Part shown: positions 1 to 64,000 of the stretch, in pieces
Layout of the letters: each line of letters begins with the position of its first letter
Numbering within the stretch: position 1 is the stretch's first letter
Translations under genes and position numbers: made by a program
Notes under the pieces: model-generated
The model's input: only the letters and a program-made list of their open reading frames with translations
Database searches by the model: none
Told to the model about the DNA's origin: nothing
Source of the DNA: a virus
Reading direction: 5' to 3' (one strand)
Virus record (IMG/VR): IMGVR_UViG_3300017763_000002
Coordinates: 1-64,000 of that record
Length of the DNA: 64,000 nucleotides

Positions 1-174
1 GCAGATCCAATGTCCAAGGTTTGCCTTGACCAACACGAACTCCATCCCGACAAGTTTCCGCTCGGCAGTACTTTTGAGTCATTCGATGAAGTCTTAGATG
101 ACATCATTTCAGACTTGACAAGATTGCAAGATGAGCGTAGAATAGAGGCATCTTTTCAATCAGCACAACTATAA
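1..174 (+). CDS. Partial or small ORF at left edge, unknown
   Basis: An open frame runs from base 1 to a TAA at 172-174 (57 codons). An ATG at position 10 could be the real start, giving 54 aa, or the gene may begin outside the window. The visible protein ends in an acidic, helix-prone stretch rich in Asp, Ile and Leu. No family is recognised. It is the first of a rightward run of tiny genes with 10-40 nt spacing. Confidence 0.5.
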   Translation, partial: ADPMSKVCLDQHELHPDKFPLGSTFESFDEVLDDIISDLTRLQDERRIEASFQSAQL

Positions 175-185
175 CACAAAAAATT

Positions 186-389
186 ATGCAAGTATACGAC
201 ACACCCGAAGCAATTGATATGTTCAGATTAACCGCTCTTAAAGGAGCTTTAAAGATGGAGGTTCTTGGTATGACTCGAAGAGGTCAATCAGCTTATTCAA
301 TTGTAAAACAAGAGCTTGGACTTAAAGGCAACAAGAAATCTGTACTCACAAAACTAGAACAAATCATAGAGAACGCCAAAAATGGGTAA
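186..389 (+). CDS. Conserved small phage protein, 67 aa
   Basis: Unknown function. The protein begins MQVYDTPEAIDMFRLTALKG and has a central basic segment (TRRGQSAY) followed by a Lys-rich C-terminus. Short proteins with a similar start (MQVY..pe.i..frl..Lk.aLk.E) and Gly/Ser/Ala-Tyr core are common in phages; that comparison is from memory. The ATG follows the preceding stop by 11 nt, and the end overlaps the next ORF by 8 nt, which suggests translational coupling. Confidence 0.75.
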   Translation: MQVYDTPEAIDMFRLTALKGALKMEVLGMTRRGQSAYSIVKQELGLKGNKKSVLTKLEQIIENAKNG

Positions 390-561
390 GAAAAACAGAG
401 AACGAGGAGTCCCAAGTCAAGAACAGCACTTGGATTTATATAAAAAAGCAAAGTTAAATTCTCACACAGGAGCTAAGCCCCTTGTGGCACACATTAACAA
501 CCCCAATGTCATGGTCACACAAAAGGTGAGAAAAGCACAAGAGGCACGAAAAAAGTCTTGA
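382..561 (+). CDS. Small basic protein, 59 aa
   Basis: Unrecognised ORF starting inside the last codons of the upstream gene (8 nt overlap). It is rich in Lys, Arg and Gln (starts MGKKNRERGVPSQEQH) and ends in a basic helix (QKVRKAQEARKKS). The TGA stop at 559-561 lies within the -35 box of the next promoter (TTGACT, 558-563), an arrangement seen several times in this region. Basic composition is compatible with nucleic-acid binding, but nothing shows it. Confidence 0.6.
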   Translation: MGKKNRERGVPSQEQHLDLYKKAKLNSHTGAKPLVAHINNPNVMVTQKVRKAQEARKKS

Positions 562-586
562 CTTTACATACCACATTTGAGATAAT
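558..586 (+). promoter_or_regulatory. Type I promoter for the 593 gene
   Basis: TTGACT (558-563), 17 nt spacer, GATAAT (581-586), then 6 nt to the ATG at 593. The predicted transcription start falls at or beside the A of the start codon, so the mRNA would be leaderless. Confidence 0.75.
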
Positions 587-592
587 TATATC

Positions 593-862
593 ATGTTAGA
601 TTATATTAGAGCAAACTGCGAGTTACCACCTCTTGAAGATCACCCCACTTACGACAAAGATTCTGATATGTGGGAGTTATACTTTGAAGAACTTTTACCT
701 TCTTGGTATGTAAAAAGTGAAGGAGAACATCCCGAACTAATTACCCTTCACTTTGAAACTGAGGGCGAAGCCGTAGAAATTTTACACCAACTACCAACAA
801 TCCAAAATGAAAGGATAGCTTATGAAACTACTGAGCAAAATCAAGAACCTGTTCTCTCCTAA
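593..862 (+). CDS. Hypothetical acidic protein, 89 aa
   Basis: No family recognised. The protein is strongly acidic and rich in aromatic residues in its first 45 residues (YIRANCELPPLEDHP, then a Trp-Glu-Leu-Tyr segment), which suggests a small globular fold. It has a leaderless-type promoter of its own. Its last 41 nt overlap the start of the next gene in another frame, so the two are probably co-translated. Confidence 0.7.
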   Translation: MLDYIRANCELPPLEDHPTYDKDSDMWELYFEELLPSWYVKSEGEHPELITLHFETEGEAVEILHQLPTIQNERIAYETTEQNQEPVLS

Positions 863-1052
863 GTACCAAGTGGTATATACCACTGAAGACGGAAGGACAG
901 AGCGTTATACCATCAATCGCCCGCAACACGATTACGAGTTTGGCAACAATACGGAAGGTCGTAATGTTGTTGGGTTTCGTGCTTTTTGTCATAACCGAGG
1001 AGGAATTCGTTCTTTTAGGTATGACCGAGTGAAAGCTTTAGCTAAGGTATAA
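822..1052 (+). CDS. Small WYL-like protein, 76 aa
   Basis: Residues about 16-74 follow the pattern of a WYL-domain core: a beta strand with YTTEDGRTERYTINRP, then NVVGFRAFCHNRGGIRSFR, ending YDRVKAL. WYL domains are ligand-sensing beta-barrels often found in transcriptional regulators. Here the domain stands alone without a helix-turn-helix, after a short basic N-terminus (MKLLSKIKNLFSPK). The start overlaps the upstream gene by 41 nt and has a weak AGGAT ribosome-binding site. A regulatory role is inference. Confidence 0.6.
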   Translation: MKLLSKIKNLFSPKYQVVYTTEDGRTERYTINRPQHDYEFGNNTEGRNVVGFRAFCHNRGGIRSFRYDRVKALAKV

Positions 1053-1054
1053 CA

Positions 1055-1216
1055 ATGAAAACCACCGCACAAATCAAAGCTCGTATTCGTGAGCTAGGCT
1101 ATGAATTAATGCAAGCCGAAATTGCTGACAGCTATTGCGAAAATTTTGTATCGAAAAGACAGGAGCATAACTTGCTTCTCGAAAAGCTTTACAAGCTCGA
1201 AAAACGAGTGTTTTAA
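1055..1216 (+). CDS. Small helical protein, 53 aa
   Basis: This ORF lies 2 nt after the preceding stop and ends just before a strong terminator (1251-1287). The peptide is entirely helix-forming and charged (begins MKTTAQIKARIRELGYELMQ, ends KLYKLEKRVF), with heptad-like Leu spacing compatible with a short coiled coil. No family is recognised. It is probably the last gene of the 593-1216 transcription unit. Confidence 0.6.
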   Translation: MKTTAQIKARIRELGYELMQAEIADSYCENFVSKRQEHNLLLEKLYKLEKRVF

Positions 1217-1250
1217 ATACTTTCATAACTTGTTCGAACAAATGCAGCTC

Positions 1251-1287
1251 GCCCCCATCCTTATTGCTAGGGTGGGGGCTTTGTTGT
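1251..1287 (+). terminator. Rho-independent terminator
   Basis: A 10-bp GC stem with one G-U pair (1251-1260 with 1270-1279), a 9-nt loop, then a T-rich tail. It lies 35 nt after the 1216 stop. Confidence 0.85.
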
Positions 1288-1357
1288 TGGTAGTCAAGGC
1301 TTTGTGAAATTTTCACCCTGCCGGATTTTTGCAAATCCTTGCCGGACAACGACTTAG
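1281..1357. repeat. Palindromic intergenic repeat, copy A
   Basis: Imperfect inverted repeat. The right arm (about 1323-1357) has the core ATTTTTGCAAATCCTTG followed by ACGACTTAG. The left arm, read on the other strand, gives a related string. An inner perfect hairpin GTGAAA-T-TTTCAC also sits in the left half. One of six copies in 1.2-7.7 kb. Confidence 0.65.
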
Positions 1358-1393
1358 GCACTGAAAAAAATGTATTTATTAGTCATTTTATGC

Positions 1394-1421
1394 TTGCACT
1401 TTGTTTGTCTTCTGTCATAAT
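1394..1421 (+). promoter_or_regulatory. Type I promoter for the 1429 gene
   Basis: TTGCAC (1394-1399), 16 nt spacer, CATAAT (1416-1421), then 7 nt to the ATG at 1429. Leaderless geometry. Confidence 0.6.
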
Positions 1422-1428
1422 TATATAC

Positions 1429-1662
1429 ATGAAGATTAATGATAACAATCCACCATTCGACCCAAACGCAGAAGATGCAGTGCATGCTATCTTGGATGTT
1501 CTTAACGAAATGTTTATTCAACCTGCCTACAACGCAGGCGAGATTGACTCAGAAGATGAAGAAGTTCTCTTCAACATTCTTGGTGCAATGAAGATCATCG
1601 GGCAAAAAGCAAGAGCTTACGAAATTATAGAAGATCAAGATTCTTCCCTTTATCGTAATTAA
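1429..1662 (+). CDS. Hypothetical acidic protein, 77 aa
   Basis: No family recognised. Start chosen at 1429 because a promoter ends 7 nt upstream and the longer reading would need to start inside the palindromic repeat. The protein begins MKINDNNPPFDPNAEDAVHA and is highly acidic (GEIDSEDEEVLFNILGAMK) with amphipathic helices. Low pI and small size resemble DNA-mimic or host-takeover proteins, but there is no specific evidence for that. Confidence 0.7.
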   Translation: MKINDNNPPFDPNAEDAVHAILDVLNEMFIQPAYNAGEIDSEDEEVLFNILGAMKIIGQKARAYEIIEDQDSSLYRN

Positions 1663-1666
1663 TTGC

Positions 1667-1695
1667 TTGACTTTTACTATATATTCACTTATACT
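1667..1695 (+). promoter_or_regulatory. Type I promoter for DUF932 gene
   Basis: TTGACT (1667-1672), 17 nt spacer, TATACT (1690-1695). The gene start at 1735 leaves a leader of about 33 nt, longer than at the other type I sites. Confidence 0.75.
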
Positions 1696-1734
1696 TATAT
1701 TATAACAATCGAAAATCCTAAACTTAAAAAAAAT

Positions 1735-2532
1735 ATGTTAGATACAACTCAAGAAACCCCTCGTCTTAACCTCCGCATTTGCGGTAATCGCTCATCCATT
1801 GTTGATATGGACGCTGTTCGCAGAGTACCAACTCCGCAACCAACCAACAGATGGAAACCAATCCCGCACTCAAAAGTTGTAGATGTTACTCGCAACAATC
1901 TTGAAGATAAAGGTTTTGAGATTCTCAATGAATGTCACAATGTCACCAAAGGCGGTGAGCATTACTTTGGAATGTTTCAAGTTAATCATGCAGACCTTTC
2001 CGACAATGGCGGTGAGCGTGGTTGTGTAGTTGGCATGAGAAATTCACATGACAAACTTTTCGCAGCAGGTTTGTGTGCAGGTGACGCTCCATTTATTTGC
2101 GACAATCTCATCTTTCACAATGAAGTTGTTTTCACTCGCAAGCATGTCGGAGATGTAAACAAAGAACTCGTAGATCGAGTGCAAAAGATCACCGAGTATC
2201 TCATCCCAATGTGGACTCGCCAAAACGATAGAGTTGCATCTTACAAAGAGGTGGCACTCAATGATCGTGAAGCCCAACATCTTATTTTCGATGTTTACGA
2301 GGCAGGAATCAAGACCAATCTTATTGGCAAATCCCTTCCTACCCAAGCGTGGGAGCAATGGAAAAGTTCCGATCACAAAGTCTTTCAAGATCGTAACCTC
2401 AATTCGCTTTACAACGCTTTTACCGAAGTGAGCAAAGGACGCAATGTCATGCACTTGCCCAAAAGATCAGAAATCTTTCACAATGCTTTTGATCCTGTAG
2501 CAGGAGTAGAGTCTTTCGAGCTTGTAGCTTAA
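1735..2532 (+). CDS. DUF932 family protein
   Basis: 265 aa with the features of the DUF932 (phage/plasmid-like) family: a central stretch with GGEHYFGMFQVN, then GERGCVVGMRNSHDKLFAAG, CDNLIFHNE and a C-terminal region ending in an FNAFTEV-like helix. Members are widespread on phages and plasmids; their biochemical role is not established. Start chosen at the ATG at 1735, since an upstream extension would read through the promoter. Codon use is richer in C-ending codons than in genes after 8.7 kb, suggesting strong expression. Confidence 0.85.
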   Translation: MLDTTQETPRLNLRICGNRSSIVDMDAVRRVPTPQPTNRWKPIPHSKVVDVTRNNLEDKGFEILNECHNVTKGGEHYFGMFQVNHADLSDNGGERGCVVGMRNSHDKLFAAGLCAGDAPFICDNLIFHNEVVFTRKHVGDVNKELVDRVQKITEYLIPMWTRQNDRVASYKEVALNDREAQHLIFDVYEAGIKTNLIGKSLPTQAWEQWKSSDHKVFQDRNLNSLYNAFTEVSKGRNVMHLPKRSEIFHNAFDPVAGVESFELVA

Positions 2533-2562
2533 TTTTAACACTAAAAAAAGGAAATCATAATT

Positions 2563-2790
2563 ATGAAATGCCGTAATCTCAACGAAGTATTAGACTCACG
2601 CAAGGGACGATTTGTATCTGTCCTCCTTAAAAACGGACTAAAGCGAGAGCTTTATTCCGCTAAGGTTCACGATTACAACTCCAAGGTTGTCCGCTTCAAG
2701 GACACCAATGGAGGTGAGCGTAGGGTCAGCAGATCTAAGATTGTAAGGGTAAAGGTCGCAGAGCGTGCCTTTAAGCGTACAAGAGCTTAG
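2563..2790 (+). CDS. Small basic SH3-like protein, 75 aa
   Basis: Unknown. The start has a plausible AAAGGAAA ribosome-binding site, unlike the leaderless neighbours. The sequence looks all-beta with a very basic C-terminus (GGERRVSRSKIVRVKVAERA then FKRTRA), like a small SH3-type barrel: Val-rich strand, VVRFKDTNGGERRV hairpin, then basic strand. Nucleic-acid binding is a guess. It follows DUF932 by 30 nt and ends before a strong terminator. Confidence 0.7.
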   Translation: MKCRNLNEVLDSRKGRFVSVLLKNGLKRELYSAKVHDYNSKVVRFKDTNGGERRVSRSKIVRVKVAERAFKRTRA

Positions 2791-2812
2791 GTCAAATACC
2801 TAACCTAAAAAG

Positions 2813-2839
2813 CCCCTTGTGAAAGCAAGGGGTTTTTTT
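2813..2839 (+). terminator. Rho-independent terminator
   Basis: Perfect 7-bp stem CCCCTTG/CAAGGGG with a 6-nt loop and seven T residues, 22 nt after the 2790 stop. It ends the DUF932 operon. Confidence 0.93.
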
Positions 2840-2844
2840 GTATC

Positions 2845-2912
2845 TTGTTGTCTTGGAGTGACTTGCGAAATTTCCGGCCCGTAAATTTTTCGCAAGTTAT
2901 TGATAGTGATAG
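2845..2912. repeat. Palindromic intergenic repeat, copy B
   Basis: The most self-complementary copy: ACTTGCGAAA (2861-2870) pairs perfectly with TTTCGCAAGT (2888-2897). It lies directly between a terminator and the next promoter. Confidence 0.7.
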
Positions 2913-2934
2913 GTTTATGTGTGAAAAAAAAGTG

Positions 2935-2962
2935 TTGACACGCTCGGTCTATATGTTATTAT
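2935..2962 (+). promoter_or_regulatory. Type I promoter for the 2969 gene
   Basis: Consensus TTGACA (2935-2940), 16 nt spacer, TATTAT (2957-2962), then 6 nt to the ATG at 2969. Predicted leaderless start. Confidence 0.85.
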
Positions 2963-2968
2963 ATAGAT

Positions 2969-3385
2969 ATGATTAGAACAAAACCAGACTCTCGCTACGA
3001 CATCGACTATGACCGAAAGGTGTTCGTATACAAAAACCTTCATAAGAATTGCTGGAGCGTTCGCCAGGACGGATTAGTCAAGGCTCATTCGGATGGATCT
3101 CCAATTTCTATATATTCAGCAACAATGAAGGTGAACCAAAAAGGTCGTGAGCGTGTGATTCGTGAAAAGAGCAAGAATGTTCATGCCGGTGTCTCAGGCT
3201 ATCTTCGCTTTTACCTAGACACTGTGTGGCACGGATGGGTTGACATGGTCGAGATAACATACAATCCTTACAAGTATGAGTCTTTTGTACATGTCCAAAA
3301 CAAAAAGCCAAGATGGTTTGCCAGTATTTGCAAACTTTATCAAGATAAAGTTCTAGTTGAGGCTATTCGGGGCTTGACAGATTAA
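2969..3385 (+). CDS. Conserved phage protein, 138 aa
   Basis: Belongs to a protein type common in tailed phages, recognised by VYKNLHKNCWSVRQDGLV followed by a basic GRERVIREKSKNVHAGVSGY block. No function is established as far as I know. The protein is basic with many aromatic residues and ends in a short hydrophobic helix. The gene has a strong leaderless-type promoter. The next promoter's TTGACA overlaps its last codons, so the two genes have separate promoters despite the 23-nt gap. Confidence 0.8.
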   Translation: MIRTKPDSRYDIDYDRKVFVYKNLHKNCWSVRQDGLVKAHSDGSPISIYSATMKVNQKGRERVIREKSKNVHAGVSGYLRFYLDTVWHGWVDMVEITYNPYKYESFVHVQNKKPRWFASICKLYQDKVLVEAIRGLTD

Positions 3386-3402
3386 TTTATTTTCATTAGT
3401 AT
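3374..3402 (+). promoter_or_regulatory. Type I promoter for GP88 gene
   Basis: TTGACA (3374-3379), 17 nt, TAGTAT (3397-3402), 6 nt, ATG at 3409. The -35 box is inside the end of the previous gene. Confidence 0.85.
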
Positions 3403-3408
3403 AGTATC

Positions 3409-4146
3409 ATGATTAAAACAACACTTCTCACATCAGGCAATCAAAAAATTCTCAAAGGAGAAAAAATGGGTTACATTACGAAAGGCATTCATCTTGCCCC
3501 AGCAAATCTTGCGGGCTACGAAGTTTGTCGTTGGCGTTCCAAAGGATGCACAATGTCTTGTCTTAACACAGCAGGTCGTGGTCAAATGAATAGCGTTCAG
3601 CAATCACGCATTGCAAAGACAAAGTTATTCTTTGAGCGTAAAGCTGAGTTTATGACTAAGCTATGCAAAGAGATTACAAGCACTTACCGCTCGGCTCTCA
3701 AGAAAGAAATGCAAGCTGTTTTCCGTCTCAATCTTACAAGTGACATTTCATGGGAAGATGTTCAGCTATTTAAAGGCTCAAACATTTTTAAGCACTTTGA
3801 GGGCATTCAGTTCTACGATTATACTAAGTCATTCAAAAGAATGTGTTCTTTCCTCGATAAGCCGTTCATCAAGGGCGAAGCAAAGTTTCCTTCCAATTAT
3901 CATTTAACCTTCTCTCGTAGTGAAAACAACGACAAGAAGTGTGAGATGGTTCTTGCTATGGGTGGCAATGTTGCGGTTGTATTTCGCAATCAGTTGCCTA
4001 AGACTTGGAAAGGTTACGAGGTTGTCAATGGTGATGATACTGACTTGCGTTTTCTTGACAGCCGTGGTGTTGTTGTTGGTCTTATTGAAAAGGGCATGGC
4101 AAAGAAAGATTCCACAGGCTTTGTGCAAGAAGGTATTGACTCCTAA
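3409..4146 (+). CDS. GP88 family phage protein
   Basis: 245 aa. The N-terminal third matches the phage GP88 family: MGYITKGIHLAPANLAGYEV, then a CRWRSKGCTMSCLNTAGRG cysteine motif and SVQQSRIAKTKLFFE. The later part has strand-rich segments with FRLNLTSDISWED and a C-terminal GIDS. The three Cys residues (CxxxxxxxCxxxC) may bind metal. Function in phages is unknown. Upstream, codons 1-19 may not be translated if initiation is at the MGYITK methionine, but the promoter geometry favours 3409. Confidence 0.85.
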   Translation: MIKTTLLTSGNQKILKGEKMGYITKGIHLAPANLAGYEVCRWRSKGCTMSCLNTAGRGQMNSVQQSRIAKTKLFFERKAEFMTKLCKEITSTYRSALKKEMQAVFRLNLTSDISWEDVQLFKGSNIFKHFEGIQFYDYTKSFKRMCSFLDKPFIKGEAKFPSNYHLTFSRSENNDKKCEMVLAMGGNVAVVFRNQLPKTWKGYEVVNGDDTDLRFLDSRGVVVGLIEKGMAKKDSTGFVQEGIDS

Positions 4147-4163
4147 TCTCAATTTGATATAAT
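4136..4163 (+). promoter_or_regulatory. Type I promoter for the 4170 gene
   Basis: TTGACT (4136-4141), 16 nt, perfect TATAAT (4158-4163), 6 nt, ATG at 4170. It overlaps the stop of the GP88 gene. Confidence 0.9.
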
Positions 4164-4169
4164 TAAGTT

Positions 4170-4379
4170 ATGAAAAAGACAAAATTTATCTTAACATTAT
4201 CTAACGATAGCATTCCCATCATAGCGGAGGTTTGTGCCTTGAGGGTATTAGAAAGTGATGAAAAAGTATTGGGAAGAGCTTGTGTTATGGAAAATGTAAA
4301 AAAGAAAAACTTTATCGACATAACAAGAAAAGCCAATTATAAAGAAGGAAAGTTATATGCCCAGGCAGACTATGTATAA
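4170..4379 (+). CDS. Hypothetical protein, 69 aa
   Basis: Unrecognised. It has a strong leaderless-type promoter. The protein begins MKKTKFILTLSNDSIPIIAE and ends YKEGKLYAQADYV, with alternating strands and basic linkers. It is the last rightward gene before transcription converges with the leftward block, and its stop lies inside the first copy of a 15-bp direct repeat. Confidence 0.75.
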   Translation: MKKTKFILTLSNDSIPIIAEVCALRVLESDEKVLGRACVMENVKKKNFIDITRKANYKEGKLYAQADYV

Positions 4380-4411
4380 ATAGCCAAATAGAGCAAATAA
4401 ATAGCCAAATA
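4376..4411. repeat. 15-bp direct repeat pair
   Basis: ATAAATAGCCAAATA occurs at 4376-4390 and again, identical, at 4397-4411 (period 21 bp). It lies between the convergent gene blocks, next to palindrome copy C. Confidence 0.85.
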
Positions 4412-4437
4412 CATTATTTTTTTAATCATATCAATCT

Positions 4438-4517
4438 GTAAGTCGTTGAAGTTCAATGGCTTGCAGATTTTTTGCCCCGTCAGTTTTTTGCAAACTGTTG
4501 GCTATCAGCGTTTTAGG
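4438..4517. repeat. Palindromic intergenic repeat, copy C
   Basis: Clear two-armed copy. The left arm on the minus strand reads TCTGCAAGCCATTG then CAACGACTTAC. The right arm on the plus strand reads CAGTTTTTTGCAAACTG, itself a 6-bp hairpin, then GGCTATCAGCGTTTTAG. The centre is GCCCCGTC. It lies between convergent genes. Confidence 0.7.
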
Positions 4518-4598
4518 TTAACGCTTTAGAGTAGGATAGAATAATTCTTTGATGCCACCGATCACGCACGAAACGAGAAAAATTGTAATCAATTCCAT
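4518..4598 (-). CDS. Predicted 26-aa membrane peptide
   Basis: The ATG overlaps the stop of the upstream gene as TAATG. The peptide has a hydrophobic core, ITIFLVSCVIGGI, long enough for one short membrane span, followed by a KELFYP segment and a basic end. The stop borders palindrome copy C. A second peptide of the same type (28 aa, 5535-5621) has the same position relative to copy D. Translational coupling and composition support it, but size makes it tentative. Confidence 0.45.
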   Translation of the reverse strand: MELITIFLVSCVIGGIKELFYPTLKR

Positions 4599-4813
4599 TA
4601 CTTAGATAGTTCTAGCTTGCGGTTGTCAAGGATGAATCCGATTACTTTATTGACTCTTTCGATTGACTTGTCAATGGTTCTTTGGGCGTGTTCGCTCGCT
4701 TCCATCTCCTGAAGTAGATTACGCAAGAACTTGAGTTCTCCGTTTGTCGTTGCTAATTCCATCGCTGTTTTGTCAACAAGCTTTGGATCTTCTAGTTTTT
4801 CGATTAATTCCAT
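4598..4813 (-). CDS. Small coiled-coil protein, 71 aa
   Basis: Almost fully helical with heptad-spaced hydrophobics (starts MELIEKLEDPKLVDKTAMEL, later LRNLLQEMEAS, SIERVNKVIGFIL). No family recognised. It has a type I promoter at 4818-4847. The stop TAA shares a base with the start of a downstream 26-aa membrane peptide. Confidence 0.75.
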   Translation of the reverse strand: MELIEKLEDPKLVDKTAMELATTNGELKFLRNLLQEMEASEHAQRTIDKSIERVNKVIGFILDNRKLELSK

Positions 4814-4817
4814 GATA

Positions 4818-4847
4818 TTATTATGAATGAATGAGTTTAAAAGTCAA
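4818..4847 (-). promoter_or_regulatory. Type I promoter for the 4813 gene
   Basis: On the minus strand TTGACT (4847-4842), 18 nt, TAATAA (4823-4818), then 4 nt to the ATG at 4813. Just after the TAA stop of the 4851 gene. Confidence 0.7.
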
Positions 4848-4850
4848 GAC

Positions 4851-5312
4851 TTATTTAAGCTCCCAAAGTTCGGGATGAGAATCCCAATGGAAGACAAACC
4901 TGCCTTGATTTTGTTGTGCAAAGTCAATCTCGAATTGAGAAGGCTCAACACCAAAACGCAAACGAAAGTTTGCTTCCGAAGCTGAAATGCCAAGCTCTTT
5001 TTTAAGCTTAACAACTTCGCCCATGCGTGGACGAGCAAGCTTATTTTTGAAAGTCTTTTCAAGCTTTGGAGCTTTTGGGGCAAAGGTTGTGGAGTCAACT
5101 TGGAAACGCTCAGGAGCAGATTCATTCCAAAGAGTAGCAACTTCGGCAGGGTCTTTGCCGTTTGCAACAAGCTTGTGAGCCATTGACTCAAGACGCTTTT
5201 GGGAGTCAACCCCACGAGTCCAAACTGAGTGGTCGTCAGCGTAGTTGTAGAACCAGTCATGTCCTTGCAAGGCGTTTATAAAGTTGGAGAGAGTATTATC
5301 AATTTTAATCAT
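4851..5312 (-). CDS. Hypothetical phage protein, 153 aa
   Basis: Unknown function. The N-terminal half has a segment seen in various phage small proteins, NALQGHDWFYNYADDHSVW, and the C-terminal half has VKLKKELGISASEANFRLRF and a final HWDSHPELWELK. Two ORFs cover this interval; this one is chosen because a type I promoter sits exactly 6 nt before its ATG and the protein has a balanced, soluble composition. Confidence 0.8.
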   Translation of the reverse strand: MIKIDNTLSNFINALQGHDWFYNYADDHSVWTRGVDSQKRLESMAHKLVANGKDPAEVATLWNESAPERFQVDSTTFAPKAPKLEKTFKNKLARPRMGEVVKLKKELGISASEANFRLRFGVEPSQFEIDFAQQNQGRFVFHWDSHPELWELK

Positions 5313-5318
5313 ATCTAT

Positions 5319-5346
5319 ATATTAACAAGTTAAGGGTGAAAGTCAA
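5319..5346 (-). promoter_or_regulatory. Type I promoter for the 5312 gene
   Basis: TTGACT (5346-5341), 16 nt, TAATAT (5324-5319), 6 nt, ATG at 5312. The upstream micropeptide's TGA stop lies in the TTGACT box. Confidence 0.85.
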
Positions 5347-5420
5347 GCTTTATTTTTTAAAACAAAGGCTAAAAGTATTTTTTCTCTTTCTGTGAGTTGT
5401 GTTTTATTAATCTTAATCAT
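5343..5420 (-). CDS. LTEREKIL micropeptide, copy 1, 25 aa
   Basis: Peptide starting MIKINKTQLTEREKILLAFV and ending LKNKA. It has an ideal type I promoter 6 nt before its ATG. A second peptide at 7442-7507 shares the LTEREKIL core and the same Lys/Ala C-terminus. Conservation at protein level between two loci with different flanking codons argues for translation. The stop TGA is part of the next gene's -35 box. Function unknown; amphipathic helix predicted. Confidence 0.6.
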   Translation of the reverse strand: MIKINKTQLTEREKILLAFVLKNKA

Positions 5421-5426
5421 ACATAC

Positions 5427-5455
5427 AATGTAGCACATAAAACCTCAAAAGTCAA
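5427..5455 (-). promoter_or_regulatory. Type I promoter for micropeptide copy 1
   Basis: TTGACT (5455-5450), 17 nt, TACATT (5432-5427), 6 nt, ATG at 5420. Confidence 0.8.
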
Positions 5456-5468
5456 GAAAAACTTTAAA

Positions 5469-5540
5469 CTATTTTATTGCACAATCCTTTTTTTGACGGG
5501 GTATTTTTTTTGCAAACCCTTGCCAGTCAATGATTTACCA
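5469..5540. repeat. Palindromic intergenic repeat, copy D
   Basis: The right half has a T-run, TGCAAACCCTTGCC and a terminal GATTTACC that contains the stop codon of the 5535 peptide. The left half contains 29 bp (5469-5497) identical to 6641-6669 in copy E. Confidence 0.7.
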
Positions 5541-5621
5541 AGGTTTTTCTTCGGTCATTATATCTTTCCACATGATGTAGAATACGATAATCCAAGGAGA
5601 GAATAGGATAAGTTCGATCAT
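5535..5621 (-). CDS. Predicted 28-aa membrane peptide
   Basis: The ATG is 4 nt after the stop of the 5626-5841 gene. The peptide MIELILFSPWIIVFYIMW is a single hydrophobic span followed by the polar tail KDIMTEEKPW. Its stop codon lies in palindrome copy D. It mirrors the 26-aa membrane peptide at 4518-4598, which also follows a small helical protein and abuts a palindrome. Tentative because of size. Confidence 0.45.
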   Translation of the reverse strand: MIELILFSPWIIVFYIMWKDIMTEEKPW

Positions 5622-5625
5622 GATG

Positions 5626-5841
5626 TTATTTTTTGCGTTGTTCGTGCAGTATCACTTGAAACTTCTTGCGAGCTTCTTGCACTGCATTGAGAGCGTCAAG
5701 AATAGCCATTCCTTGCGTCATTGTGCCTTGCCATTCGGGCGAGTTTGATACTTCAGCTAAGAAGTTGAGGTTGCCCTCGGCTTTAGATAGAGCTAGACCC
5801 ATGTCTAGTTCTGGGAAGTCCATTGCTTTCGATTCGTTCAT
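5626..5841 (-). CDS. Small helical protein, 71 aa
   Basis: No family recognised. It begins MNESKAMDFPELDMGLALSK and is helical throughout, with a basic C-terminus (EARKKFQVILHEQRKK). An ideal type I promoter ends 6 nt before its ATG. A membrane peptide follows 4 nt downstream and is probably co-translated. Confidence 0.75.
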   Translation of the reverse strand: MNESKAMDFPELDMGLALSKAEGNLNFLAEVSNSPEWQGTMTQGMAILDALNAVQEARKKFQVILHEQRKK

Positions 5842-5847
5842 ATTATG

Positions 5848-5876
5848 AATATAGTTTAAAAGGTTTTAAAAGTCAA
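5848..5876 (-). promoter_or_regulatory. Type I promoter for the 5841 gene
   Basis: TTGACT (5876-5871), 17 nt, TATATT (5853-5848), 6 nt, ATG at 5841. Confidence 0.9.
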
Positions 5877-6154
5877 GCTTTTATTTCTGTTATTCTGTTG
5901 ATGTACCATTCGGCATTATCGCCTTCTTTACCTATAACGCCACGCTTGAATTGGACTTTGGTTTGTAGCTTGTTTACGAGAGCCTTTACCTTTCTTCTTA
6001 CTTCGTGCTTGTCTTCAGCTTGAATTTCGAAGATGTTGTTTGTCATGTGCGTATCAATGAATGAATTTGTATTAGTGTTCCACAAAGGAAGTTTTTCCTC
6101 TCGTTCTATAGAGGAGACATGAACATTTGCGATGAATTTTTTATTCTTTAACAT
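5873..6154 (-). CDS. Hypothetical protein, 93 aa
   Basis: Unrecognised. Start taken at 6154 (MLKNKKFIANVHVSSIEREE), 4 nt after the stop of the upstream gene; a longer reading would overlap that gene by over 100 nt. The protein is basic with an IFEIQAEDKHEVRRKVKAL helix in its middle. It ends EIKA-stop, the TGA being inside the next gene's TTGACT box. Confidence 0.7.
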   Translation of the reverse strand: MLKNKKFIANVHVSSIEREEKLPLWNTNTNSFIDTHMTNNIFEIQAEDKHEVRRKVKALVNKLQTKVQFKRGVIGKEGDNAEWYINRITEIKA

Positions 6155-6158
6155 TTTA

Positions 6159-6359
6159 TTATTGAAAGATGACATTGAAACGAAACTGATTGAGACCTTC
6201 GTCTCGCATGATTCTATTGAGATGAGATTCGCTTGAAGCGGTGCGAACTCGTGGGCGATCGTTGCCATCTGAGTCGATGCCTTGATCGAAGATTTTGACA
6301 GCCCAATGGGTTGACCACTTTTTTATTCTTACTTGTGTAACTTTGTTATTCTTAATCAT
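6159..6359 (-). CDS. Small basic protein, 66 aa
   Basis: No family recognised. It begins MIKNNKVTQVRIKKWSTHWA and has an all-beta look (VRIKKW, WAVKIFDQG, RVRTAS). It has an ideal leaderless promoter. The 93-aa ORF starts 4 nt after its stop, so the two form a pair. Confidence 0.72.
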   Translation of the reverse strand: MIKNNKVTQVRIKKWSTHWAVKIFDQGIDSDGNDRPRVRTASSESHLNRIMRDEGLNQFRFNVIFQ

Positions 6360-6365
6360 ATTTAC

Positions 6366-6394
6366 AATCTAATCTATTTTTTACTAAAAGTCAA
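6366..6394 (-). promoter_or_regulatory. Type I promoter for the 6359 gene
   Basis: TTGACT (6394-6389), 17 nt, TAGATT (6371-6366), 6 nt, ATG at 6359. Confidence 0.9.
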
Positions 6395-6582
6395 GCTTTT
6401 TTTACATTATTTTTCATTGCAATTTTGTTTTGCAAATCCCATTCGGAAAGCCATGCCTTATTTTGTTGCAACAAGCTTTCGGCTTGCTCGCGAACTACGG
6501 CATTTTTCTCGCTGAGAATGATATCAACTAGGTCGTTGATGTCGGCTTTAACTTTTTTGATGAGTTGAATTCCTTTATCCAT
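6391..6582 (-). CDS. Small helical protein, 63 aa
   Basis: Helical, starting MDKGIQLIKKVKADINDLVD with two predicted amphipathic helices and a basic tail ending VKKA-stop. The TGA is part of the next gene's -35 box. It has an ideal type I promoter. No family recognised. Confidence 0.72.
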   Translation of the reverse strand: MDKGIQLIKKVKADINDLVDIILSEKNAVVREQAESLLQQNKAWLSEWDLQNKIAMKNNVKKA

Positions 6583-6588
6583 ATATAT

Positions 6589-6617
6589 AATCTAAGGGAA
6601 AAACCGGAGTAAGTCAA
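6589..6617 (-). promoter_or_regulatory. Type I promoter for the 6582 gene
   Basis: TTGACT (6617-6612), 17 nt, TAGATT (6594-6589), 6 nt, ATG at 6582. Confidence 0.9.
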
Positions 6618-6640
6618 CTTTTATTTCACTTACCTTTTAG

Positions 6641-6710
6641 CTATTTTATTGCACAATCCTTTTTTTGACCCTGTGGATTTTTTGCAAATCCTTGATTATG
6701 TGTTACTTAG
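6641..6710. repeat. Palindromic intergenic repeat, copy E
   Basis: Right half GATTTTTTGCAAATCCTTG with terminal TTACTTAG that includes the stop codon of the 6707 gene; an inner hairpin GGATTT/AAATCC. The left half (6641-6669) is identical over 29 bp to copy D. Confidence 0.7.
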
Positions 6711-7015
6711 AACACAAGTGATTCTATGTTTTGATTAGGCACGGCAAACCAGTCGGATGGTTGAATTTTATGACCATTTAAGACAGGCTCAAAGTTGACC
6801 TGATGAACTCCGGCATTGACTATTCCGTTTACTCGCTCGCGAGTGGTTGGTGTGTTCCAGCCAGCAAGTGACCATATGACGAAACCGCTTGCGTCTCGTT
6901 TCACAATGGCGTTGCCATGTAGCCAAACGGTGTTTCCGTCTGTGCGTGTGTTGCCAACGGTCAAAGGTTGGCGGGATTCAAAGGCTGATTTGATTTGTTG
7001 TGTTACTTTTCTCAT
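6707..7015 (-). CDS. Conserved phage protein, 102 aa
   Basis: Belongs to a small protein type common in phages, recognised by TDGNTVWLHGNAIVKRD, then SLAGWNTPTTRERVNGI. Its role is not known. The N-terminus is a basic helix (MRKVTQQIKSAFESRQPL) and the C-terminus has a DWFAVP segment. It is the third gene of the 7409-6707 leftward unit, 18 nt after the previous stop, and ends in palindrome copy E. Confidence 0.8.
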   Translation of the reverse strand: MRKVTQQIKSAFESRQPLTVGNTRTDGNTVWLHGNAIVKRDASGFVIWSLAGWNTPTTRERVNGIVNAGVHQVNFEPVLNGHKIQPSDWFAVPNQNIESLVF

Positions 7016-7033
7016 TTTATATTTATTGAAGGT

Positions 7034-7219
7034 TTACATGTCGAATTGACTATGGTAGCCATAGTCGATATCCTCTTGATCGGGGAATTCATTTAAGGCA
7101 AGCAAATCGTCAAGTTCGATTTGGGCGTTTATTACTTCCTGCTGAGCTTGAACATGTCCAAGTTCGGCAATCGGCGTTTGAGTCTTGATGATCTCTTTTA
7201 GTTCTGTTATTCTATCCAT
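7034..7219 (-). CDS. Small acidic coiled-coil protein, 61 aa
   Basis: Start placed at 7219 because the ATG overlaps the end of the upstream gene by 8 nt (ATGGATAG), typical of coupled genes here. The peptide begins MDRITELKEIIKTQTPIAEL and has a Gln/Glu-rich helical middle and an acidic, Tyr-containing tail (DQEDIDYGYHSQFDM). No family recognised. Confidence 0.68.
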   Translation of the reverse strand: MDRITELKEIIKTQTPIAELGHVQAQQEVINAQIELDDLLALNEFPDQEDIDYGYHSQFDM

Positions 7220-7409
7220 GATTTGAGATGATTGGCAATTCTGCTTGGCGAAGGTCGCTGGTCTTGTAATCCCAAACAACTTCGTTTTGTTGTATGTTGC
7301 GAGCGATCTCCATTGCTTGAGCGTGGGTCTTTGCGTTGTCTACGATTTTACCAAAGAGTCTTACATCGAACCAATTGGTAAAGTTTGGGTTTTTATCTAC
7401 ATTAATCAT
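7212..7409 (-). CDS. Hypothetical protein, 65 aa
   Basis: First gene of a three-gene leftward unit (7409-6707). It begins MINVDKNPNFTNWFDVRLFG and has a helical KTHAQAMEIARNIQQ segment followed by VVWDYKTS, an alpha/beta look. Type I promoter upstream, with 8 nt between -10 and ATG. No family recognised. Confidence 0.7.
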   Translation of the reverse strand: MINVDKNPNFTNWFDVRLFGKIVDNAKTHAQAMEIARNIQQNEVVWDYKTSDLRQAELPIISNHG

Positions 7410-7417
7410 ATTAGTAT

Positions 7418-7445
7418 ATTCTATATATTAGAGGGTGAAAGTCAA
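7418..7445 (-). promoter_or_regulatory. Type I promoter for the 7409 gene
   Basis: TTGACT (7445-7440), 16 nt, TAGAAT (7423-7418), 8 nt, ATG at 7409. Confidence 0.75.
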
Positions 7446-7507
7446 GCCTTTTTATTAAGGATTTTAGTGATGATGAGGATTTTTTCGCGTTCTGTGAGAT
7501 TTGTCAT
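7442..7507 (-). CDS. LTEREKIL micropeptide, copy 2, 21 aa
   Basis: Peptide MTNLTEREKILIITKILNKK plus a final Ala. It shares LTEREKIL and the Lys-Ala end with the peptide at 5343-5420, and its TGA also overlaps the next -35 box. A type I promoter lies upstream (7546-7574), here with a leader of about 31 nt. Two independent copies with the same motif and position make coding likely. Confidence 0.58.
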   Translation of the reverse strand: MTNLTEREKILIITKILNKKA

Positions 7508-7545
7508 TTTTATCTTTGTTATATTGTTTATCTTATTATGTATAC

Positions 7546-7574
7546 AACATACCACACCAATCGACAAAAGTCAA
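7546..7574 (-). promoter_or_regulatory. Type I promoter for micropeptide copy 2
   Basis: TTGACT (7574-7569), 17 nt, TATGTT (7551-7546). The ATG is 38 nt beyond the -10 box, so this transcript would have a real leader. Confidence 0.65.
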
Positions 7575-7611
7575 GTATTATTTTACTTTTTTTTACTTTT
7601 TTTTATTATTA

Positions 7612-7691
7612 CCTAAGTCTTTGTGTATCCGGCACTTGTGGAAATTCGACAGGGCAAAAATCTTGCAAACTCTTGCCTATTAACGACTTAG
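7612..7691. repeat. Palindromic intergenic repeat, copy F
   Basis: The arms end in a perfect CTAAGTC (7613-7619) / GACTTAG (7685-7691). The right arm carries TTGCAAACTCTTGCCTATTA. The stop codon of the 7688 gene lies in the terminal GACTTAG. Confidence 0.7.
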
Positions 7692-7912
7692 AAGTCGTCC
7701 ATTAGTAGCTCGTCTAGTGCATAGGTGTCAAGCTCAGGGTCTTGGTAGTCTGCACCGTCGGGCGTGCTAGTAGTGCCGCATTCTACTAGATAGTTAGCTA
7801 GATCTTTATAGTGCACGAAACGCCTAGCAAGCTTGTATAAGCCTTCGTCGTTGCCTAGCCATAGGGCTACATTCCAAGTAACCCAGTTAGACCAACCATT
7901 ATACCCTTCCAT
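7688..7912 (-). CDS. YNGWSN-type small phage protein, 74 aa
   Basis: Starts MEGYNGWSNWVTWNVALWLG, the signature of a small protein found across many phages and catalogued under a DUF name I cannot confirm. The rest has an LARRFVHYKDLANYLVE helix and an acidic tail (ALDELLMDDF). Function unknown. Its ATG overlaps the stop of the upstream gene (TAATG). Confidence 0.82.
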   Translation of the reverse strand: MEGYNGWSNWVTWNVALWLGNDEGLYKLARRFVHYKDLANYLVECGTTSTPDGADYQDPELDTYALDELLMDDF

Positions 7913-8073
7913 TACTTCGAGGCGTTAACGGGGAAAAGACCATAACGACGAGAGCCGTCATTGTGTGCTATGCGAGAGCGTAGAAGTCGCTCGGCATCAC
8001 GCTGACGCATTGCTATGGATTCGACAACCCAAACGGCACCCGCTTGGTTGAGTATAGATTTAAGTATGTACAT
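7912..8073 (-). CDS. Small basic protein, 53 aa
   Basis: ORF with an AAAGG-like ribosome-binding site, between the 8088 and 7688 genes. It starts MYILKSILNQAGAVWVVESI and continues with a basic RQRDAERLLRSRIAHN helix and a GSRRYGLFP motif. The stop shares its last base with the next ATG. No family recognised. Context as middle gene of a three-gene operon supports it. Confidence 0.65.
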   Translation of the reverse strand: MYILKSILNQAGAVWVVESIAMRQRDAERLLRSRIAHNDGSRRYGLFPVNASK

Positions 8074-8087
8074 TATTAGCCTTTCGT

Positions 8088-8384
8088 TTAGGATTCAAAG
8101 ATGTCACGCATTGCACCGCTTACGCAATTCATATCTGTTAGATTTTCGTCACTATCAAAGTCATCGTCTTCTTCTGCTTCGACTGCATCGAGAGATTCAA
8201 ACTCTCCTTCGATATCACGCTCGGATGCGTGTTGTATGCCATGCTCAAGAGTAAACTCCTCGTTTGCGATTTCTTCCTCAAGGTCATTGAGTAAGTCAGC
8301 AAACTTGCCTGTGAGTTTGTTGTTGTTCTCATTGGCGAGTTCAACGGCTTTAGCGATTAGAGAGATATTATTATCATTGTTCAT
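8088..8384 (-). CDS. Very acidic protein, 98 aa
   Basis: Start taken at 8384 (MNNDNNISLIAKAVELANEN); an upstream extension would be hydrophobic and would run into the promoter. The protein is one of the most acidic in the window, with a run of Glu and Asp in EAEEDDDFDSDENL. Phage proteins of such charge can be DNA mimics, but there is no direct evidence here. First gene of the 8384-7688 unit. Confidence 0.72.
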   Translation of the reverse strand: MNNDNNISLIAKAVELANENNNKLTGKFADLLNDLEEEIANEEFTLEHGIQHASERDIEGEFESLDAVEAEEDDDFDSDENLTDMNCVSGAMRDIFES

Positions 8385-8392
8385 AGTTATGT

Positions 8393-8420
8393 ATATTATA
8401 TTATATTGAAGTAATTGCAA
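8393..8420 (-). promoter_or_regulatory. Type I-like promoter for the 8384 gene
   Basis: TTGCAA (8420-8415), 16 nt, TAATAT (8398-8393), 8 nt, ATG at 8384. Weaker -35 than its neighbours. Confidence 0.6.
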
Positions 8421-8433
8421 GAAAAAAGTGCGA

Positions 8434-8547
8434 TTATGCGAAAGTTTTTTTATGCTTTGCCTTGCGTGGAAGCATCTTATTCTTTAGCTTGTGAGGTCTT
8501 GCCTTAGTGAAGACCATCGGTATTCTAACTTTAATTTTCTTATTCAT
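8434..8547 (-). CDS. Small very basic peptide, 37 aa
   Basis: Begins MNKKIKVRIPMVFTKARPHK and ends RKAKHKKTFA; about 40% Lys/Arg/His. An ideal type I promoter (17-nt spacer, 6 nt to ATG) sits upstream, which is the main support. The composition resembles a ribosomal-type or nucleic-acid-binding peptide. It is the first gene of the leftward block, next to the GC-rich inverted repeat at 8614-8688. Confidence 0.6.
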   Translation of the reverse strand: MNKKIKVRIPMVFTKARPHKLKNKMLPRKAKHKKTFA

Positions 8548-8553
8548 AGATAC

Positions 8554-8582
8554 AATCTATCAAACAAATGCCTAAAAGTCAA
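8554..8582 (-). promoter_or_regulatory. Type I promoter for the 8547 peptide
   Basis: TTGACT (8582-8577), 17 nt, TAGATT (8559-8554), 6 nt, ATG at 8547. Confidence 0.88.
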
Positions 8583-8613
8583 CAAAAACATTCAACTGTT
8601 TTACTGCACTATA

Positions 8614-8688
8614 CCCCCACCCCCGGTGACCCTACCCCTTTTGTGAATTAGAATCTCTAAACAGATCAGAAAATCCGGCGGGGGGTGG
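8614..8688. repeat. GC-rich inverted repeat with G-quadruplex motif
   Basis: Four C-runs of 5, 5, 3 and 4 bases (8614-8638) give, on the minus strand, a canonical G-quadruplex pattern with loops of 2, 5 and 1 nt. A G-rich complement, GGCGGGGGGTGG, lies at 8677-8688, so the strands can also form a hairpin with a loop of about 40-50 nt. It stands out in AT-rich DNA and separates the leftward small-gene block from rightward genes. Confidence 0.7.
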
Positions 8689-8754
8689 TATTTTTCAATA
8701 TCGAAAACAAAATTAAAATTATACAAATTAGCTTGGCCCAAAAAAATCCACGGG

Positions 8755-8765
8755 GTGTATTTACA
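8755..8765 (+). promoter_or_regulatory. Type II promoter motif before 8769
   Basis: GTGTATTTACA, 14 nt from the G to the ATG. A possible -35-like TTGGCC lies 17 nt before the -10. Confidence 0.45.
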
Positions 8766-8768
8766 TAC

Positions 8769-9023
8769 ATGCCCGACGAACAAGACATGATATGGCTAAA
8801 AGGAATGCAATTAAAATTAAAAGGATGCGAGGCTAAAAACAGCGATATGAAATTTTTAATTAAATTAATGCAAGACGAATTAAACAAAACAAAACAATAC
8901 ATTCATTCAGAATGCCGCCGACCTGACTTTGAGTATTCAAAGCACGTTGACATGGCATTGTCGTGGACACCTAGAAAAAGAAAAAGAATAGTTACTCAAA
9001 TAAAAAATGAAATTAAAACGTAA
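8769..9023 (+). CDS. Hypothetical protein, 84 aa
   Basis: Start placed at MPDEQDMIWLKGMQLKLKG because a GTGTATTTA promoter-like motif lies just upstream and an N-terminal extension would read through the promoter. The protein is helical with a basic C-terminus (TPRKRKRIVTQIKNEIKT). No family recognised. It overlaps the kinase-nucleotidyltransferase gene by 17 nt, so they are probably co-expressed. Confidence 0.68.
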   Translation: MPDEQDMIWLKGMQLKLKGCEAKNSDMKFLIKLMQDELNKTKQYIHSECRRPDFEYSKHVDMALSWTPRKRKRIVTQIKNEIKT

Positions 9024-9816
9024 AATATTGATTATGGGGTTGCCCGGTGCAGGTAAGACCTCTCTCGCTGAACTTTTAGTGCCTGCCTTAGGCGCTGTAT
9101 GGTTTAACGCTGACGCAATTCGTCAGGAAATACATAAAGATCTTGGATTTTCTGAGGAAGATAGAATAGAACACGCTCGTAGATTGGGAAAATTAAGTGA
9201 CTGGGCTGCCATGGGGGGTAACTTTGTGGTTTCAGATTTTTGCTGCCCAACAAAAGAAACTCGAGAAGTTTTTGAAGCTGATTTTACCATATGGGTGGAC
9301 AGGATTATGGAGGGCCGTTACGAAGATACAAACAAAATGTTTGAACGCCCTATGAATTACGACATTAGACTAACAGACGGCAGTCCAGAAGAATGGCTCG
9401 GAAAGGTTCTTAAAAAAATATACGAAACTGAAAAATGGGACAATCAAGCTCCGACAGCGCTTTTAATTGGAAGATACCAACCGTTTCACATTGGGCATAA
9501 AACGCTGGTTAATGAGGCTATTAAAAGAGTCGGTCAATGCTGTATTGCACTAAGAGATGTTGCAGGTACAGACGAAAGCAATCCTTATGATTTTGAAAAA
9601 GTTAAACTTGAAATCGAGAAAGCTTGCCTTGAGTTCGGAGATAAAATAAAAGTCGTTGAGCTTCCAAATATCACAGACGTATTTTATGGAAGGGGCGTAG
9701 GATATAATATCGAACAACTTGAACTTAGTAAAGAAATGCAGGATGTTTCAGCAACAAAGATTAGATCGGGACAAATTGGCCAAGACGGCAAACCTACTGG
9801 CAAGAGACCTGAGTAG
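9007..9816 (+). CDS. P-loop kinase / NMN-type adenylyltransferase fusion
   Basis: 269 aa with two domains. Residues about 7-140 form a P-loop kinase like adenylylsulfate kinase: Walker A GLPGAGKTS (11-19), then FNADAIRQEIHKDLGFS and VVSDFCCP. Residues about 148-260 form a nucleotidyltransferase: GRYQPFHIGHKTL with the HxGH catalytic motif near 160, and a C-terminal SATKIRSGQ matching the family's ISSTxxR. HxGH enzymes of this type adenylylate nicotinamide mononucleotide or similar substrates. Related fusions in large phages are linked to NAD metabolism. A role in NAD salvage or repair is inference; the substrate cannot be read from sequence. Confidence 0.85.
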   Translation: MKLKRKILIMGLPGAGKTSLAELLVPALGAVWFNADAIRQEIHKDLGFSEEDRIEHARRLGKLSDWAAMGGNFVVSDFCCPTKETREVFEADFTIWVDRIMEGRYEDTNKMFERPMNYDIRLTDGSPEEWLGKVLKKIYETEKWDNQAPTALLIGRYQPFHIGHKTLVNEAIKRVGQCCIALRDVAGTDESNPYDFEKVKLEIEKACLEFGDKIKVVELPNITDVFYGRGVGYNIEQLELSKEMQDVSATKIRSGQIGQDGKPTGKRPE

Positions 9817-9893
9817 TTTTGTCCCATTTTGGGCTGTAAGCCCTTTATTATTCATGTGTTTAATTGGCATAAAGATTGCAATACTATGTTTAT

Positions 9894-10265
9894 ATGAAAA
9901 ATTCACTAATAACTAACTTCTTGGGCGAGCCCAGCTTGCTCAGCGCGATGGATTCAATTATTGATTACAGTGTTGACTCCTATAAATATAGAACAACTCT
10001 AGAAAAAAAAGACAATGGGTATATCGTAACCGCTCAAGTTCCTGGAATGTCAAAAGAAGACATCTCTATTAAATTAGAAGATTCCGTGCTCAAAATAACT
10101 GGAGAAAAACAAGTTAATGAAAGCATGACTACATCTATTAATAAAGACTTCACTATAAGTAGTAGTATTAATACAAGCAAAATCGAAGCTAAGGTTGAAA
10201 ATGGTATACTTAACGTTTTTATTCCTCAAAAAGAAAATAAATCAAAAAAAATTCCAATTAATTGA
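9894..10265 (+). CDS. Small heat-shock protein (Hsp20 family)
   Basis: 123 aa, start chosen at the ATG at 9894 rather than a TTG upstream. Residues about 30-120 are an alpha-crystallin domain: YRTTLEKKDNGYIVTAQVPG, MSKEDISIKLEDSVLKITGE and the late strand ENGILNVFIPQKE, with the family's A/G-x-L-x-V pattern as GILNVFIP. It ends KSKKIPIN, an IxI-like tail that would pack on neighbouring subunits. Phage Hsp20 proteins occur in cyanophages and are thought to assist virion assembly. Seen alone here after the kinase fusion. Confidence 0.93.
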   Translation: MKNSLITNFLGEPSLLSAMDSIIDYSVDSYKYRTTLEKKDNGYIVTAQVPGMSKEDISIKLEDSVLKITGEKQVNESMTTSINKDFTISSSINTSKIEAKVENGILNVFIPQKENKSKKIPIN

Positions 10266-10398
10266 TCCAAGTATAGTTCTAGATCGTTATCTATCTCACT
10301 ATGCTATCTAATAAACAATGTTTGAATCTGGCCAAATTTATGGTTTCTGTAATTTTTACTGCAATCAGCTCAATGGTAACCTATTTGAATTCAATGGT

Positions 10399-11007
10399 TT
10401 AATCGTTTTTGTACATTAACGATTGATATTCAACCATAATTTCTCGATAACCATGCTTTTTTAGATAAGGAATACTGTAAGTACTCTTAGAATCTCCCTC
10501 TGGAGTGTGAACGTCGTCGTGAAGAATAAGCGATTCTTTAGAAAGTAAATCATTTTCTAAAGCGTACTTAACATCTTTCAAGTGTTCAAGGCAAGCTTCT
10601 TCTCCACTTTCTAGATGATCCATATATAACAAGTCAATCTGATTTGGTTTTGGAAGAGATTCAAGAAAAACTTCTGCTGTAGATTCATACAGAATAACAT
10701 TAGGATTATTTTCGCACATTTTTCTAGCAACAAATATTGCTTCAGGCAAAGGATCCACAGAATATATTGTGGCTTGAGGTAAATTGTCCGCAAAAACCTT
10801 AGTAAAGCATCCCGCGCCCCAGTCCCAAACTGAGGGATCTTCATCGTAATGCTCGATGTCGGTGGTAAATATTTGCTGTCTAAATGATCTCGTAGTCCCA
10901 AGTTCAACAATATTTAATTCCCCACGCGTATCCAATATTTCTTTGCATAATTCGAATGTCTTCTTAAATGTATTTCGTCTTCTTCCCAGAAACTCTTCGT
11001 ATTTCAT
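10399..11007 (-). CDS. Class I SAM-dependent methyltransferase
   Basis: 202 aa. The Rossmann fold begins with NIVELGTTRSF, then a second glycine-containing motif WDWGAGCFTKVFA, the acidic YSVDPLPEAI after strand 2, and IDLLYMDHLES after strand 4. The end has LILHDDVHTPEGDS, an acid/His loop typical of Methyltransf_24-type proteins. Substrate is unknown; neighbours are two further methyltransferases and several glycosyltransferases, which suggests glycan methylation. It starts 2 nt after the stop of the TylF-like gene and is likely in one operon with it. Confidence 0.8.
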   Translation of the reverse strand: MKYEEFLGRRRNTFKKTFELCKEILDTRGELNIVELGTTRSFRQQIFTTDIEHYDEDPSVWDWGAGCFTKVFADNLPQATIYSVDPLPEAIFVARKMCENNPNVILYESTAEVFLESLPKPNQIDLLYMDHLESGEEACLEHLKDVKYALENDLLSKESLILHDDVHTPEGDSKSTYSIPYLKKHGYREIMVEYQSLMYKND

Positions 11008-11009
11008 AA

Positions 11010-11591
11010 TTATTTTTTGTAGATTTGACCTATTCCTGTGTTTCTTGGGGTTTCCCAGGTTTCGCCATAAGGGTCACAAGCTTTTTTAACACCTGGGCAC
11101 TTATGAAAACCATAATCATGAGTCAATATCTTGCCTCCAGGAACTACTTTATCATAAAAATGATTTAAGCAAGCTTTAGTGGGTATATAATGATCTAAGT
11201 CTAACCATAAAACAGCAATATTATTTACGTTAACTGATTGTATTGTATTTTCATCTATAAACATTGGGTATGTTCGCGGCACTTTAATATTGTTTTTTGT
11301 AAAATTATCTATCCATTTATCCAGCCCTCCAGCGTTGAACTCTCCTGCAAAGCATGGGTTTTCACACATATCTTCTTCTGCTGGTGGCGCTAAACCTTCA
11401 AACGAATCAATAGCGTGGTATTCTCGTTCTGGAGAAGTTAAAGTCATTGACATTACATCTCCTCCTAAATATGTGCCAGCAATAACAACATTACCTTGAG
11501 GAGCGAAAGCAACAGTATTAATTAGATGATTGATTTCATATACAGTAAGAGCAGTATATTCTTTAATTTGATTATATATATTGTTTGTCAT
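11010..11591 (-). CDS. TylF/MycF-type sugar O-methyltransferase
   Basis: 193 aa, start at the ATG that shares an ATGA overlap with the upstream gene. Visible motifs are VVIAGTYLGGDVMSM (SAM-binding glycine loop), YHAIDSFEGLAPPAEED, VLWLDLDHYIPTKACLNHFY and VVPGGKILTHDYGFHKCPGV. This pattern matches macrocin O-methyltransferase (TylF/MycF), metal-dependent enzymes that methylate hydroxyls on sugars. The DLD and HDY motifs would supply metal ligands. Fits modification of a glycan made by the neighbouring glycosyltransferases. Confidence 0.85.
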   Translation of the reverse strand: MTNNIYNQIKEYTALTVYEINHLINTVAFAPQGNVVIAGTYLGGDVMSMTLTSPEREYHAIDSFEGLAPPAEEDMCENPCFAGEFNAGGLDKWIDNFTKNNIKVPRTYPMFIDENTIQSVNVNNIAVLWLDLDHYIPTKACLNHFYDKVVPGGKILTHDYGFHKCPGVKKACDPYGETWETPRNTGIGQIYKK

Positions 11592-12397
11592 AATTTTTCT
11601 ATAAAAATTCCTATTGAAGTGCATGTAAACCCTTCGAATGATAACTTTAGGTGTGGGTCTTGAGTATAAGGGGGTACATCTATGTATCCATCATAAACTA
11701 AATCGCCTGAAGAAAAATCCATTTCACAAGCTTTATATCCCATTTGATTTGCAGTGTTTATTAATCTTTCAATATCCTGGCGGCGGTATATACAGGTTGA
11801 TGGATGTTCTAAAGTTTCTTGATTTGATGAAACGTTGTACTCTGTTGTATGTACAGCTATACCTCCTTTTTTTAAAGTTTTCATGCTATTAAGTATAAAA
11901 TCTATACCTTTCTGTAATGATCCTAAATGCTCTAGACTACATGCACTCCAATTAAAGTCAAAACTATCATTAAATTCATCTTGTATATTATTCATATCTA
12001 TACATCTATATTGTACATAATTATAAAAAGTGTCTCTATCGCAGAACTTTGGCAGCCATTTCTCAAAGGAGCTCAATGAATCAGAGTGTTGATCTGTGGC
12101 TATCCACCCACTTTTCTCGGCGGCTTCTTTATCCTGATCACTAGCAACTATATCCACTCCCTCAGTAGCTAATGCAGGAACTAAATATTCTTCTCCACAT
12201 CCAAACCCCAACCCTTTCTTACCAGGCTTCAGCATTCCCTTTTGTTCTAATACATTATATATCCATATCATCTCCCATACTTTACGATGATAATATACTT
12301 CTTGATCAAACTTATTTCTATTTATTCTTACAGAAGATACTGAATCTAAATGTGACTGCTTACATAAACTACCAATTAAATCAATATTTTTATTCAT
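11588..12397 (-). CDS. SAM-dependent methyltransferase
   Basis: 269 aa. Motif I reads GLGFGCGEEYLVPALA, the post-strand-2 acid is in IVASDQDKEAAEKSG, and the motif around strand 4 is SACSLEHLGSLQKGIDF. After it comes KKGGIAVHTTEYNVSS, the usual strand 5 region of glycan- or small-molecule-type methyltransferases. The C-terminus has IGIFIEKL and ends in an ATGA overlap with the next methyltransferase. It is the first gene of a three-methyltransferase operon. Confidence 0.8.
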   Translation of the reverse strand: MNKNIDLIGSLCKQSHLDSVSSVRINRNKFDQEVYYHRKVWEMIWIYNVLEQKGMLKPGKKGLGFGCGEEYLVPALATEGVDIVASDQDKEAAEKSGWIATDQHSDSLSSFEKWLPKFCDRDTFYNYVQYRCIDMNNIQDEFNDSFDFNWSACSLEHLGSLQKGIDFILNSMKTLKKGGIAVHTTEYNVSSNQETLEHPSTCIYRRQDIERLINTANQMGYKACEMDFSSGDLVYDGYIDVPPYTQDPHLKLSFEGFTCTSIGIFIEKL

Positions 12398-12570
12398 TGC
12401 TTATTATAATAACTTTCGGGGCTCTGTCGTAGACTGTAAAAACGTTGTTTTACATACTTCAAACCCCCACAACTTACTTATTTTATTCTGCCTTTTATGC
12501 ATATAGTATAATAACATTTTTTTAACAAAACAGCTAATATAATTTTTTTTATTTTGCTATAATGCCCTTC

Positions 12571-12644
12571 AGGCGATTCCGGCGTCAGCCGATACTATTA
12601 TAATTATTTATAAATTAATATTATTTATTGAATTGATATCGCCT
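12571..12644. repeat. Inverted repeat in 12.40-12.66 kb gap
   Basis: The 268-bp gap 12398-12665 contains no convincing gene. AGGCGAT (12571-12577) and ATCGCCT (12638-12644) are perfect inverted 7-mers about 60 nt apart, with an AT-rich interior, and further GCC/GGC pairs outside. It could be a convergent-terminator or RNA structure; no T-run fits a standard terminator. Confidence 0.4.
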
Positions 12645-12665
12645 CAAACTGATAGGCATATAATT

Positions 12666-13394
12666 TTATAACATTCGCTTTATGACGTCCTCATTATCTA
12701 TTAAAATATAGTCTTGGGCTTTATTTCTTTCTGCAGTATTTGGTAGAAATTGTCCAAGAACTTCCAAAAACCTTCCGTTCCATTCTGCTCCCATGTTTTT
12801 CTTAGCCAAAAATTCCATATGATTTTTTACATCATGAATACTGTAACCCATGAAATGAATCAAGAAGTCCCCAGCTTTAAATTCAGATGGGTATTGATTG
12901 AACATTTTCCTAGGCCACGCCTCAAAGGGGTCTTCTTCTTTTTGAAGCAAGTTGATTAAAGGCGTTTGATCTCCGCCGTTCACCCTCCATTCTGGATCTA
13001 AGGTTTTAGGTAAAGAATCCCACCACTTCCAGAGAAGGTCGATTCCTCGGTATGAATTCTTCCAAATTAAAACTCCAGCATTTAGAGGCCAACTTCCTAC
13101 ATCATCAGCATAGTATACGTCTTTTGATAAGTCTTTTCTAATTATATCTTCAAGCAAAATATCATCATTTACAAAACAAGCATCTAAATCCATAAACACC
13201 ACGTAATCATATTTGTAAATATGTTTTAAAACAATGTATGGCTTTTGATTTGTTGGATTTACATCTGGAAAAGCAGATTCTTCTGCGATGTGATCGTATC
13301 CATGCTTCTCGCAATATAAAGAATTCATGTGCATGCACCCTATCATATTATTAGCGAAAGCTTTATCTCCTAATTGAACTACAGCAATTTTCAT
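12666..13394 (-). CDS. Glycosyltransferase, GMA12/MNN10-like (GT-A)
   Basis: 242 aa, start at 13394 just after a type II promoter. The N-terminus MKIAVVQLGDKAFANNMIGC and the YVVFMDLDACFVNDD motif supply the DxD metal/nucleotide-sugar site. NAGVLIWKNS, GGDQTPLIN and a late GDFLIHFMGYS motif match the galactosyl/mannosyltransferase GMA12/MNN10 family. Donor and acceptor sugars are unknown. It is divergent from the next glycosyltransferase (13440), with which it shares a 45-bp promoter region. Confidence 0.85.
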   Translation of the reverse strand: MKIAVVQLGDKAFANNMIGCMHMNSLYCEKHGYDHIAEESAFPDVNPTNQKPYIVLKHIYKYDYVVFMDLDACFVNDDILLEDIIRKDLSKDVYYADDVGSWPLNAGVLIWKNSYRGIDLLWKWWDSLPKTLDPEWRVNGGDQTPLINLLQKEEDPFEAWPRKMFNQYPSEFKAGDFLIHFMGYSIHDVKNHMEFLAKKNMGAEWNGRFLEVLGQFLPNTAERNKAQDYILIDNEDVIKRML

Positions 13395-13396
13395 TA

Positions 13397-13409
13397 CTAT
13401 AATATACAC
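13397..13409 (-). promoter_or_regulatory. Type II promoter for the 13394 gene
   Basis: On the minus strand GTGTATATTATAG, with 15 nt from the G to the ATG. Confidence 0.65.
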
Positions 13410-13423
13410 ATGCAAAATTAATA

Positions 13424-13436
13424 GTGTAAAATATAT
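13424..13436 (+). promoter_or_regulatory. Type II promoter for the 13440 gene
   Basis: GTGTAAAATATAT, 16 nt from the G to the ATG. It is divergent with the motif at 13397-13409. Confidence 0.65.
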
Positions 13437-13439
13437 TAT

Positions 13440-14495
13440 ATGCAAGTACCGTCTATTGATATACTTACTGTGGTTTGCGGTAAGCAAGCAGTCTTAAGTA
13501 TGTGGGCAAAATTTTTATTTACCGCAGGAAATTCTGTGCTTAATGTAAATCTTAAAATCGTAGACAATAGTAACAGCGAAATATTTAGAAAAACTTTAAT
13601 TTCCACCCTTAAGCTCAATAATGTATATAGCGCATTTAATGACGTGCAAATTATAGAATGTCACGCAGGGGTGCCTTCATTATTCGAAACGGCTAGAGAG
13701 AGCGCTAACGCTCAAAAGAAGCATCAATCTACTGCAGACGCATTTACTGCAGGGTTCAGACAATGCAATGCAGATTATATATTTACTGTAGACGATGATG
13801 TAGTCTGCCCATCTCACATTGTTAGCTCTTTTGCGGAAAAGATGTCAGCAGACCAATCAATAGGTTGCGTTACAGGGTATTATTTTACAAATCCGAATTG
13901 GGCGCATAATCCAGAAAAAGCCAACCAAAGAGAAACCTCTGTAGCTAAAGATATGGATAACCGCGCGCTCTCGGGAGTATATGAAATATGGGGAGAACCA
14001 AACTGTAAAATTAGGCATTGTGGTACTGGCTGCGCCCTCTGGAGGGCCAGCGATGTCAAGCAATGTCTACCTCTTAGAGTAGAGTCTCCTAGCGATTCAG
14101 ATTTATTTTTTTTAGGCCCAGATGTTTGTCTTTGTGATGATATAAATAAATTAGGTAAATCAATTATTTTAGATACAAAAATGATATGTCAACATTTAGA
14201 TCATAACGGCAATGAGGTTGGATTAGGTGTAAAAAACTTTTTTGAAGAATATCAAAAGCAAACACAACGTATGAGTCAAGCAGAAATAGCATATTATCTA
14301 CAAGTTAAATTAAATAATTTAAATTCTTTAATGCTAGAATCTATAACGGAATTAATTGAGGGCAAACCGACATCAATAGCACTACAGCATAAAATTAAGA
14401 CCGACCTAGAAAATCTTTTTGAGAAAAGTCAGGATCCAAATAGGCAAAAAATAATCAAAAATATTATCAAATACATATTAATCACCGATAATTAA
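13440..14495 (+). CDS. Glycosyltransferase, GT-A fold (GT2-like)
   Basis: 351 aa. The N-terminal strand IDILTVVCGKQAVLSMWAK and FTVDDDVVCPSHI near residue 120 (DxD motif) indicate a GT-A fold family 2-like transferase. The acceptor side holds GTGCALWRASDV and a Cys-rich segment. The last 90 residues are helical and charged and may mediate oligomerisation. Its stop is separated from the sulfotransferase start by 1 nt, so the two are surely co-transcribed. Confidence 0.78.
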   Translation: MQVPSIDILTVVCGKQAVLSMWAKFLFTAGNSVLNVNLKIVDNSNSEIFRKTLISTLKLNNVYSAFNDVQIIECHAGVPSLFETARESANAQKKHQSTADAFTAGFRQCNADYIFTVDDDVVCPSHIVSSFAEKMSADQSIGCVTGYYFTNPNWAHNPEKANQRETSVAKDMDNRALSGVYEIWGEPNCKIRHCGTGCALWRASDVKQCLPLRVESPSDSDLFFLGPDVCLCDDINKLGKSIILDTKMICQHLDHNGNEVGLGVKNFFEEYQKQTQRMSQAEIAYYLQVKLNNLNSLMLESITELIEGKPTSIALQHKIKTDLENLFEKSQDPNRQKIIKNIIKYILITDN

Positions 14496-14496
14496 A

Positions 14497-15309
14497 ATGA
14501 GACTTCCAGACTTTATTATTCCAGGGTTTCAAAAATGTGGAACTACAGCTCTAAGGCAAAATTTAAATCAACATCCCGAAATATATATGCCTAAGTGCGA
14601 TGACATACTCTGCAATACCGACCAAGAAATGAATTTTTTTGTAAAACACGCAAACTTTCACAAAATGCCGGCGGACGAAGCCTTGCTTTGGTATAAATCT
14701 CGATTCAAAACCGACGCTAAGTTTTGCGGAGAAAAATCTCCTAATTATACTCTAATTCCTGAATTTTCTGCGGCAAGAATGCACGAAATAGTACCTAATA
14801 TAAAGTTAATATTTAGTTTCAGAAACCCAATAGATAGATGTTATTCTGCATACAATCACTACTCCCAAGCTTTTAACGATAAACAAGACTGGGTTGATAA
14901 CGTGGATTGGAGTCCAGATAAAAGTTTTTTATGGAATTTAGAAAATAAAAAAGGCATAAAAGAAAATACAAATTACGCTGAAACTCTAAAAACCTATGCA
15001 AAGTTTTTTAGTTCGGATAAAACGCTGCTTATTATCCAAGAAAGATTGCAAAAACCAGCGTATGAAATAAAGTCGGACTATAAAAACAATGAGATAATAA
15101 ATGAAGGTCAAGAAGAGTACGATAGGATATTTAATTTTCTTGGAGCGTCAAGTTTTAAAATTAAAAATAGAATCGTCCACGCCCGCTCAAAAAAGCAACT
15201 ATCTTCAATAGAGCGTGAGGCCGCTTACCGAATTTTATCGAAAGAGTTTGAGGCATTTTTTGAGATATACGGCCAGACTGTTCCGGAATGGAAGCAAGAC
15301 TTAAATTAA
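14497..15309 (+). CDS. PAPS-dependent sulfotransferase
   Basis: 270 aa. The 5'-phosphosulfate loop is FQKCGTTALRQNLNQHPEIY (starts about residue 11) and the 3'-phosphate-binding motif is LIFSFRNPIDRCYSAYNHYS (about 103-122), both typical of sulfotransferases of the heparan/carbohydrate type. The enzyme would move sulfate from PAPS to a sugar or other acceptor. Phage sulfotransferases are uncommon. It is 1 nt after a glycosyltransferase and its end overlaps the convergent gene by 9 nt, so a sulfated glycan is a reasonable inference. Confidence 0.9.
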   Translation: MRLPDFIIPGFQKCGTTALRQNLNQHPEIYMPKCDDILCNTDQEMNFFVKHANFHKMPADEALLWYKSRFKTDAKFCGEKSPNYTLIPEFSAARMHEIVPNIKLIFSFRNPIDRCYSAYNHYSQAFNDKQDWVDNVDWSPDKSFLWNLENKKGIKENTNYAETLKTYAKFFSSDKTLLIIQERLQKPAYEIKSDYKNNEIINEGQEEYDRIFNFLGASSFKIKNRIVHARSKKQLSSIEREAAYRILSKEFEAFFEIYGQTVPEWKQDLN

Positions 15310-16254
15310 TTTATAGATCTCTGAATTTTTAATTTGTTTAAATAAATTACCCCTGTGTACGGCGAGCCTCCTTCTTTCGATCAAGTATCTGTGCGCTCTA
15401 GCAATTATATAATCTCTCTTGATGAGTTTATTGGCCTCTTGCATGCTTGAATAATATAATGGATAGTTATGCCCTAAATATTCGCACGCCGACTCGCTTT
15501 TATTAATTAATATAGGAGTACAGCAATCTATACAATCTAGTATAGTATTATTAGCAACACAATCAAATAAACATAAAAAGAATATATTATTCTCGTATAA
15601 TTTATAATAATTTTCATTACTTAATTTATTTATTTTATTTATATTATCTAGCGTGCCTTTATTAAATTGATTATACATTGATTCTGTTACCTCGTTCCAT
15701 GGTATAATATTTTTTGTATAGTTTGTTGGAGTCTCTAGCTCTAGTAGGCCGGCGGGATTTCGGAGGTGCATGCCTGGAGAGTATATATTTCTATTTTTAG
15801 ATTTATTAAAAGATTTTAAATCAAAAACTAATGGTAAATATTTTATTGGATGGTATATAGTTTCACAGGGCACATTAATACCTTTCGATTCAAAAAACGT
15901 TTTAAATTTATTAGCTTCATATTGAGACATAAAATATAAACCCAAACATTGGTTTTGTATAATTTCTAGAACGCAATCAGGATAAGGTTGTATTTTATTT
16001 ATGTATAAATGAGCATCAAATGGATCGTGAATAATTGCAATAAATGGTTCTACAGGAATGCTTTTGAGGGCTTCGTCGATGTGTTTAAGATTATTCTGAG
16101 TAAACCAACCAAAATGCGACTCAAAGAAAGTTAAAAGATTGACGTTGCCCCTGTAAAGCTTACTCTGCGCCTCAAGATATTTACAGGCCAAGTCCCAGCC
16201 TTCGTGAATCATTTCATGGTTTGGGGATATAATGTGTTTAAATTTCACACCCAA
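15301..16254 (-). CDS. Glycosyltransferase-like protein, GT-B type
   Basis: 317 aa. The C-terminal half has a GT-B donor-site look: DCVANNTILDCIDCCTPILI followed by NKSESACEYLGHNYPLYY. The N-terminal half has an FIAIIHDPFDAHLY segment and a YFMSQYEANKFKTFFE block similar to glycosyltransferase family 1/4-like acceptor domains. Substrate unknown. It starts within the end of the upstream GT32-type gene (10 nt overlap). Confidence 0.7.
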   Translation of the reverse strand: MGVKFKHIISPNHEMIHEGWDLACKYLEAQSKLYRGNVNLLTFFESHFGWFTQNNLKHIDEALKSIPVEPFIAIIHDPFDAHLYINKIQPYPDCVLEIIQNQCLGLYFMSQYEANKFKTFFESKGINVPCETIYHPIKYLPLVFDLKSFNKSKNRNIYSPGMHLRNPAGLLELETPTNYTKNIIPWNEVTESMYNQFNKGTLDNINKINKLSNENYYKLYENNIFFLCLFDCVANNTILDCIDCCTPILINKSESACEYLGHNYPLYYSSMQEANKLIKRDYIIARAHRYLIERRRLAVHRGNLFKQIKNSEIYKLI

Positions 16255-17063
16255 GTCCTTGATGATTCATGAGTAAAATAAGAGTCTGGCAGTAAAGATT
16301 CTACGAGATATTGCTTAGGAATGTGTTGCCATGGCCCGTCAGTTGTATTGCTTTTTTCGAACAAACTTGATACGTTAAATTTATTAAACAAAACCAACTC
16401 CCCCTCGTTTTTTCCTGGCAATGATGTTGGGTTAGTATAAAAATAAGGTAACACGCACAATGAATGATTACTGCTCGCCTGAATTTGACTAGCAACTGCA
16501 GCGCTAATTAGTTGAGGTCCAGTGCTCCAAAATACTTTAGACTGTTTTTGCATATCGCGCTTACATTTTAATTCAAGAGCTCTTTGCTGCATCATGTATG
16601 CCGCAAGAATCCAAAATCTTGAGTTAGGCTCTGAGGCCATAATGGCATTGTATATGGAGTTTTGTAGATTATAAGCATTTGGGTACTCTTCGAATAAGAG
16701 CACCTGTCGATTATGCGAGCAATTTAACAGAAACTGACAATCATTATGCTCAATTTGGTCTATCATTTCGTCCATAGGCTTCAGCGACAACATGTCTAGA
16801 TCTAAGTAAACTCCGCCGTATTTGTGCATATAAAACACTCTGGACGCGTCTGCACGCTGTATTGGCCACTCGTACGACTCGTAAGTATCTAAAAACCAAG
16901 GGTAATAGTCTGCGATTAAATTAAAGTTATCTTCGTCGGTCCAGTACTTATATTCCCATTCTGGATGGTTTTTTAATAGCACATTTCTGATGCTACTCTC
17001 TTTGGCTGGCAAGTCTTTTGCCTTGCTTTTCCAGCTTTGATGGATTATTTTAGGGATTTTCAT
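16245..17063 (-). CDS. GT32-type glycosyltransferase (OCH1-like)
   Basis: 272 aa. IPKIIHQSWK at the N-terminus and ADASRVFYMHKYGGVYLDLD (ending near residue 93) are diagnostic of the DXD sugar-binding family (Gly_transf_sug, GT32), which includes OCH1-like mannosyltransferases. The DLD would bind metal and nucleotide sugar. It has a proper AGGAG ribosome-binding site and a type II promoter in a palindrome shared with the divergent DUF2827 gene. Confidence 0.9.
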   Translation of the reverse strand: MKIPKIIHQSWKSKAKDLPAKESSIRNVLLKNHPEWEYKYWTDEDNFNLIADYYPWFLDTYESYEWPIQRADASRVFYMHKYGGVYLDLDMLSLKPMDEMIDQIEHNDCQFLLNCSHNRQVLLFEEYPNAYNLQNSIYNAIMASEPNSRFWILAAYMMQQRALELKCKRDMQKQSKVFWSTGPQLISAAVASQIQASSNHSLCVLPYFYTNPTSLPGKNEGELVLFNKFNVSSLFEKSNTTDGPWQHIPKQYLVESLLPDSYFTHESSRTWV

Positions 17064-17070
17064 AGCTCCT

Positions 17071-17089
17071 GTGTAAATCTATATTACAC
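17071..17089. promoter_or_regulatory. Palindromic divergent type II promoter
   Basis: GTGTAA at 17071 and TTACAC ending at 17089 face opposite directions, giving a type II motif on each strand for the 17063 and 17095 genes. Confidence 0.6.
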
Positions 17090-17094
17090 AAGAC

Positions 17095-18150
17095 ATGAGA
17101 ATTTTTATTACTTCCGATTTATCAAAATCACCCTGGAAAGATTCTTCAGTTCAAGCCTCGATTTTTCTATATGAATCTATACAATCTACTGGAGCTGAGG
17201 TGTTTATGCTAAACGTTGCTAGTTCAGAGGCTTTTACTGAAAGAAAAAATAAATTTTATAATATGAGTCAGATTGGTGACCCAAATTTTCCCTCGATAGA
17301 CGTTTTAATTATATGCGGCGCAAAAGTTTCTTTAACCCAACAAGAGTCTATCAAAAGCAGGTTTGGCGCTAAAATTATACTTTATCAACATTACTTTGTT
17401 TCTGCAATACATCAGGAAAATTTTGCCCACAACAAGCCGCTCCCTTGCTCGGAGCCTTTGGTTGACGAAATTTGGGTCCCCGAGCATCATAGCAAAAGCA
17501 TGCAGTATGTTAGTTTATTCTATAACCCGAAAGCATCAATTAAGTCGGTTCCTTATTTGTGGGATTCAAGTTTTATAAATTCTGAAAACAAAAGGGGTAG
17601 AATAAATTTTGAAAAAGAAGAAAAAAAGTCTATTGTGATATTTGAGGATAATAAATATTCTTTCAAAACTTGCTTGATGCCGATTATGATCTGCGAAAAA
17701 GCTAATCAATTAAATCCAAAAGCCATTGACGCAGTGAGCGCAATGAATACGTCTAATGCAAAAAAGAATCTATCTTTCATGAACTTTTCTAGCGATTTAA
17801 CTTTAAATAAACAAAACAAATTACATCTGAGCGGCGCATGGAACTTTAGTAGTGCTATATCTAAAATTGGTAAATATATATTATCATATCAAGAGAATAA
17901 TCATTTAAATTATTTATTTTTGGAAGCTTTGTATTTAGGGCTACCTCTTATACATAATTCCGAATACATTAAGGAGTATGGTTATTACTTTAATAGTATG
18001 GATTTAAATTGGGCTGCGAATCAAGTTTTAAATGCTCTCTCTAATCACGAAGAAAATTTAGAAGTTTATAGAGAACAGAATAAATTTCTAATCAAAAGCT
18101 ATCACCCTAAAAATCATAAAAATAAAGCCTTTTTTAATTCTTGCTTTTAA
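17095..18150 (+). CDS. DUF2827-like glycosyltransferase
   Basis: 351 aa. The C-terminal part matches DUF2827: SYQENNHLNYLFLEALYLGL, then PLIHNSEYIKEYGYYFNSMD with a conserved Tyr/Phe cluster. The N-terminal half has IDVLIICGAK and QHYFVSAIHQEN, consistent with a GT-B fold. The family is glycosyltransferase-like and often found near LPS or capsule genes; its reaction is not known. The last 40 residues are basic. Confidence 0.78.
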   Translation: MRIFITSDLSKSPWKDSSVQASIFLYESIQSTGAEVFMLNVASSEAFTERKNKFYNMSQIGDPNFPSIDVLIICGAKVSLTQQESIKSRFGAKIILYQHYFVSAIHQENFAHNKPLPCSEPLVDEIWVPEHHSKSMQYVSLFYNPKASIKSVPYLWDSSFINSENKRGRINFEKEEKKSIVIFEDNKYSFKTCLMPIMICEKANQLNPKAIDAVSAMNTSNAKKNLSFMNFSSDLTLNKQNKLHLSGAWNFSSAISKIGKYILSYQENNHLNYLFLEALYLGLPLIHNSEYIKEYGYYFNSMDLNWAANQVLNALSNHEENLEVYREQNKFLIKSYHPKNHKNKAFFNSCF

Positions 18151-18163
18151 CTACTAGTGTTTG

Positions 18164-18175
18164 GTGTATATAATA
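18164..18175 (+). promoter_or_regulatory. Type II promoter for the 18190 gene
   Basis: GTGTATATAATA, followed by an AAAGG ribosome-binding site before the ATG at 18190. It is the best candidate to drive the giant gene as well. Confidence 0.7.
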
Positions 18176-18189
18176 TGTAAGGTTAAAGG

Positions 18190-18726
18190 ATGAAAATTTT
18201 AGGCAAAAACGGTTATGTTAGAGATGTTACGGACGCTGATGTTTTAGAGCTTTCGGCTCATCCACGAGACGTAGACCAAAGGCATTCTCAGTATTTAGGC
18301 TGGGAAAATTACCACGAGCACATAATTAATACTTTTCATTCTTCTAAGCGGAGTTTAGCCTTTTGTTTCAGCGATGGAACTTTAGTCGGATGTACAGGAG
18401 TGCACGACTCCCCACACGCCCGAGTCGGAGGCGTCTGGGCATTAGGAACTAAAAACTCTTTAGATATTCTAGACTTCAAAGGCAGCTTAAAAAAAAGTTA
18501 TGGCAATTTAAAGTCTATTTTAGGTGTTTATGAATTTATGAAAATATCCAGGGAGCATTTCGATTGGCTTTTCGGAGAAGATTTTGATGTTTTGTTAAAC
18601 ATTGTTGAAAAAAATAACAAATTAGGACAGAGATGGTTGCGTTTTTTGGGAGCAGAAATCACGCCTAAAGACGACCGCTTTTGTCAAGTAACATTTTATA
18701 AAAATGGGCGGCGGAGTACATATTGA
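18190..18726 (+). CDS. GNAT-like / DUF2833-type phage protein
   Basis: 178 aa resembling the DUF2833 and GNAT-like proteins of podovirus virions. The core has LVGCTGVHDSPHARVGGVWA (strand-turn-strand around an acyl-CoA-like site), then a LNIVEKNNKLGQRWLRFLGA motif that parallels the N...RWLRWLGF end of this family. Possible acetyltransferase or virion protein. The last 23 nt overlap the giant gene, so the two are co-expressed and probably functionally linked. Confidence 0.75.
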   Translation: MKILGKNGYVRDVTDADVLELSAHPRDVDQRHSQYLGWENYHEHIINTFHSSKRSLAFCFSDGTLVGCTGVHDSPHARVGGVWALGTKNSLDILDFKGSLKKSYGNLKSILGVYEFMKISREHFDWLFGEDFDVLLNIVEKNNKLGQRWLRFLGAEITPKDDRFCQVTFYKNGRRSTY

Positions 18727-21700
18727 TTTTAATCTAGATTTCTTATCTGCAGATCCTACATCCAACTCTGCCAAAAGAACATTATTCGGACACTCCAGGG
18801 CTGCCATGCCAGGAGCAATGCCGACATGGTACGGCCGTTTCAGGCAGTATGCGGTTTACGAAGTTGGGCATTTAGTTTTGCACGCGGATGACGCTGATGA
18901 TTTCTTGGCAAGAAATGAGAGGTCAGCGCCTTCTTTATCTAATTTATATGTATGCGTAAATACTAATAGAGCCGGAGATTTTCCGCCTCCTTCCTCAACC
19001 TCATGGAGATCATTGGCGGATTTGTCTAATGATTATGATACCGGAGCAAGATCAGTTCCTAGGGCTACTTTTTTAACTTCAGGAAGAATGTCTGATAATG
19101 AAATATGTTTAAATTTATTTGAATTTATTGATTTAAATTTTGTAATTTGTAATTCTACTTTCACCCCACTAAATAGCGGTTTAGACCCTATTGCTATTAA
19201 GCCTAGGGTTGGAGCCTCATTTGGAGGAGGGGTTACAAGGACTAGAAGAGAAGTGGATTTAAATTCATCGCAAGGCGGAAACTTAGAAAGGTTTACCGTG
19301 GATTATCCAGAGTATGCTATTTCGGGCACAGGGCAGATTCCCTTGCCTAGTAGAAAATTTGGTTTTGCGGCAACTTCTTTAAATGCACAAATGGGTTCAG
19401 AAATTGAAGCTCTTAATCCAACGAATGACCCGCTAGATCCAGATTTGACTGCAAATTCTTTTGACTCTTCTGTGGTTTATGAAGTTGGAAGCGTAGTGAA
19501 TTATTTTCCAATAGCTGATAATCAAAGCTTAGAGTCTGAAGTTTTTGATACGACTAACCACCCAAAGCTATCTGTGTGTATTAAAAATCTAGAATCTCCA
19601 GCAAGAGATCAAAACGGAACTTATGATACAAGCAAGCTCCCCTGGAATCAAAATTCGACTTACTGGAGGTCATATACATCTGCGGCGAACCGACCAAATT
19701 CATCATTAAGTTCTGTTTATGAATATTTAGTTAATAAAAAAAATAGATTTCCTGCATTTACAGTTAATCCTGACCCGGTAAAAAATCTATCTAACCAAAC
19801 AGTTATCAGGAATAAATCTAGAATTCGTATGAATGATTTTGGTGGCACCTCAAATATTTATGGGCACTTTTTTGTGCATTGGGCTACCGCATTACAACCT
19901 TATAGCAGGAGTAAATGCAGAACCTGGTACTCTGGGGCGTCATCGCAATCTGGCCCACATCAAGATGGGCAATATGATATTTTTATATATACTAAAAATT
20001 TGAAAAAAGACCACGGCGGCCAACCCAGGTTAGCTGTAACTTTCGGAAAAACTACTGCTATTAAATTTTTATCTGTTAGCGGAGTCTCTACATTTTCTAC
20101 AGGCACTATAAGTTCAAATACAATAAATAAATATTTAAAAGATGATAATTTTAACTCGTCAATGATTCAAGAGGTTAGTTCTGAGGCAGATATAATGCAT
20201 TATCAATATAGTAATCTCGTTCCCTCTTACTACATGGGAAGAGGTTACGTTCATGCAAGAAGAAGGGGCGGAGTTCATCCTGGCTCTAGCAAGGGCGATC
20301 GAAATTTAGGTAAATTTATATTGTTTATCGAAGATTTATTGTCTCGCCAAAGAATTGAAATGGTAACTCCTCAAATATTTTCTAATGGGAATCCCAGGCT
20401 TGGTCTTCATGGCCACTCAATTCCAACTCAAGACTGGGGAGAAACTGGGGCCACAAGAAATTATCAATATACAAAAGAAATTGTAGATGGCGGGGGTTTA
20501 ACAGATTTATTATCCACAAAAACAACTGCCACGACAGCGGCACAACCAATGCATTACTTAATAGTAGGCAACGCTTTAAGCGCAACAGACCAAGTAGCGA
20601 ATCAAGGAATAAGCTTTCAAAATCGTTTCGTAGATAGGGCTTTCAGGCCAATTATGCTGAGGACTGATGCGTTAAGCGAAGAAAGATTTTTTCATATACT
20701 TGGCTTGATGCAAACTGGATTCGTCGGGGTTGACGCCGAACTTTTTAAAAATATTACGGACCAAAATATCGACAACTTATCTGGTATAGAGAACAAAATA
20801 TGGATGGATCTTGGGGAGACGTTCCATGGCTCCCAAGGGAACCCTTTATTTAAATCAATCGCCTCTAAAATAGGCTCTTTTAAAGAAAACACACTTACGA
20901 ATCTAAACGATTTAGCTAGCTGGAGTTCATCTTCACAGTACTCTCCGCAGCAAATCACTAAAATTACCCATTCAGATTATTGGACTGCAGGAGGTGACCA
21001 GGGGAGTGCTAATTTTGTCGGACCTTGGTATTATGATGTGCAATATAATTCTGGGAGCGTTGTTTATTTGTGGCAAGACGGACAAAAAACTTATTATACC
21101 GCAGCAGCGAGTTCTAAGTCTGTTTCTCCAAAAGAATTTTTTACTTTTTACAGGGCGTCAGTGGCAAACTCAAATAAAACTCCTATCTACAATTCCAGTA
21201 TCTGGAAAAGAGTGTCAATACCTAAGGGTAATATCGGTTTCCTTAAAGGTTTTGTTTCGACTATAAACCCTTATACTTCATTGCAAGTTTTAGCTAATTC
21301 TAACCTATGGCCTCCAAGCGGAAGGCGCGCATCTAAAATTGGATTTGGCTGGAAGAGGACTTTATCTGAAGAGGGAATATTAAATCAAATCACAGAAAGC
21401 AATCAAGAGTCATATTTATCAAGCTGGACTGAAGGCGCAGAATACCAAGCGGGAGATATTATTACCGTGCAATCTGGTCCAATCGTCGCCCTTGCTCCAG
21501 ACGGAGAATACTATACTTACGAACAGTGGGTGTCTCGTTTTAATTTAAGCTCCCAAGAAGAAGAGGAAGTTTCTTTGCTGTTTTCAGAAGCAGAGGCAGT
21601 TAACCCGCTTTATGCTTTTAAGTGCTTAAAAAATACGTCTGAGGCGGATGTCAACGACCCTAAATCTTATGTAGGATTAATTCCTGGTTTTATTCCAAAT

Positions 21701-24700
21701 GAGACTTCGTCTGAAGTTTATTACTTACTGTCAAACCTAGACTCCGAGCAAGATTCAAACGATGTTATTTCAGAAAACATTGTATCTCAAACAATGTGGA
21801 AAGATATTTCAGCAGCTGAATGGAATAACGGTTCAATAACAACCAGTAAACTGGCGCACTATGGCCTGCTCCCTACGGGTCAATTTAATAAAAGAGACGT
21901 TTTCGGCGCAGGAACATATGCTTATGACCTTTCTTTTGAACCTTATTACAAAGTTGGTGATGCAGTTGTAATGAGGCAATCTGGCGTTGATGTATATAGG
22001 CTTAAAATCAAAGCATTTCACTTGATTGATTTTTCTTTAATTCCTGCCAGCTATACTGATGGAGGTAGTCTAGAATCTGCTAGCAGGATAAAACCAGATT
22101 ATTATTATTCTTCAAACATAAATTTAACAGGATCTTCGGTGCAAAACTATAGTTCTACCACCAGCTTCCACGGGCTAATTAGATCTCAGTGGTGGCAGCC
22201 TGTCGCGAAAAGAACAGGGGCTTTAGAAAGGGGATACCCCGATATATACGGAAACACAGGCTCTTACTTCGTGGTTCCAAAAAGCTTTGATTTCCTTCAT
22301 CTAGAAGATGGAATTGCCGAAGTGGCTCAACAAGCCACAGTCGACTCTACTATTAAAGTATACTTTGATGAGGTTAAAACTTTCGACTTGAGGGGTACGC
22401 AATACTACTGGACAAATGAAGTTAAAAATATTAGCTCAAATATGATTAATGCTTTGCCAAGTTATGGAAACGAAACGGAATTAGAGCCAAATTTAGTCGC
22501 AGAGCTTGAGCACCCTTATATTGATTTTGATGTTTTTGGGGCAAGTTGGGATGACGGCGGAACGACATCTCCGAATTTACTACAAACATCCACAACTGGG
22601 CATGAAGCTGTAGAGTATTTTAAAAGCTGGCTATATTCAAGTTTTGACGTTCAGCTAGCCAGAGACTTTGGAGAGCCTAAAGGTAGCAGCGTGAACCTTG
22701 ACGCTATATTGTCAAGTAAGTTTGAATTTGTAAAATACTACAGTTTTTATAATCCCACAGTTACTTTAAAGTATCAAATATGCGACGCATCTAATAATCC
22801 TATTGGTAGCGAAATTGATTATGTTGAAGGGAGTGAAATAGAAATCGAAAAGGGGCAGAGGATAAAATTAATCCCAAAATTAATTAAAGATGATAATAGT
22901 GAAATTAGTACTTTTTCATTGATGTGCAATTCTTTTGCAAAAAATAATACTATTGGACTTTTTCTAAGAACCCCTTTGGATAGCAATTATAAAGAAGTAG
23001 ATTTTTCTTATACTCATGTATCATCTTCTGTATCCGAGCCGCCTATTGATTCTGATGGAATAAGGGTTCCATATTATACGAACAAAGAAATTACTAGTGG
23101 GCAATTGGCTTTTCCCGCGCAAACCGGAGGCGCATATAGCGTTACTGCAGACCAAGCTAAAACCTATGCGAATGGAAATATTGTATCTTATGGGGCAAAA
23201 ACTTATGAATTTTATGTAGATGATGCTGATTGGCAATTTGACGCAGACATTGAAAATAATCCTGAAATAGCTCCAGGCAGATGGCACAGAAGATCCTGGA
23301 AAAATCCAGTGACATTGACCTACGGGGGAATTGCTCCTGAAAATACTCACTATAGAAGTTCTGGAGAATTTTTCCGCACGACAGAACAAGGCGGGGTGCG
23401 GGCTTCGGCGGAAACAATAACCCCCACATTTTCCAGTTCAGCTTTCACCCTAACTACCAACTTGCAAAATCTACTATTCGATTCTGCTATTGCATTTGGA
23501 CCTTATGGTCAAAATCTTTTACTATCTACCATAGATCAAGCTTATGAGGAAGTGGCCATAAAAGAAACTCTATTGAGTAGGTTTTATAAGTCTCAAACAT
23601 TGCACGATCAATACGGAGAAACTGGATCTGCAGAAGAAAAACTATTATCATCCGCACCAAAATGGAGGAACGTTTCAGGGCCAGAAGGCTCAATCACTGA
23701 GAACGAGATTCTTGGAATTGAGTGGTCTGCAAATAATGTTTACGCTCAGGGAGAAATTGTTGAATTTGGAAATAAATTATATATTTCTACCAAAATTAAT
23801 TCGTCTGTAGACCCTGCTTCTGAGCCGTCAGAGTGGAAAATTGTTCAACCTTGGCACCAAGACAACCATTACATTCCCGGGGATTTTGTTTATATATTTG
23901 AAGATGAGCTTGTTTTATCTTCTGATTCTAACGGAAACCCTCTTCCAACCTTAAGAGAAAACATTCAATTAAAAGGCCCTAGCTCAGGAGGAAATAATTC
24001 CTTTATTTATCCTTCTTGGTCAAAACACAAATACTATCATATAGGAGAAAAAGTTATTAAAAATTCAGCAATATACATATGTATCGCTGCAGGTATTGCG
24101 TCAACAGAATTAGAATTTAATCAAACTTTTCAATTAACTGCGGAAGCGGTTCCTGCACATCCTAATTATGGAGGTAAATATGCTTTCTTCGTTTGTGAAA
24201 AAAATATTTCTCCTGGGAGCGGAGGGCATGACCCGAGAAGATTGAACGTTCTAACTTCCATGCACGGAGATGATGACATTTTAATTAGGGCTAGCGATAA
24301 TTTATCTAAAGCTTTTAATCAAAATGACGATATATATTTAGATTTTACATATCAGAACGGGGATGCATTTAAGGTTAGCACAAAAAATATTAGCCTGTCT
24401 TTGTTCGGTTATAATTCTGCATCAAATATAGACGAAAGAGATTTTTTAACTCAAATTAATGCAAAACCAGAAATTGCAGAAGCGCATGCATCAACCTTAT
24501 CTGCGTGGTCTACTGGGTCTGAGGGGGAGGGTTTTATTTCAACTGGAACATTGAATATAAAAATAAAAGTTACTAATCCAAATCCATCAAGCGTAATTGA
24601 TAGAACTTTTACTCCCGCTACGCCACCTTCAGATTCTACCTGTCAAACATTTACTTCATATTCTAACTTGTTATGTAGTAATAAATTTTTCATTAATAAT

Positions 24701-27700
24701 GGAAAATTATATGCTTCTGGTTTAGATAGTGGTGAGTTAGGTTTTATTGGATTAATGGATAATTCAGAATTTCAAAATACGGTGTTAGGTAATAGTACCG
24801 AAGGTTCTCAGCACAGATCGTATAATAAATTTTGGGCGCTGGAAGGAATAGGAACTGATACTGAAAATCATAGGGTAAAGATTTTTGAAAATGGTAGTGG
24901 CGGCATTAGTAGTTCAGACCAAAATGAAACCATATCTAATGATCAATCAACTTTTGTAAATTCTGAAGGAGGAAACACAGTATTTATTTGCGGAGGAAAA
25001 CTTTATGGAATGGGTCACAATCAGGGTTATTCTTTAGGGTTGTGCGCTACTTCATCAAGCACATTTGGATTAGGTAACCGATCTCAAGGCTACAGAAAAG
25101 ACGGTAATGATGATCTTGATAAACAGAGAAAGAGCGAAGCTGTGCAAGACTTTTTTGAAGCATCCTTGCATTTCGATTCAGATTATTATATTAATCTACA
25201 AGTCAATCCTGGCAGCACAATCTATAGCCTTGGAGACAGTCAGCAACAATTTAGTACAGATATGAGCACAGATCTTGTTGCGTGGAACCATTTCACTAAA
25301 AAAGGTTTTTATCAATCAATTAATGACGAATGGTCTTTAATAGGATATACTAAAAAAGATGCGAACTTCTGGGGTAGTACGTCAAATCAAATATCCCAAC
25401 TTACAAGCGATTGGTATTTTGTTGAACCTTATAATTCTAGCTCTTGGATATCTCATCCAGGATCAATGGAAGCGACAGCTTTATTTACTCCTAATTATAT
25501 GCCTTCTGATTTTTGGCAGACAGGAGGAATACACGCATACAATTTAGACCAAAAGACACCTGCAGGTAGTTGGGGCGTAATGAATCTAGCAAACCTTGAC
25601 GCTTACTTTGAGTCGAGTATTTTTGAAAGGATGGATAAGCTTATTGAAGACGAAGATTATTTTAATGCCTGGAAGAACAATATGGCTCAATATAAATATG
25701 TTGAAAATTCAAGCGTTTATCATGGAACAGTTGATACATCTTCTGGATCTCAACCTAGGCTGGGCTGGAACGGTATACTCATAAATGAAAATTCTTTAAA
25801 ACGTTTTTATGACATGGGCGACTTCGTGACTTCATCAACATGGATGAGCCAAATGAGGATCGGAAGAACAGTTGCTATTTCTGGTGAAATTGATGGATCT
25901 GATTCGGGCTTTAAGCTGGCTACGTCTCATGAAAATGGAGTTGCTAGCCTAAATCCAGTATCAAGCCCAGATTATAGTTACTATAATAATTCCCAAACTT
26001 ATGGTTATGACGGGAGCATGGGAAAATGGGCTAAGGTATTCACTCATAATAAATCACTTTATATTAACGGCAAACCCTTTTGGGATCCAGTGCTGGGAGA
26101 ATCAGAGCACATCGTGATTGATACTATAACTGGAGAATATAATGCAGGAAATTCTGGTTCCGATAACCGAGCGACTCCCCTAGGTATTTATAAATTAAAT
26201 TCTGAAAAAAATATTTCGTTCGGGAATTACCCTAGAAATACCAGGCTAGAATCAGATTTACAAATAATTATTCCAAACAATTTAGGAATTAGTAATTTAC
26301 CTGGAGGAAAAAGAAATATTGATGGTCTTGGTAACGCAAGCAAGGAAATTATTCCTGCGAGAACATATGTTCCGTACGCGACTAAATTAACGGACGAAGA
26401 TGTAACTTGGGCTGCGACAAACAAGTATTCTACATTTTACATTAACCCCCAAGGGCAAGTAAAAGCTTTAGGTTCAGTCTGCGCTTGTCCTTTTTATAAA
26501 ATACAAGGATTAAGCGTTCCGCAATCTTTTGAGTTAACTCCTGGCGGAGACTTCGGCGGTTTGATGGGCGTAGAGGGTAACTATTCGTCTCCAGCTGTAT
26601 CTATAAATTCATTTGATGCTTTTGGCTCACTTACAATTACTGCAGATGACGCAAGCCCTGTGTTTAAAAATGATAATTGGGCTTTAATTCTTTCTGCGGC
26701 GGGAACTACCTCTAGTAGTAATTTACAAACTCATGCAGCTGATGTATTTAGTGGAGATGACATTTATTTCGGATCAGATTCTAGCGAATATATATTTAGA
26801 GATCAAATATCCCAGGAAATTATTATTGAATCTCAAATTACTGCGTCTTTATATGGTCAAAATTTGCTAAAAGTTATGTATGATGATAGCAGCTATAAAG
26901 TTGCAGCCAATAGTTGGATGATAAGATTTACAGAGAAAGGGGCGGGATTAAATGGCAGTGATATAGTTTCAGACTTGAGATGGTACGCAACTAGTTACAA
27001 TCATTCTATTTTAGTTAGAGCTGTTTATTTATTAGTATTAAGGAGAGAGGCTGATTCTCTTGGACTCAGTCATTTTTCTGGACAAAACCACTATGGAGTT
27101 AATATGACTCTTTATCAGCTGATTGGAGCATTAATGTTAAGCGAAGAATTTATAAGTAATGATGCTGCTAGTTTAACTAAACGATATGTAATAGATGCTA
27201 ACCCAGAATCTCCGCAGATTTCAAACGATCCCAGGGATTGTTTTCCGGCAATGAAAAAAATGATGAAGATATGGAATCATTATGGAAATACTTCGTTTCA
27301 ATATTGGGATGGAGATTCAAACATGAGCACTTCTCACATGCTGCGGATTTCTAGTGAATACATAGGAGCTATCGTAATTAATAACTGCGAACGAGAAGAA
27401 GTCAACGGTATATATCGCCCGTCAAAAGGATGGGATGATAATGATTTTAATAGTACTGCAGATAGATCTTGGTACGAGCACGCTCATAATCAAGGAGGTA
27501 GGGATGATGATAAAGGTATATACGTAAGCGATAAAAACACTCAATACGGAAAAATCTTAATTTATTGGGATGCTAATCTTGATATTTGGAGAATGCAGTA
27601 CTCTGATTTTTGGCTGCAGGATACTACAGGAGATGGACTCAGGGCTCAAAGATTAATTGGAATGCAAAAACATTATTACAACGCCAATGGAGATTTGGTT

Positions 27701-30700
27701 AGATCCATTAAGAGTAATATCGGAACCCCGCAAGATGTTGATGAATGGTACATCGGCACAGGAGAATGGCTTACATCTACAGAGCCTGAAACTGTTGATG
27801 TATTTAGTCAACCTAATGATTTCATTGATTCAACCAGGGTAATCTATGCGCCACCAGAAAACTCATTTATTAATAATCTCCATGGGCCTACCAGAATGTC
27901 TATTGTGCCTAAGCTACTAAATAAAACTCCAGGATCTGCGGATCCAGATGCAATTTTCGACAACATGAATTACGCTCAACAATTCAATAATTTTGGATCT
28001 CAAATTCCTGATCGAAACGGCGGGCCTAGCGCTTTCGTTAACGATGATTTATACCAACTGGACCAACAGATTTATCGCTTAGTAAAAAGGTTTACTGATG
28101 ATGGCCGAGCATTTTCTCCAGTTCATTTTGCAGATAGATTTGCATCAAGGACTAGGCCTGGGGGGTTAGAAGCTCTAAGGCCTGATAATAACGAAGTTTA
28201 TCCACGCATCGGTGCGGGGCTTGATTGGAATTTGTGGCCAGAAGATGTAGATTTTGTAAACGAATTTTCTCTTAATGAACAAGCTATAGGTGATCTACTG
28301 CACTTTCAAGGCGGAGCGCTAAAAGAAACTTTAATATATACTTCTTTAGATACAAAAGCCGACGCAAATATTACTAACGATGGATTAGATCTATGGCGAT
28401 TAAATTTAACACAAAATTCCAATATAACTTTTAAATCTAAAATATTAAAAAATTCTGGAAATTTTAGTGATCCTTCAAAAGTAAAATTTGGAATGTATAT
28501 ATTTAAGGACATGGGTTATGGTTACGTTAATGTTGCTGATTTTCAGATGCAGTGGCCCAATAATGGGCTGCCTAGTGGAGGTTATGGCGAATGGGCTCCT
28601 GTGAACACATATATAACACCTGATAGGTATTCTACTTTTATTGGCGGTGGAGAAACCGCAGCGCTAGCTGACTATTCAGATTTATTTACCGATCAATACT
28701 CTCTAGTAAAAGCTTTTTTTGCAAGATATTATAGGCCTGATAATTATGTATATTCCGACGCAGATCCTAATTACAATGCAACTGGGACCAGTGGGTCACT
28801 ATGGACGATTAATGGAGATATAATAACAAATCGCGGCTTGAATTGGACTCAGATGATCGACGTCCGAACTACTCTGAGAAACGCAGATGATCATTTTTTC
28901 GATAGGGTTATGAGTAGAAGTTTTGAAAACAGACCTATATTTCCAGGAGTGTCAGCTAACAGTTTTAACATGGGAACGCAAAATCCTTCTGGTGGATCGT
29001 ACGTAAGTCTTGATGCAAATAGTTTTGTAGATAACGAGCTAGTTTTAGATGTTAGCATTAACAACGCAGCCGCTGGAGGATATTATGTTTTACTTGTAGC
29101 TGAACATGCTTTTGATGCACCTGTACAAGATTTGCAATTAATTCAATCACAATACAATATTAATACAACTGCTGTGGCTACTTCAGGAACTTCAGAGCCA
29201 ATGTTTGTTAGCGAAGCAACAACCGAACATATCAACGGACAAGATGCTGAAACTAATGAACCTATAACTAATGGAGATACCCAGGCATTCACTAAAGATC
29301 CTTTGAAATATATAGCGAGAAATTCTTGGAGTTATAACGATTATAGTGCCTTTGTTAGTATGCTGGACGTTTACGATTGGCACGCAGACTTAACAGATTG
29401 GCAGTACTATTTTGATACTCAAGAAGCAGGCCTAGAGCAAGCTTTGAGAGATCGTCCCAGCAGGTTAAATATGAACCAAGCTAATCTTGGCCTGGCGCAT
29501 TGGAATAGTACTCTTAGTCTCGAGGACCGAAAAAAAAGATCAGAGCACATAAGGGGCTTGTTTGAGAAAAGGTTTAGCGCTAAAGCTACTTACTTTAGAG
29601 GTTTTGAGTCGATGAATCATAATGCAGATTGGGTTTACGATGAAATATTTGGATGGTCTACAAAAGCAATAGGAACTCATTCTCCTGCTAATAATGGCGT
29701 TTCTAACATTTATACAAGCTCTGCTGGATATTATTTTAGTAGTAGATATAATAATTGGTTTGAATTATCTAGTGCAGATAAAACAAAAAGAGATAATGGA
29801 GAGGCATTTGCTGTTAAATTTCTTAATCATGATTTTAATTTTAATTTATTTATTGAAGGGCAATCTGAATTTAATTTAGTATGGCCAGAGTCAAATTCTG
29901 CGACCTTTACTTATTTTGGTGCAAACGGACAAATGAACACTACTACAGGATTACGAAAGCCAGTAAGTAATACATATTCTCAATTAGATCAATATTCATA
30001 CAATACAGGTGATGTTGCAAAAATTGAATTAGCAGAAGGTAATGATCTCTTTAGGACTTTATATTTTGTGTCATTAAAAGATAATAACACTTCTTCATTA
30101 GGTTTCCTGGACAGTTTAGTTCAAGACGAAATCAAGGAGATGAATATTCCCGCGAGAAAAGGATTGTGCCAGAGATATGCTGTAGAGACTCATACGCTGT
30201 CTAGCGACTCCAGCTTGTCTGGGCCAATAACTATTTACAATCCAGCAGATTACAGCAACGACAAAGCTGTAAGGGTGGATATGGGTGAGTCTCACGCAAT
30301 AATTCTCACAGAGTCAGGAAAAGCGTACGGGGTTGGAGATAATTCCCAAAAACAAATAGACAAAATTTTTGAAAGATCAGATCAATTTAGCGGCGTCAAC
30401 CAAGACTCAGCTTTTGGTCCCAGTGATTATGATAATTGCTTATATCTCGTAGCAAATAAATCTAATCCAATTAGCCCTTATTTATCAAGAAGTGATTGGG
30501 ATGCAATCGAAAAGCCTGCGTTTCCTCTGGAGCGTTGGAAATACGGTCAGTCTTATAGTAGTGGAGAGAAAGTTTTCATTAAAAACGAAACATATAGTGC
30601 TATTTCAGCAGATGATTATGAAGTTTCAGAATCAAAGAAATCAAATGTTTTATTAAATGGCTTTTCTGGGTCTCCTTATTTAATCGACCATGAAAGATTT

Positions 30701-33700
30701 TTTGATTCTGGTGAATCTAGAATAAGAAATGAAACTATCTTTGCAAATACAATAGGAGAGCTATTTAAAAGAAATTGGAAAAATGGAAGAAATGCAGTGG
30801 GCGGCGGGGGCAACAGGGTGGCGGTTTATTGCGGGAAAATTGACGGAATAACTCACGACACATCTTTAAAAAATCATTACAGAGAATCGAGGGGAGACGG
30901 TTTCTTTTTAACTCAAGACTGTTACCTAAAGCCTCATGAAATTAAAAGCTTTTTTAAACAAGGCTCTGTGGTAAATAATTTATTTATAAAAAATATTAAA
31001 TGCTCTGGATATGGTTCGTTATTCCTTGACGCCTCAAATAATATGTATGGAATTGGAAACAATGAAATATCAAAATCAAATCAATCTCAATATACTGGAG
31101 GAGAAAGTATTGGGACTGTTTTTGGTTTAAATTCAGACTTTGATTACGGCCCTGAGTTTATTAAAGAGTCAGTATCTTTTATGCATAAGGCTGGAGATTT
31201 AGTTTCGTATATTTCACATGGATATTCTTACAAAGCTGGAGGTCAAAATTTATATCCCTACTTCGAAAATTATCAAAACGCGGGAGCAGAAGCGATCATG
31301 CTAGATTCTAGTGGGAATCCTATTTCGGCAAAAATGGTTTTCCTAGAAGGCCCTAGGTTTTGGGATAATAGGGACTGGTTTTTAAAAAGAAGTTTGTCTC
31401 AAAAAATAAATAATAATTTTTATTTAAAGGATGAACACTATCGGCCCGTGGACCTAGAAAGATGCACCCCGCACACAAGAAAAGGGCAGTTTACATCTAA
31501 TGTATTTGGATTACCTGTAATTAATGATTTTATACCTGAATGGAAAGACGAAGGGCAGTACCACGAGCTTATAAAAGGGGGTCAAATTATGGGCTCAGAT
31601 AAAAATTATTTACAAAATGACCGAGAAGATGATCCAACTTGGTTTAAATCTGTAGAAACTTACGGAGCTTTGTCTAGCGCTTTTGAATCCAAGCAACCAA
31701 GCCTTGTGACTTATCAAGGCAAAATATATCAATGTATACAAAGACACGGTCACGTATTTGGAGACGAAGCAAGCGACAAAATTCCATACGATAAAAACTT
31801 AAGCAAAAAATTTACTGTTGATTCTGAAGGAGTTTATACCGCAAGAGGCAGAGTCGGGGCGGGAATAATCCCTGGAGAATCGGGATCTGAACTTTATTGG
31901 CAGGAGGTATCTGATTTATCAAATAAAAATATGATTCAATTTTTAACTCAAAGATTAAAAATATTTAACTTAAGTTCAATGATTGTTGTTTCAGAAGATA
32001 ACAGTTTATACATCAAGGGGTTTAATTTTGGTTTATCTAAAGAGGCTGACGGAACTTGTTCTGGTATAAAAGATAACTCTGAATTAATTGCTTTTGAAAG
32101 AGGCGCGGATGTAGGCTCTAATTCTCCGGAGCAAAGACTGATTATAGAAAAATATTTTAAGGATAAGTATTTATATACAGATTTAACTCCGTTCAATACG
32201 TCTATAGATACTAGGCCCACCGTGCCAAAATGGAAAAGTTTTATAAATTTGATGTCTGAAAAAATTGAAGGATGGACGCATCCGAATCCAGTAAATGAAA
32301 CAGGACAATCTACTTTGTCAGGGGGAAGATCTTTGTCCCCTTTTGACTTTTTAGGCAATAATAGAAAAAGAGGTCAGTATTTTGTGGGGATTGATCCCAG
32401 CGAATATATCGATGTAGAAAATTTATCTTTAGAATTAAATCCCACATCTCCAATGCTATCCTGGGGAGAAACAAATTCAGCGCTGAATAATTTATTGTCA
32501 AATAATGTATTCGGGTTTCTCGAAAGTTGGACAGAGATTTTTAGAGCGATGGAAGATTGGAAACAAGGCGTTTCCGCCCACTATAGACAACCAAGACCGT
32601 TTATGTTTGACGGCTCTTTCTCTGAGTGTTTGAATCTTTCCTGGACAACTGTTGACCCATTTGCAAACTCTTTATTTTTAGCATACAGAGGGGCTTATCA
32701 GCCACCTGTAGAAATATCAGGAACCGAGACTGATTGGCTTTATCATCATTCTATAGTATTACCAAGTTCAATTGATTTGTCGACCTTATCAATTAATGTT
32801 AATACCAGGAATAGTATAACAAGTTTGGAACCAAATCAAAGAAACGGCGGATCTATAATGGAAATAAACACAGATTTATCTGACGCGCGTTACAACAGTT
32901 TTTATCCAGAACTTTTAAGATCTCCAAACCCAACATTATTTAATTGGTGGGACTTAATCAGAGACGCTGGGTCAAAAATAAAATACACAGCTTCATTTAA
33001 TACGGACGAAGCAGTAGAAAATCCATCTGCAGAATTTTCATTCATGGAGTTATTTTTCTCTCAACATAGCCCTAGCTCATTTCCCGTAAGTGATTCGGCC
33101 GAATTCTCCGCAAAACCACATATATCTGAGTCGGACAACCCTTGGAACGATAGAAACTCTAGTTCGTTTTACAATCCCTGGGGAAGCTGTAATTTTGTGA
33201 ACAATATATCAAATCAAACCCAGTGGCACATACAAGACGACGCGCCTACTCTTCAATCTTTTTCTGTATGGAATGCCAGGACAAATAGCATTCATACTCC
33301 GACTCTTAGGGCAGATGCAGATTCTCTTCAGAGCATTCTTAATTACAACTACAATCAAAGTTTATACGTTGATTTCTACAGTACTTACCTTAATGCGGCA
33401 AATAATAATAGCACTGATCCTGAGCTACCTAAATTCGTAGAGCTTACCGAAGCTTTCAAGCAGTTACAGTTTTTTGATACCGCGTCGCATTACGCTTTCT
33501 TTGTTAATTCTTATTTGCTAGATCCAGCGTCTTTACCTTTTGGAGGCACAATACCTAAATTTGGATATCAGAATAACAGCGGGTCAATAACATCCGCAGC
33601 ATCGTATAATACTGGAGAAAGAGTGTTCCATAAGGGATTCGCTTTTACGTCTTTAATAGATTCAAATAACTCAACGCCATCTTTTGGTGACGTATATTGC

Positions 33701-36391
33701 GCAAATCCTATTAGTGACAATAATTGGAAATACGAAGAGCCCATGGATTTACACAGATTTAGATCGCAAATTGGCATTGCACACGGAATTTCTATATCTA
33801 GATTAATCATGAACAAAAGAAACGATGAAGACCCTTACTTTCGGGCCGGATTTATATCGCAGCAAACAATAGGTCATTCTCAGATTGATTTTAGCTTTGT
33901 ATCTAAAAACCCTTCAATGACAAATTTTCATAATTTTAAAAATTTAAATTTATTAAGAAGGGCAGATTGGGAGCAAACAGATGAAAACAATAAACTTCCG
34001 TACGAGCATTTAGAAAACAAAACTCATCCGCTTGCAGAAGGAGAAGACGTAAATGCAGATCCTTTATTATCTCAATCTGCAAATAAAAAAGGTTTTAATT
34101 TACCCGACTGGTTTAGGGTAAGGTCCGAGCATATTAGTGATCAAGTAGCGGTTTTACAGGCGGCAATCGACGCAGCCGAAGCCAGCCAAGGAGGAAGTTG
34201 GGCAGGCAACTTTTACTTGAAACTATGGGTTAATACTGTAATAGAAAAGTTCATGAAGGCCTACGGATATAAAGACCAACGCTTAATTAGTAGACCCGAT
34301 CTTTCATTATCTGGAGTCGGAGAAAGCATTAATTGGGATTCAAGCCAAGCAACATCTGATGATCATTTTGATTTTGTAACAGACGAGGTTGGGCCATATC
34401 CTGTTTTTGATTTTACTCCAGATTTAGCCAACGGGGAGCTCGGGGGCTTTGCTATACCCGATGGGTTTGGAGACATTCCTTTCATTATTGACGGCAATCT
34501 TCGTCGAGGAATTGCGTCCACAGAAGACAACTTAGCTAATAGCGTTAGCTCTGTGGTTCCAACCTCAAATGGCGTAGATTATGGAACCTTGGGTCAAGCT
34601 TATAACGCTGCCTTTAAGGGTTATGACGAGGCTAACAATTTTTATGAAACCTCGGTGCCAAATACAGTTATAAAAAATGTATACTATAAGTTTGCTAAGC
34701 CTGCGTTTCCAGCTTTATATGGAAACGTAACAGACTACATGGAAGCAATATCTGAAATGCATAAATACGGATTTTCAAACTTTACAAGCGGATCAGAATT
34801 AACAAATACAATATGGGGAAGGGAAATTAATCATGATTTTTATTGTTCGTCAAAAATAAATTCTCAATTTTATGCTTCAAATATACCAAACTATTTAGAA
34901 GACAAAACTCCTTCAGGAGGCGCCTCGAGATTTGACTGTGATGACAATTATATTACTGAGAGCGAAGATGATTATGATGCTGCTTTTGAGGCTGGAAAGT
35001 GTTATTTTAGTATTAACGCTAATTATAGTGGATTTTCTTTAGTAAGTGATGCTGGTGGCAATGATAATTCAATATATATTAGAAATAGAAAAGAGTTTTT
35101 TGAGAGCACATCTTCGGCTTCTTCATACAATTCGAACGGAGAACCCGAAAGAAGTACTCACTTAGAAGTTCCTTACAAATACTTTAATTGGTTAGGAATA
35201 ATTTATGAAATCGGCGGCGTAAAACAGCAAAAAATAGTATTCCACATTGATGACATGAATTCTTATTCATTTGAAGCTGGATACCCATATTTAATCTTTA
35301 ATCAAATTTATTTTTGCAAAAAGGATTTTGACGCAGGATCGAGCACGACGCCAATAAACGAAAGGGTGCCCCGCCCTGGAGAGAGTAATGATGCATTTGA
35401 ATTTGTCGTCTCACTTCAACCCACTTCGCCGACGGTTCCTTCTCAGAAATTGTATGATAAGAATTTAAATGAAATTAACGACAAATGGTATTACTTTGAA
35501 GACTTCCCTCATGCAGTAAAAAACTTAAGGCATTTAAGATTTGAGGTTAGGAAAATTTACCCAACTTCTACAAATATTCATGGTGAAGATCAATTATTCC
35601 CTGATGTTAATACTCCAGATGCCAACGGCAATCCTATATCTATTCTTCACCAAGGTTTTTTAAATCATGGATCAAACGAAACTTTGGGTAATCACGCATA
35701 TGTTTTAAGCGGTGGGTTAGCGGGGCTTGTATTTAGCGACTATTTTGACGCTTTTAAAGAAGGTTCTTCTTTTTATGGAAACAGAGCTTATCGTAGTAAA
35801 TTTAAATTAGGAGATGAAAATACTTCTGTTCATACATCTGCTATACCTTTTTCAATACCGCTACAAGACGAAGATGCTTACTTTGTTTCAGAGCAACAAG
35901 CGAAAGATGCCGCAGAAAAATATGTAATTTATTTAGCAAAAGAAAGAGAAGGTTTAGATTATGTTTGGTTTGACCTGCGAAGTGAGCGCTGGGTAGTCGG
36001 AAGAAATTGGATTCATGAAAAAATAGAAACAAATTTTGACTCTGAATCTGAGGCAAGATCCCGAGCACAGGTCCTAGGTTATTCAGATCAAAGTTTAATA
36101 TGCTGGGAAAAAGAATATTTTCCGTGCGTATACAAGGAGGCTGGTGGGGCAATAAATAAAGATCTAGATAAATTTATAGAACATGATGTAATATACATTG
36201 GCGGAAAGGAGCACCATCAGTGCTTAGCGAGAATTCATGGCGTTACTGAAAAATGGAAACAAGAGATTGAATCCAACAATCCAGGTTTTATAGAAATTAA
36301 TAATGGACAATTATTTTTCGCTTTGTTAGGAACTCTTACTCCTGTGAGTGATTGGACTATATTGACAAATATTACTTTCGATATAAGTTAG
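18704..36391 (+). CDS. Giant modular surface protein, 5895 aa
   Basis: One uninterrupted 17.7-kb frame covering over a quarter of the window. Three kinds of module can be seen. (1) At least 13 segments with the pattern Y..G..V.Y.g..Y....W, like ChtBD3/CBM5-12 domains; examples near residues 48, 253, 778, 910, 1080, 1485, 1676, 1719, 1775, 3947, 4160, 4965 and 5825. (2) RCC1-like blades with NGKLYASG, GGKLYGMGHN, SGKAYGVGDN and NNMYGIGNN near 1992, 2089, 2574, 3864, 4104 and 4425. (3) A DUF4214-like segment near 2766-2822 (AVYLLVLRREADSLGLSHF). The rest is Asn/Ser/Tyr-rich and probably beta-structured. No signal peptide or transmembrane segment. Most likely a virion fibre or adhesin. A ribosome-binding site is not evident; translation may be coupled to the GNAT-like gene. 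Confidence 0.8.
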   Translation: MGGGVHIDFNLDFLSADPTSNSAKRTLFGHSRAAMPGAMPTWYGRFRQYAVYEVGHLVLHADDADDFLARNERSAPSLSNLYVCVNTNRAGDFPPPSSTSWRSLADLSNDYDTGARSVPRATFLTSGRMSDNEICLNLFEFIDLNFVICNSTFTPLNSGLDPIAIKPRVGASFGGGVTRTRREVDLNSSQGGNLERFTVDYPEYAISGTGQIPLPSRKFGFAATSLNAQMGSEIEALNPTNDPLDPDLTANSFDSSVVYEVGSVVNYFPIADNQSLESEVFDTTNHPKLSVCIKNLESPARDQNGTYDTSKLPWNQNSTYWRSYTSAANRPNSSLSSVYEYLVNKKNRFPAFTVNPDPVKNLSNQTVIRNKSRIRMNDFGGTSNIYGHFFVHWATALQPYSRSKCRTWYSGASSQSGPHQDGQYDIFIYTKNLKKDHGGQPRLAVTFGKTTAIKFLSVSGVSTFSTGTISSNTINKYLKDDNFNSSMIQEVSSEADIMHYQYSNLVPSYYMGRGYVHARRRGGVHPGSSKGDRNLGKFILFIEDLLSRQRIEMVTPQIFSNGNPRLGLHGHSIPTQDWGETGATRNYQYTKEIVDGGGLTDLLSTKTTATTAAQPMHYLIVGNALSATDQVANQGISFQNRFVDRAFRPIMLRTDALSEERFFHILGLMQTGFVGVDAELFKNITDQNIDNLSGIENKIWMDLGETFHGSQGNPLFKSIASKIGSFKENTLTNLNDLASWSSSSQYSPQQITKITHSDYWTAGGDQGSANFVGPWYYDVQYNSGSVVYLWQDGQKTYYTAAASSKSVSPKEFFTFYRASVANSNKTPIYNSSIWKRVSIPKGNIGFLKGFVSTINPYTSLQVLANSNLWPPSGRRASKIGFGWKRTLSEEGILNQITESNQESYLSSWTEGAEYQAGDIITVQSGPIVALAPDGEYYTYEQWVSRFNLSSQEEEEVSLLFSEAEAVNPLYAFKCLKNTSEADVNDPKSYVGLIPGFIPNETSSEVYYLLSNLDSEQDSNDVISENIVSQTMWKDISAAEWNNGSITTSKLAHYGLLPTGQFNKRDVFGAGTYAYDLSFEPYYKVGDAVVMRQSGVDVYRLKIKAFHLIDFSLIPASYTDGGSLESASRIKPDYYYSSNINLTGSSVQNYSSTTSFHGLIRSQWWQPVAKRTGALERGYPDIYGNTGSYFVVPKSFDFLHLEDGIAEVAQQATVDSTIKVYFDEVKTFDLRGTQYYWTNEVKNISSNMINALPSYGNETELEPNLVAELEHPYIDFDVFGASWDDGGTTSPNLLQTSTTGHEAVEYFKSWLYSSFDVQLARDFGEPKGSSVNLDAILSSKFEFVKYYSFYNPTVTLKYQICDASNNPIGSEIDYVEGSEIEIEKGQRIKLIPKLIKDDNSEISTFSLMCNSFAKNNTIGLFLRTPLDSNYKEVDFSYTHVSSSVSEPPIDSDGIRVPYYTNKEITSGQLAFPAQTGGAYSVTADQAKTYANGNIVSYGAKTYEFYVDDADWQFDADIENNPEIAPGRWHRRSWKNPVTLTYGGIAPENTHYRSSGEFFRTTEQGGVRASAETITPTFSSSAFTLTTNLQNLLFDSAIAFGPYGQNLLLSTIDQAYEEVAIKETLLSRFYKSQTLHDQYGETGSAEEKLLSSAPKWRNVSGPEGSITENEILGIEWSANNVYAQGEIVEFGNKLYISTKINSSVDPASEPSEWKIVQPWHQDNHYIPGDFVYIFEDELVLSSDSNGNPLPTLRENIQLKGPSSGGNNSFIYPSWSKHKYYHIGEKVIKNSAIYICIAAGIASTELEFNQTFQLTAEAVPAHPNYGGKYAFFVCEKNISPGSGGHDPRRLNVLTSMHGDDDILIRASDNLSKAFNQNDDIYLDFTYQNGDAFKVSTKNISLSLFGYNSASNIDERDFLTQINAKPEIAEAHASTLSAWSTGSEGEGFISTGTLNIKIKVTNPNPSSVIDRTFTPATPPSDSTCQTFTSYSNLLCSNKFFINNGKLYASGLDSGELGFIGLMDNSEFQNTVLGNSTEGSQHRSYNKFWALEGIGTDTENHRVKIFENGSGGISSSDQNETISNDQSTFVNSEGGNTVFICGGKLYGMGHNQGYSLGLCATSSSTFGLGNRSQGYRKDGNDDLDKQRKSEAVQDFFEASLHFDSDYYINLQVNPGSTIYSLGDSQQQFSTDMSTDLVAWNHFTKKGFYQSINDEWSLIGYTKKDANFWGSTSNQISQLTSDWYFVEPYNSSSWISHPGSMEATALFTPNYMPSDFWQTGGIHAYNLDQKTPAGSWGVMNLANLDAYFESSIFERMDKLIEDEDYFNAWKNNMAQYKYVENSSVYHGTVDTSSGSQPRLGWNGILINENSLKRFYDMGDFVTSSTWMSQMRIGRTVAISGEIDGSDSGFKLATSHENGVASLNPVSSPDYSYYNNSQTYGYDGSMGKWAKVFTHNKSLYINGKPFWDPVLGESEHIVIDTITGEYNAGNSGSDNRATPLGIYKLNSEKNISFGNYPRNTRLESDLQIIIPNNLGISNLPGGKRNIDGLGNASKEIIPARTYVPYATKLTDEDVTWAATNKYSTFYINPQGQVKALGSVCACPFYKIQGLSVPQSFELTPGGDFGGLMGVEGNYSSPAVSINSFDAFGSLTITADDASPVFKNDNWALILSAAGTTSSSNLQTHAADVFSGDDIYFGSDSSEYIFRDQISQEIIIESQITASLYGQNLLKVMYDDSSYKVAANSWMIRFTEKGAGLNGSDIVSDLRWYATSYNHSILVRAVYLLVLRREADSLGLSHFSGQNHYGVNMTLYQLIGALMLSEEFISNDAASLTKRYVIDANPESPQISNDPRDCFPAMKKMMKIWNHYGNTSFQYWDGDSNMSTSHMLRISSEYIGAIVINNCEREEVNGIYRPSKGWDDNDFNSTADRSWYEHAHNQGGRDDDKGIYVSDKNTQYGKILIYWDANLDIWRMQYSDFWLQDTTGDGLRAQRLIGMQKHYYNANGDLVRSIKSNIGTPQDVDEWYIGTGEWLTSTEPETVDVFSQPNDFIDSTRVIYAPPENSFINNLHGPTRMSIVPKLLNKTPGSADPDAIFDNMNYAQQFNNFGSQIPDRNGGPSAFVNDDLYQLDQQIYRLVKRFTDDGRAFSPVHFADRFASRTRPGGLEALRPDNNEVYPRIGAGLDWNLWPEDVDFVNEFSLNEQAIGDLLHFQGGALKETLIYTSLDTKADANITNDGLDLWRLNLTQNSNITFKSKILKNSGNFSDPSKVKFGMYIFKDMGYGYVNVADFQMQWPNNGLPSGGYGEWAPVNTYITPDRYSTFIGGGETAALADYSDLFTDQYSLVKAFFARYYRPDNYVYSDADPNYNATGTSGSLWTINGDIITNRGLNWTQMIDVRTTLRNADDHFFDRVMSRSFENRPIFPGVSANSFNMGTQNPSGGSYVSLDANSFVDNELVLDVSINNAAAGGYYVLLVAEHAFDAPVQDLQLIQSQYNINTTAVATSGTSEPMFVSEATTEHINGQDAETNEPITNGDTQAFTKDPLKYIARNSWSYNDYSAFVSMLDVYDWHADLTDWQYYFDTQEAGLEQALRDRPSRLNMNQANLGLAHWNSTLSLEDRKKRSEHIRGLFEKRFSAKATYFRGFESMNHNADWVYDEIFGWSTKAIGTHSPANNGVSNIYTSSAGYYFSSRYNNWFELSSADKTKRDNGEAFAVKFLNHDFNFNLFIEGQSEFNLVWPESNSATFTYFGANGQMNTTTGLRKPVSNTYSQLDQYSYNTGDVAKIELAEGNDLFRTLYFVSLKDNNTSSLGFLDSLVQDEIKEMNIPARKGLCQRYAVETHTLSSDSSLSGPITIYNPADYSNDKAVRVDMGESHAIILTESGKAYGVGDNSQKQIDKIFERSDQFSGVNQDSAFGPSDYDNCLYLVANKSNPISPYLSRSDWDAIEKPAFPLERWKYGQSYSSGEKVFIKNETYSAISADDYEVSESKKSNVLLNGFSGSPYLIDHERFFDSGESRIRNETIFANTIGELFKRNWKNGRNAVGGGGNRVAVYCGKIDGITHDTSLKNHYRESRGDGFFLTQDCYLKPHEIKSFFKQGSVVNNLFIKNIKCSGYGSLFLDASNNMYGIGNNEISKSNQSQYTGGESIGTVFGLNSDFDYGPEFIKESVSFMHKAGDLVSYISHGYSYKAGGQNLYPYFENYQNAGAEAIMLDSSGNPISAKMVFLEGPRFWDNRDWFLKRSLSQKINNNFYLKDEHYRPVDLERCTPHTRKGQFTSNVFGLPVINDFIPEWKDEGQYHELIKGGQIMGSDKNYLQNDREDDPTWFKSVETYGALSSAFESKQPSLVTYQGKIYQCIQRHGHVFGDEASDKIPYDKNLSKKFTVDSEGVYTARGRVGAGIIPGESGSELYWQEVSDLSNKNMIQFLTQRLKIFNLSSMIVVSEDNSLYIKGFNFGLSKEADGTCSGIKDNSELIAFERGADVGSNSPEQRLIIEKYFKDKYLYTDLTPFNTSIDTRPTVPKWKSFINLMSEKIEGWTHPNPVNETGQSTLSGGRSLSPFDFLGNNRKRGQYFVGIDPSEYIDVENLSLELNPTSPMLSWGETNSALNNLLSNNVFGFLESWTEIFRAMEDWKQGVSAHYRQPRPFMFDGSFSECLNLSWTTVDPFANSLFLAYRGAYQPPVEISGTETDWLYHHSIVLPSSIDLSTLSINVNTRNSITSLEPNQRNGGSIMEINTDLSDARYNSFYPELLRSPNPTLFNWWDLIRDAGSKIKYTASFNTDEAVENPSAEFSFMELFFSQHSPSSFPVSDSAEFSAKPHISESDNPWNDRNSSSFYNPWGSCNFVNNISNQTQWHIQDDAPTLQSFSVWNARTNSIHTPTLRADADSLQSILNYNYNQSLYVDFYSTYLNAANNNSTDPELPKFVELTEAFKQLQFFDTASHYAFFVNSYLLDPASLPFGGTIPKFGYQNNSGSITSAASYNTGERVFHKGFAFTSLIDSNNSTPSFGDVYCANPISDNNWKYEEPMDLHRFRSQIGIAHGISISRLIMNKRNDEDPYFRAGFISQQTIGHSQIDFSFVSKNPSMTNFHNFKNLNLLRRADWEQTDENNKLPYEHLENKTHPLAEGEDVNADPLLSQSANKKGFNLPDWFRVRSEHISDQVAVLQAAIDAAEASQGGSWAGNFYLKLWVNTVIEKFMKAYGYKDQRLISRPDLSLSGVGESINWDSSQATSDDHFDFVTDEVGPYPVFDFTPDLANGELGGFAIPDGFGDIPFIIDGNLRRGIASTEDNLANSVSSVVPTSNGVDYGTLGQAYNAAFKGYDEANNFYETSVPNTVIKNVYYKFAKPAFPALYGNVTDYMEAISEMHKYGFSNFTSGSELTNTIWGREINHDFYCSSKINSQFYASNIPNYLEDKTPSGGASRFDCDDNYITESEDDYDAAFEAGKCYFSINANYSGFSLVSDAGGNDNSIYIRNRKEFFESTSSASSYNSNGEPERSTHLEVPYKYFNWLGIIYEIGGVKQQKIVFHIDDMNSYSFEAGYPYLIFNQIYFCKKDFDAGSSTTPINERVPRPGESNDAFEFVVSLQPTSPTVPSQKLYDKNLNEINDKWYYFEDFPHAVKNLRHLRFEVRKIYPTSTNIHGEDQLFPDVNTPDANGNPISILHQGFLNHGSNETLGNHAYVLSGGLAGLVFSDYFDAFKEGSSFYGNRAYRSKFKLGDENTSVHTSAIPFSIPLQDEDAYFVSEQQAKDAAEKYVIYLAKEREGLDYVWFDLRSERWVVGRNWIHEKIETNFDSESEARSRAQVLGYSDQSLICWEKEYFPCVYKEAGGAINKDLDKFIEHDVIYIGGKEHHQCLARIHGVTEKWKQEIESNNPGFIEINNGQLFFALLGTLTPVSDWTILTNITFDIS

Positions 36392-36410
36392 TTTTTAATA
36401 TAATTAAGTT

Positions 36411-37151
36411 ATGGATGATGTATTATATGGCGCAGTATGTAATAATGTTGTAGTTATAAAGTATTTGTCTGACGCAGGATTTATTACAAGAGGATTGTTT
36501 TCTAATAATAGAGCCTATATACCAGATAAATTTTTAATTTATAAACCTAACTTTTATTTTGAATGTTATGAATTTTTTAGAAATAAAAAAGTCAGAATTA
36601 AAGATCAGTCTAAGGTACTCTCAGCCTCTTTTGATTCTCCGCAAAATGTTCGCGCTGGGCAAATAATATATGGAGAATGCCAGCCAACAAAAAACTTTAT
36701 AGAAGAAAAAATTAAACAATTTCCAGAACTAAGACTTCCTTTTGAACGTGGAAACATTAAAAATATATCACCTCAGGCTAAAGCTAACGCCCTAGGGTTC
36801 TTTACGGGTTGCGAATTTAAAGAAAAAGATAGGAACTTGAATAAATTTATAGATGATTTAATATGTAGTGAAATTTTTACAAGAGTTCCAATGGAAGAAA
36901 TGTTTGTTGAATTTATATCTAAAGGAGATTCTCCTCAGTCTCAATGGAAAAAAATAATAGATTTATATATAGAGCTCTCTATACAGGAGATTAAGTCTGA
37001 TAAAAAAATGCGTCAATCAGAGAAAGAAAGTTTAGTCTCATCGGTTCGGAGCGCTCGAGACGTAAGAATAGAAAATATGTCTTCTTTGAGTTCTGCTACC
37101 TGGCCAAAGCAATTGATGCCCCGCCCTAATTGGTTTTCTTACGAGATTTAA
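36411..37151 (+). CDS. Unknown protein, 246 aa
   Basis: No family recognised. TATAAT-TAAGTT-ATG precedes it, the same -10 and spacing as at the 4170 gene, so it may have its own promoter. The protein begins MDDVLYGAVCNNVVVIKYLS and has mixed alpha/beta character with a charged helical C-terminal third (RQSEKESLVSSVRSARDVRI). It directly follows the giant gene and may be its chaperone or another virion part, but this is only position-based. It overlaps the convergent 37126 gene by 26 nt. Confidence 0.7.
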   Translation: MDDVLYGAVCNNVVVIKYLSDAGFITRGLFSNNRAYIPDKFLIYKPNFYFECYEFFRNKKVRIKDQSKVLSASFDSPQNVRAGQIIYGECQPTKNFIEEKIKQFPELRLPFERGNIKNISPQAKANALGFFTGCEFKEKDRNLNKFIDDLICSEIFTRVPMEEMFVEFISKGDSPQSQWKKIIDLYIELSIQEIKSDKKMRQSEKESLVSSVRSARDVRIENMSSLSSATWPKQLMPRPNWFSYEI

Positions 37152-37326
37152 TTCTTTTAATTTCTTCAGGCAAAATCCTTTGAACGTCAGAAGCTTTACC
37201 TTCTAACATGCATTCTGCAGGAGTCTGACCGTTTAACAATTTATTCTCTGACTTCAACCAACAGGTTGATTCGTATCCGTTGAGGCTTTTACTTAATGTT
37301 CTAAGTATATTATGGCTATTTTTCAT
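37126..37326 (-). CDS. MbcA/ParS/Xre antitoxin-like small protein, 66 aa
   Basis: Start at 37326, next to a type II promoter. The sequence ESTCWLKSENKLLNGQTPAE then CMLEGKASDVQRIL follows the pattern W(L)...N..L.G.TP.e.l..G...v...L of the DUF2384 C-terminal toxin-binding domain of MbcA/ParS/Xre antitoxins. No DNA-binding domain and no RES-type toxin gene are adjacent. It is the only leftward gene in this stretch, nested against the end of the 36411 gene. It could block a host toxin, a form of anti-defence, but this is inference. Confidence 0.7.
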   Translation of the reverse strand: MKNSHNILRTLSKSLNGYESTCWLKSENKLLNGQTPAECMLEGKASDVQRILPEEIKRIKSRKKTN

Positions 37327-37330
37327 ATTA

Positions 37331-37346
37331 TATATTATATATACAC
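37331..37346 (-). promoter_or_regulatory. Type II promoter for the 37326 gene
   Basis: Minus-strand GTGTATATATAATA, 20 nt from the G to the ATG. Confidence 0.6.
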
Positions 37347-37355
37347 TTAATTGAC

Positions 37356-37365
37356 GTGTATAATA
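37356..37365 (+). promoter_or_regulatory. Type II promoter for the PhoH gene
   Basis: GTGTATAATA, 20 nt from the G to the ATG at 37376. It is divergent with the motif at 37331-37346. Confidence 0.7.
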
Positions 37366-37375
37366 CATTATAGAC

Positions 37376-38098
37376 ATGACCTTAAAAAAGTCCAACAAAG
37401 AGCGGGGTGATTTTGTAATCCCTCAGTTAAAACAAAAAATTGCAGTAAATTCGTTGAAATTAACAGACAAGCAAAAGAAATTTTTGTCTTTAGCGTTTGA
37501 CAGTAAAACAAAAATTATGTTTATCGCTGGCCCCGCTGGTTCAACTAAAACCTATATGGCAGTTTATTCTGCTCTTAGACTACTGAGCGCGTACGACGAA
37601 CTAGACTTGCTTTATGTTCGAACTGTCATTGAAAGTGCAGAAAAAGGATTGGGGGCACTGCCAGGAGATATAGATGAAAAGTTTAATCCTTATATGGCTC
37701 CCTTAGAAGATAAGCTTTATGAAATGTTGCCAAAAACAAATACGGCAAAAAAAGAGATGTTGGATAGCGGAAGAATTTCTGCCATGCCAATAAATTACTT
37801 ACGGGGATCAAGCTGGAAGGATAAAATTGTAGTGGCGGACGAAGCTCAAAATTTTACATATAAAGAGTTAACGACACTAATAACTCGGATCGGAGAAAAC
37901 TGTAAGCTTTTTATCTGTGGAGACTTTATGCAAAGCGATATAAACGGCAAAAGCGGATTCGCTCCAATGTTTGATCTATTTAAAGATCAAGCAAGCAGGG
38001 ACAATGGAATACATTCATTTAAATTCAACAAGGACGATATCCTTCGCAGTGAAATTTTGAAATTTATTATATCTAAACTCGACACAAAAAACGTGTAA
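37376..38098 (+). CDS. phoH: PhoH-like P-loop ATPase
   Basis: 240 aa, the usual size for phage PhoH. Walker A is GPAGSTKTYM (about residue 52) and Walker B is VVADEAQNF (about 153), followed by a CGDFMQSDI motif, all as in PhoH. PhoH is a predicted ATPase/helicase-like protein common in marine phages; its phage role is unresolved. A type II promoter precedes it. Nine nucleotides separate it from the subtilase gene. Confidence 0.95.
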   Translation: MTLKKSNKERGDFVIPQLKQKIAVNSLKLTDKQKKFLSLAFDSKTKIMFIAGPAGSTKTYMAVYSALRLLSAYDELDLLYVRTVIESAEKGLGALPGDIDEKFNPYMAPLEDKLYEMLPKTNTAKKEMLDSGRISAMPINYLRGSSWKDKIVVADEAQNFTYKELTTLITRIGENCKLFICGDFMQSDINGKSGFAPMFDLFKDQASRDNGIHSFKFNKDDILRSEILKFIISKLDTKNV

Positions 38099-38103
38099 TA
38101 TAT
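38093..38103 (+). promoter_or_regulatory. Type II promoter for the subtilase gene
   Basis: GTGTAATATAT, 14 nt from the G to the ATG. It overlaps the PhoH stop. Confidence 0.62.
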
Positions 38104-38106
38104 TTT

Positions 38107-39246
38107 ATGGACGGAAAAATTTATTTACCTAAAATAGAAATTAATGAAACTTTAAACTCGTTAAGTCAAGTTGTAGACTGGGGCCTTAGACAGTCTAACG
38201 TTCCTGAAACATGGAAGGTTACCAGGGGAGAGGGCATTAGCGTTTTAGTGATCGATACAGGCTATCCTGAGCATAAAGACATTGGAGATAACGCTACCCG
38301 TGGCAAAAATTTTATTTCAGGAGAGCCTATAGAAGATGAAAATGGGCATCAAACACACTGCGTGGGAATAATATGCGCAAAAGATAATGGGATTGGAATG
38401 GTTGGCGTTGCTCCAAAAGCTAAGGCCATATGCGTAAAAGCTTTGTCAAAATCTGGATCTGGCAGTTATATTGGTTTGGCTAAAGCTTTGGATTATGCTA
38501 TTGAGGTTAAGCCAGATATTGTGTCGATGAGCTTGGGAGGTTCTGTTGCCAGTCCAATACTTGAATCTAAGATTAAAAAATTATATGAAATGAATATTCC
38601 AGTAATATGCGCTGCAGGAAACACAGGAGAAGGAGGGGTTAATTGGCCAGCCGCTTACGATCAAACTATAGCTGTTGCAGCTCACGATAAGTATGGTAAA
38701 ATAGCAAAATTCTCTTCTCGCGGAAACAAAGTAGAATGGGCTGCGCCAGGAGTAAACATATATAGCTCCTTCTTAGGCAACACCTACGCCAGTTTAAACG
38801 GAACTTCTATGGCATGTCCTTTTATCGCTGGAGTGGTAGCTCTCATGCTGGCTAAACACAAAAAACAAGAAAGAGAAACGGGGAAAAATGACTGTAAGAC
38901 AGTAGCTCAAATTAGAGAACACTTACTTAAGTATACTAAAGATCGAGGCTCTTTAGGAAAGGATAACGACTGGGGTTACGGGGTGATCGACGTAGAAAAA
39001 TTGATCGGGACAGAGCCAGAGCCTACGCCAGAGCCTAAGCCTGAGCCTAAGCCTGAGCCTACGCCAGAGCCTAAGCCTGAGCCTGATACTCCCGAAGAAG
39101 ATGCAGAGCAGTGGAGAAAAGTTTTAATTGGAGTAGGGGTTATATTAATGGCTGTGCTAAGCTTTTTCTCTCTGGGTGAGTGCTCAGAAGAAGAGGTTGA
39201 CTGGGATGATAAATATCAAAAAGAAATAAATGGAGAAAATATGTGA
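38107..39246 (+). CDS. Subtilisin-like serine protease with Pro-Glu linker and C-terminal membrane anchor
   Basis: 379 aa. The S8 catalytic triad is visible: Asp in VLVIDTGYPEH (about 50), His in ENGHQTHCVGI (81) and Ser in LNGTSMACPFIAGVVALMLA (about 234), with the oxyanion-type AGNTGEGG. Residues about 302-330 are PEPKPEPT-type repeats, a rigid linker, and about 338-356 form a hydrophobic span (LIGVGVILMAVLSFFSL). The N-terminus lacks a signal peptide. It overlaps the holin-like gene by TGATG, which makes a lysis-linked protease the simplest reading. Target unknown. Confidence 0.9.
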   Translation: MDGKIYLPKIEINETLNSLSQVVDWGLRQSNVPETWKVTRGEGISVLVIDTGYPEHKDIGDNATRGKNFISGEPIEDENGHQTHCVGIICAKDNGIGMVGVAPKAKAICVKALSKSGSGSYIGLAKALDYAIEVKPDIVSMSLGGSVASPILESKIKKLYEMNIPVICAAGNTGEGGVNWPAAYDQTIAVAAHDKYGKIAKFSSRGNKVEWAAPGVNIYSSFLGNTYASLNGTSMACPFIAGVVALMLAKHKKQERETGKNDCKTVAQIREHLLKYTKDRGSLGKDNDWGYGVIDVEKLIGTEPEPTPEPKPEPKPEPTPEPKPEPDTPEEDAEQWRKVLIGVGVILMAVLSFFSLGECSEEEVDWDDKYQKEINGENM

Positions 39247-39434
39247 TGGAAGAAAAACAATTTTGGAAAAGCAAAAAATTCTGGGCTGCGTGCATTGCAG
39301 TTATGGTTCCAATGATGAATCATTTTATGAATTGGAATATGGATCATGAAGCCGTAACAACCATGATGACTCCAATGTTGGCTTATGTAGTCGGGCAAGG
39401 CATGGCGGATCTTGGGAAAAACTCTAAAAAATGA
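39246..39434 (+). CDS. Small holin-like membrane protein, 62 aa
   Basis: Start at the ATG at 39246, inside the stop of the subtilase gene. A charged N-terminus (MEEKQFWKSKKFW) precedes a hydrophobic stretch (AACIAVMVPMMNHFM) and a second, weaker one (MMTPMLAYVVGQGM), with a basic Gly-Lys-rich end. Size and topology suit a holin, but no family is recognised. It is coupled on both sides to other lysis-cassette genes. Confidence 0.6.
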   Translation: MEEKQFWKSKKFWAACIAVMVPMMNHFMNWNMDHEAVTTMMTPMLAYVVGQGMADLGKNSKK

Positions 39435-39868
39435 TGGGCCCAATATTAAATACAATACTTGGCGCGGGAATAAAGATAGGGGCTAACTTGGTAAATGCTT
39501 GGCTTGAGCAAAAAAGACAAGATCAGCTGGCATTAGCCGCAAGAGATCAGGAGACGTTAAGGGCCTTGATAGAGAATCAAAAAGCTCAAGCTTCGGACGG
39601 CTTTGTTCAGGCAACTAGAAGAGTTCTGTTTCTTTCTATTACTTTCACTTTATGCTACCTTATGATTTACTACGCACATAATCCGGAGGTCAGCTATGAT
39701 ATGATTGTGCCTAAGGGAGATAATTCTAGGTGGGGTATATTTTCTTGGTTTCTAGGGGGCACAGACTTTCATGTGGTTACTCTTACTGGAGGGCTTATGC
39801 TTTCTTCTTTTATGGATTTATGCTTTATGGTCGTAGGGTTCTATGCAATACCAAGTAAAAAACGATGA
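39431..39868 (+). CDS. Membrane protein, candidate holin, 145 aa
   Basis: The N-terminus MMGPILNTILGAGIKIGANL is hydrophobic and followed by a charged helical linker (LEQKRQDQLALAARDQETLR). Two clear membrane spans follow: FLSITFTLCYLMIYYA (about 70-85) and LTGGLMLSSFMDLCFMVVGFYA (about 120-141). This resembles three-span phage or gene-transfer-agent holins that have a similar GPILG start. A four-nucleotide ATGA-type overlap joins it to both neighbours. Holin identity is inferred from context and topology. Confidence 0.6.
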   Translation: MMGPILNTILGAGIKIGANLVNAWLEQKRQDQLALAARDQETLRALIENQKAQASDGFVQATRRVLFLSITFTLCYLMIYYAHNPEVSYDMIVPKGDNSRWGIFSWFLGGTDFHVVTLTGGLMLSSFMDLCFMVVGFYAIPSKKR

Positions 39869-40131
39869 GGGTTTTATTTATATTAATATTCTTTTTATCT
39901 GGGTGCGTTTCAACTAAAATAAGTACAAAAGATAAAACTGGTCAGACTAACATTTTACAAAATGATTTTAATAGTATTGATGTTGATTCTACAGGCACAA
40001 TAGACAGGGTGGAGTTTTATGAGTCTGTATCAGAAATAAATGCTCAAGAGCCTATTTTCGTATTAATGATAATTATTTTTGCTGTGTTCTTATGCTGCGC
40101 GGTAACTTTTAAATTTTCAAGAAAAAAATAA
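39865..40131 (+). CDS. Unimolecular-spanin-like lipoprotein, 88 aa
   Basis: The N-terminus MRVLFILIFFLSGCVSTK is a lipoprotein signal with lipobox LSGC (Cys14). The middle (about 15-60) is short and polar. The C-terminus PIFVLMIIIFAVFLCCAVTF is a membrane span followed by KFSRKK. An outer-membrane lipid anchor at one end and an inner-membrane span at the other is the u-spanin layout, known for phage T1 gp11. The periplasmic part is short. The gene is fused by an ATGA overlap to the holin candidate, which strengthens the call. Confidence 0.72.
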   Translation: MRVLFILIFFLSGCVSTKISTKDKTGQTNILQNDFNSIDVDSTGTIDRVEFYESVSEINAQEPIFVLMIIIFAVFLCCAVTFKFSRKK

Positions 40132-40132
40132 C

Positions 40133-40143
40133 GTGTACTATAA
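40133..40143 (+). promoter_or_regulatory. Type II promoter for the 40147 gene
   Basis: GTGTACTATAA, 14 nt from the G to the ATG, directly after the spanin stop. Confidence 0.68.
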
Positions 40144-40146
40144 GTT

Positions 40147-40743
40147 ATGAATGATCCTTTTGCCGTATTAATTGCATCAGCAGTTTCCATTCTGGGAACT
40201 CTAGCCAGCGTTTGGTTAAAAAATAAATTGGAATACAAAAAAGAAAACTGCCTAGAATCTAGGTCGAAGGCGGGCTCAAATGTATACCAAGCTTTAAAAT
40301 TTGTACAATCACAAACAGACTGCGATAGAGCTTATGTTTTTGAATTTCATAACGGAGAACATTTTTTCTCAGGAAAAGGGCAGCAAAAGTTTAGTTGCAC
40401 TTATGAATTTGTTAAACCTGGCGTGAGTAGTGAAGCTTCAAATTCTCAAAACCATCGAGTCTCTAACTTTAGCGTCTTCATGGACAGCATAATTTGTCAA
40501 GAGGTGTTTGACTGCTTGGACACATCTTTGTTGGAAGATCCAGCCTTTCAAAGCATACTTCGCAGTAAAGGTGTGGAGTCTGTTGTGAACGTTCCTTTGA
40601 AAACTTTAAATGGAAATATTATCGGGATTTTAGGTATTGAGTATCTAGATAAAGTTGATGATATCCGAGTTGATAATAAAGAAACAAATTATATAGAATT
40701 TTTAAAACGACAATCAAGGCTAGTCGCTGGATATTTAGCTTAG
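40147..40743 (+). CDS. Membrane-anchored GAF-like protein, 198 aa
   Basis: Residues about 5-24 form an N-terminal membrane helix (FAVLIASAVSILGTLASVWL) with a basic cytoplasmic flank. The rest is a GAF-like domain: CDRAYVFEFHNGEHFFSGKG, SCTYEFVKPGVS, then VVNVPLKTLNGNIIGILGIE, the usual late strands of GAF sensors. No output domain is fused. It may sense a small molecule or sit in the virion. Marine phage proteins with similar F-x-F-HNG segments are known to me, without function. Confidence 0.75.
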   Translation: MNDPFAVLIASAVSILGTLASVWLKNKLEYKKENCLESRSKAGSNVYQALKFVQSQTDCDRAYVFEFHNGEHFFSGKGQQKFSCTYEFVKPGVSSEASNSQNHRVSNFSVFMDSIICQEVFDCLDTSLLEDPAFQSILRSKGVESVVNVPLKTLNGNIIGILGIEYLDKVDDIRVDNKETNYIEFLKRQSRLVAGYLA

Positions 40744-40780
40744 TTGATATTCTGTAAATATTTATATATAATACGTTTGT

Positions 40781-41161
40781 ATGCTATATAATTATTGTAA
40801 ATGCTGCGGCGCTAAAAATTATTACGCTTTATCACCGCCTCAGTTTTGCTCCAACTGCGGGAGCTCATTTGGGGCTAATTCGGTTGCAAGTGAAGCTCAA
40901 GTCAAAAAATCTGAAGTAGCTTCTAAAAAAACAACAAGAGTGCGTAGGAGAAGGTTGCATGATGAACCTGAAGAAGATGGTTTGGATATAGACTCTATTC
41001 CAAAGGTAAGCAAATTAAAATATAATACCTCTCAGGGAGGAATCGGGGGCAGAGTTATGTCCTTGGAATCTCTTTTGCCTGAGCCGGAGAAAGAAAATAT
41101 TGAAAAAACCAAAACAGCAAAACCCAAAAGAAAAAGAGGAAGACCAAGAAAAGAAAAGTAA
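40781..41161 (+). CDS. Zinc-ribbon protein with C-terminal AT-hook, 126 aa
   Basis: Residues about 6-28 form a zinc ribbon: CKCCGAKNYY, then FCSNCGSSFG, giving paired CxxC knuckles. A long Lys/Arg/Glu-rich linker (RVRRRRLHDEPEEDG) follows. The last residues PKRKRGRPRKEK contain an AT-hook, which binds the minor groove of AT-rich DNA. The gene overlaps the sigma factor gene by 62 nt in another frame, so a joint role in late transcription is a fair inference. A +1 frameshift could in principle fuse them. Confidence 0.78.
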   Translation: MLYNYCKCCGAKNYYALSPPQFCSNCGSSFGANSVASEAQVKKSEVASKKTTRVRRRRLHDEPEEDGLDIDSIPKVSKLKYNTSQGGIGGRVMSLESLLPEPEKENIEKTKTAKPKRKRGRPRKEK

Positions 41162-41909
41162 TTACTCTTTTGAGGAACAGTATGAAACAATAAATAAAGA
41201 AGTCAAAAAACGCAGAAATAAATGGTTTTTAGACTCTCTGGCGTGGTTTGATTTTGAAGATGTTGAGCAAATAATAAAAGCTCACATATATAAAAAATGG
41301 GATCAATGGGATCAATCCCGACCTTTGGGGCCGTGGATAAATAAAATTATTACTAACCAGATGAAGAATATCTTGCGTAATAATTATAGTAATTTTGTCA
41401 GACCCTGCTTGAACTGTCCTTTTAATCAATCTAAAACAAGTATGGATCCTGGAATTAGCTCCGGGTCTTTGTGTGGATTCACTAGAACGGGTTTGCAAGA
41501 TTCAGAATGCCCTTTATATGCGAAATGGGAAAAAACTAAAAAATCAGCTTATGATATTAAAATGGCCGTTACAATGGAAAACCATACAGGAGAAGTTTCA
41601 GTAATGGAGAATTCTCAATTAGACATTGATGAAGCGATCAAAAAATTATCAAAAGAAATGAAAAAACATCTTCCTGAAAAACAATACAAAGTATACAAAA
41701 TGCTTTATGTAGAACACAAAAGCGAAGAAGAGGTTGCTAAAATCATGGGGTATAAAACTAGTGAGACGGGGCGCAAGGCTGGATACAAGCAATTAAAAAA
41801 TTTAACGAAAATTTTTAAAGAAAAAGCAGTATCAATCTTAAAGAAAGGAGAAATAATCGCTTATGAAGAAGCTACTTCAGCTTACACAAGAGCAAAAAGA
41901 TCTTATTGA
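41100..41909 (+). CDS. Phage RNA polymerase sigma factor-like protein
   Basis: 269 aa. Region 2-like: FLDSLAWFDFEDVEQIIKAH and PLGPWINKIITNQMKNILRN, the usual core-binding and -10-reading helices. Region 4-like: LPEKQYKVYKMLYVEHKSEE then VAKIMGYKTSETGRKAGYKQ, a helix-turn-helix. Between them a Cys-rich insert (RPCLNCPFNQ and SECPLYAKW, with CGF) may bind zinc. No in-frame ATG precedes region 2, so initiation is proposed at TTG 41100, after a GGAG-like site. It probably directs polymerase to the type II promoters, as T4 gp55 does for late promoters. Confidence 0.78.
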   Translation: MKKPKQQNPKEKEEDQEKKSNYSFEEQYETINKEVKKRRNKWFLDSLAWFDFEDVEQIIKAHIYKKWDQWDQSRPLGPWINKIITNQMKNILRNNYSNFVRPCLNCPFNQSKTSMDPGISSGSLCGFTRTGLQDSECPLYAKWEKTKKSAYDIKMAVTMENHTGEVSVMENSQLDIDEAIKKLSKEMKKHLPEKQYKVYKMLYVEHKSEEEVAKIMGYKTSETGRKAGYKQLKNLTKIFKEKAVSILKKGEIIAYEEATSAYTRAKRSY

Positions 41910-42921
41910 TTCTAAGGGAATTAACATTACCGATCTCTCAGCTTTAACTCGAGAGGTTTTTGGTGATGAAAAGTTAGACGGAAGAACAAAAGAAGGGCGA
42001 GCGGTAAGAGAATATCTTGCTGAAAAAGAAATCGCATACCAAACAAAACATATAGACAAAAAAGAAGATGTTGAGTTGACTGAAGAGCAAAAGGAATTTA
42101 TAGCTAATAACTGCTCACCCACAATTAGTAGTTTAGAGCTAGCTAAATTAGTTTTTTCTGACGGCTCAATCAAAAATATGAGCAAAGAGTTTTGGGCGGT
42201 ACATGATTATATTAAGAATAATAAGTTAAATATATTCTCCGAAGAAACAGCTTTAAACGTAAAATACACACCACCTAGAGCAGATAGTAAGGTTGTTAAG
42301 AAAATTAATGACTGTGTCGGCGAGGATATTGACTTAGAAAAATTAAATGTACAACAAAAACGATGCATAGAATCATTAAAAAAATTTATGTCGGCGCCTA
42401 GATTTTTACAGGTAATATCTACATACTGCAATCTCGAAGATAGGGATTTGTTTGAAGCTGAATTTGTGCGCGCAAGCTGGGATAAACCCGACTTAACTAC
42501 AGATGAAATTAATTTATATATTAATGTTTGCATGGATTATATTCACCTTAAGAGGATTCAGAGCGCTATGGATAAACTAAATAGAATGTTCGATGAGGCT
42601 CAAGACCAGCAAGACCTCACTGTTAGGCTGGCTGAGTTATTAAAAACAAAAAGCGAAGAATACAATCAATGCGAAAAAAGAATGGAATCTTTAATATCAA
42701 AACTACAAGGAGACCGCTCAAAAAGAATAGCCTCCCAGGTCGAAAAAAACGCCAGCATACTCAACCTGGTTCAATTATTCCAAGAAGAAGAGGAGCGAAA
42801 AATAATGGTAAAAATGGCGGAAATGCAAAAAAAATTAATCGCAGAAGAGGTGGATGTTTTAGAAAAAATGCCAGACTGGAAGTCTAGGGTTTTAGGCATA
42901 TCCAAAAGAGATGTTATTTAA
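41863..42921 (+). CDS. Unknown protein before terminase, candidate small subunit, 352 aa
   Basis: The start has a strong AAAGGAG site and overlaps the sigma gene by 47 nt. The first 130 residues contain two similar repeats (LTQEQKDLIDSKGINITDLS and LTEEQKEFIANNCSPTISSL), each followed by a helix-turn-helix-like L..LVF.D segment; a GRTKEGRAVREYLAEK basic stretch follows the first. The remainder is helical and coiled-coil-like. DNA-binding N-terminus plus coiled coil and a place three genes before the large terminase suggest the small terminase subunit, but I recognise no direct family. Confidence 0.6.
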   Translation: MKKLLQLTQEQKDLIDSKGINITDLSALTREVFGDEKLDGRTKEGRAVREYLAEKEIAYQTKHIDKKEDVELTEEQKEFIANNCSPTISSLELAKLVFSDGSIKNMSKEFWAVHDYIKNNKLNIFSEETALNVKYTPPRADSKVVKKINDCVGEDIDLEKLNVQQKRCIESLKKFMSAPRFLQVISTYCNLEDRDLFEAEFVRASWDKPDLTTDEINLYINVCMDYIHLKRIQSAMDKLNRMFDEAQDQQDLTVRLAELLKTKSEEYNQCEKRMESLISKLQGDRSKRIASQVEKNASILNLVQLFQEEEERKIMVKMAEMQKKLIAEEVDVLEKMPDWKSRVLGISKRDVI

Positions 42922-43589
42922 TGCAAGAAATATTAATAGAAAATCAAAACTTTATTGCGAAAGAAAAGTATCAAGATAAATTCAAAGGCTCTTGTGCGCT
43001 AGGAATATCTTGGAGACCAGGGCAGGAAGAGAAGTCTTATGAAATTAAAAATTGCATTATAGACGGAGCAGGATCTTCAGAGGGCTTAAAGATGTCTTTT
43101 TGTTATAATGTACATGTCGAGTCTTGTAAAATTTATGGAGGCGTAGAGGACTGCGTTGATATTGTAAGAGGCGGAAATATAACTTTCGCGAACTGCTCTT
43201 TTATATCTAACAATACTAAGCAACATATTACCATAAAGGGTGGCGCAAAAAACATTAAAATCATTAACTGTAATTTTATTAAACCTTATAAGAGCAGGTT
43301 CAACGGAGCTTGCATAGACCTTGGAAATTGGACGGACTATGATGATGTAAATAGGCCTCGAGTAAGAAACGTTGAAATTAAAAACTGCAGGATTATAGAC
43401 TCTGAAAGGTCTATTCTTTGTAGGGTTCTTTATTCCGATGATCCTGCTTTAGATTTTTCATTCGGTAAAGTCTTTAAAGTCCCGCGTTTTTTACTAGCTA
43501 TCTTTTGGCTTGGACAAAGACTGGGGGTGCTTGGCAAGCGCAGGAGATTTACAAAAGATCTTTTAGAGATATATGATATAGAGTTATGA
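42921..43589 (+). CDS. Right-handed beta-helix protein, 222 aa
   Basis: Repeated short strands with Asn/Cys turns (IKNCIIDGAGSSEG, YNVHVESCKIYGGVEDCVDI, NITFANCSFISNN, NIKIINCNFI, NVEIKNCRII) are characteristic of a parallel beta-helix such as pectate lyase folds. The last 50 residues are basic with a hydrophobic stretch (VPRFLLAIFWLGQRLG), a possible membrane-active or fold-capping tail. No catalytic residues can be assigned. Its ATG shares a base with the previous stop and its end overlaps the nuclease gene by 4 nt. The function is unknown. Confidence 0.7.
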   Translation: MQEILIENQNFIAKEKYQDKFKGSCALGISWRPGQEEKSYEIKNCIIDGAGSSEGLKMSFCYNVHVESCKIYGGVEDCVDIVRGGNITFANCSFISNNTKQHITIKGGAKNIKIINCNFIKPYKSRFNGACIDLGNWTDYDDVNRPRVRNVEIKNCRIIDSERSILCRVLYSDDPALDFSFGKVFKVPRFLLAIFWLGQRLGVLGKRRRFTKDLLEIYDIEL

Positions 43590-44542
43590 ATTATAATAAA
43601 TGTAAAGTATGCGGAAAAGAATTCGAAAGCAAGCGGGGTTTACACTGCCACCTTAAAGAGCACGGAATTTACGTGGCGGAATATTACACGACATATTATC
43701 CAAAATTAAGCAAGCTTAATCAAACTCCAATACCTTTTAAAAAAGGAATGAATAGGGATGAATATTTTAATCAAGACTTTATAGATAAAAAGGAAATGAA
43801 CCAATGGCTCAGTCAGGGCCAAAAAGACGAGGTAAAAGAATATATTCTTAAGTCATTTAAAAAAAGAATAAAAGAAAAATCTCTCAAAGTTATGCCAAGC
43901 CATGTCGAGGGCTTAATACATAGGCTTCCATCAATAGATTACTGCATTGAACATTTTGGGTCATACTCCGCGTTAGCCGAAATCTTAAACGTTGAGCCTA
44001 TGTTTTCCAAACGATTGCCTAAAGCTTTCTGGGAAAAGGAGCCAGATATTAAAATTTTCATAGACACGAGAGAGCAACAGCCGCTATCCTTTAGTAAACA
44101 AGAAAGTATGAAGCTTGATTTTGGAGATTATACAGCCGCAGGAGAAAACTATTCTTATACTTATGTTGACAGAAAAAGCGCAAACGACTTTATCGGTACT
44201 CTAAGTTTAAAAAGTCTGGATAGATTCAAGAGAGAAATTGAAAGGGCTAGACAAGCAGACTCTTATATTTTTATTGTTATTGAGTCTGATCTAGTAGGAT
44301 TAGAGGCTTACATGCGATCTGCTAAAAGAAATAATTTTGGACCAAGTAAAACAAATCTTAATTTTATATATCACAACATGAGAGAAATATCTCATGAGTT
44401 TAGCGACGTTTGCCAGTTCGTGTTTACTGGTAGCAGGGAAAATTCAGAAAGAATAATAGAAAAAATATTGTACTTTGGCGAGTCTCTTTGGAATGTAGAT
44501 TTACAATATTACTTAGATAACTATGAGCTGGGAAAAAGGTAA
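43586..44542 (+). CDS. ERCC4-type nuclease with N-terminal C2H2 zinc finger
   Basis: 318 aa. Residues 6-26 form a C2H2 finger (CKVCGKEFESKRGLHCHLKE plus a further His). Residues about 155-300 are an ERCC4 nuclease: IFIDTREQQPLSF, KLDFGDYTAAGENY and YTYVDRKSANDFIGTLSLK, matching GD...V(D/E)RK..(S)..D. ERCC4 proteins cut branched DNA. Lying between the beta-helix gene and the terminase, it may trim branched replication intermediates before packaging, like T4 gp49 does, though of a different fold. The assignment of its role is inference. Confidence 0.85.
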   Translation: MNYNKCKVCGKEFESKRGLHCHLKEHGIYVAEYYTTYYPKLSKLNQTPIPFKKGMNRDEYFNQDFIDKKEMNQWLSQGQKDEVKEYILKSFKKRIKEKSLKVMPSHVEGLIHRLPSIDYCIEHFGSYSALAEILNVEPMFSKRLPKAFWEKEPDIKIFIDTREQQPLSFSKQESMKLDFGDYTAAGENYSYTYVDRKSANDFIGTLSLKSLDRFKREIERARQADSYIFIVIESDLVGLEAYMRSAKRNNFGPSKTNLNFIYHNMREISHEFSDVCQFVFTGSRENSERIIEKILYFGESLWNVDLQYYLDNYELGKR

Positions 44543-46391
44543 TCAAAATAATAAAAATATAGAAGATATAAATTCATATATCATGAGTTTAGAAGGTTTT
44601 GTAGACGAACGAGAATCTAAGCTTTTATTGTATAAATTTTTAAGAGAGAATCCGACTTTTACAACAGAATTAATATCAGGTATAAAGTTATTTCCATTTC
44701 AACACATGGCTATTAAGTCGATGTTTAATACAGATTACTTTATGGGGGTGTGGAGTCGGGGTATGTCAAAATCATTCACTACTGGAATTTATGCTTTCCT
44801 GGACGCTATACTTCATCAAGGTGTTGAGATAGGTATATTGTCTAAGTCTTTTCGTCAAGCAAAAATGATATTTAAAAAAATTGAAGATATTGCCGCCAAA
44901 CCAGAAGCTGCATTCTTGGCTCAATGTATAACAAAAAAATCCAAGAGCAATGATGAATGGCTGATGGAGATCGGGCAATCAAGGATTCGAGCCCTACCTC
45001 TTGGTGACGGCGAAAAGCTTCGTGGTTTCAGATTTCATAGAATTATTATCGATGAGTTTTTATTGATGCCTGAAAGAATTTATAATGAGGTTATTGTACC
45101 CTTCTTGTCTGTTGTGGAAAATCCAACCCAACGAGAAGATTTATATAATCTAGAAACTAAGTTAATTGCAGAAGGCAAAATGACAGAAGAAGAAAGATAT
45201 AAATGGCCAAATAATAAATTGATAATGCTATCTTCTGCTAGTTATAAATTCGAATATATGTATAAGCTGTATAGTCAGTTCGAAGGTTTGATCGTTAATC
45301 CAAGCGAAAAACAAGATGATGCAAACAGGGTGATCATGCAATTTAGCTACGACTGCGCTCCTAGGCAACTTTATGATCAGAATCTTATAGATCAAGCTAA
45401 AGCCACTATGAGCCAAAGCCAGTTTGAGCGAGAGTTTGGGGCAATATTTACAGATGATAGTAGTGGGTATTTTAAGACTTCCAGAATGGCAGCATGCTCA
45501 ATTCAGCCTGGAGAAGGTCAGTCTGTGGAAGTAAAAGGAGAAGTGGGAGCCAAATATATATTGGCTTTTGATCCGAGTTGGGCAGAGTCAGAAAGCTCAG
45601 ATGATTTTGCCATGTCTGTTTTTAAAATCGCAGAAAAAACTGGACAAGGGATACTAGTTCACTCTTACGCTATGTCAGGAACTAACTTAAGACATCATAT
45701 GGATTATTTTTATTATTTATTAACTAATTTTAATATTGTATCTATAGTTGGCGATTATAATGGCGGTGTTCAATTCATTAACGCTGTAAATCAAAGCGCA
45801 TTATTCAAGAAAAATAATATAAAAATAGAGACTATAACCTCAGCGTTTGATAAGCCAGAAGACTATAAAAAAGATTTACTAACAGCTAGAAGAGAGTACG
45901 ACAGGAACACTTGGAAGATATGCATACTAAGGAAGCCTACTTCTTCTTGGATTAGAATTGCAAATGAATTACTACAAGCTAATTTCGATCATAAGAGAAT
46001 TTGGTTTGCCTCTAGGGCTACGAATGATGAATATAAGGAACAGACTAAAAAGAAAATACCGATTGAAAAATTAAAATTCTTAAGGACCGTGGAATCGTAC
46101 CATAAGGAATCTAAGACAGCCAAAATGATTGACTTTGTGGAAAATCAATATGATTTAATAGAGTCAACCAAAGGTCAATGTGCTTTAATACAAATTAAAA
46201 CATCTCCTCAAGGAACTCAAACTTTTGATCTCCCGGATAATTTAAAAAGACAAACCGGCCCAGACAAAGCAAGAAAAGATAGTTATTCTGCATTAGTACT
46301 TGGTAATTGGATGATTAAGATACATAATGATATGATGAACGTTAATTTAGATAATGTACAAACCACTTTTACTCCGATGTTTATAGGATAA
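44523..46391 (+). CDS. Terminase large subunit
   Basis: 622 aa. ATPase part: adenine-binding FPFQHMAIKSMF, Walker A-like WSRGMSKSFTTG (about 78-88), and Walker B IIIDEFLLMP (about 173). Nuclease part with RNase H fold: LAFDPSWAESESS (first Asp near 349), SIVGDYNGGVQFI (about 409) and RKDSYSALVLGNWM (about 584), the three acidic clusters expected. It powers DNA packaging and cuts concatemers. Start overlaps the ERCC4 gene by 20 nt. No portal gene follows, which is unusual. Confidence 0.96.
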   Translation: MSWEKGNQNNKNIEDINSYIMSLEGFVDERESKLLLYKFLRENPTFTTELISGIKLFPFQHMAIKSMFNTDYFMGVWSRGMSKSFTTGIYAFLDAILHQGVEIGILSKSFRQAKMIFKKIEDIAAKPEAAFLAQCITKKSKSNDEWLMEIGQSRIRALPLGDGEKLRGFRFHRIIIDEFLLMPERIYNEVIVPFLSVVENPTQREDLYNLETKLIAEGKMTEEERYKWPNNKLIMLSSASYKFEYMYKLYSQFEGLIVNPSEKQDDANRVIMQFSYDCAPRQLYDQNLIDQAKATMSQSQFEREFGAIFTDDSSGYFKTSRMAACSIQPGEGQSVEVKGEVGAKYILAFDPSWAESESSDDFAMSVFKIAEKTGQGILVHSYAMSGTNLRHHMDYFYYLLTNFNIVSIVGDYNGGVQFINAVNQSALFKKNNIKIETITSAFDKPEDYKKDLLTARREYDRNTWKICILRKPTSSWIRIANELLQANFDHKRIWFASRATNDEYKEQTKKKIPIEKLKFLRTVESYHKESKTAKMIDFVENQYDLIESTKGQCALIQIKTSPQGTQTFDLPDNLKRQTGPDKARKDSYSALVLGNWMIKIHNDMMNVNLDNVQTTFTPMFIG

Positions 46392-46404
46392 ACAATTGTT
46401 TTGT

Positions 46405-46419
46405 GTGTACTCTAAAATA
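46405..46419 (+). promoter_or_regulatory. Type II promoter before protease/scaffold gene
   Basis: GTGTACTCTAAAATA, 20 nt from the G to the GTG start at 46425. Confidence 0.55.
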
Positions 46420-46424
46420 GTATT

Positions 46425-47981
46425 GTGAAAAAATATAAATATACCGCAACATTTGCAAGCGAAGTTAAAGCCTCAGAAGAGGCCACAAATTCTATGTTTT
46501 CTGCAGCGTCCCTTGACTCTCTTAAGGATTTAGTTCCTGATGAAATAGATCTAGATAAAAACATTGACTTAATAGGCGTAGCTTTTAACGCTGCTGTTGC
46601 AAATACATTTAACAAAAATGGAGATGGAATAAATACAGAATCTGCTCTTGCTATTTCAGATTACTTTATTCATAAACCTTGCAATGTAGAGCACCAAAAG
46701 AGTAATATTGTAGGACACGTTGTTTCCGCTGGGTTTTCAGAGTACGGACACAACAATCAATTTAAAAAAATAAATGCTGACTATAAAGAACCTTTTAATA
46801 TATGTCTAGGTGCTGTAGTTTATAGAACAGTCGCTCAAGAGTTTTCAGAAATGCTTCTTGATTCATCTGACCCAGATTCTGAAAATTATAATTCAATATC
46901 TGCTAGCTGGGAAGTTGGGTTTAATGATTATAATGTTGCTGTTGGCTCTGGAGAAAACATGCGCATTGTAACCGACAAAGAAGAAATTAAATCCATGGCA
47001 AAAGATCTTAAAGCTTTTGGAGGTGAAGGGGTTAACGATGAAGGCGAACCTGTTAATAGATTAATCGTTGGAGATATTTTTCCTTTGGGAATAGGCTTCA
47101 CAAATAATCCCGCTGCAGATGTTCAGGGTATAACAATAAAAGAAAAAGCAGGTCACAACGAATCAAAAACAACTGAAGGTCAAGGCATTAAAACAAATAA
47201 AACTTCAAAAGAAAAAAGTTCTCATTTAGATAATGAGGCTGTAATACAAGAAGAAGAACAATTTTTCTCTCAAATTATGGAAAAAACAGAAATACTAAAA
47301 GATATCGAACAGCTCCTTTCTGAAAAGGCGGCTGCGAAAGACTTTTCGGATGAAGCCATCGCTAACATTACTAAGGTTTTTCATGACGCTATTCGTGAAA
47401 AGAGCGAAGAGTATGTCAATGAAATCGAAAAAGTGAAGGCAGAGAAATCCGAGGCGCAAAGCGCGAAAGAAGAGTTAACTCAAACACTCTCCGATTTACA
47501 AGAAAAACTAAACGACGCAGAATCAAAACTTGAAGGTCTTGAAGAAGAAAAATCCGAAAGACAAGCTCAAGCTAGATTTAATGCACGCATGAGTTTGCTT
47601 GAAGATTCTTATGAGTTTGATGAAGATGATCGTAAAATCATCGCTACAGAAATTTCTGAGCTAGACGAAACCGAAGAGGCTTTCGCCCAGTATCAAGAAA
47701 AAGTTTCTGTTGTTTTCAAAAACAAAAATAAAGAATTCTTACAAAAATTGGCAGATGAAATGGAAGCTAAAATTCAGGAAGAAGTAGAAAAACGTCTATC
47801 TGATACTGCTGAAGCAAGTGCAACCGAGACTACGGAAGAAGTAGAATCCACAGATCTTGGTGAAACTGTTGAAGAAGAAGCTACAATTTCTAACAACAAT
47901 GGAGAAACTATTGAAACCGAACAGAGTCTTAAGGAGCGTTTTGAACAAGCGTTTAAGGATTCTGTAAAAGTTAACTACTAA
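46425..47981 (+). CDS. Prohead protease/scaffold fusion
   Basis: 518 aa starting with GTG. The N-terminal 240 residues resemble a herpesvirus/HK97-type prohead protease: FNKNGDGINTESALAISDYF, IHKPCNVEHQKSNIVGHVVS with the probable catalytic His near 88, and YNSISASWEVGF with the probable Ser near 157-160. Residues about 290-395 form a long charged coiled coil (EELTQTLSDLQEKLNDAESK), the expected scaffold. The acidic end has Glu/Thr-rich stretches. One polypeptide combining protease and scaffold fits its position directly before the decoration and capsid genes. Catalytic residues are inferred by pattern. Confidence 0.82.
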   Translation: MKKYKYTATFASEVKASEEATNSMFSAASLDSLKDLVPDEIDLDKNIDLIGVAFNAAVANTFNKNGDGINTESALAISDYFIHKPCNVEHQKSNIVGHVVSAGFSEYGHNNQFKKINADYKEPFNICLGAVVYRTVAQEFSEMLLDSSDPDSENYNSISASWEVGFNDYNVAVGSGENMRIVTDKEEIKSMAKDLKAFGGEGVNDEGEPVNRLIVGDIFPLGIGFTNNPAADVQGITIKEKAGHNESKTTEGQGIKTNKTSKEKSSHLDNEAVIQEEEQFFSQIMEKTEILKDIEQLLSEKAAAKDFSDEAIANITKVFHDAIREKSEEYVNEIEKVKAEKSEAQSAKEELTQTLSDLQEKLNDAESKLEGLEEEKSERQAQARFNARMSLLEDSYEFDEDDRKIIATEISELDETEEAFAQYQEKVSVVFKNKNKEFLQKLADEMEAKIQEEVEKRLSDTAEASATETTEEVESTDLGETVEEEATISNNNGETIETEQSLKERFEQAFKDSVKVNY

Positions 47982-47993
47982 GGAATTTATATT

Positions 47994-48635
47994 ATGGCTA
48001 CAAGATTAGAACCATATAGAGATTACAGTGAGCACGAAGTTATTAATTTGTACTCGCTGAAGGTTGAAGCTGCAGATGTTCTTACGAGCATGAAAGCTGG
48101 AACCTCCGGTAAATATGATGCAGGGTGCGTCGTTGCTCTAGGTGACACTACGTTACCGGGTGATCTCCCTGGATTTGCTGCCGCAGGATCAAACCTAAGG
48201 AAATACTTAGGAGCAGAAATTACATCCGGTCACGTCGGAGTAAATGCTATGCCCTTTGTAGAAACAACTGTCGTGCCAGCATTGGATGGAACATCTGGAG
48301 CTGCTATCGGCATTACATTGAAGCAAACACTTGCTTATGATGAAAACGATGAAAATCTTCTTCGTTACCCTCTTAAGAAAGACGAGCTTCAGTGCGTAAC
48401 ACCAGGTCAAGCAGTACCAATTTTGACACGAGGACTTGTACTTCTTAATACAAGCGCGTTTGAAACCGATCCTGCTGCAGGAGATGTTATTACAGTCGCT
48501 GGGACAGCAGGTTCCGAAGGACTTCTTGACAAAGACGATGCTTCGGGAAATCAAGTTGTTGGGCGATGCCTTGCAACTGGTAGTTCCGATGGAGGAACAA
48601 CAACAGATAAGTTTCTTTGCAAACTTTCATTCTAA
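47994..48635 (+). CDS. Probable head decoration protein, 213 aa
   Basis: Located between protease/scaffold and major capsid genes, the standard place of a capsid-stabilising protein. The sequence is beta-rich and Gly/Ala/Thr-rich, with MKAGTSGKYDAGCVVALGDT near the start and VAGTAGSEGLLDKDDASGNQ near the end, similar in style to DUF2190-type head decoration proteins. No Cys-rich or membrane parts. Codons are richer in C/G at third positions than those of the neighbouring genes, as expected for a highly expressed structural gene. Confidence 0.7.
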   Translation: MATRLEPYRDYSEHEVINLYSLKVEAADVLTSMKAGTSGKYDAGCVVALGDTTLPGDLPGFAAAGSNLRKYLGAEITSGHVGVNAMPFVETTVVPALDGTSGAAIGITLKQTLAYDENDENLLRYPLKKDELQCVTPGQAVPILTRGLVLLNTSAFETDPAAGDVITVAGTAGSEGLLDKDDASGNQVVGRCLATGSSDGGTTTDKFLCKLSF

Positions 48636-48652
48636 TAGGAGAATAAACGAAA

Positions 48653-49792
48653 ATGGAAATTAAAATTGAAAGAACTCCAGAGCAGGTCGAGCTAGTAAAA
48701 GCTATGGCCTCAAAGAACCGTGAAGTTGCTTATGAAGCTCAAGCTGCGCTTGGGGATTTCATCGGACCAGTATTGGCCGAAGTTGTTAATCAAGCTCCTA
48801 CGGTAAGTAACTTGTTTACTAGCCTTCAGTTTAACTCTGAAGATAACGCAAGCATTCCTTTGGACCTTTATCACGATATTACTGATGAAGATTACGTTCA
48901 AATTTGGAGTCAGAACACCCCAGGTGGCCTGCCTACCAATCATGTTGCACCAGTACAACAAGAAATGAAATTTACCACCTATCGCCTTGATAGCGCTGTT
49001 TCCTTTGATAAAAGGTTCGCATCGCGCTCTCGCATGGACGTGGTAAGTAAAACTTTCACAAGAATTGCACAAGAGATTCTTTTGAAACAAGAAAAAACAT
49101 CCGCTACAATGATTATGACAGCATTAGCTAACGCCAGCACAAATGGCAAAGAGCATGTTGTTCGTTCTCATACAGCAGATCGTTTTCTTTTGGCTGACCT
49201 TAATGCTTTGTTTACTCTTGCAAAAAGAGTCAACAGCGCCTGGACAGGTGGAACACCTACCGAGCGTCGTGGACGAGGCATCACAGACCTTCTTGTTTCT
49301 CCGGAAATCGTAGAAGAACTTAGAGGTATGGCTTATAACCCAATCAATACTAAGGCTAGCCCTATCGCTGCTAACTCAACTGGAGAAGGAATTCCTGCTA
49401 CGGACGAACTTCGTAACTCAGTTTTTAATAGCGCTGGTATTCCTGAATTTTATGGAGTTTCTATTATGGAGCTCAATGAAATGGGTATTGGTCAAAAATT
49501 CAACAAGGTTTTTGACACTGTCGCTAGCGGAACAAGCTTTGCCAATCACGTTGGCGCTGCTGCCGGAACAGCTGGATTCACAGAAACTGATGAAGAAATT
49601 ATAGTGGGTGCAGATCTCTCTAGAGAGTCTCTGCTTCGCGCTGTTGCTACAGATTCAGAATCTGGTTCAGAATTCGACTTGGTTGTTGATGATCAGTGGG
49701 TTAGCCGTTCCGCAAAGATTGGCTACTATGGATCTCTTGAAGAAGGACGAATGATCGTTGACGATCGCGTTCTTACAGGAATTATTGTTTAA
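48653..49792 (+). CDS. Major capsid protein, HK97 fold
   Basis: 379 aa with GGAG-like ribosome-binding site. The N-terminal acidic helix precedes a conserved region (TVSNLFTSLQFNSEDNASIP, YVQIWSQNTPGGLPTNHVAP) and a long spine-like helix segment (RMDVVSKTFTRIAQEILLKQ). The C-terminal part contains a peripheral domain (FYGVSIMELNEMGIGQKFNK) and a P-domain-like end (EEGRMIVDDRVLTGIIV). Size, order after protease and decoration genes, and the terminator 18-53 nt downstream identify it as the capsid protein. Codon bias is the strongest in this part of the window. Confidence 0.9.
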   Translation: MEIKIERTPEQVELVKAMASKNREVAYEAQAALGDFIGPVLAEVVNQAPTVSNLFTSLQFNSEDNASIPLDLYHDITDEDYVQIWSQNTPGGLPTNHVAPVQQEMKFTTYRLDSAVSFDKRFASRSRMDVVSKTFTRIAQEILLKQEKTSATMIMTALANASTNGKEHVVRSHTADRFLLADLNALFTLAKRVNSAWTGGTPTERRGRGITDLLVSPEIVEELRGMAYNPINTKASPIAANSTGEGIPATDELRNSVFNSAGIPEFYGVSIMELNEMGIGQKFNKVFDTVASGTSFANHVGAAAGTAGFTETDEEIIVGADLSRESLLRAVATDSESGSEFDLVVDDQWVSRSAKIGYYGSLEEGRMIVDDRVLTGIIV

Positions 49793-49816
49793 GATTTAAT
49801 CTTAAGTAAATTTAAA

Positions 49817-49845
49817 AAAATCCACCATTTGGTGGATTTTTTTTT
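49817..49845 (+). terminator. Rho-independent terminator after capsid gene
   Basis: AATCCACCA/TGGTGGATT stem (9 bp, 2-nt loop) followed by a run of nine T residues. It ends the head transcript. Confidence 0.95.
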
Positions 49846-49883
49846 GTTCTAGTACATAATATATGTGTGTACCATATAAAGAT

Positions 49884-50306
49884 ATGAGTCAAAAAAAAGT
49901 AACTAAAAAGAGCGCTCGAACTCGTAAGCCTAAGACTTCAAAAGCTAAAAAATTAGATCAATTAAGTCAGACGAACGGAAAGGCATACGATAATGAAGAC
50001 ACCTCCCAAGTGAGGAAACTAGAAGAAATTTTAGAAGTTTCTGTAACAAATCCTTTTGGAACTTCTAGCGGTAAGGTTTTTGAAGAAAATCTTGCAGAAA
50101 TGAATTTATCTCAAATGCAAGAAGTTGCAGTAAGAGCTGGAATATTTCCCTCAGGAAATCAAACAATGCTTAAAAATAAATTAAAAAAAGCTTTTAAATC
50201 ATCATACCCAGATCAACTACAAGTGATTGTTGACAAAGGATCTCCAATTGAATTAGACCCTGCCAACCCAAAGCATAAAGAATTAATTGATTATTTAAAT
50301 AGTTAA
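49884..50306 (+). CDS. Basic SAP-like virion protein, 140 aa
   Basis: Start at MSQKKVTKKSARTRKPKTSK after a very basic N-terminus. The C-terminal half has LAEMNLSQMQEVAVRAGIFP followed by SGNQTMLKNKLKKAFKSSYP, the layout of a SAP-like (helix-extended-helix) domain that can bind DNA. No closer family is recognised. It lies downstream of the capsid terminator, so it likely has its own (GTGTACCATATAA-like) promoter and may bind packaged DNA or the neck. Confidence 0.62.
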   Translation: MSQKKVTKKSARTRKPKTSKAKKLDQLSQTNGKAYDNEDTSQVRKLEEILEVSVTNPFGTSSGKVFEENLAEMNLSQMQEVAVRAGIFPSGNQTMLKNKLKKAFKSSYPDQLQVIVDKGSPIELDPANPKHKELIDYLNS

Positions 50307-50307
50307 A

Positions 50308-50784
50308 ATGCACGCCAATTACAGTCTAACTAATTTAGCTTCTCAAATATATGACTCAGAGTTAGATATTGGCGGTACTGCTGCTGAGCGGGATGCTGAA
50401 ATAATTATCATAAGATCTTGGTTGGCCGCGCATGTTGGTGAAGTTAATACGCTCCTTAATACTTCGTTTGAGGTAAGCGGAGAAGATGTTGTTGGGTTTC
50501 ACGAAGAAGAGGCTGGAATATTAAGAGAGTTGTATGTAATACAATATTATAAAAAACAAACCAGAAGCGTTCTAAAGCAAGCTGATAATTCTGCTAATTC
50601 TCTAGACTTTTCTGAGTTACGAGAAGGAGACTCGGTTGTGAAAAGATCTTCTAAGCGAGATCATCTAAAAGATTACAAAAGTTTAATTATGCATTCTCAG
50701 CAGATTCTAGATAAATTAATAGCTAATTATAATACCTATCAATCTCCACCTTCTCAGGTTGTAGAAAAAGATTCTTATAACTAA
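50308..50784 (+). CDS. Hypothetical head/neck protein, 158 aa
   Basis: Starts 1 nt after the SAP-like gene. It begins MHANYSLTNLASQIYDSELD and is all helical with a central ILRELYVIQYYKKQTRSVLK motif and an acidic middle. Size and place behind the capsid gene resemble phage head-tail connector (adaptor) proteins, but I cannot confirm the family. Confidence 0.55.
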   Translation: MHANYSLTNLASQIYDSELDIGGTAAERDAEIIIIRSWLAAHVGEVNTLLNTSFEVSGEDVVGFHEEEAGILRELYVIQYYKKQTRSVLKQADNSANSLDFSELREGDSVVKRSSKRDHLKDYKSLIMHSQQILDKLIANYNTYQSPPSQVVEKDSYN

Positions 50785-50791
50785 AGTTTGA

Positions 50792-50803
50792 GTGTAAATA
50801 ATT
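50792..50803 (+). promoter_or_regulatory. Type II promoter before 50809
   Basis: GTGTAAATAATT, 17 nt from the G to the ATG at 50809. Confidence 0.5.
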
Positions 50804-50808
50804 TAATC

Positions 50809-51345
50809 ATGGATGAGTACAAAGATTTAAAATTTATTAACGACGCGCAAGACACAAGCGAAGCGTTAAGAATGTATAAGTCACAATTATATAAAATGGC
50901 GCAATGCGCTCAAAAAATATTCGAATCCTTGAATTCTGGAGATGAAATTGAAGAATGGATGAAATCGTCGATTCTACGCGCATACAATGGCCTAGAAGAG
51001 GTTTCTAGTTATATAGACTATAATTCATCATTTCCTAAGGTAGAAGACCCTCTAGAGCCCTTAGAGGACGATCCAAGGAAAAACAATAATTATTTAACCA
51101 ACGAAGACAAGCGTTTTCCTGTGCCCCAAGAAGCTGAAGGTGGCGATGATTTTGTTGGAAGGTGTATCTCAGACCCAGCAATGAAGGGAAGATACCCCCA
51201 ACAATCTGATAGATTTATGGCGTGCTTGTTAATATATAATAAAAATATTGAAAACGCAGCAGATAATCCTGGAGTTCCTTTTGAAGATCCAATGGAAAAG
51301 AAAGATGAAACTCAAATGGATCCAGAAAAGCCTATTTTACCTTAA
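50809..51345 (+). CDS. Hypothetical protein, 178 aa
   Basis: Start at ATG 50809 (MDEYKDLKFINDAQDTSEAL), following a GTGTAAATAATT motif. Residues about 110-145 (GGDDFVGRCISDPAMKGRYP then QQSDRFMACLLIYN) match a Cys-containing motif F..RC..D..m...yP....R...C seen in some phage head or prohead-associated proteins. The rest is acidic and Pro-rich at the end. Function unknown. It overlaps the convergent ClpC-like gene by 14 nt. Confidence 0.62.
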   Translation: MDEYKDLKFINDAQDTSEALRMYKSQLYKMAQCAQKIFESLNSGDEIEEWMKSSILRAYNGLEEVSSYIDYNSSFPKVEDPLEPLEDDPRKNNNYLTNEDKRFPVPQEAEGGDDFVGRCISDPAMKGRYPQQSDRFMACLLIYNKNIENAADNPGVPFEDPMEKKDETQMDPEKPILP

Positions 51346-53794
51346 GTTTTAATTTTCCTTTTTCAAAAACTAGCGAAGTCTTTGTTCCGTCGCCAATTTC
51401 TTTTTTAATAATTAATTCAGATAGAGGGTCTTCAATTTCTTTTTCAATCATTCTTGCTACCGGCCTAGCTCCAAAATTTTGATTGGCAATATGCTCACTG
51501 ATATATTTCTTAGCAGAAGCTGATAATGAAAAGGATATGTTCATTTCTTTTAATTTATTTTTTAAAGGTCTAAGTTCAATATTAAATATTTTAATTATAT
51601 CTTCCTCATTCAAGTTTTGATATACTAATACTTCTGATATTCTGTTCACGAATTCTGGACGAAGCATTTCGCAAGCTTTTTGTATAATTTTTTCTTTCTT
51701 CTTATCTTCATTGTCTACCGAGTTAAATCCAATGCCACCTCCTTTGTGAGATATTTCAGATCCTATATTGCCTGTGATAATTATTACAGAGTTAGAAAAG
51801 TCTCCAACTCTTCCTAGTCCGTCGGTCAATCTACCTTCATCCATAATTTGCAGTAAACATTGAATTGCATCAGGGTGAGACTTTTCTATTTCATCAAATA
51901 ATATAACGCTATATGGATTTTTACTTATTTTATCTATTAAAAAAGAACCCTCTTCATACCCTACATAACCCGGCGAAGCTCCAGACAATTTATTGCTGGA
52001 AGTTTTATCTGAAAACTCTGACATATCAACTCTAATAATTTCTGAGTTTTTGCCAACCAAGAATTGAGAGAGTATTTTCGCTGTATGTGTTTTGCCAAGT
52101 CCTGTTTGCCCTAGTATTAGGAAACTAGCAATTGGCTTTCGCCTTTCTCTTAAACCAGATTTTGATCTTAATATGGCTTTCGAAATAGATTCTACAGCAT
52201 CGTCTTGTCCTACAATATGGTTTTTGAGTTTTTTCTCCAGAGATAAATATATTTCTGCATCACTTTTAGATAGCTCCGACATCGGTATTTTTGTGGATTG
52301 CGACACCGTTCTGTAAATGTCTTGAGGGGTTATTTTCTTTTTGTTGCTGAATTTTCTTTTTGCCCAAGAGTTTAAACTTTTTTTATACTTGTCTAATAGC
52401 TCGTCTTGAGCTCGTAATATTTCTTTTGTATCCTTAAAGTTACTAGTCAGTTCGTCTTCTTGGTTCATTAAAATTTCAAGCTGCTTTTCCATCTCTACAG
52501 TAGACTTCGGTCTTTTGAAAGATTTGATTTTTACTTTTGCGCCTGTCTGGTCTAATATATCTATAGCTTTATCCGGAAAGTTTTTAGAAGGTATATATCT
52601 TGCGGATAGCTCTACAATAATTTCAAGGCATTCATCTGGGAATTCTACATAATGAAACTCTTGGTACTTATCTTTTATACCTTTTAATATTTCTAATGTT
52701 TCTTCTTTTGAAGGGGCTCTGCAGCGCACAGCTTGAAATCTGCGATCAAGGGCTCCATCTTTGAGTATAGTCTTTTTATATTCTCCATCTGTAGTCGCCC
52801 CTATGCATCTGATATTGCCTCTTGCTAAGGCAGGCTTTAGCATGTTAGCTGCGTCCATGCTACCCTCCGCGCTACCCGCTCCAACCAAAGTGTGAATTTC
52901 ATCTATGAAAAGTATCTTATTATCATCTTGAGAAACTTCTTCAATAACCGATTTTAGACGCTCTTCAAATTGCCCCCTATACTTTGTTCCAGCAATCATA
53001 GACCCAAGATCTAAGCCGAAAATAATTTTATTTAAGAGCGGTTCTGGGCAATGCCCTGAATATATAGAGTTGGCCAAGCCTTCAATAATAGCCGTTTTTC
53101 CAACTCCTGGGTCACCAATAAGAACCGGGTTATTCTTGGTTCTTCTTGATAAAATCTCGCAAACCTCTAAAATCTCTTCGTCTTTGCCTATGATTTTATC
53201 TAGTTTTTCTTGTTGAGCTAAATCATTATAGTTAATGCAGAACTTTTCTATTGATGATGATTTTTTAGAAGGAGCTTGCTGCGCTTCTCTCGGAGTTTCT
53301 TGTGACGGAGAGATAAAAAATGGAGTGAAATTGGGAGAACTTACATTTTCTGAAGACAACTGAAAGTAGTTCTTGATTTCATCAATAATTAAATCTTCTG
53401 GAATTTGCATTGATTTAAAATATTTTGATACAGGAGATCCATCATACTTAAGTAGAGACAGTAGTATGTGTTCTATACCTACATAATCGTGCCCAAAGTT
53501 GGCGCTAATTACGGAAGAGATTTCAAGCACCTGCTTGAACTTAGAAGAAAACTCTAATTTGGGATCTTTACTATTGTTTTTTTTGCTAGGAGGTTTCATG
53601 GAGGAGGTTAATTTTAATGGGTCAATTCCCATAGAAGTTAAAACTTCATGAACGATTCCAGCTTTCAACTGCAATATGCCTAGGAATAACTCCTCTAAAC
53701 AAACTTTTGACTTTTTATTTTCCTTAGCTATTTTTCTTGAAATTTCTATTGCTCTTTGAGCTCTTGGTGTAAAATTTGGTTTTGGTTGCATCAT
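51332..53794 (-). CDS. clpC: ClpC-type AAA+ unfoldase
   Basis: 820 aa, start at 53794, 12 nt after the G of a type II motif. A double Clp-N repeat precedes two AAA+ modules: Walker A GDPGVGKTAII (about 230), KILFIDEIHTLVGAG, and in the second module GQTGLGKTHTA (about 563), VILFDEIEKSHPD, with a RRFQAVRC arginine-finger region. A UVR-like coiled coil (about 400-500) between the modules identifies ClpC rather than ClpB, and the C-terminus has NFGARPVARMIEKEIEDPLS. No ClpP is encoded here; it may use the host protease or act as a chaperone. Confidence 0.93.
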   Translation of the reverse strand: MMQPKPNFTPRAQRAIEISRKIAKENKKSKVCLEELFLGILQLKAGIVHEVLTSMGIDPLKLTSSMKPPSKKNNSKDPKLEFSSKFKQVLEISSVISANFGHDYVGIEHILLSLLKYDGSPVSKYFKSMQIPEDLIIDEIKNYFQLSSENVSSPNFTPFFISPSQETPREAQQAPSKKSSSIEKFCINYNDLAQQEKLDKIIGKDEEILEVCEILSRRTKNNPVLIGDPGVGKTAIIEGLANSIYSGHCPEPLLNKIIFGLDLGSMIAGTKYRGQFEERLKSVIEEVSQDDNKILFIDEIHTLVGAGSAEGSMDAANMLKPALARGNIRCIGATTDGEYKKTILKDGALDRRFQAVRCRAPSKEETLEILKGIKDKYQEFHYVEFPDECLEIIVELSARYIPSKNFPDKAIDILDQTGAKVKIKSFKRPKSTVEMEKQLEILMNQEDELTSNFKDTKEILRAQDELLDKYKKSLNSWAKRKFSNKKKITPQDIYRTVSQSTKIPMSELSKSDAEIYLSLEKKLKNHIVGQDDAVESISKAILRSKSGLRERRKPIASFLILGQTGLGKTHTAKILSQFLVGKNSEIIRVDMSEFSDKTSSNKLSGASPGYVGYEEGSFLIDKISKNPYSVILFDEIEKSHPDAIQCLLQIMDEGRLTDGLGRVGDFSNSVIIITGNIGSEISHKGGGIGFNSVDNEDKKKEKIIQKACEMLRPEFVNRISEVLVYQNLNEEDIIKIFNIELRPLKNKLKEMNISFSLSASAKKYISEHIANQNFGARPVARMIEKEIEDPLSELIIKKEIGDGTKTSLVFEKGKLKLKVK

Positions 53795-53795
53795 A

Positions 53796-53806
53796 GTAAT
53801 ATACAC
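53796..53806 (-). promoter_or_regulatory. Type II promoter for the ClpC-like gene
   Basis: Minus-strand GTGTATATTAC, 12 nt from the G to the ATG at 53794. It starts at the DnaE stop. Confidence 0.65.
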
Positions 53807-56385
53807 TACTTTAGGTCAGCGAGTTTCATATATATATTCTCCTTTAAAACATTAATGTTGTTCACAAAGAATATATCGTCAGCTTTAGACCCATAGGTCA
53901 CAATTATTGAGTTTTTTTCTGGAGCTTCATTTATATTTAAAAATTCATCAAGTTTGTTTTCTTTTGAATTATTGCAAAGCATGCAGTTTAGAGATCCAAA
54001 TTCATCTGCTATTTCTAGTTTCATGTATTTATTTCCAGATCTACTAATTCTAGTAAAGCAATCTAATACAATTCCTATCACGCTAAGGTTTGAGTTTTTT
54101 CTTTTTTCTTTATATTCTTTTAGATTTGTTAGTTTTAGCCCAGGCTTGCCAAATATATTTCTTAAGTCTTCGCTATAAGAATAGCCTAGCAGTTGATTCT
54201 CGAAGTACCAATTAGCAAAGCTGCTGGATTTGCTATTTTGCATATATATATTTTTATAAGGTTCGTATTTTTTCTTAAAGGTTTGAAATCTAGATTCCTT
54301 GAATAAAGGCCTTCCATCATCTCCCACTAAATTATTATCTCTAGCACTAACAATCGCATCTAGCAACTTGTAATTAAACTTTTCGCCCAACTGAATAAAA
54401 TTTCTTTTCTCGCGATCCGTAAGAACATTAAACACTTGAGCCTCTAGAACTAACAAGGGTCTGCTGCCTTCAAAATTAGAAAGCGCTCCTGCTTGTATTA
54501 AAGCGCACAGTGTGCCGATGTGTAATCCAGCTTGCTTGGCAGATATAAACATTTCATATTTTGTGTCTCCTGATTGAGATCTGAATTCTATTAATGATTT
54601 TAAAGCTTTTTCAGAAATACCTTTGATGGAGTTTAATCCGTACCTGATGTCGTTGCCTTCAATGGAGAAATCCATCTCTGATTTAGATAAATTGGGGGGC
54701 AAAAGTTTTATTCCGAAATAAGATAATTCTTTACTTATTTTACCCACTTCTTCTTGAGGAGAAGGTTCAAACTTTGTCATATTAAGCAAGGATAAGAAAA
54801 AATGTATTGGATACTTAAATTTTAGATAAGTTGTCCACGCGGCTAATGTAGAATACGCAATAGAATGGCTTTTATTGAAAGAGTAGTTAGCGCTATCCTC
54901 CGCCACCCTCCAAAGCACTTCTCCGGCATCCGCTCCTTCTCTGTTCAAGTCTTTGTTGGTTAGCTTGTTGTCTTCAATTTTTTGGAATATTCTCTGCTTC
55001 CATTCTGCCATTTTTTCTACTTTCTTCTTGCCAACAATTCTTCTGAGCTGTTCAGACTCATCTAAGGTGAAACCTACTTTAACGGCCATCTTCATCAGCT
55101 GTTCTTGGTACAAAGGAATACCTCCAGTATAGTCTAATATGTCATCAAAGATGGGATGAACACTCTGGAAATTTCCTGTTTCAACATAAGTCTCATAGTT
55201 AGATAAAAAATCTAAAGCTCCAGGTCTGGCGATAGCTAGCACGGCGCTTAGCTCTTCTATATTTTTAGGCTTGATTTTTCTGCATACTTTAAAATCTGTT
55301 TCCGCTTCAATTTGGAACAATCCTCTAGGACAAATAAGGTTTTGTAGGTTTGAGTATATATCACCAGAATGAACATCTATCTCTTCTAAATCAATGCCTA
55401 CTAAATTTGCGGTATTATGTAGCACGCTTAAAGTTCTTAAACCTAAAATGTCGAACTTCACCATTAGCTCCGCAACCCAATTCATATCATACCCTGTGAT
55501 TTTTTGCCCGTCTGAATTTATAGAAACAGGACAAACTTCAGATATAGGTCTATGTGAAATAGCTATACCAGAAGGATGCACACCAGTGTTTTTGTTAAGG
55601 TTTTGAATTTTTTTGGCGATTAGTACGATTTCTTCGTTATCTTTACTCCACTCTCTGAAGTCTTCGCTTTCTTCTAGAGAGACCTCTATAGACGCAACCT
55701 TTCCAAATTTCTTTGGAATCATGTCGCTAACCCTGTTTGCATCTTGCTCGCTTTGGTCTCCTACTATTTTAATGCATTCTTTTAGGCATAGCTTACTGCT
55801 TAAGGTGTTCAGTGTTAGTATTTTAGCTGTTCTTCCGGGGTGTTTTTTCTCAATATAATCTACAACTAAGTGGCGATATTCATAAGCTATATCGTTATCA
55901 ACGTCAGCAAGTAAACTTCCGTCTAGGTATGTTTCTCCTTCGCTTTCTATTTTTCTCGCTCTACTTTTAGACACAAACCTTTCAAAGAACAATTCATTTT
56001 CAATAGGGTCTATCTTAGTTACATTGATTAAGAATAAAACTAAAGAGCCTGCAGCACTGCCTCTTCCTGGCCCTGTTGGTATTCCGTTTTCATGACAGAA
56101 ATTAATAATATCCCAATTTAATAAAATATAATCTGTAAATCCTAATTCTTCTAATATGTTTAATTCATCATTTAGTCTTTTGATATATTGTTTATGATTA
56201 TCTTTTTTATTTAATTCTTTAGACAGTAAGCCTTTGTTACATATTTTAGTTAGAAATTCAAAATTAGATACATCGTTTTCTATTCCTAGCTCTCTGTAAA
56301 ATCTAGAATCTATTTTAAGCTGAGGCAGTTTTACGCCAGGCTCCATAGCTTTATTATAAGTGGAGAAAGAATCTAAAAAACTCAT
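53806..56385 (-). CDS. dnaE: DNA polymerase III alpha, polymerase core without PHP
   Basis: 859 aa, against about 1160 in bacteria, because the PHP domain is in a separate gene. Core motifs are intact: GPGRGSAAGSLVLF (about 105), FERFVSKSRARK, ADVDND (about 162; two catalytic Asp), MVKFDILGLRTL (about 311; third Asp), YQEQLMKMAVKVGFTLDESE, and NYSFNKSHSIAYSTLAAW. An OB fold is at about 770-800 (VIGIVLDCFTRISRSGNKYM). It is the phage replicative polymerase. The ATG overlaps the exonuclease stop by 4 nt. Confidence 0.95.
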   Translation of the reverse strand: MSFLDSFSTYNKAMEPGVKLPQLKIDSRFYRELGIENDVSNFEFLTKICNKGLLSKELNKKDNHKQYIKRLNDELNILEELGFTDYILLNWDIINFCHENGIPTGPGRGSAAGSLVLFLINVTKIDPIENELFFERFVSKSRARKIESEGETYLDGSLLADVDNDIAYEYRHLVVDYIEKKHPGRTAKILTLNTLSSKLCLKECIKIVGDQSEQDANRVSDMIPKKFGKVASIEVSLEESEDFREWSKDNEEIVLIAKKIQNLNKNTGVHPSGIAISHRPISEVCPVSINSDGQKITGYDMNWVAELMVKFDILGLRTLSVLHNTANLVGIDLEEIDVHSGDIYSNLQNLICPRGLFQIEAETDFKVCRKIKPKNIEELSAVLAIARPGALDFLSNYETYVETGNFQSVHPIFDDILDYTGGIPLYQEQLMKMAVKVGFTLDESEQLRRIVGKKKVEKMAEWKQRIFQKIEDNKLTNKDLNREGADAGEVLWRVAEDSANYSFNKSHSIAYSTLAAWTTYLKFKYPIHFFLSLLNMTKFEPSPQEEVGKISKELSYFGIKLLPPNLSKSEMDFSIEGNDIRYGLNSIKGISEKALKSLIEFRSQSGDTKYEMFISAKQAGLHIGTLCALIQAGALSNFEGSRPLLVLEAQVFNVLTDREKRNFIQLGEKFNYKLLDAIVSARDNNLVGDDGRPLFKESRFQTFKKKYEPYKNIYMQNSKSSSFANWYFENQLLGYSYSEDLRNIFGKPGLKLTNLKEYKEKRKNSNLSVIGIVLDCFTRISRSGNKYMKLEIADEFGSLNCMLCNNSKENKLDEFLNINEAPEKNSIIVTYGSKADDIFFVNNINVLKENIYMKLADLK

Positions 56386-57023
56386 ACTTCTACCTCCCAG
56401 AGCATTTTTTGAAAAACATCCATATTCTTTTGAATATCATACATTGCGTCATGCAGTTTACTGGGGTCAAAATCTATATCGTAATCCCTGCAGCATTGCT
56501 GCAGATTTACTTTTAAGCCTTTTTCCCTGAAATTTAAAAGCTTATACATCCACGCGATCCTTTCAGAGTTATTCTTCTTTTTAATATCTTTTTTAATTGA
56601 CCTTGCTAGGCAAACTGTGTCTATTGATCTATTAATGTAAGAGTAATCTGCGCTTTTATTTAAAAGCTTTCTGTGGATATTATGTATATAAACATCAAAC
56701 CCTAAAATGTTGTGGCCTAAAGGTATGATTTTTTCATCATACAGGTATTTTTCAAAATGTTCCAAAGCTTTTTCTGGGCAAGATTTTCTTTTATTATACA
56801 TGGATTTTGTGAAACCAGTAATCCTGGCAGCTTCTTTCGAGACTTGTAAATTCTTCCAGTCTAATATATAATCCCCTTGATCTAATATTTTATCTCCCTG
56901 AAAAAGCATGAAGGCTAATTGCCAAGGTTTATTTTTGGTTGATATTAAATTCAGATTACATGTTTCATAATCAAATATTATATACTTTTGGTTTTTATTA
57001 AACCTTAATAATTCTTCTTTCAT
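56382..57023 (-). CDS. dnaQ: DnaQ-type 3'-5' exonuclease
   Basis: 213 aa with DEDDh motifs: IIFDYETCNLNL (Exo I, about 14-25), GHNILGFDVYIHNIH (Exo II, about 103), and LHDAMYDIQKNMDVF (Exo III with His, near 190). Between them RSIDTVCLARSIKKD. It would proofread for the polymerase. Its gene lies between the PHP and polymerase-core genes, and stops overlap the downstream start by ATGA. It starts 3 nt after the PHP gene. Confidence 0.93.
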   Translation of the reverse strand: MKEELLRFNKNQKYIIFDYETCNLNLISTKNKPWQLAFMLFQGDKILDQGDYILDWKNLQVSKEAARITGFTKSMYNKRKSCPEKALEHFEKYLYDEKIIPLGHNILGFDVYIHNIHRKLLNKSADYSYINRSIDTVCLARSIKKDIKKKNNSERIAWMYKLLNFREKGLKVNLQQCCRDYDIDFDPSKLHDAMYDIQKNMDVFQKMLWEVEV

Positions 57024-57026
57024 ATT

Positions 57027-57755
57027 TTAAAATGGTTGTTGTTGATGTTCTAGAAATGATTCGAAGCAAAATTCATCGCTGCCAAAATGGTCTAGACCTG
57101 GATTGCCTAAGTTTCTTTGTCCAAATTTTCTACTACAGATGCATTGATATGTTTGAAAAGCTTCGATGTCTTTCCTGCTTTTATATTTTACAGACTTAAC
57201 CTCTTGTGTTATATAGTTATTAATGTCACAGTATTCTAATAATTTAGACCTAATAACAGAATCAAAGGGTAGCCCGTTGTGTTCCATGAAAAAAGTAGGA
57301 TTAAAATGTTTTAGATTAGGAGTGCAGTTTTCAAACTCCATGAGATTTTTATGCAAAAAAGAATCGTAAAAAGGTATCACCATGGTTAAATCGTTCGACC
57401 AATACTTCTTTATTACTTCTAAACTTATTGAATTAGTTTCTGGGTCTTTTTGGCTAAAGATGATGTTTAGCTTTTTGCACCCCTGACTATTATTTGCAAA
57501 TATAACCAGTTTATGTTTTTGAGAATCACATAAAAAAGATAACCCAAAGACTAAGTCTATTTCATTTTCAATAGAAGTTGACAATGCTTGAGGAAAACCT
57601 GTTAAGCTGTTTTCAACTAAAACAATTTTATCTAAATTGTTTTCTTTTGCAATATCAAAAATACTATCCGAAGTATTTTCTTTTTCACCCCCAGGTGCGG
57701 CGAGCGTTAATATGCTTTTTCCAATGCTATAGTGAGAAGTGAATATAGGAATCAT
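57027..57755 (-). CDS. Separate, degenerate PHP domain of DNA polymerase III
   Basis: 242 aa; start at 57755, promoter upstream. Order of motifs follows the DnaE PHP domain: PIFTSHYSIGKSILTL for LHVHSEYSLLDG, then DIAKENNLDKIVLVENSLTG (for A..G...ALTDHG..G), VFGLSFLCDSQKHKLVIFAN (for IIG.EF....LVLLA.N), and GCKKLNIIFSQ (for GY.NL..L.S). Most metal ligands are replaced, including the DH by EN, so it is probably not catalytic. It would provide the missing N-terminal scaffold of the split polymerase. Confidence 0.75.
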   Translation of the reverse strand: MIPIFTSHYSIGKSILTLAAPGGEKENTSDSIFDIAKENNLDKIVLVENSLTGFPQALSTSIENEIDLVFGLSFLCDSQKHKLVIFANNSQGCKKLNIIFSQKDPETNSISLEVIKKYWSNDLTMVIPFYDSFLHKNLMEFENCTPNLKHFNPTFFMEHNGLPFDSVIRSKLLEYCDINNYITQEVKSVKYKSRKDIEAFQTYQCICSRKFGQRNLGNPGLDHFGSDEFCFESFLEHQQQPF

Positions 57756-57764
57756 TATGGTAGA

Positions 57765-57794
57765 AGTATACCATAATAATACGCATATTGTCAA
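57765..57794 (-). promoter_or_regulatory. Type I-like promoter for the split-polymerase operon
   Basis: Minus-strand TTGACA (57794-57789), 18 nt, TATACT (57770-57765), 9 nt to ATG 57755. It would drive PHP, exonuclease and polymerase. Confidence 0.8.
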
Positions 57795-57802
57795 GAATTA
57801 AC

Positions 57803-58621
57803 TCAGTACTTTTTACTGGCTGCAGAAGGTTTTTTGTGGGTGTATCCCATTTTTTTATACTTCAAGTGATCGGAGTAAGTTTTAGCTTGGAAAGCCTTAC
57901 CCGACTTGTCGTACATAGTATGCGGTTTAAAATCTTTTTCGCCTTCTTCAGCTTTAGATTTTTTCTTTTTGTTTAAAATTGCTTTTTTGACAGCATCTGG
58001 TAATTTTTTTTGTTGATCAGTCAGCTTGGAATTATCTTCTTTCTTATCTTCTGCCTTTGATTTTTTCTTAGGCTTTTGAGCTTTTTTCCAAGATTTAGAA
58101 TCAGGTCGATCTTTATCTCCGGGTTTTGCTGGTCGGTAATTTTTACCTTCACGTTTTTTCTTGTCTCGTATGTTGTCCCAAAGTCCACGTTTGCTTTCTG
58201 AAACCTCCGACTCATCTAACATTTCAAGAATTTCCTCTTCAAAGTCAACGCTACTGGTAACTTTGCTAACTGGTTTCTTACTCCACATTTTACAAGACCA
58301 ATATTTAGCTTTGGTTTTTGGTCCTGGGCTGTCACAATTATGTCTAGCTCTAAAAGACTTTCTTCTTGAGGGGCTATCTCGTTTAATTTCCATGTTCGGG
58401 TCTCCGAAATTAACTTTAACAACGTTACCCTTTTCGTTTTTAACATAAACTGAAAACTTCTTCGGTCCCCCTGAAGTTCTAAATGGTTTATTTAACTTTT
58501 TGCCTTTATTTTTCTCCTCGGCAAAAACTTCTTCAGAAACAGCTTCCTCAAATCCCTGTTCGTCTAAGAGCGCAGCTCTAATTTCTTCTGTTAAATCAAT
58601 GTTTTTAATATATTTTTTCAT
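57803..58621 (-). CDS. Conserved phage basic protein, virion-type, 272 aa
   Basis: Residues about 55-110 contain a conserved phage motif: FSVYVKNEKGNVVKVNFGDP then MEIKRDSPSRRKSFRARHNC and a Cys-Trp SPGPKTKAKYWSCKMW, known to me from large marine phages where it lies near head genes. N-terminus is acidic-helical, the C-terminal half is a Lys-rich, low-complexity region (RPDSKSWKKAQKPKKKSKAE) ending KPSAASKKY. It could bind DNA in the virion. The ATG overlaps the DUF1501 stop by one base. Confidence 0.72.
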   Translation of the reverse strand: MKKYIKNIDLTEEIRAALLDEQGFEEAVSEEVFAEEKNKGKKLNKPFRTSGGPKKFSVYVKNEKGNVVKVNFGDPNMEIKRDSPSRRKSFRARHNCDSPGPKTKAKYWSCKMWSKKPVSKVTSSVDFEEEILEMLDESEVSESKRGLWDNIRDKKKREGKNYRPAKPGDKDRPDSKSWKKAQKPKKKSKAEDKKEDNSKLTDQQKKLPDAVKKAILNKKKKSKAEEGEKDFKPHTMYDKSGKAFQAKTYSDHLKYKKMGYTHKKPSAASKKY

Positions 58622-59889
58622 TATGATAAAAGTTCTCGTATAATTTTCCCATCGTGCGCAACCTTAAACGGTCTGCCGCTTGGAGAAAAAGTTATTTTTC
58701 TTGTGTCTAATCCCATCGCATATGCTATAGTTGCATTTAGATCTTCCATGCCAACCCCGCCTTCTTCTACGTAGTGGGCTCGTTCATCAGAGGCTCCATG
58801 TACAAACCCAGACTTAATCCCACCGCCTGCAAGTAGGGCGCTAAATGAAGAGGGGTGATGGTCTCTGCCAATTCTTCCAGGTTTTACTTCAGGAGTCCTG
58901 CCAAATTCACTTGCGACAACAACCATAGTTTCAGATAATAACCCTCTTACGTCTAGATCTTCTAGTAATGTAGAAAGCGCTTGGTCTAAAGTCGCTCCAC
59001 GAGTTTCCATAGCGCCAAAAACGTCATTATGCATATCCCAACCGCCGAGTATTACTTCAATAAATCTTACATTATTTTCAACTAATCTTCTAGCTAAAAG
59101 ACAACCCTGTCCAAAGTTGTTATCTCCATAAGATTCTCTAGTTTTTTCGTTTTCCTTTGTCAAGTCAAAAGCTTCTAAATCTTTGCTCTGCATTAACTTG
59201 ACTGCATCATCGTATAGATCTGTATAAGCTCTAACTCTTTTTTGTGGAAAGTCAGATAAAAAATCATCGTTAAATGCTTTAGCAACATCTAGTCTTTGGT
59301 TGTATAAGTTTTGATCTAAATAGTCAGATTTTTGTACATTTTGTATGCCTGCGCTAGGATTTCCTAGCGGAAGCGGCCCGTATCTTTTTTCGAAATATCC
59401 TGCGCCTAAAATATTGCTTCCACCATTAACTCTAACATTAGCTGGTAAATTGGCGTTTGCGTTCCCTCTCATTTTTGTAATCCAGCTTCCAAGAGTTGGG
59501 TGAATTATAGTTCCTCTTTTTTGGTAGCTTGTGTGAAGTAAATAATTAGCCTGTTCGTGAGCGCCCTGGTTTGTATTGAGAGATCGAAGCAAGGAAGCTC
59601 TATGCATTTGAGAAGCGGTTTTTGGCAGCCAATGCCCAAGCTGTATTCCATGAGCAGAAGAGTCGATTGCATTTGTTTCTCCCATAACATCTGAATTTTC
59701 GGGCTTAGGGTCAAAAGTGTCAATGTGCGTCATCCCTCCTCCCATATATAAGAATATTACGCTTTTCGCTTTGGGTATAACGTCAGGTGTATTTAGCGCT
59801 AATAGTTCTTTTGAGCCAATTATAGCATTAACACCTAACAAGCCTTTGGCGAGGCCAGCGACAAAACTTCTTCTACTTATATCGTTCAT
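58621..59889 (-). CDS. DUF1501 family secreted protein
   Basis: 422 aa, the usual size of DUF1501. A twin-arginine signal (SRRSFVAGLAKGLLG) is at the N-terminus. VIFLYMGGGMTHIDTFDPKP, HEQANYLLHTSY, VIVLGGWDMHNDV-like (seen as EVILGGWDMHNDVFGAMETR), VVASEFGRTPE and GRDHHPSSFSALLAGGGIKS are family motifs; the fold is alkaline-phosphatase/sulfatase-like. The family is abundant in Planctomycetota and Verrucomicrobiota, usually beside PSCyt2/PSD1. Role unknown, presumably periplasmic or surface. It has its own type II promoter at 59893-59905. Confidence 0.93.
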   Translation of the reverse strand: MNDISRRSFVAGLAKGLLGVNAIIGSKELLALNTPDVIPKAKSVIFLYMGGGMTHIDTFDPKPENSDVMGETNAIDSSAHGIQLGHWLPKTASQMHRASLLRSLNTNQGAHEQANYLLHTSYQKRGTIIHPTLGSWITKMRGNANANLPANVRVNGGSNILGAGYFEKRYGPLPLGNPSAGIQNVQKSDYLDQNLYNQRLDVAKAFNDDFLSDFPQKRVRAYTDLYDDAVKLMQSKDLEAFDLTKENEKTRESYGDNNFGQGCLLARRLVENNVRFIEVILGGWDMHNDVFGAMETRGATLDQALSTLLEDLDVRGLLSETMVVVASEFGRTPEVKPGRIGRDHHPSSFSALLAGGGIKSGFVHGASDERAHYVEEGGVGMEDLNATIAYAMGLDTRKITFSPSGRPFKVAHDGKIIRELLS

Positions 59890-59892
59890 AAC

Positions 59893-59905
59893 ATATTATA
59901 TACAC
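59893..59905 (-). promoter_or_regulatory. Type II promoter for the DUF1501 gene
   Basis: Minus-strand GTGTATATAATAT, 16 nt from the G to the ATG, starting exactly after the PSCyt2/PSD1 gene stop. Confidence 0.7.
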
Positions 59906-61948
59906 TTATTTAATAAAAATAAACTCATGAGAATTCAATAAAATCCAAGATACATGCTTGAATCCATCTGGTTTTTCAATGATATTTTTTAAAGCATTAA
60001 ATTCTCTAGTCGTTGGTTTTCTGGCTAATATCGAAAGAAAAACGCTTTCAATCTGTTTATTTTTTGATTTTTCTGATTGCATTTGCTCCATAAAATCTGC
60101 GTCTTTTTTACGTAAGATGTTTGTCTCCACGAAGCCATTCAGCAGACTTAAAACCTGCGGGGTATTTGGCTCTTTACTGCTATTATCTATCTGCTCTCTA
60201 TCTGAACCGCCAAACTGCCGTATAAGGTGCCCTCCTGGGGCTGGAGAGCTAAGGTAGCTACTTCTCACTAGCTGGCGGTCGGGGAATTTATTATTAGAAT
60301 ACTGATGTTCGTCTATTAGTTTTATAAAATTTCTTTCTCCGGGGTTTTCGTCAGCGAGTTTTTTGATATCTTGATAAATTTCTTGACCCGACATGTCTTT
60401 ATACCTATTGAATATTGGTGAATAGTCAGGTTGATTATGAAGGTAAAATCTTTTTTGACTGTCGATATCATTGTAAACTAGAGTAACTAAAGAGTCCCAT
60501 AACTGCTCTCCTGTCATGCGTCTGAGTATTGGCCCTTCAAAATTATATTCTTCTAGACTTTTGTAGTCAGCTTTTTTTGACTGTCTTTGGAAAAGTTTTG
60601 TATTAAGTAAAATTTTTTGGTATTCTCTGATGTCGTAGTTCACACTAACAAAAATGCGCTCTAAGTATTTCATGAGAGTTTCATTACTCGAAAGAGTTTT
60701 ATCTGACATTGTATCTATTGGTTCGATTAGTCCTGCGCCAAAAATTTGCTTCCATATTCTATTTGCAATCATGGTGGTGAACCTTGGGTTATCTTTGCTT
60801 GTTATCCATTCTGCTAAAATTTTTCTGCTTTTAGGGTCAGACGCTTTAGGGTCAAATATAGGTTTGGGGGTAAAAATCGCTTTAGCATAAACTGTATCAC
60901 CAGGTTTGCCATTTGATTCCGCAAAATCTCTGGGCAGTTTTATTTGGCCAGTGCCATTACTTTCTATCCCAAATATTAAAGAGTCTCTGATTTGGTTTCT
61001 CCAGTTATTGAATAAACCCGCCCTTGAATCTGCATCCTTATTGATCTCAGAACTTAACTTGCCGATTTCTCTACCAGCAGAATTAACTCTTACATTGCCA
61101 ATGCCAGAGGTGAATGCTGTCATTTCATAAAATTCTTTTTGTGTCCAGCGGTCAAAAGGATGGTCATGGCACATAGCACACTGCAGTCTTGTCCCTAAAA
61201 ATATTCTTATGGTGTGGGAAAGATTGTCGGCTTGCATGCCTCTATCTCTTAAGAAGTAACTAACTGCTGCGCTTTCTTTTGTTTCGAATATTCTACCTGT
61301 ACTTGACACTAATTCTGTAACAATTTGATCGTAGGTTTTGCCTTCTCTTAAAGATTCTCTTAACCATTTTCTATAAACCGCTCCAACGTTAATATTAGTT
61401 CCGTTTACTCTATCTTTTATCCTGAGCATGTCGCTCCACCAATTCATTTGATGGCTCACATAACCTTCAGAGTTAAGTAATTTTAAAACGAGGCTTTGTC
61501 GAGGATTAGGCGTTCTGTCGCTTTCAAATTCTTCTATCTCTTTTTGTGTGGGGATTCTACCTATTAAAGTAAGATAAGTACGTCTAATATATACCGAGTC
61601 TTCTATGTCTTTAGTTTTTTGAATTCTTTTTTCTCGTAAGTTTTGCTCGATTAAAGAGTCAATGTATGATGAATAAATTTTTAAAGTCTTATTATCTAAT
61701 GGGGTTTTAACTTGAGGTATTTGGCTGTACCTATTTTCTGAATGATAAAGCTCAATTTGTTTTTGAGTGTCTTGTGTTAACATTGACGTTTTGAATCTAA
61801 ATTGTTGAAGATCTTCAGCTCTCTGTATGATTACATGAGTTTCATTAGCTTCTAATATTTTTGCGTCAAGACTTTTGCCATTATTGAAATATAATTTATC
61901 AGCAAAACAAAAAGATGTAGATAGTAATAATAGTATTGATATTTTCAT
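59906..61948 (-). CDS. PSCyt2-PSD1 (DUF1549/DUF1553) protein
   Basis: 680 aa. A signal peptide (MKISILLLLSTSFCFA) directs export. Residues about 90-300 are DUF1549: YIRRTYLTLIGRIPTQKEIE, then WWSDMLRIKDRVNGTNINVG and GTRLQCAMCHDHPFDRWTQK with a CxxCH heme-like motif near 257. From about 370 DUF1553: RKILAEWITSKDNPRFTTMI and ANRIWKQIFGAGLIEPIDTM, later SSPAPGGHLIRQFGGSDREQ. Families found almost only in Planctomycetota, Verrucomicrobiota and relatives. The start overlaps the Nudix stop by ATGA, so the gene is embedded in the phage operon. Confidence 0.93.
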   Translation of the reverse strand: MKISILLLLSTSFCFADKLYFNNGKSLDAKILEANETHVIIQRAEDLQQFRFKTSMLTQDTQKQIELYHSENRYSQIPQVKTPLDNKTLKIYSSYIDSLIEQNLREKRIQKTKDIEDSVYIRRTYLTLIGRIPTQKEIEEFESDRTPNPRQSLVLKLLNSEGYVSHQMNWWSDMLRIKDRVNGTNINVGAVYRKWLRESLREGKTYDQIVTELVSSTGRIFETKESAAVSYFLRDRGMQADNLSHTIRIFLGTRLQCAMCHDHPFDRWTQKEFYEMTAFTSGIGNVRVNSAGREIGKLSSEINKDADSRAGLFNNWRNQIRDSLIFGIESNGTGQIKLPRDFAESNGKPGDTVYAKAIFTPKPIFDPKASDPKSRKILAEWITSKDNPRFTTMIANRIWKQIFGAGLIEPIDTMSDKTLSSNETLMKYLERIFVSVNYDIREYQKILLNTKLFQRQSKKADYKSLEEYNFEGPILRRMTGEQLWDSLVTLVYNDIDSQKRFYLHNQPDYSPIFNRYKDMSGQEIYQDIKKLADENPGERNFIKLIDEHQYSNNKFPDRQLVRSSYLSSPAPGGHLIRQFGGSDREQIDNSSKEPNTPQVLSLLNGFVETNILRKKDADFMEQMQSEKSKNKQIESVFLSILARKPTTREFNALKNIIEKPDGFKHVSWILLNSHEFIFIK

Positions 61949-62397
61949 AGTTTTTTTATAATGTTTACGATCTCTTCATCCATTGGTGTTGGTAGGGTAT
62001 CTATGTATTGGCTTTTAAAATACCCGCATTCAGTGTGCTCGTAATCTAAATTGATAGTTTCCATTCTTTCTAGTGGATATTCAAATAGCGACAAGTCTCT
62101 AATTCTTGACAAAATTTTTAATTTATTTTCATCTATAATTAAACCTGTCTCTTCTAAAACTTCCCTGCATGCCGCTTTCTCGAGAGATTCTCCAGCTTCT
62201 ACTGCTCCACAAAATGGAGACCAGTAACCTCCGAATGGAACTTTAAAATTATTATGTGGGCATACTTCAATTCTCTTAGCTAAAACCACTAACTGACCAA
62301 GCCTTAGAATAACCCCTACATTAGTTGATGATCTAAAGTTCGAAGTCGTTATGTCTGCACTGGAATGATGGGCATCCGCTATATTGTCTTTTTTCAA
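61945..62397 (-). CDS. Nudix hydrolase, 150 aa
   Basis: The Nudix box is present at about 68-92 (GX5EX7REVLEETGL, seen as GAVEAGESLEKAACREVLEE followed by TGL). It would cleave a nucleoside diphosphate linked to another moiety; the substrate cannot be predicted. The only usable start, at 62397, overlaps the nuclease gene by 65 nt. A YFKSQYIDTLPTPMDEEIVN end is typical of MutT-like enzymes. Phage Nudix proteins clear damaged nucleotides or act on NAD derivatives or RNA caps. Confidence 0.88.
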   Translation of the reverse strand: MKKDNIADAHHSSADITTSNFRSSTNVGVILRLGQLVVLAKRIEVCPHNNFKVPFGGYWSPFCGAVEAGESLEKAACREVLEETGLIIDENKLKILSRIRDLSLFEYPLERMETINLDYEHTECGYFKSQYIDTLPTPMDEEIVNIIKKL

Positions 62398-63406
62398 TTG
62401 TAAATCCTTTCTCTAATTTTTGATCTAATGAATCTTTGTCTTCTGGGTATACACTTTTTTTGATGCTTCCCTCTTCATCCAAAAGCACATAGTACTCAAA
62501 AGGTTTACGGAACTGACATATGTAGGCTTTGATTGGGCTTCCATCTTTATCTAAAACTTCCTTACCCTTAGACATCTTGTAGCCATCTTTACCGCAAGAC
62601 AAAGGCCCTCCAAATGTGCCGTCTTTAGGGTAAGACTGATCTGAAGCAAAATTGGATTTTGCATTATTTTCTGAAAAATTTTCTAAATAATTCTGTACGC
62701 CAGACAGCTCATACTCAAACCCCTCAAGAACATCATCTGATAATTCTTTCATTTTTATTACTCCTGGGCCAGATTCACCCAGCATATCTTTTTCTAGAAC
62801 AAATTTTAAAAACAAAAACTCACTAATACTTTTATACTTTGGGTATAATTTTTTAATCGCTAGACAATACATTAAGTCTTGCATGTTGTCGCTGATTTCC
62901 TTGCCTTTAAATTTTTGCTTGCTTGATTTGAAGTCTCTTATTATTGCGGATCCGTCTGCGTAAAGAAATAATTTATCGATAAACCCTCTTATGTTATATC
63001 TTTTTTCTCCTTCTTCAATCTGTAAATTAAACTCTTTTTCGGAGAAAGACTTGTCGAGTTTTCCTGGGTCTTTTCCGAAAAAATCGTAGTTTAAACCGTT
63101 GACTACCATTTTGTTTATGTCATCTAGGCTTTCTTGGTTAAAAACGCTTAAGCGCTTTGCATGTTTGTGTACCATTTTTTCGATAGAAGGAACGCACCAA
63201 ATAGTTTGCTCTTTGATTATTAAATCAAAATATTTTTTCCTTCTTACGTTTCCAAGCACTTCAAAAATAAGGTGACATATCCATCCTTTTGATGCGCCAT
63301 CATTGCTTTTGTCTGGAAGTTTTAATACGTACTTGGCCCAATATAACCAAGAACATTGTTGCGCAGTTTTAATTCTGCTGGCGGATAGGAAAATGGGTTT
63401 TTTCAT
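62333..63406 (-). CDS. PD-(D/E)XK nuclease, Cas4/RecB-like
   Basis: 357 aa. LSASRIKTAQQCSWLYWAKY at the N-terminus, then GWICHLIFEVLGN, FIDKLFLYADGSAIIRDFKS (catalytic D and DxK) and DNMQDLMYCLAIKKLYP (QxxxY) match the PDDEXK_1/RecB-Cas4 nucleases. Cysteines near the N-terminus (C18) and late (LSCGKDG, YICQF, GCPSFQCR) suggest an iron-sulfur cluster as in Cas4/AddB, though the spacing is not textbook. It lies in the replication operon between primase and Nudix genes with short overlaps, so it likely processes phage DNA ends. Confidence 0.85.
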   Translation of the reverse strand: MKKPIFLSASRIKTAQQCSWLYWAKYVLKLPDKSNDGASKGWICHLIFEVLGNVRRKKYFDLIIKEQTIWCVPSIEKMVHKHAKRLSVFNQESLDDINKMVVNGLNYDFFGKDPGKLDKSFSEKEFNLQIEEGEKRYNIRGFIDKLFLYADGSAIIRDFKSSKQKFKGKEISDNMQDLMYCLAIKKLYPKYKSISEFLFLKFVLEKDMLGESGPGVIKMKELSDDVLEGFEYELSGVQNYLENFSENNAKSNFASDQSYPKDGTFGGPLSCGKDGYKMSKGKEVLDKDGSPIKAYICQFRKPFEYYVLLDEEGSIKKSVYPEDKDSLDQKLEKGFTIEKRQYSGCPSFQCRHNDFEL

Positions 63407-64000
63407 AAAATTGATTTAATGTTTTTTGATAGATTAGCGCTAAGCTTTCCGCTTCGCGACATTTGTTTACAAGCAGATTTTATTTCAGACAAAGAATCGT
63501 ATTGAATACAAGATTGCAAGTTGTCTTTCCAGCTGATAAATTCATTAGAATTCATATCTCCAAAATCATTTTGTAATGGTTGGTGAATTTTAATTTTACT
63601 TGGCATAAATAAATGAGATATCATTTTTAAAAAATTCTTATAGGAGGCTTCTAGGCCTCGATTATCTTTAGATAAAGCGTCATTATTAAGCGATAATACT
63701 ATGTGGCTAGGGTTAATAAATGTTAGATAATTTAATAGTTTCTTAGAAAGATCTAGCCCGAAAGAAACTAAAACGTTATGTATTCCGTGCGTTTTTAAAT
63801 TTAATAAATCCCCAATACTTTCTACGATAATTACATGCCCGCAATCGCTGATTGATTGTTCTGTTAAAGGGTCTGCGAAAGCAGGATAAACCCAATTGCT
63901 TTTTCTACCTATGTGCTTCCATTTGGGTCTGCTGTCATTGTTATAAATATCTCTGCCAGAAAAACCATGTATTTGTTTATTTTCATTAAAAATTGGAAAC
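63403..64000 (-). CDS. DnaG-type DNA primase, partial at the right edge
   Basis: The frame is open to base 64000, so the N-terminus is missing; 198 codons are seen. FPIFNENKQIHGFSGRDIYN then PKWKHIGRKSNWVYP is the primase core. The toprim part reads VIIVESIGDLLNLKTHGIHN (catalytic Glu) and IVLSLNNDALSKDNRGLEAS (NND for the usual DxD). The end is helical. It makes RNA primers for the phage fork. A 4-nt overlap joins it to the nuclease gene. No helicase part is in the window. Confidence 0.93.
   Translation of the reverse strand, partial: FPIFNENKQIHGFSGRDIYNNDSRPKWKHIGRKSNWVYPAFADPLTEQSISDCGHVIIVESIGDLLNLKTHGIHNVLVSFGLDLSKKLLNYLTFINPSHIVLSLNNDALSKDNRGLEASYKNFLKMISHLFMPSKIKIHQPLQNDFGDMNSNEFISWKDNLQSCIQYDSLSEIKSACKQMSRSGKLSANLSKNIKSIL

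Follow-up and report, generated by a model that had tools for sequence, protein, structure and literature searches.

Very large structural proteins are a known kind of phage product, and in T7-like phages the gp13 gene directly precedes those for the ejection proteins gp14–16 and does not lie beside the fibre gene. gp13 is described in a review as required for infection, its location being unknown (PMC8811829), and a T7-like phage proteome study enumerates the structural proteins without it (PMC4517105). Single polypeptides of exceptional length are represented by the N4-like phage DEV, whose 3,398-aa virion RNA polymerase is reportedly carried in the virion and ejected (PMC10925440), and by the giant transcription proteins of crAss-like phages (PMC7886860). 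Repeats of RCC1 type are found in the jumbo coliphage phAPEC6, which encodes eleven copies of RCC1-like proteins of unknown function (PMC7247149).

The window, that is, the whole 64,000-nucleotide stretch of DNA analysed here, opens a virus record 204,906 bases long from an uncultured marine-type phage and covers its first 64 kb. It encodes a 5,895-aa protein (hereafter the giant) whose gene is the middle member of a conserved three-gene cassette, and which we regard, with slightly better than even confidence, as a virion-attached, extracellular surface-binding fibre with two dedicated assembly partners. The cassette and its surroundings are as follows (coordinates in the window):

10399–18150, no strand assigned: sugar/surface-modification island with methyltransferases, TylF, GT34, GT2, a sulfotransferase, a DXD glycosyltransferase and DUF2827 (Pfam)
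18190–18726, + strand: T7 gp13-type protein (PHROG 308), 178 aa, overlapping the start of the giant gene by 23 nt
18704–36391, + strand: giant gene, one open frame of 5,895 codons with an ATG start and a TAG stop
36411–37151, + strand: 246-aa cassette partner, with a predicted N-terminal WYL-like small β-barrel, then a helical C-terminal part
38107–39246: subtilase (Peptidase_S8, PHROG 3677) with a Glu-Pro repeat tail (tandem repeat 39013–39086), between PhoH and terminase
40147–40743: GAF-domain protein, 198 aa, with relatives in PHROGs of unknown function, conserved across the lineage
44523–46391: terminase

The giant has a computed mass of 660.0 kDa and pI of 4.94 and is read through 5,895 residues without an internal stop; as stop-free runs in 20 shuffled versions of the window never exceeded 170 codons, the frame cannot be due to chance. 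Codon usage is even along the length of the gene, each sixth of it lying near the late genes (cosine 0.88–0.93), and homologues occupy the same genomic place in IMG/VR contigs G001–G010, many of the relatives having been located via a related terminase. An assembly artefact, in which at least two genes were joined by misassembly or a missed stop, is opposed both by this uniform codon usage and by homologues that are likewise open and collinear, in other contigs as well as in a second subtype of giant; since several other contigs carry homologues at the same place, artificial fusion appears very unlikely, and the artefact explanation, scarcely credible, was rejected on the collinear homologues. 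A preliminary sequence-only reading had described a single unbroken gene whose product lacks a signal peptide and membrane spans, and this description stands: the frame is open here and in the collinear homologues, no recognisable signal peptide-like start was found at the N-terminus of the window's giant, and its hydropathy in 19-residue windows peaks at 1.32, with no window attaining the threshold of 1.6, which argues that it has no membrane span. Tandem Repeats Finder detected no internal tandem repeats within the gene, self-comparison of the giant gave weak matches only (67–90 residues), and Rfam and tRNA scans of the 64-kb window found nothing.

The same reading had placed the giant between a modification island and lysis genes. 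The island does lie upstream, with its sulfotransferase (14497–15309) beside the cassette, but no lysis gene adjoins the giant among the annotated genes, the WYL-like, PhoH and subtilase genes being found there instead; the 3′ order after the giant is 246-aa gene, PhoH, subtilase, GAF-domain protein, sigma factor, ERCC4-type nuclease and terminase. The giant shares its strand with the terminase/packaging block, a protein encoded at 48653 is likely the capsid protein by position (no database match), and further on a ClpA-type ATPase and a DnaE-like polymerase are encoded on the other strand. The tail module, at 105–153 kb and about 69 kb from the giant, encodes a 2,343-aa tape measure, a 1,632-aa J-type protein, a 1,296-aa minor-tail protein and two S74 fibres of 3,418 and 1,832 aa. 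In some relatives the subtilase sits elsewhere, next to the terminase in L062, for example. In G005, a 211-kb relative, a run of sulfotransferase-like frames (205773–210477, L107), with starts such as MISHKHKFIFVHINKTGGTSIE, lies upstream of a 6,589-aa giant and, like the sulfotransferase of the window, beside the cassette; these frames were recognised mostly by eye, with one weak match to PF00685. Terminase relatives occur in hundreds of IMG/VR contigs (80 kept, 70–93% identical), cultured phages reaching only about 25%, and the terminase lineage is, as far as these sequences go, widespread and without an isolate. Pieces of the lineage have been binned in bacterial MAGs of Halobacteriovorax, Flavobacteriaceae and Verrucomicrobiales; because these bins with related terminases conflict, they were set aside as a guide to the host and no host is claimed.

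The gp13-type genes of four cassettes (the window, G005, G009 and G010) match PHROG 308 with E values from 1.9e-12 (window) to 5.7e-10; the curated Pfam gp13 model PF11090 is not reached (below cut-off, E 0.019 and 0.0025), for which reason the upstream gene is named gp13-type and not gp13. Its best cultured matches, all weak (E 1e-3 to 5e-2), are in CRP-804, HTVC201P and TRX32-1, and sit at the gp13 place of Autographiviridae, between gp12 (tail tubular protein B) and gp14/ejection proteins. In four sequence types the order of gp13-type gene, giant and 246-aa gene is kept, and the first two meet with an overlap of 23 nt or 1 nt, or a gap of 1–2 nt. The downstream partner, of 246–270 aa, is present in all cassettes readable at that end. 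For the window's 246-aa protein, modelled by AlphaFold2 with pLDDT 84, the best viral matches in Foldseek are WYL proteins (probability 1.00, best E 3.6e-3, TM (target) up to 0.67), the best PDB match by probability is the BrxR WYL (0.69, E 0.5, non-significant), and a Pfam scan found no WYL domain; on the model, the N-terminus is probably a WYL-like barrel.

The giant might instead be a non-virion protein of the infected cell, such as a surface or matrix component with the host or competing phages as its target, under control of the WYL-like partner. WYL domains are known as ligand-binding regulators (attributed to Makarova 2014), and the fold match of the 246-aa protein, the sugar-modifying and sulfotransferase genes adjoining the cassette and the distance of the giant from the tail genes would all accord with such a role. 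We consider it quite unlikely, given that neither a signal sequence nor an export gene was seen, that a non-structural product of 660 kDa would be expensive to make, and that a virion-assembly gene of gp13 type is coupled to the giant.

The cassette is restricted to a single clade of the terminase tree, where it occurs in all seven readable members (together one side of a branch with SH-aLRT 95) and in none of the 29 phages outside, counted as those with a readable upstream region. The gp13-type and 246-aa genes were not found anywhere in eight outgroup records, mostly incomplete fragments and some of them long, the second search having been run without a positive control. In a relative without the giant cassette, a 1,222-aa open frame is found at the corresponding place (L066, 2698–6366). 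The three cassette genes diverge together, far faster than PhoH and terminase and out of step with core genes: between G001 and the window, identity is 89% for PhoH and 93% for terminase (89–94% when the MCP-position protein is included), against 61% for the 246-aa gene and 51% for the giant C-terminus. Relative to the window, PhoH is closer in G004/G009 than in G005 (81% versus 78%) and terminase closer in G004 (79% versus 76%), whereas the gp13-type protein (20–21% versus 56%), the giant N-terminus (25–26% versus 48%) and the WYL-like 246-aa protein (24% versus 43%) show the reverse. Discordance of this kind would be expected if the cassette is exchanged as a unit or if its genes are under strong joint selection. 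The idea of a common TATA-like promoter ahead of the cassette was dropped, the 11 sites not being enriched over the shuffle mean of 9.5; a sigma-70 scan returned promoter-like sites at background level, terminator-like sites were weakly above background (16 against 11.7, sd 3.1), and neither set is relied on here. As far as our searches show, the coupling of gp13-type and WYL-like genes to a giant is unreported in the literature searched.

Regions and modules of the giant are as follows:

18704–20863, + strand: N-terminal region, residues 1–720, common to both subtypes (alignments and hmmsearch)
23720–23839, + strand: CBM5/12 module, residues 1673–1712 (Pfam PF02839, E 1.2e-8, 35.3 bits against a cut-off of 26.2)
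24017–24139, + strand: second CBM5/12-like module, residues 1772–1812 (PF02839 matches two stretches in the piece; placed by motif scan)
24677–25039, + strand: two RCC1-type blades, residues 1992–2013 and 2090–2112 (own motif model, partly circular, both being seeds)
26984–27157, + strand: DUF4214-like segment, residues 2761–2818 (PF13946, E 4e-4, 20.8 bits, just under the cut-off of 23.2)
30287–32044, + strand: RCC1-type blades at residues 3862, 4103 and 4424, 240–320 residues apart (Pfam, PDB, motif model)
30536–30658, + strand: third CBM5/12-like motif, residues 3945–3985, below the Pfam threshold and at a homologous place in G008
35489–36388, + strand: C-terminal conserved region, residues about 5596–5895, kept within subtype A only

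The giants fall into two subtypes, type A comprising the window, G001, G008, G002 and G005-like members, and type B comprising G004/G010 and G009. The G005 giant, at 6,589 aa, is larger than that of the window, and type B giants have 3,846 aa (G004, G010) or 3,847 aa (G009); copies in G001, G002 and G008 are partial, and G003 holds the 3′ part of the G005 gene. G005, G006 and G007 carry one and the same 6,589-aa gene (0–1 mismatches over the 11.9–19 kb compared, the G007 copy running off the contig end), and G004 and G010 differ at 4 of 20,639 bases; records with such near-identical giants bear different IMG metagenome numbers and may not be independent assemblies. Aligned to the window's giant, the G005 frame matches over residues 3–1447 and in further collinear blocks, and G008 in one BLAST segment over residues 3581–5895 at 41% identity. 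G005 also has two further giant frames, of 3,810 aa (L131, 4068–15500) and 3,032 aa (L130, 2476–11574), and encodes at least three proteins above 3,000 aa.

The N-terminal ~700 residues are the only part common to types A and B and to all full-length members; with the window as reference, identity is 48% to G005 and 25–26% to G004/G009, and an N-terminal profile reaches the other subtype in hmmsearch at E about 1e-270, members of that subtype having helped to build it. The C-terminus is 51–52% identical in G001/G008 and 25–31% in G005/G002, with no match found in G004/G009. Within type A both ends and the RCC1 stretch (3601–4200) are better kept, and the middle is rich in insertions and deletions. 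Type B giants (G004/G009) have two hydrophobic, glycine-rich segments, predicted to be membrane segments, near residues 673–738, directly after the shared N-terminal block (located at L094, in the 3,846-aa frame, and at L128, and absent in type A); no hydrophobic segment was found in the 6,589-aa giant or that of the window. Searches by tblastn with both halves of the giant found no relatives in cultured phages, N-terminal Gordonia matches (E 1 or worse) being discarded as chance; N-terminal profile patterns found no relative among 84,980 bacterial and archaeal genomes, and PDB profile searches with the N- and C-termini returned chance matches only. Its small modules apart, nothing detectably related to the giant exists in cultured phages, PHROGs or PDB, and over nearly all its length it belongs to no PHROG and no Pfam family.

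Carbohydrate-binding-like modules had been suggested from the sequence, and the first CBM5/12 match, exceeding the Pfam gathering score, bears this out. RCC1 blades are recognised by Pfam PF13540 above cut-off near residues 3856–3884 and 4100, by a PDB profile search of region 3700–4450 (E 2.9e-5), and by a motif model that places them at residues 1992, 2090, 3862, 4103 and 4424, several of these being seeds (shuffled proteins score below 1.5 bits). Non-seed blades appear at matching places in the G005 and G008 giants; among the G005 blades homologous to those at 1992–2112, one (residue 1922) is non-seed. An RCC1 β-propeller has about seven contiguous repeats of 50–60 residues each, and the blades of the giant are isolated and form no such run; that the five make up one propeller with large insertions is a guess. 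Within its own genome, the proteins closest to the giant in composition are the minor-tail/tip protein, J and the S74 fibres.

The tightly coupled, clade-restricted cassette, CBM5/12 modules, RCC1 blades, fibre-like composition, terminase strand, gp13-type neighbour and fast divergence argue for a surface-binding fibre, from which we infer a virion location, glycan binding and roles for the partners. The N-terminal ~700 residues would anchor the giant on the particle; in the long, β-rich, indel-rich middle, the CBM5/12 modules and isolated RCC1 blades would touch host-surface glycans; and the gp13-type and WYL-like/helical proteins would serve its folding, loading or attachment, dedicated roles that would explain why the three genes are always inherited, and diverge, as a set. 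Like a receptor-binding protein, the giant has ligand-binding modules and diverges faster than its neighbours; a tail fibre would be expected in the tail module, where it does not lie and where J and two S74 fibres are already encoded. No homology was found to fibre families, the S74 chaperone or known tail/virion proteins (PHROGs and Pfam, Pfam also for the relatives), nor any paralogy with the fibres, J or tape measure of its own phage. The sequence-only proposal of a virion-attached, glycan-binding fibre is partly supported: the modules, composition, strand, gp13-type neighbour and divergence agree with it, fibre homology and a tail-module location being absent.

Also against a fibre are the gp13 neighbourhood of T7-like phages, which holds ejection proteins, the type B hydrophobic segments, the N-terminal AlphaFold model, which supports no anchor or trimer fold, and the WYL-like fold of the downstream partner, more familiar from ligand-sensing regulators than from fibre chaperones. 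The upstream gene, of the type that precedes gp14–16 in T7-like phages, and this hydrophobic pair, as a membrane-crossing protein might have, make ejection the chief rival: the giant would be an internal virion protein, packaged in the head with gp13-type help and delivered to the cell envelope during infection. A very large ejected protein has precedent in the 3,398-aa virion RNA polymerase reported for phage DEV (PMC10925440). Ejection nevertheless seems unlikely to us, as the window and 6,589-aa giants have no hydrophobic segment, the CBM and RCC1 modules and the composition suit exposed binding proteins better, and the phage owns a 2,343-aa tape measure, so that a long tail already crosses the envelope.

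The module evidence, the separation from the tail-tip operon and the terminase strand would also fit a decoration 'whisker' on the head or tail tube, with free glycans or particles and not the host receptor as its ligands, which would help to keep the phage in mucus-like or particle-rich zones. This we hold to be improbable: no capsid- or tube-binding domain was recognised, and the AlphaFold model of residues 1–720 (four-sequence alignment) is unusable at pLDDT 27.5.

If the giant is a surface-binding fibre, a single phage clade devotes as much as 20 kb, close to a tenth of the genome, to one exposed protein with two dedicated partners, a unit that sits outside the tail operon and diverges as such. 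The poorly understood T7 gp13 family would be linked to the loading of very large virion proteins, WYL-like proteins would gain a structural-assembly context, and a host-recognition device would have been wholly missed by current phage annotation, with no PHROG or Pfam family for nearly all its length. A bolder version, doubtful at present, is a self-contained 'giant fibre' module of a gp13-type loading factor, a particle-bound adhesin of 3.8–6.6 kaa with an interrupted RCC1 propeller and a WYL-like partner, exchanged as a unit outside the tail operon; if true, it would represent a novel route to assembling and exchanging a host-recognition organelle there. The cassette, three genes in one clade, is a clean evolutionary unit for testing such ideas.

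Compared with known systems, the S74/J siphophage fibres of the same genome (3,418, 1,832 and 1,632 aa) are, like the giant, very long, β-rich and low in lysine, and the 3,418-aa S74 fibre also bears a CBM5/12 module; unlike them, the giant has no S74 chaperone, J domains or sequence match to them, lies outside the tail module and is coupled to gp13-type and WYL-like genes. With the T7 gp13–gp16 block of Autographiviridae the locus shares a PHROG 308 gene with gp13-position matches upstream of the giant, but here one protein of 3.8–6.6 kaa replaces gp14–16, the tail gene set is of the long non-contractile type, and Pfam gp13 is not reached. The giants of DEV and crAss-like phages are likewise single, very large multidomain polypeptides; these are polymerase-related, whereas no polymerase was detected in the giant by Pfam, PHROGs or PDB profiles (N-terminal, RCC1 and C-terminal parts). 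phAPEC6 shares RCC1-type repeats in phage proteins with the giant, and in contrast to its compact propellers the giant's blades are single, standing 100 to about 1,750 residues apart.

Follow-up and report, generated by a model that had tools for sequence, protein, structure and literature searches.

Genes for DUF1501 and PSCyt proteins are a signature of Planctomycetes and Verrucomicrobia, where they occur in dozens of copies. Why, then, does a large marine phage keep one such pair among its replication genes, and what might the pair do there? We analysed it within a window, meaning the whole stretch of DNA studied here, which covers bases 1-64000 of a 204,906-base IMG/VR virus record (about 205 kb; record G000). 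The whole record encodes one DUF1501 and one PSCyt2. The relevant features of the window are:

44523..46391, + strand: terminase large subunit (TerL), a phage hallmark (phrog_2, E 3.6e-26)
53806..56385, - strand: PolC-type DNA polymerase, the lineage marker used for the tree (PF07733, phrog_405)
57803..58621, - strand: g57803, a phage gene (phrog_7595) found beside or near DUF1501 in many relatives
58621..59889, - strand: DUF1501, 422 aa (PF07394, 371 bits against a cut-off of 27)
59892..59902, - strand: TATATAATATG, core of the promoter-like motif GTGTATATAATATG, just upstream of DUF1501
59906..61948, - strand: SHD1-PSCyt2-PSD1 protein, 680 aa (PF07583, 147.6 bits; PF07587, 118.9 bits)
61945..62397, - strand: Nudix hydrolase, the upstream phage flank, with a 4-base overlap with PSCyt2 (PF00293)
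62333..63406, - strand: PD-(D/E)XK exonuclease, phage flank (PF12705, phrog_1218)
63403..63999, - strand: primase, phage flank, cut by the window end (phrog_47)

The pair is real. Both open reading frames are intact, full length and far above the Pfam curated cut-offs, with PF07583 and PF07587 both above the gathering score within one protein and DUF1501 covering positions 1-390 of the 390 in its profile. The two genes are adjacent on one strand with PSCyt2 first, which is the PSCyt2-DUF1501 arrangement of the PVC group. The preliminary description had placed them inside the phage operon and pointed to overlapping codons, which can be read directly from the sequence: PSCyt2 begins with the ATG at 61948, which shares bases with the Nudix stop codon (ATGA, 61945-61948), and the DUF1501 stop overlaps the ATG of the next gene at 58621 (TAATG). 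Phage genes lie on both sides (primase, nuclease and Nudix on one, exonuclease, polymerase and Clp on the other), and TerL is in the window, 13 kb from the pair. That this is no assembly artefact, as had also been claimed, is borne out by an independent contig (L059) that repeats the gene order: Nudix, PSCyt2, DUF1501, g57803, then g57027, exonuclease, PolC and Clp. More widely, g57803 lies within 10 kb of DUF1501 at 42 of 81 DUF1501 loci, at a median distance of 965 bp.

Taken together, the terminase, primase, PolC-type polymerase, exonuclease and Clp ATPase (the last four assigned by Pfam and PHROG) indicate that the window comes from a large tailed-phage genome or most of one. Compared with the polymerases of GenBank phages, its PolC reaches an identity of only 25-35%, and the lineage is uncultured. 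The window also contains a 5895-aa ORF (18704-36391, + strand) with weak matches to a CBM5/12 carbohydrate-binding module and to RCC1 repeats, likely a giant surface or tail protein. TnpB/Cas12f1-like proteins (PF07282) are encoded at 180430-181809 of the record (L033:16430-17809) and at L053:749-2200.

DUF1501 had been credited with its own phage-style promoter, and this holds in the form of a motif, GTGTA[AT]1-4AT, which is enriched upstream of genes. It occurs in the 50 nt before 10 of 162 genes (0.68 expected), an enrichment of about 15-fold in record G000 that makes it a candidate phage promoter, and it also precedes DUF1501 in many relatives; a generic sigma-70 scan found nothing above chance. 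Exact matches to TATATAATATG lie at 18167, 37324 and 59892. Besides DUF1501, the motif-bearing genes include the glycosyltransferases at 13440 and 16245, the DUF2827 gene at 17095, the genes at 18190 (just before the giant ORF) and 37376, and the subtilase gene at 38107. Three genes of the glycosyltransferase region are:

13440-14495, strand not given: GT2 glycosyltransferase, with the same upstream promoter-like motif as DUF1501
14497-15309, strand not given: sulfotransferase, following the GT2 gene
16245-17063, strand not given: DXD glycosyltransferase, with the same upstream promoter-like motif as DUF1501

Glycosyltransferase, sulfotransferase and DUF2827 genes occupy 13440-18150, three of them with this motif. 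In relatives, the neighbours of the pair include genes for GDP-mannose dehydratase, sulfotransferase, Gcw_chp outer-membrane protein and ribonucleotide reductase. In 23 cases NrdB is no more than 3 kb away from DUF1501. Genes for Gcw_chp proteins (signal-peptide-bearing and of outer-membrane type) were seen at L061:3215-3865 and at 18 loci like it, frequently at most 3 kb from DUF1501.

What kind of proteins does the pair encode? DUF1501 begins with MNDISRRSF, which places an RRxF twin-arginine-type motif at residues 6-9, and has the conserved motifs DTFDPK (57), GWDMH (283), SEFGR (327) and GRDHH (341). An RRx[FLIMV] N-terminus is present in 122 of 128 viral DUF1501 proteins versus 22 of 1419 other phage ORFs, and GRDH in all 128. 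The twin-arginine motif suggests that DUF1501 is exported by a Tat-type route. Its partner has a hydrophobic, signal-like N-terminus followed by an SHD1-like small barrel, and carries a CxxCH haem motif (CAMCH, residues 257-261) that is kept in 33/33 viral PSCyt2 and 21/21 cellular sequences; it may be a Sec-type exported mono-haem protein. The haem motif and export-type N-termini reported in the preliminary description are thus present in the respective proteins and conserved across the viral copies.

The AlphaFold2 model of DUF1501 (pLDDT 87.3, pTM 0.86) matched sulfamidase, sulfatases, LtaS and alkaline phosphatase in Foldseek (E from 7e-8), with TM-scores of only 0.34-0.44 over a partial alignment at about 12% identity, and a profile search of PDB sequences pointed weakly in the same direction. 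The predicted fold is that of the alkaline-phosphatase/sulfatase superfamily; DUF1501 also has several conserved D/H motifs in common with type I sulfatases, LtaS and alkaline phosphatase. However, DUF1501 is not itself a type I sulfatase, because the fGly motif (C/S-x-P-x-R) is missing from the window protein (CxPxR occurs in 3 of the 128 viral copies), and Pfam found no PF00884 match in it. For the PSCyt2-PSD1 protein (AlphaFold2 pLDDT 79.6, pTM 0.83), no solved structure was matched by sequence, and by fold the N-terminal barrel alone found a counterpart, Sla1 SHD1 (2hbp).

Neither tblastn against 50,697 GenBank phages nor PHROGs gave a match for DUF1501 or PSCyt2. In IMG/VR, at least 40 contigs carry close relatives (49-76% identical). 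The DUF1501 protein has 14 loci there at 67-76% identity (clade 1) and PSCyt2 has 11, nearly all on the same contigs, with the two genes adjacent or nearly so. A profile scan of viral contigs raised the number of DUF1501 relatives to about 340. These are the window's own clade, about 26 members of a second clade at 49-53% identity, and many more distant proteins at 34-40%. The 28 virus records examined hold between one and four DUF1501 copies each; a terminase profile matched in 20 of these (some weakly), and PSCyt2 exceeded its Pfam cut-off in 12. Among 23 long contigs selected solely for a related PolC, 12 carry DUF1501 and six carry PSD1, the latter never without DUF1501; since contigs are fragments, all these counts are lower bounds. 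Three phages (L077, L082 and L087; records G012, G014 and G016) each have four diverged DUF1501 genes in an array and no PSCyt2 match. We also noted a protein cluster (c28) of about 600 aa with a membrane anchor, a Gly-rich stretch, a VWA/MIDAS-like VDGSGS motif and no Pfam match. Its gene comes just before PSCyt2 in several phages of clade 1 (L036:5458-7359, L039, L040, L042, L048 and others), lies elsewhere near the pair in other phages, and is absent from record G000. An origin of c28 in host operons was rejected, as the host loci contained no match.

Full-text searches of open-licence papers found none on DUF1501 or PSCyt2 families in phages, and BFVD, a viral structure library, holds a single entry, 'DUF1501 domain-containing protein [uncultured Caudovirales phage]'. 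The claim that their presence in phages is uncharacterised thus stands for the papers searched, but one viral DUF1501 had already been named, if not studied.

Where did the pair come from? A scan of genome contigs found one Lentisphaerales MAG (L035), whose phylum we take to be Verrucomicrobiota in GTDB's sense. Within 388 genomes of that phylum, the best DUF1501 matches form a subfamily of 430-470 residues that is 45-50% identical to the phage protein and is preceded by a PSCyt2 gene, the same order as in the phage (aligned PSCyt2 pieces are 30-46% identical). At several host loci the pair is followed by a PSCyt1-type c-cytochrome with leucine-rich repeats. In the DUF1501 tree, phage clades 1 and 2 group together (100/98), nested in this Verrucomicrobiota-type subfamily (100/100), and a third viral lineage (L076, L093, L102) falls inside the same subfamily; one and two acquisitions within it are indistinguishable (AU p 0.135). 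A single acquisition of all viral copies is unsupported, as the wider tree forces at least three virus/cell label changes. The PSCyt2 tree agrees, with 30 phage sequences together (97) and the third lineage beside cellular ones, and has several long branches. The phylogenetic check proposed for the pair places DUF1501 among PVC sequences. Our best reading of these sequences is that the pair is an old phage-adapted module, probably of PVC (Verrucomicrobiota-type) origin, with the donor phylum tentative, given that Planctomycetota were sampled by one plasmid.

The pair has also been maintained and moved within phages. DUF1501 and PSCyt2 are under strong purifying selection in phages: where synonymous change (dS) is unsaturated, dN/dS among their copies is 0.014-0.08, a range like that of the polymerase. 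In clade-1 relatives the pair is 67-76% identical to that of the window, versus about 59-63% for PolC. L059 is the closest phage to the window by polymerase (PolC 88%, exonuclease 86%, Clp 81%), yet its DUF1501 and PSCyt2 fall in the other clade, at only 53% and 45% identity to those of the window. Conversely, L053 and L056 share 82% identity in PolC and 71% in Clp, yet 99.5% in DUF1501 and 98.8% in PSCyt2, and their pair lies in a segment whose DNA identity is mostly 94-100% before it breaks off sharply; by gene order, this segment also includes ribonucleotide reductase genes. The allele label changes four times on the PolC tree, all forced by well-supported branches, and once on the DUF1501 tree. 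These contrasts and label counts indicate that the pair moves between phages as a unit. A host-type pair in a phage operon, as first described, is thus correct in that the genes are phage-encoded, but they are not a recent single insert; phages have long had their own family of these genes, with separate clades, paralogues and exchange of the pair between phages. The pair was also said to indicate the host group strongly. The PVC affinity is upheld by phylogeny, but long circulation of the genes among phages makes them a poorer guide to the host, and we found no host link. No close PolC was present in the 388 genomes of L035's phylum (a search run without a positive control), and a DNA search with 20 kb of the window returned no spacer-like match; what it did hit can be put down to conservation of coding sequence, chiefly in the Clp gene.

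Phage auxiliary metabolic genes and serotype-converting enzymes are host-derived, intact, selected, near core genes and exchanged between phages. The pair resembles them in each of these respects, and like an auxiliary metabolic gene it persists intact in a record that also encodes phage hallmarks. Unlike those examples, its family has no known function even in the host. We know of no activity of DUF1501 or PSCyt2 in any organism, and the substrate is therefore a guess. That many viruses keep, duplicate and swap the pair suggests a role in altering the outside of the host cell. We tentatively favour, at a little under an even chance, an exported two-protein module of PVC origin that alters the envelope of the infected cell. 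The phage would make both proteins during infection. DUF1501 would be a Tat-exported enzyme of the alkaline-phosphatase/sulfatase superfamily and PSCyt2-PSD1 its exported mono-haem partner, with both at work in the periplasm or envelope of the host. Their likeliest task would be to cleave or transfer phosphate, sulfate or similar groups of glycans in concert with the phage glycosyl- and sulfotransferases, and the altered envelope may work against competing phages or ease release. Export, haem binding, substrate, purpose and host are all features that we infer for this module. The glycan link is consistent with the promoter motif that DUF1501 shares with the glycosyltransferases, which have a sulfotransferase beside them. 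It also draws on the GDP-mannose dehydratase, sulfotransferase and outer-membrane-protein neighbours in relatives, and on cellular neighbours, namely chitin synthase for DUF1501 in proteobacteria and sulfatases for PSCyt genes in Verrucomicrobia. However, the pair is in the replication cluster, apart from those genes, and in the phage lineage of the window about half of the DUF1501-bearing contigs lack PSCyt2. A narrower version, possible but rather doubtful, is that in large marine phages a haem-dependent periplasmic module, built of DUF1501 with or without PSCyt2, is exchanged between genomes, has expanded into paralogues and edits the envelope glycans of the infected cell, as a host-interaction cassette of a previously undescribed kind.

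The pair may instead work as it does in the host, sustaining the use of (sulfated) glycans or a linked periplasmic electron flow and thereby securing the energy supply of the infected cell, with its envelope unaltered. This would fit the orthologous cellular pair with the same order and its PSCyt1-type neighbour, the retained catalytic and haem motifs and the strong purifying selection, as well as the association of PSCyt genes with sulfatases and carbohydrate use in Verrucomicrobia (PMC5615132). We consider it unlikely: hosts already have dozens of copies (44 DUF1501 matches in G001), which makes one more an odd bottleneck to relieve, and tandem arrays of up to four diverged copies and allele swapping look more like host interaction. 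The predicted fold of DUF1501 would also suit a periplasmic phosphatase, nucleotidase or phosphodiesterase freeing phosphate or nucleosides for phage DNA synthesis, and the position beside PolC, primase and Nudix, with NrdB close by in relatives and one recombined block that appears to hold reductase genes plus the pair, points the same way. Such scavenging is improbable, as it leaves the haem partner and the paralogue arrays unexplained, and the promoter-like motif is common to glycosyltransferase genes, not replication genes. The subtilase gene and the gene just ahead of the giant ORF also have the motif upstream, which may thus act as a late promoter; the pair could then be made late and packaged, or degrade the unusual PVC envelope for release. 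The motif's late status is unproven, and with the replication-cluster location, the export signals and the lack of a virion gene beside the pair, we regard this as very improbable. Chance cargo, neutral or decaying, or assembly contamination would account for the close cellular homologues, but it is almost certainly wrong considering the dN/dS values, the monophyletic phage clades, the phage promoter-like motif and the same locus in independent contigs, so that selection and synteny both speak against it. A role in defence was dropped, as no PADLOC model of anti-phage defence matched.

Comparison with known systems places the favoured envelope-altering module in context. The PVC pair has the same domains, gene order, and RR and CxxCH motifs, but the phage pair has its own clades, a phage promoter-like motif and phage-to-phage swapping, and the PSCyt1-LRR neighbour of some host pairs was not seen at the phage loci examined. 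In proteobacteria, a DUF1501 with a Tat motif adjoins chitin synthase and sugar epimerase genes (PMC5122149). These DUF1501-DUF1800 operons likewise combine a twin-arginine DUF1501 with a mobile glycan-related cluster, although their partners are DUF1800 and chitin synthase and they lie on proteobacterial chromosomes rather than in phages. Elsewhere PSCyt genes adjoin sulfatases with function unknown (PMC5615132; PMC2754498), and nothing is known of what the DUF1501/PSCyt families do (PMC5615132).

Phages that keep, multiply and exchange just one such pair under strong selection reduce this puzzle to a minimal two-protein unit amenable to expression and assay, and the pair marks a large uncultured marine phage lineage as probable predators of PVC-type bacteria. 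If the editing of envelope glycans is indeed its role, it would offer a first way into the function of a family of which PVC genomes have dozens of copies.
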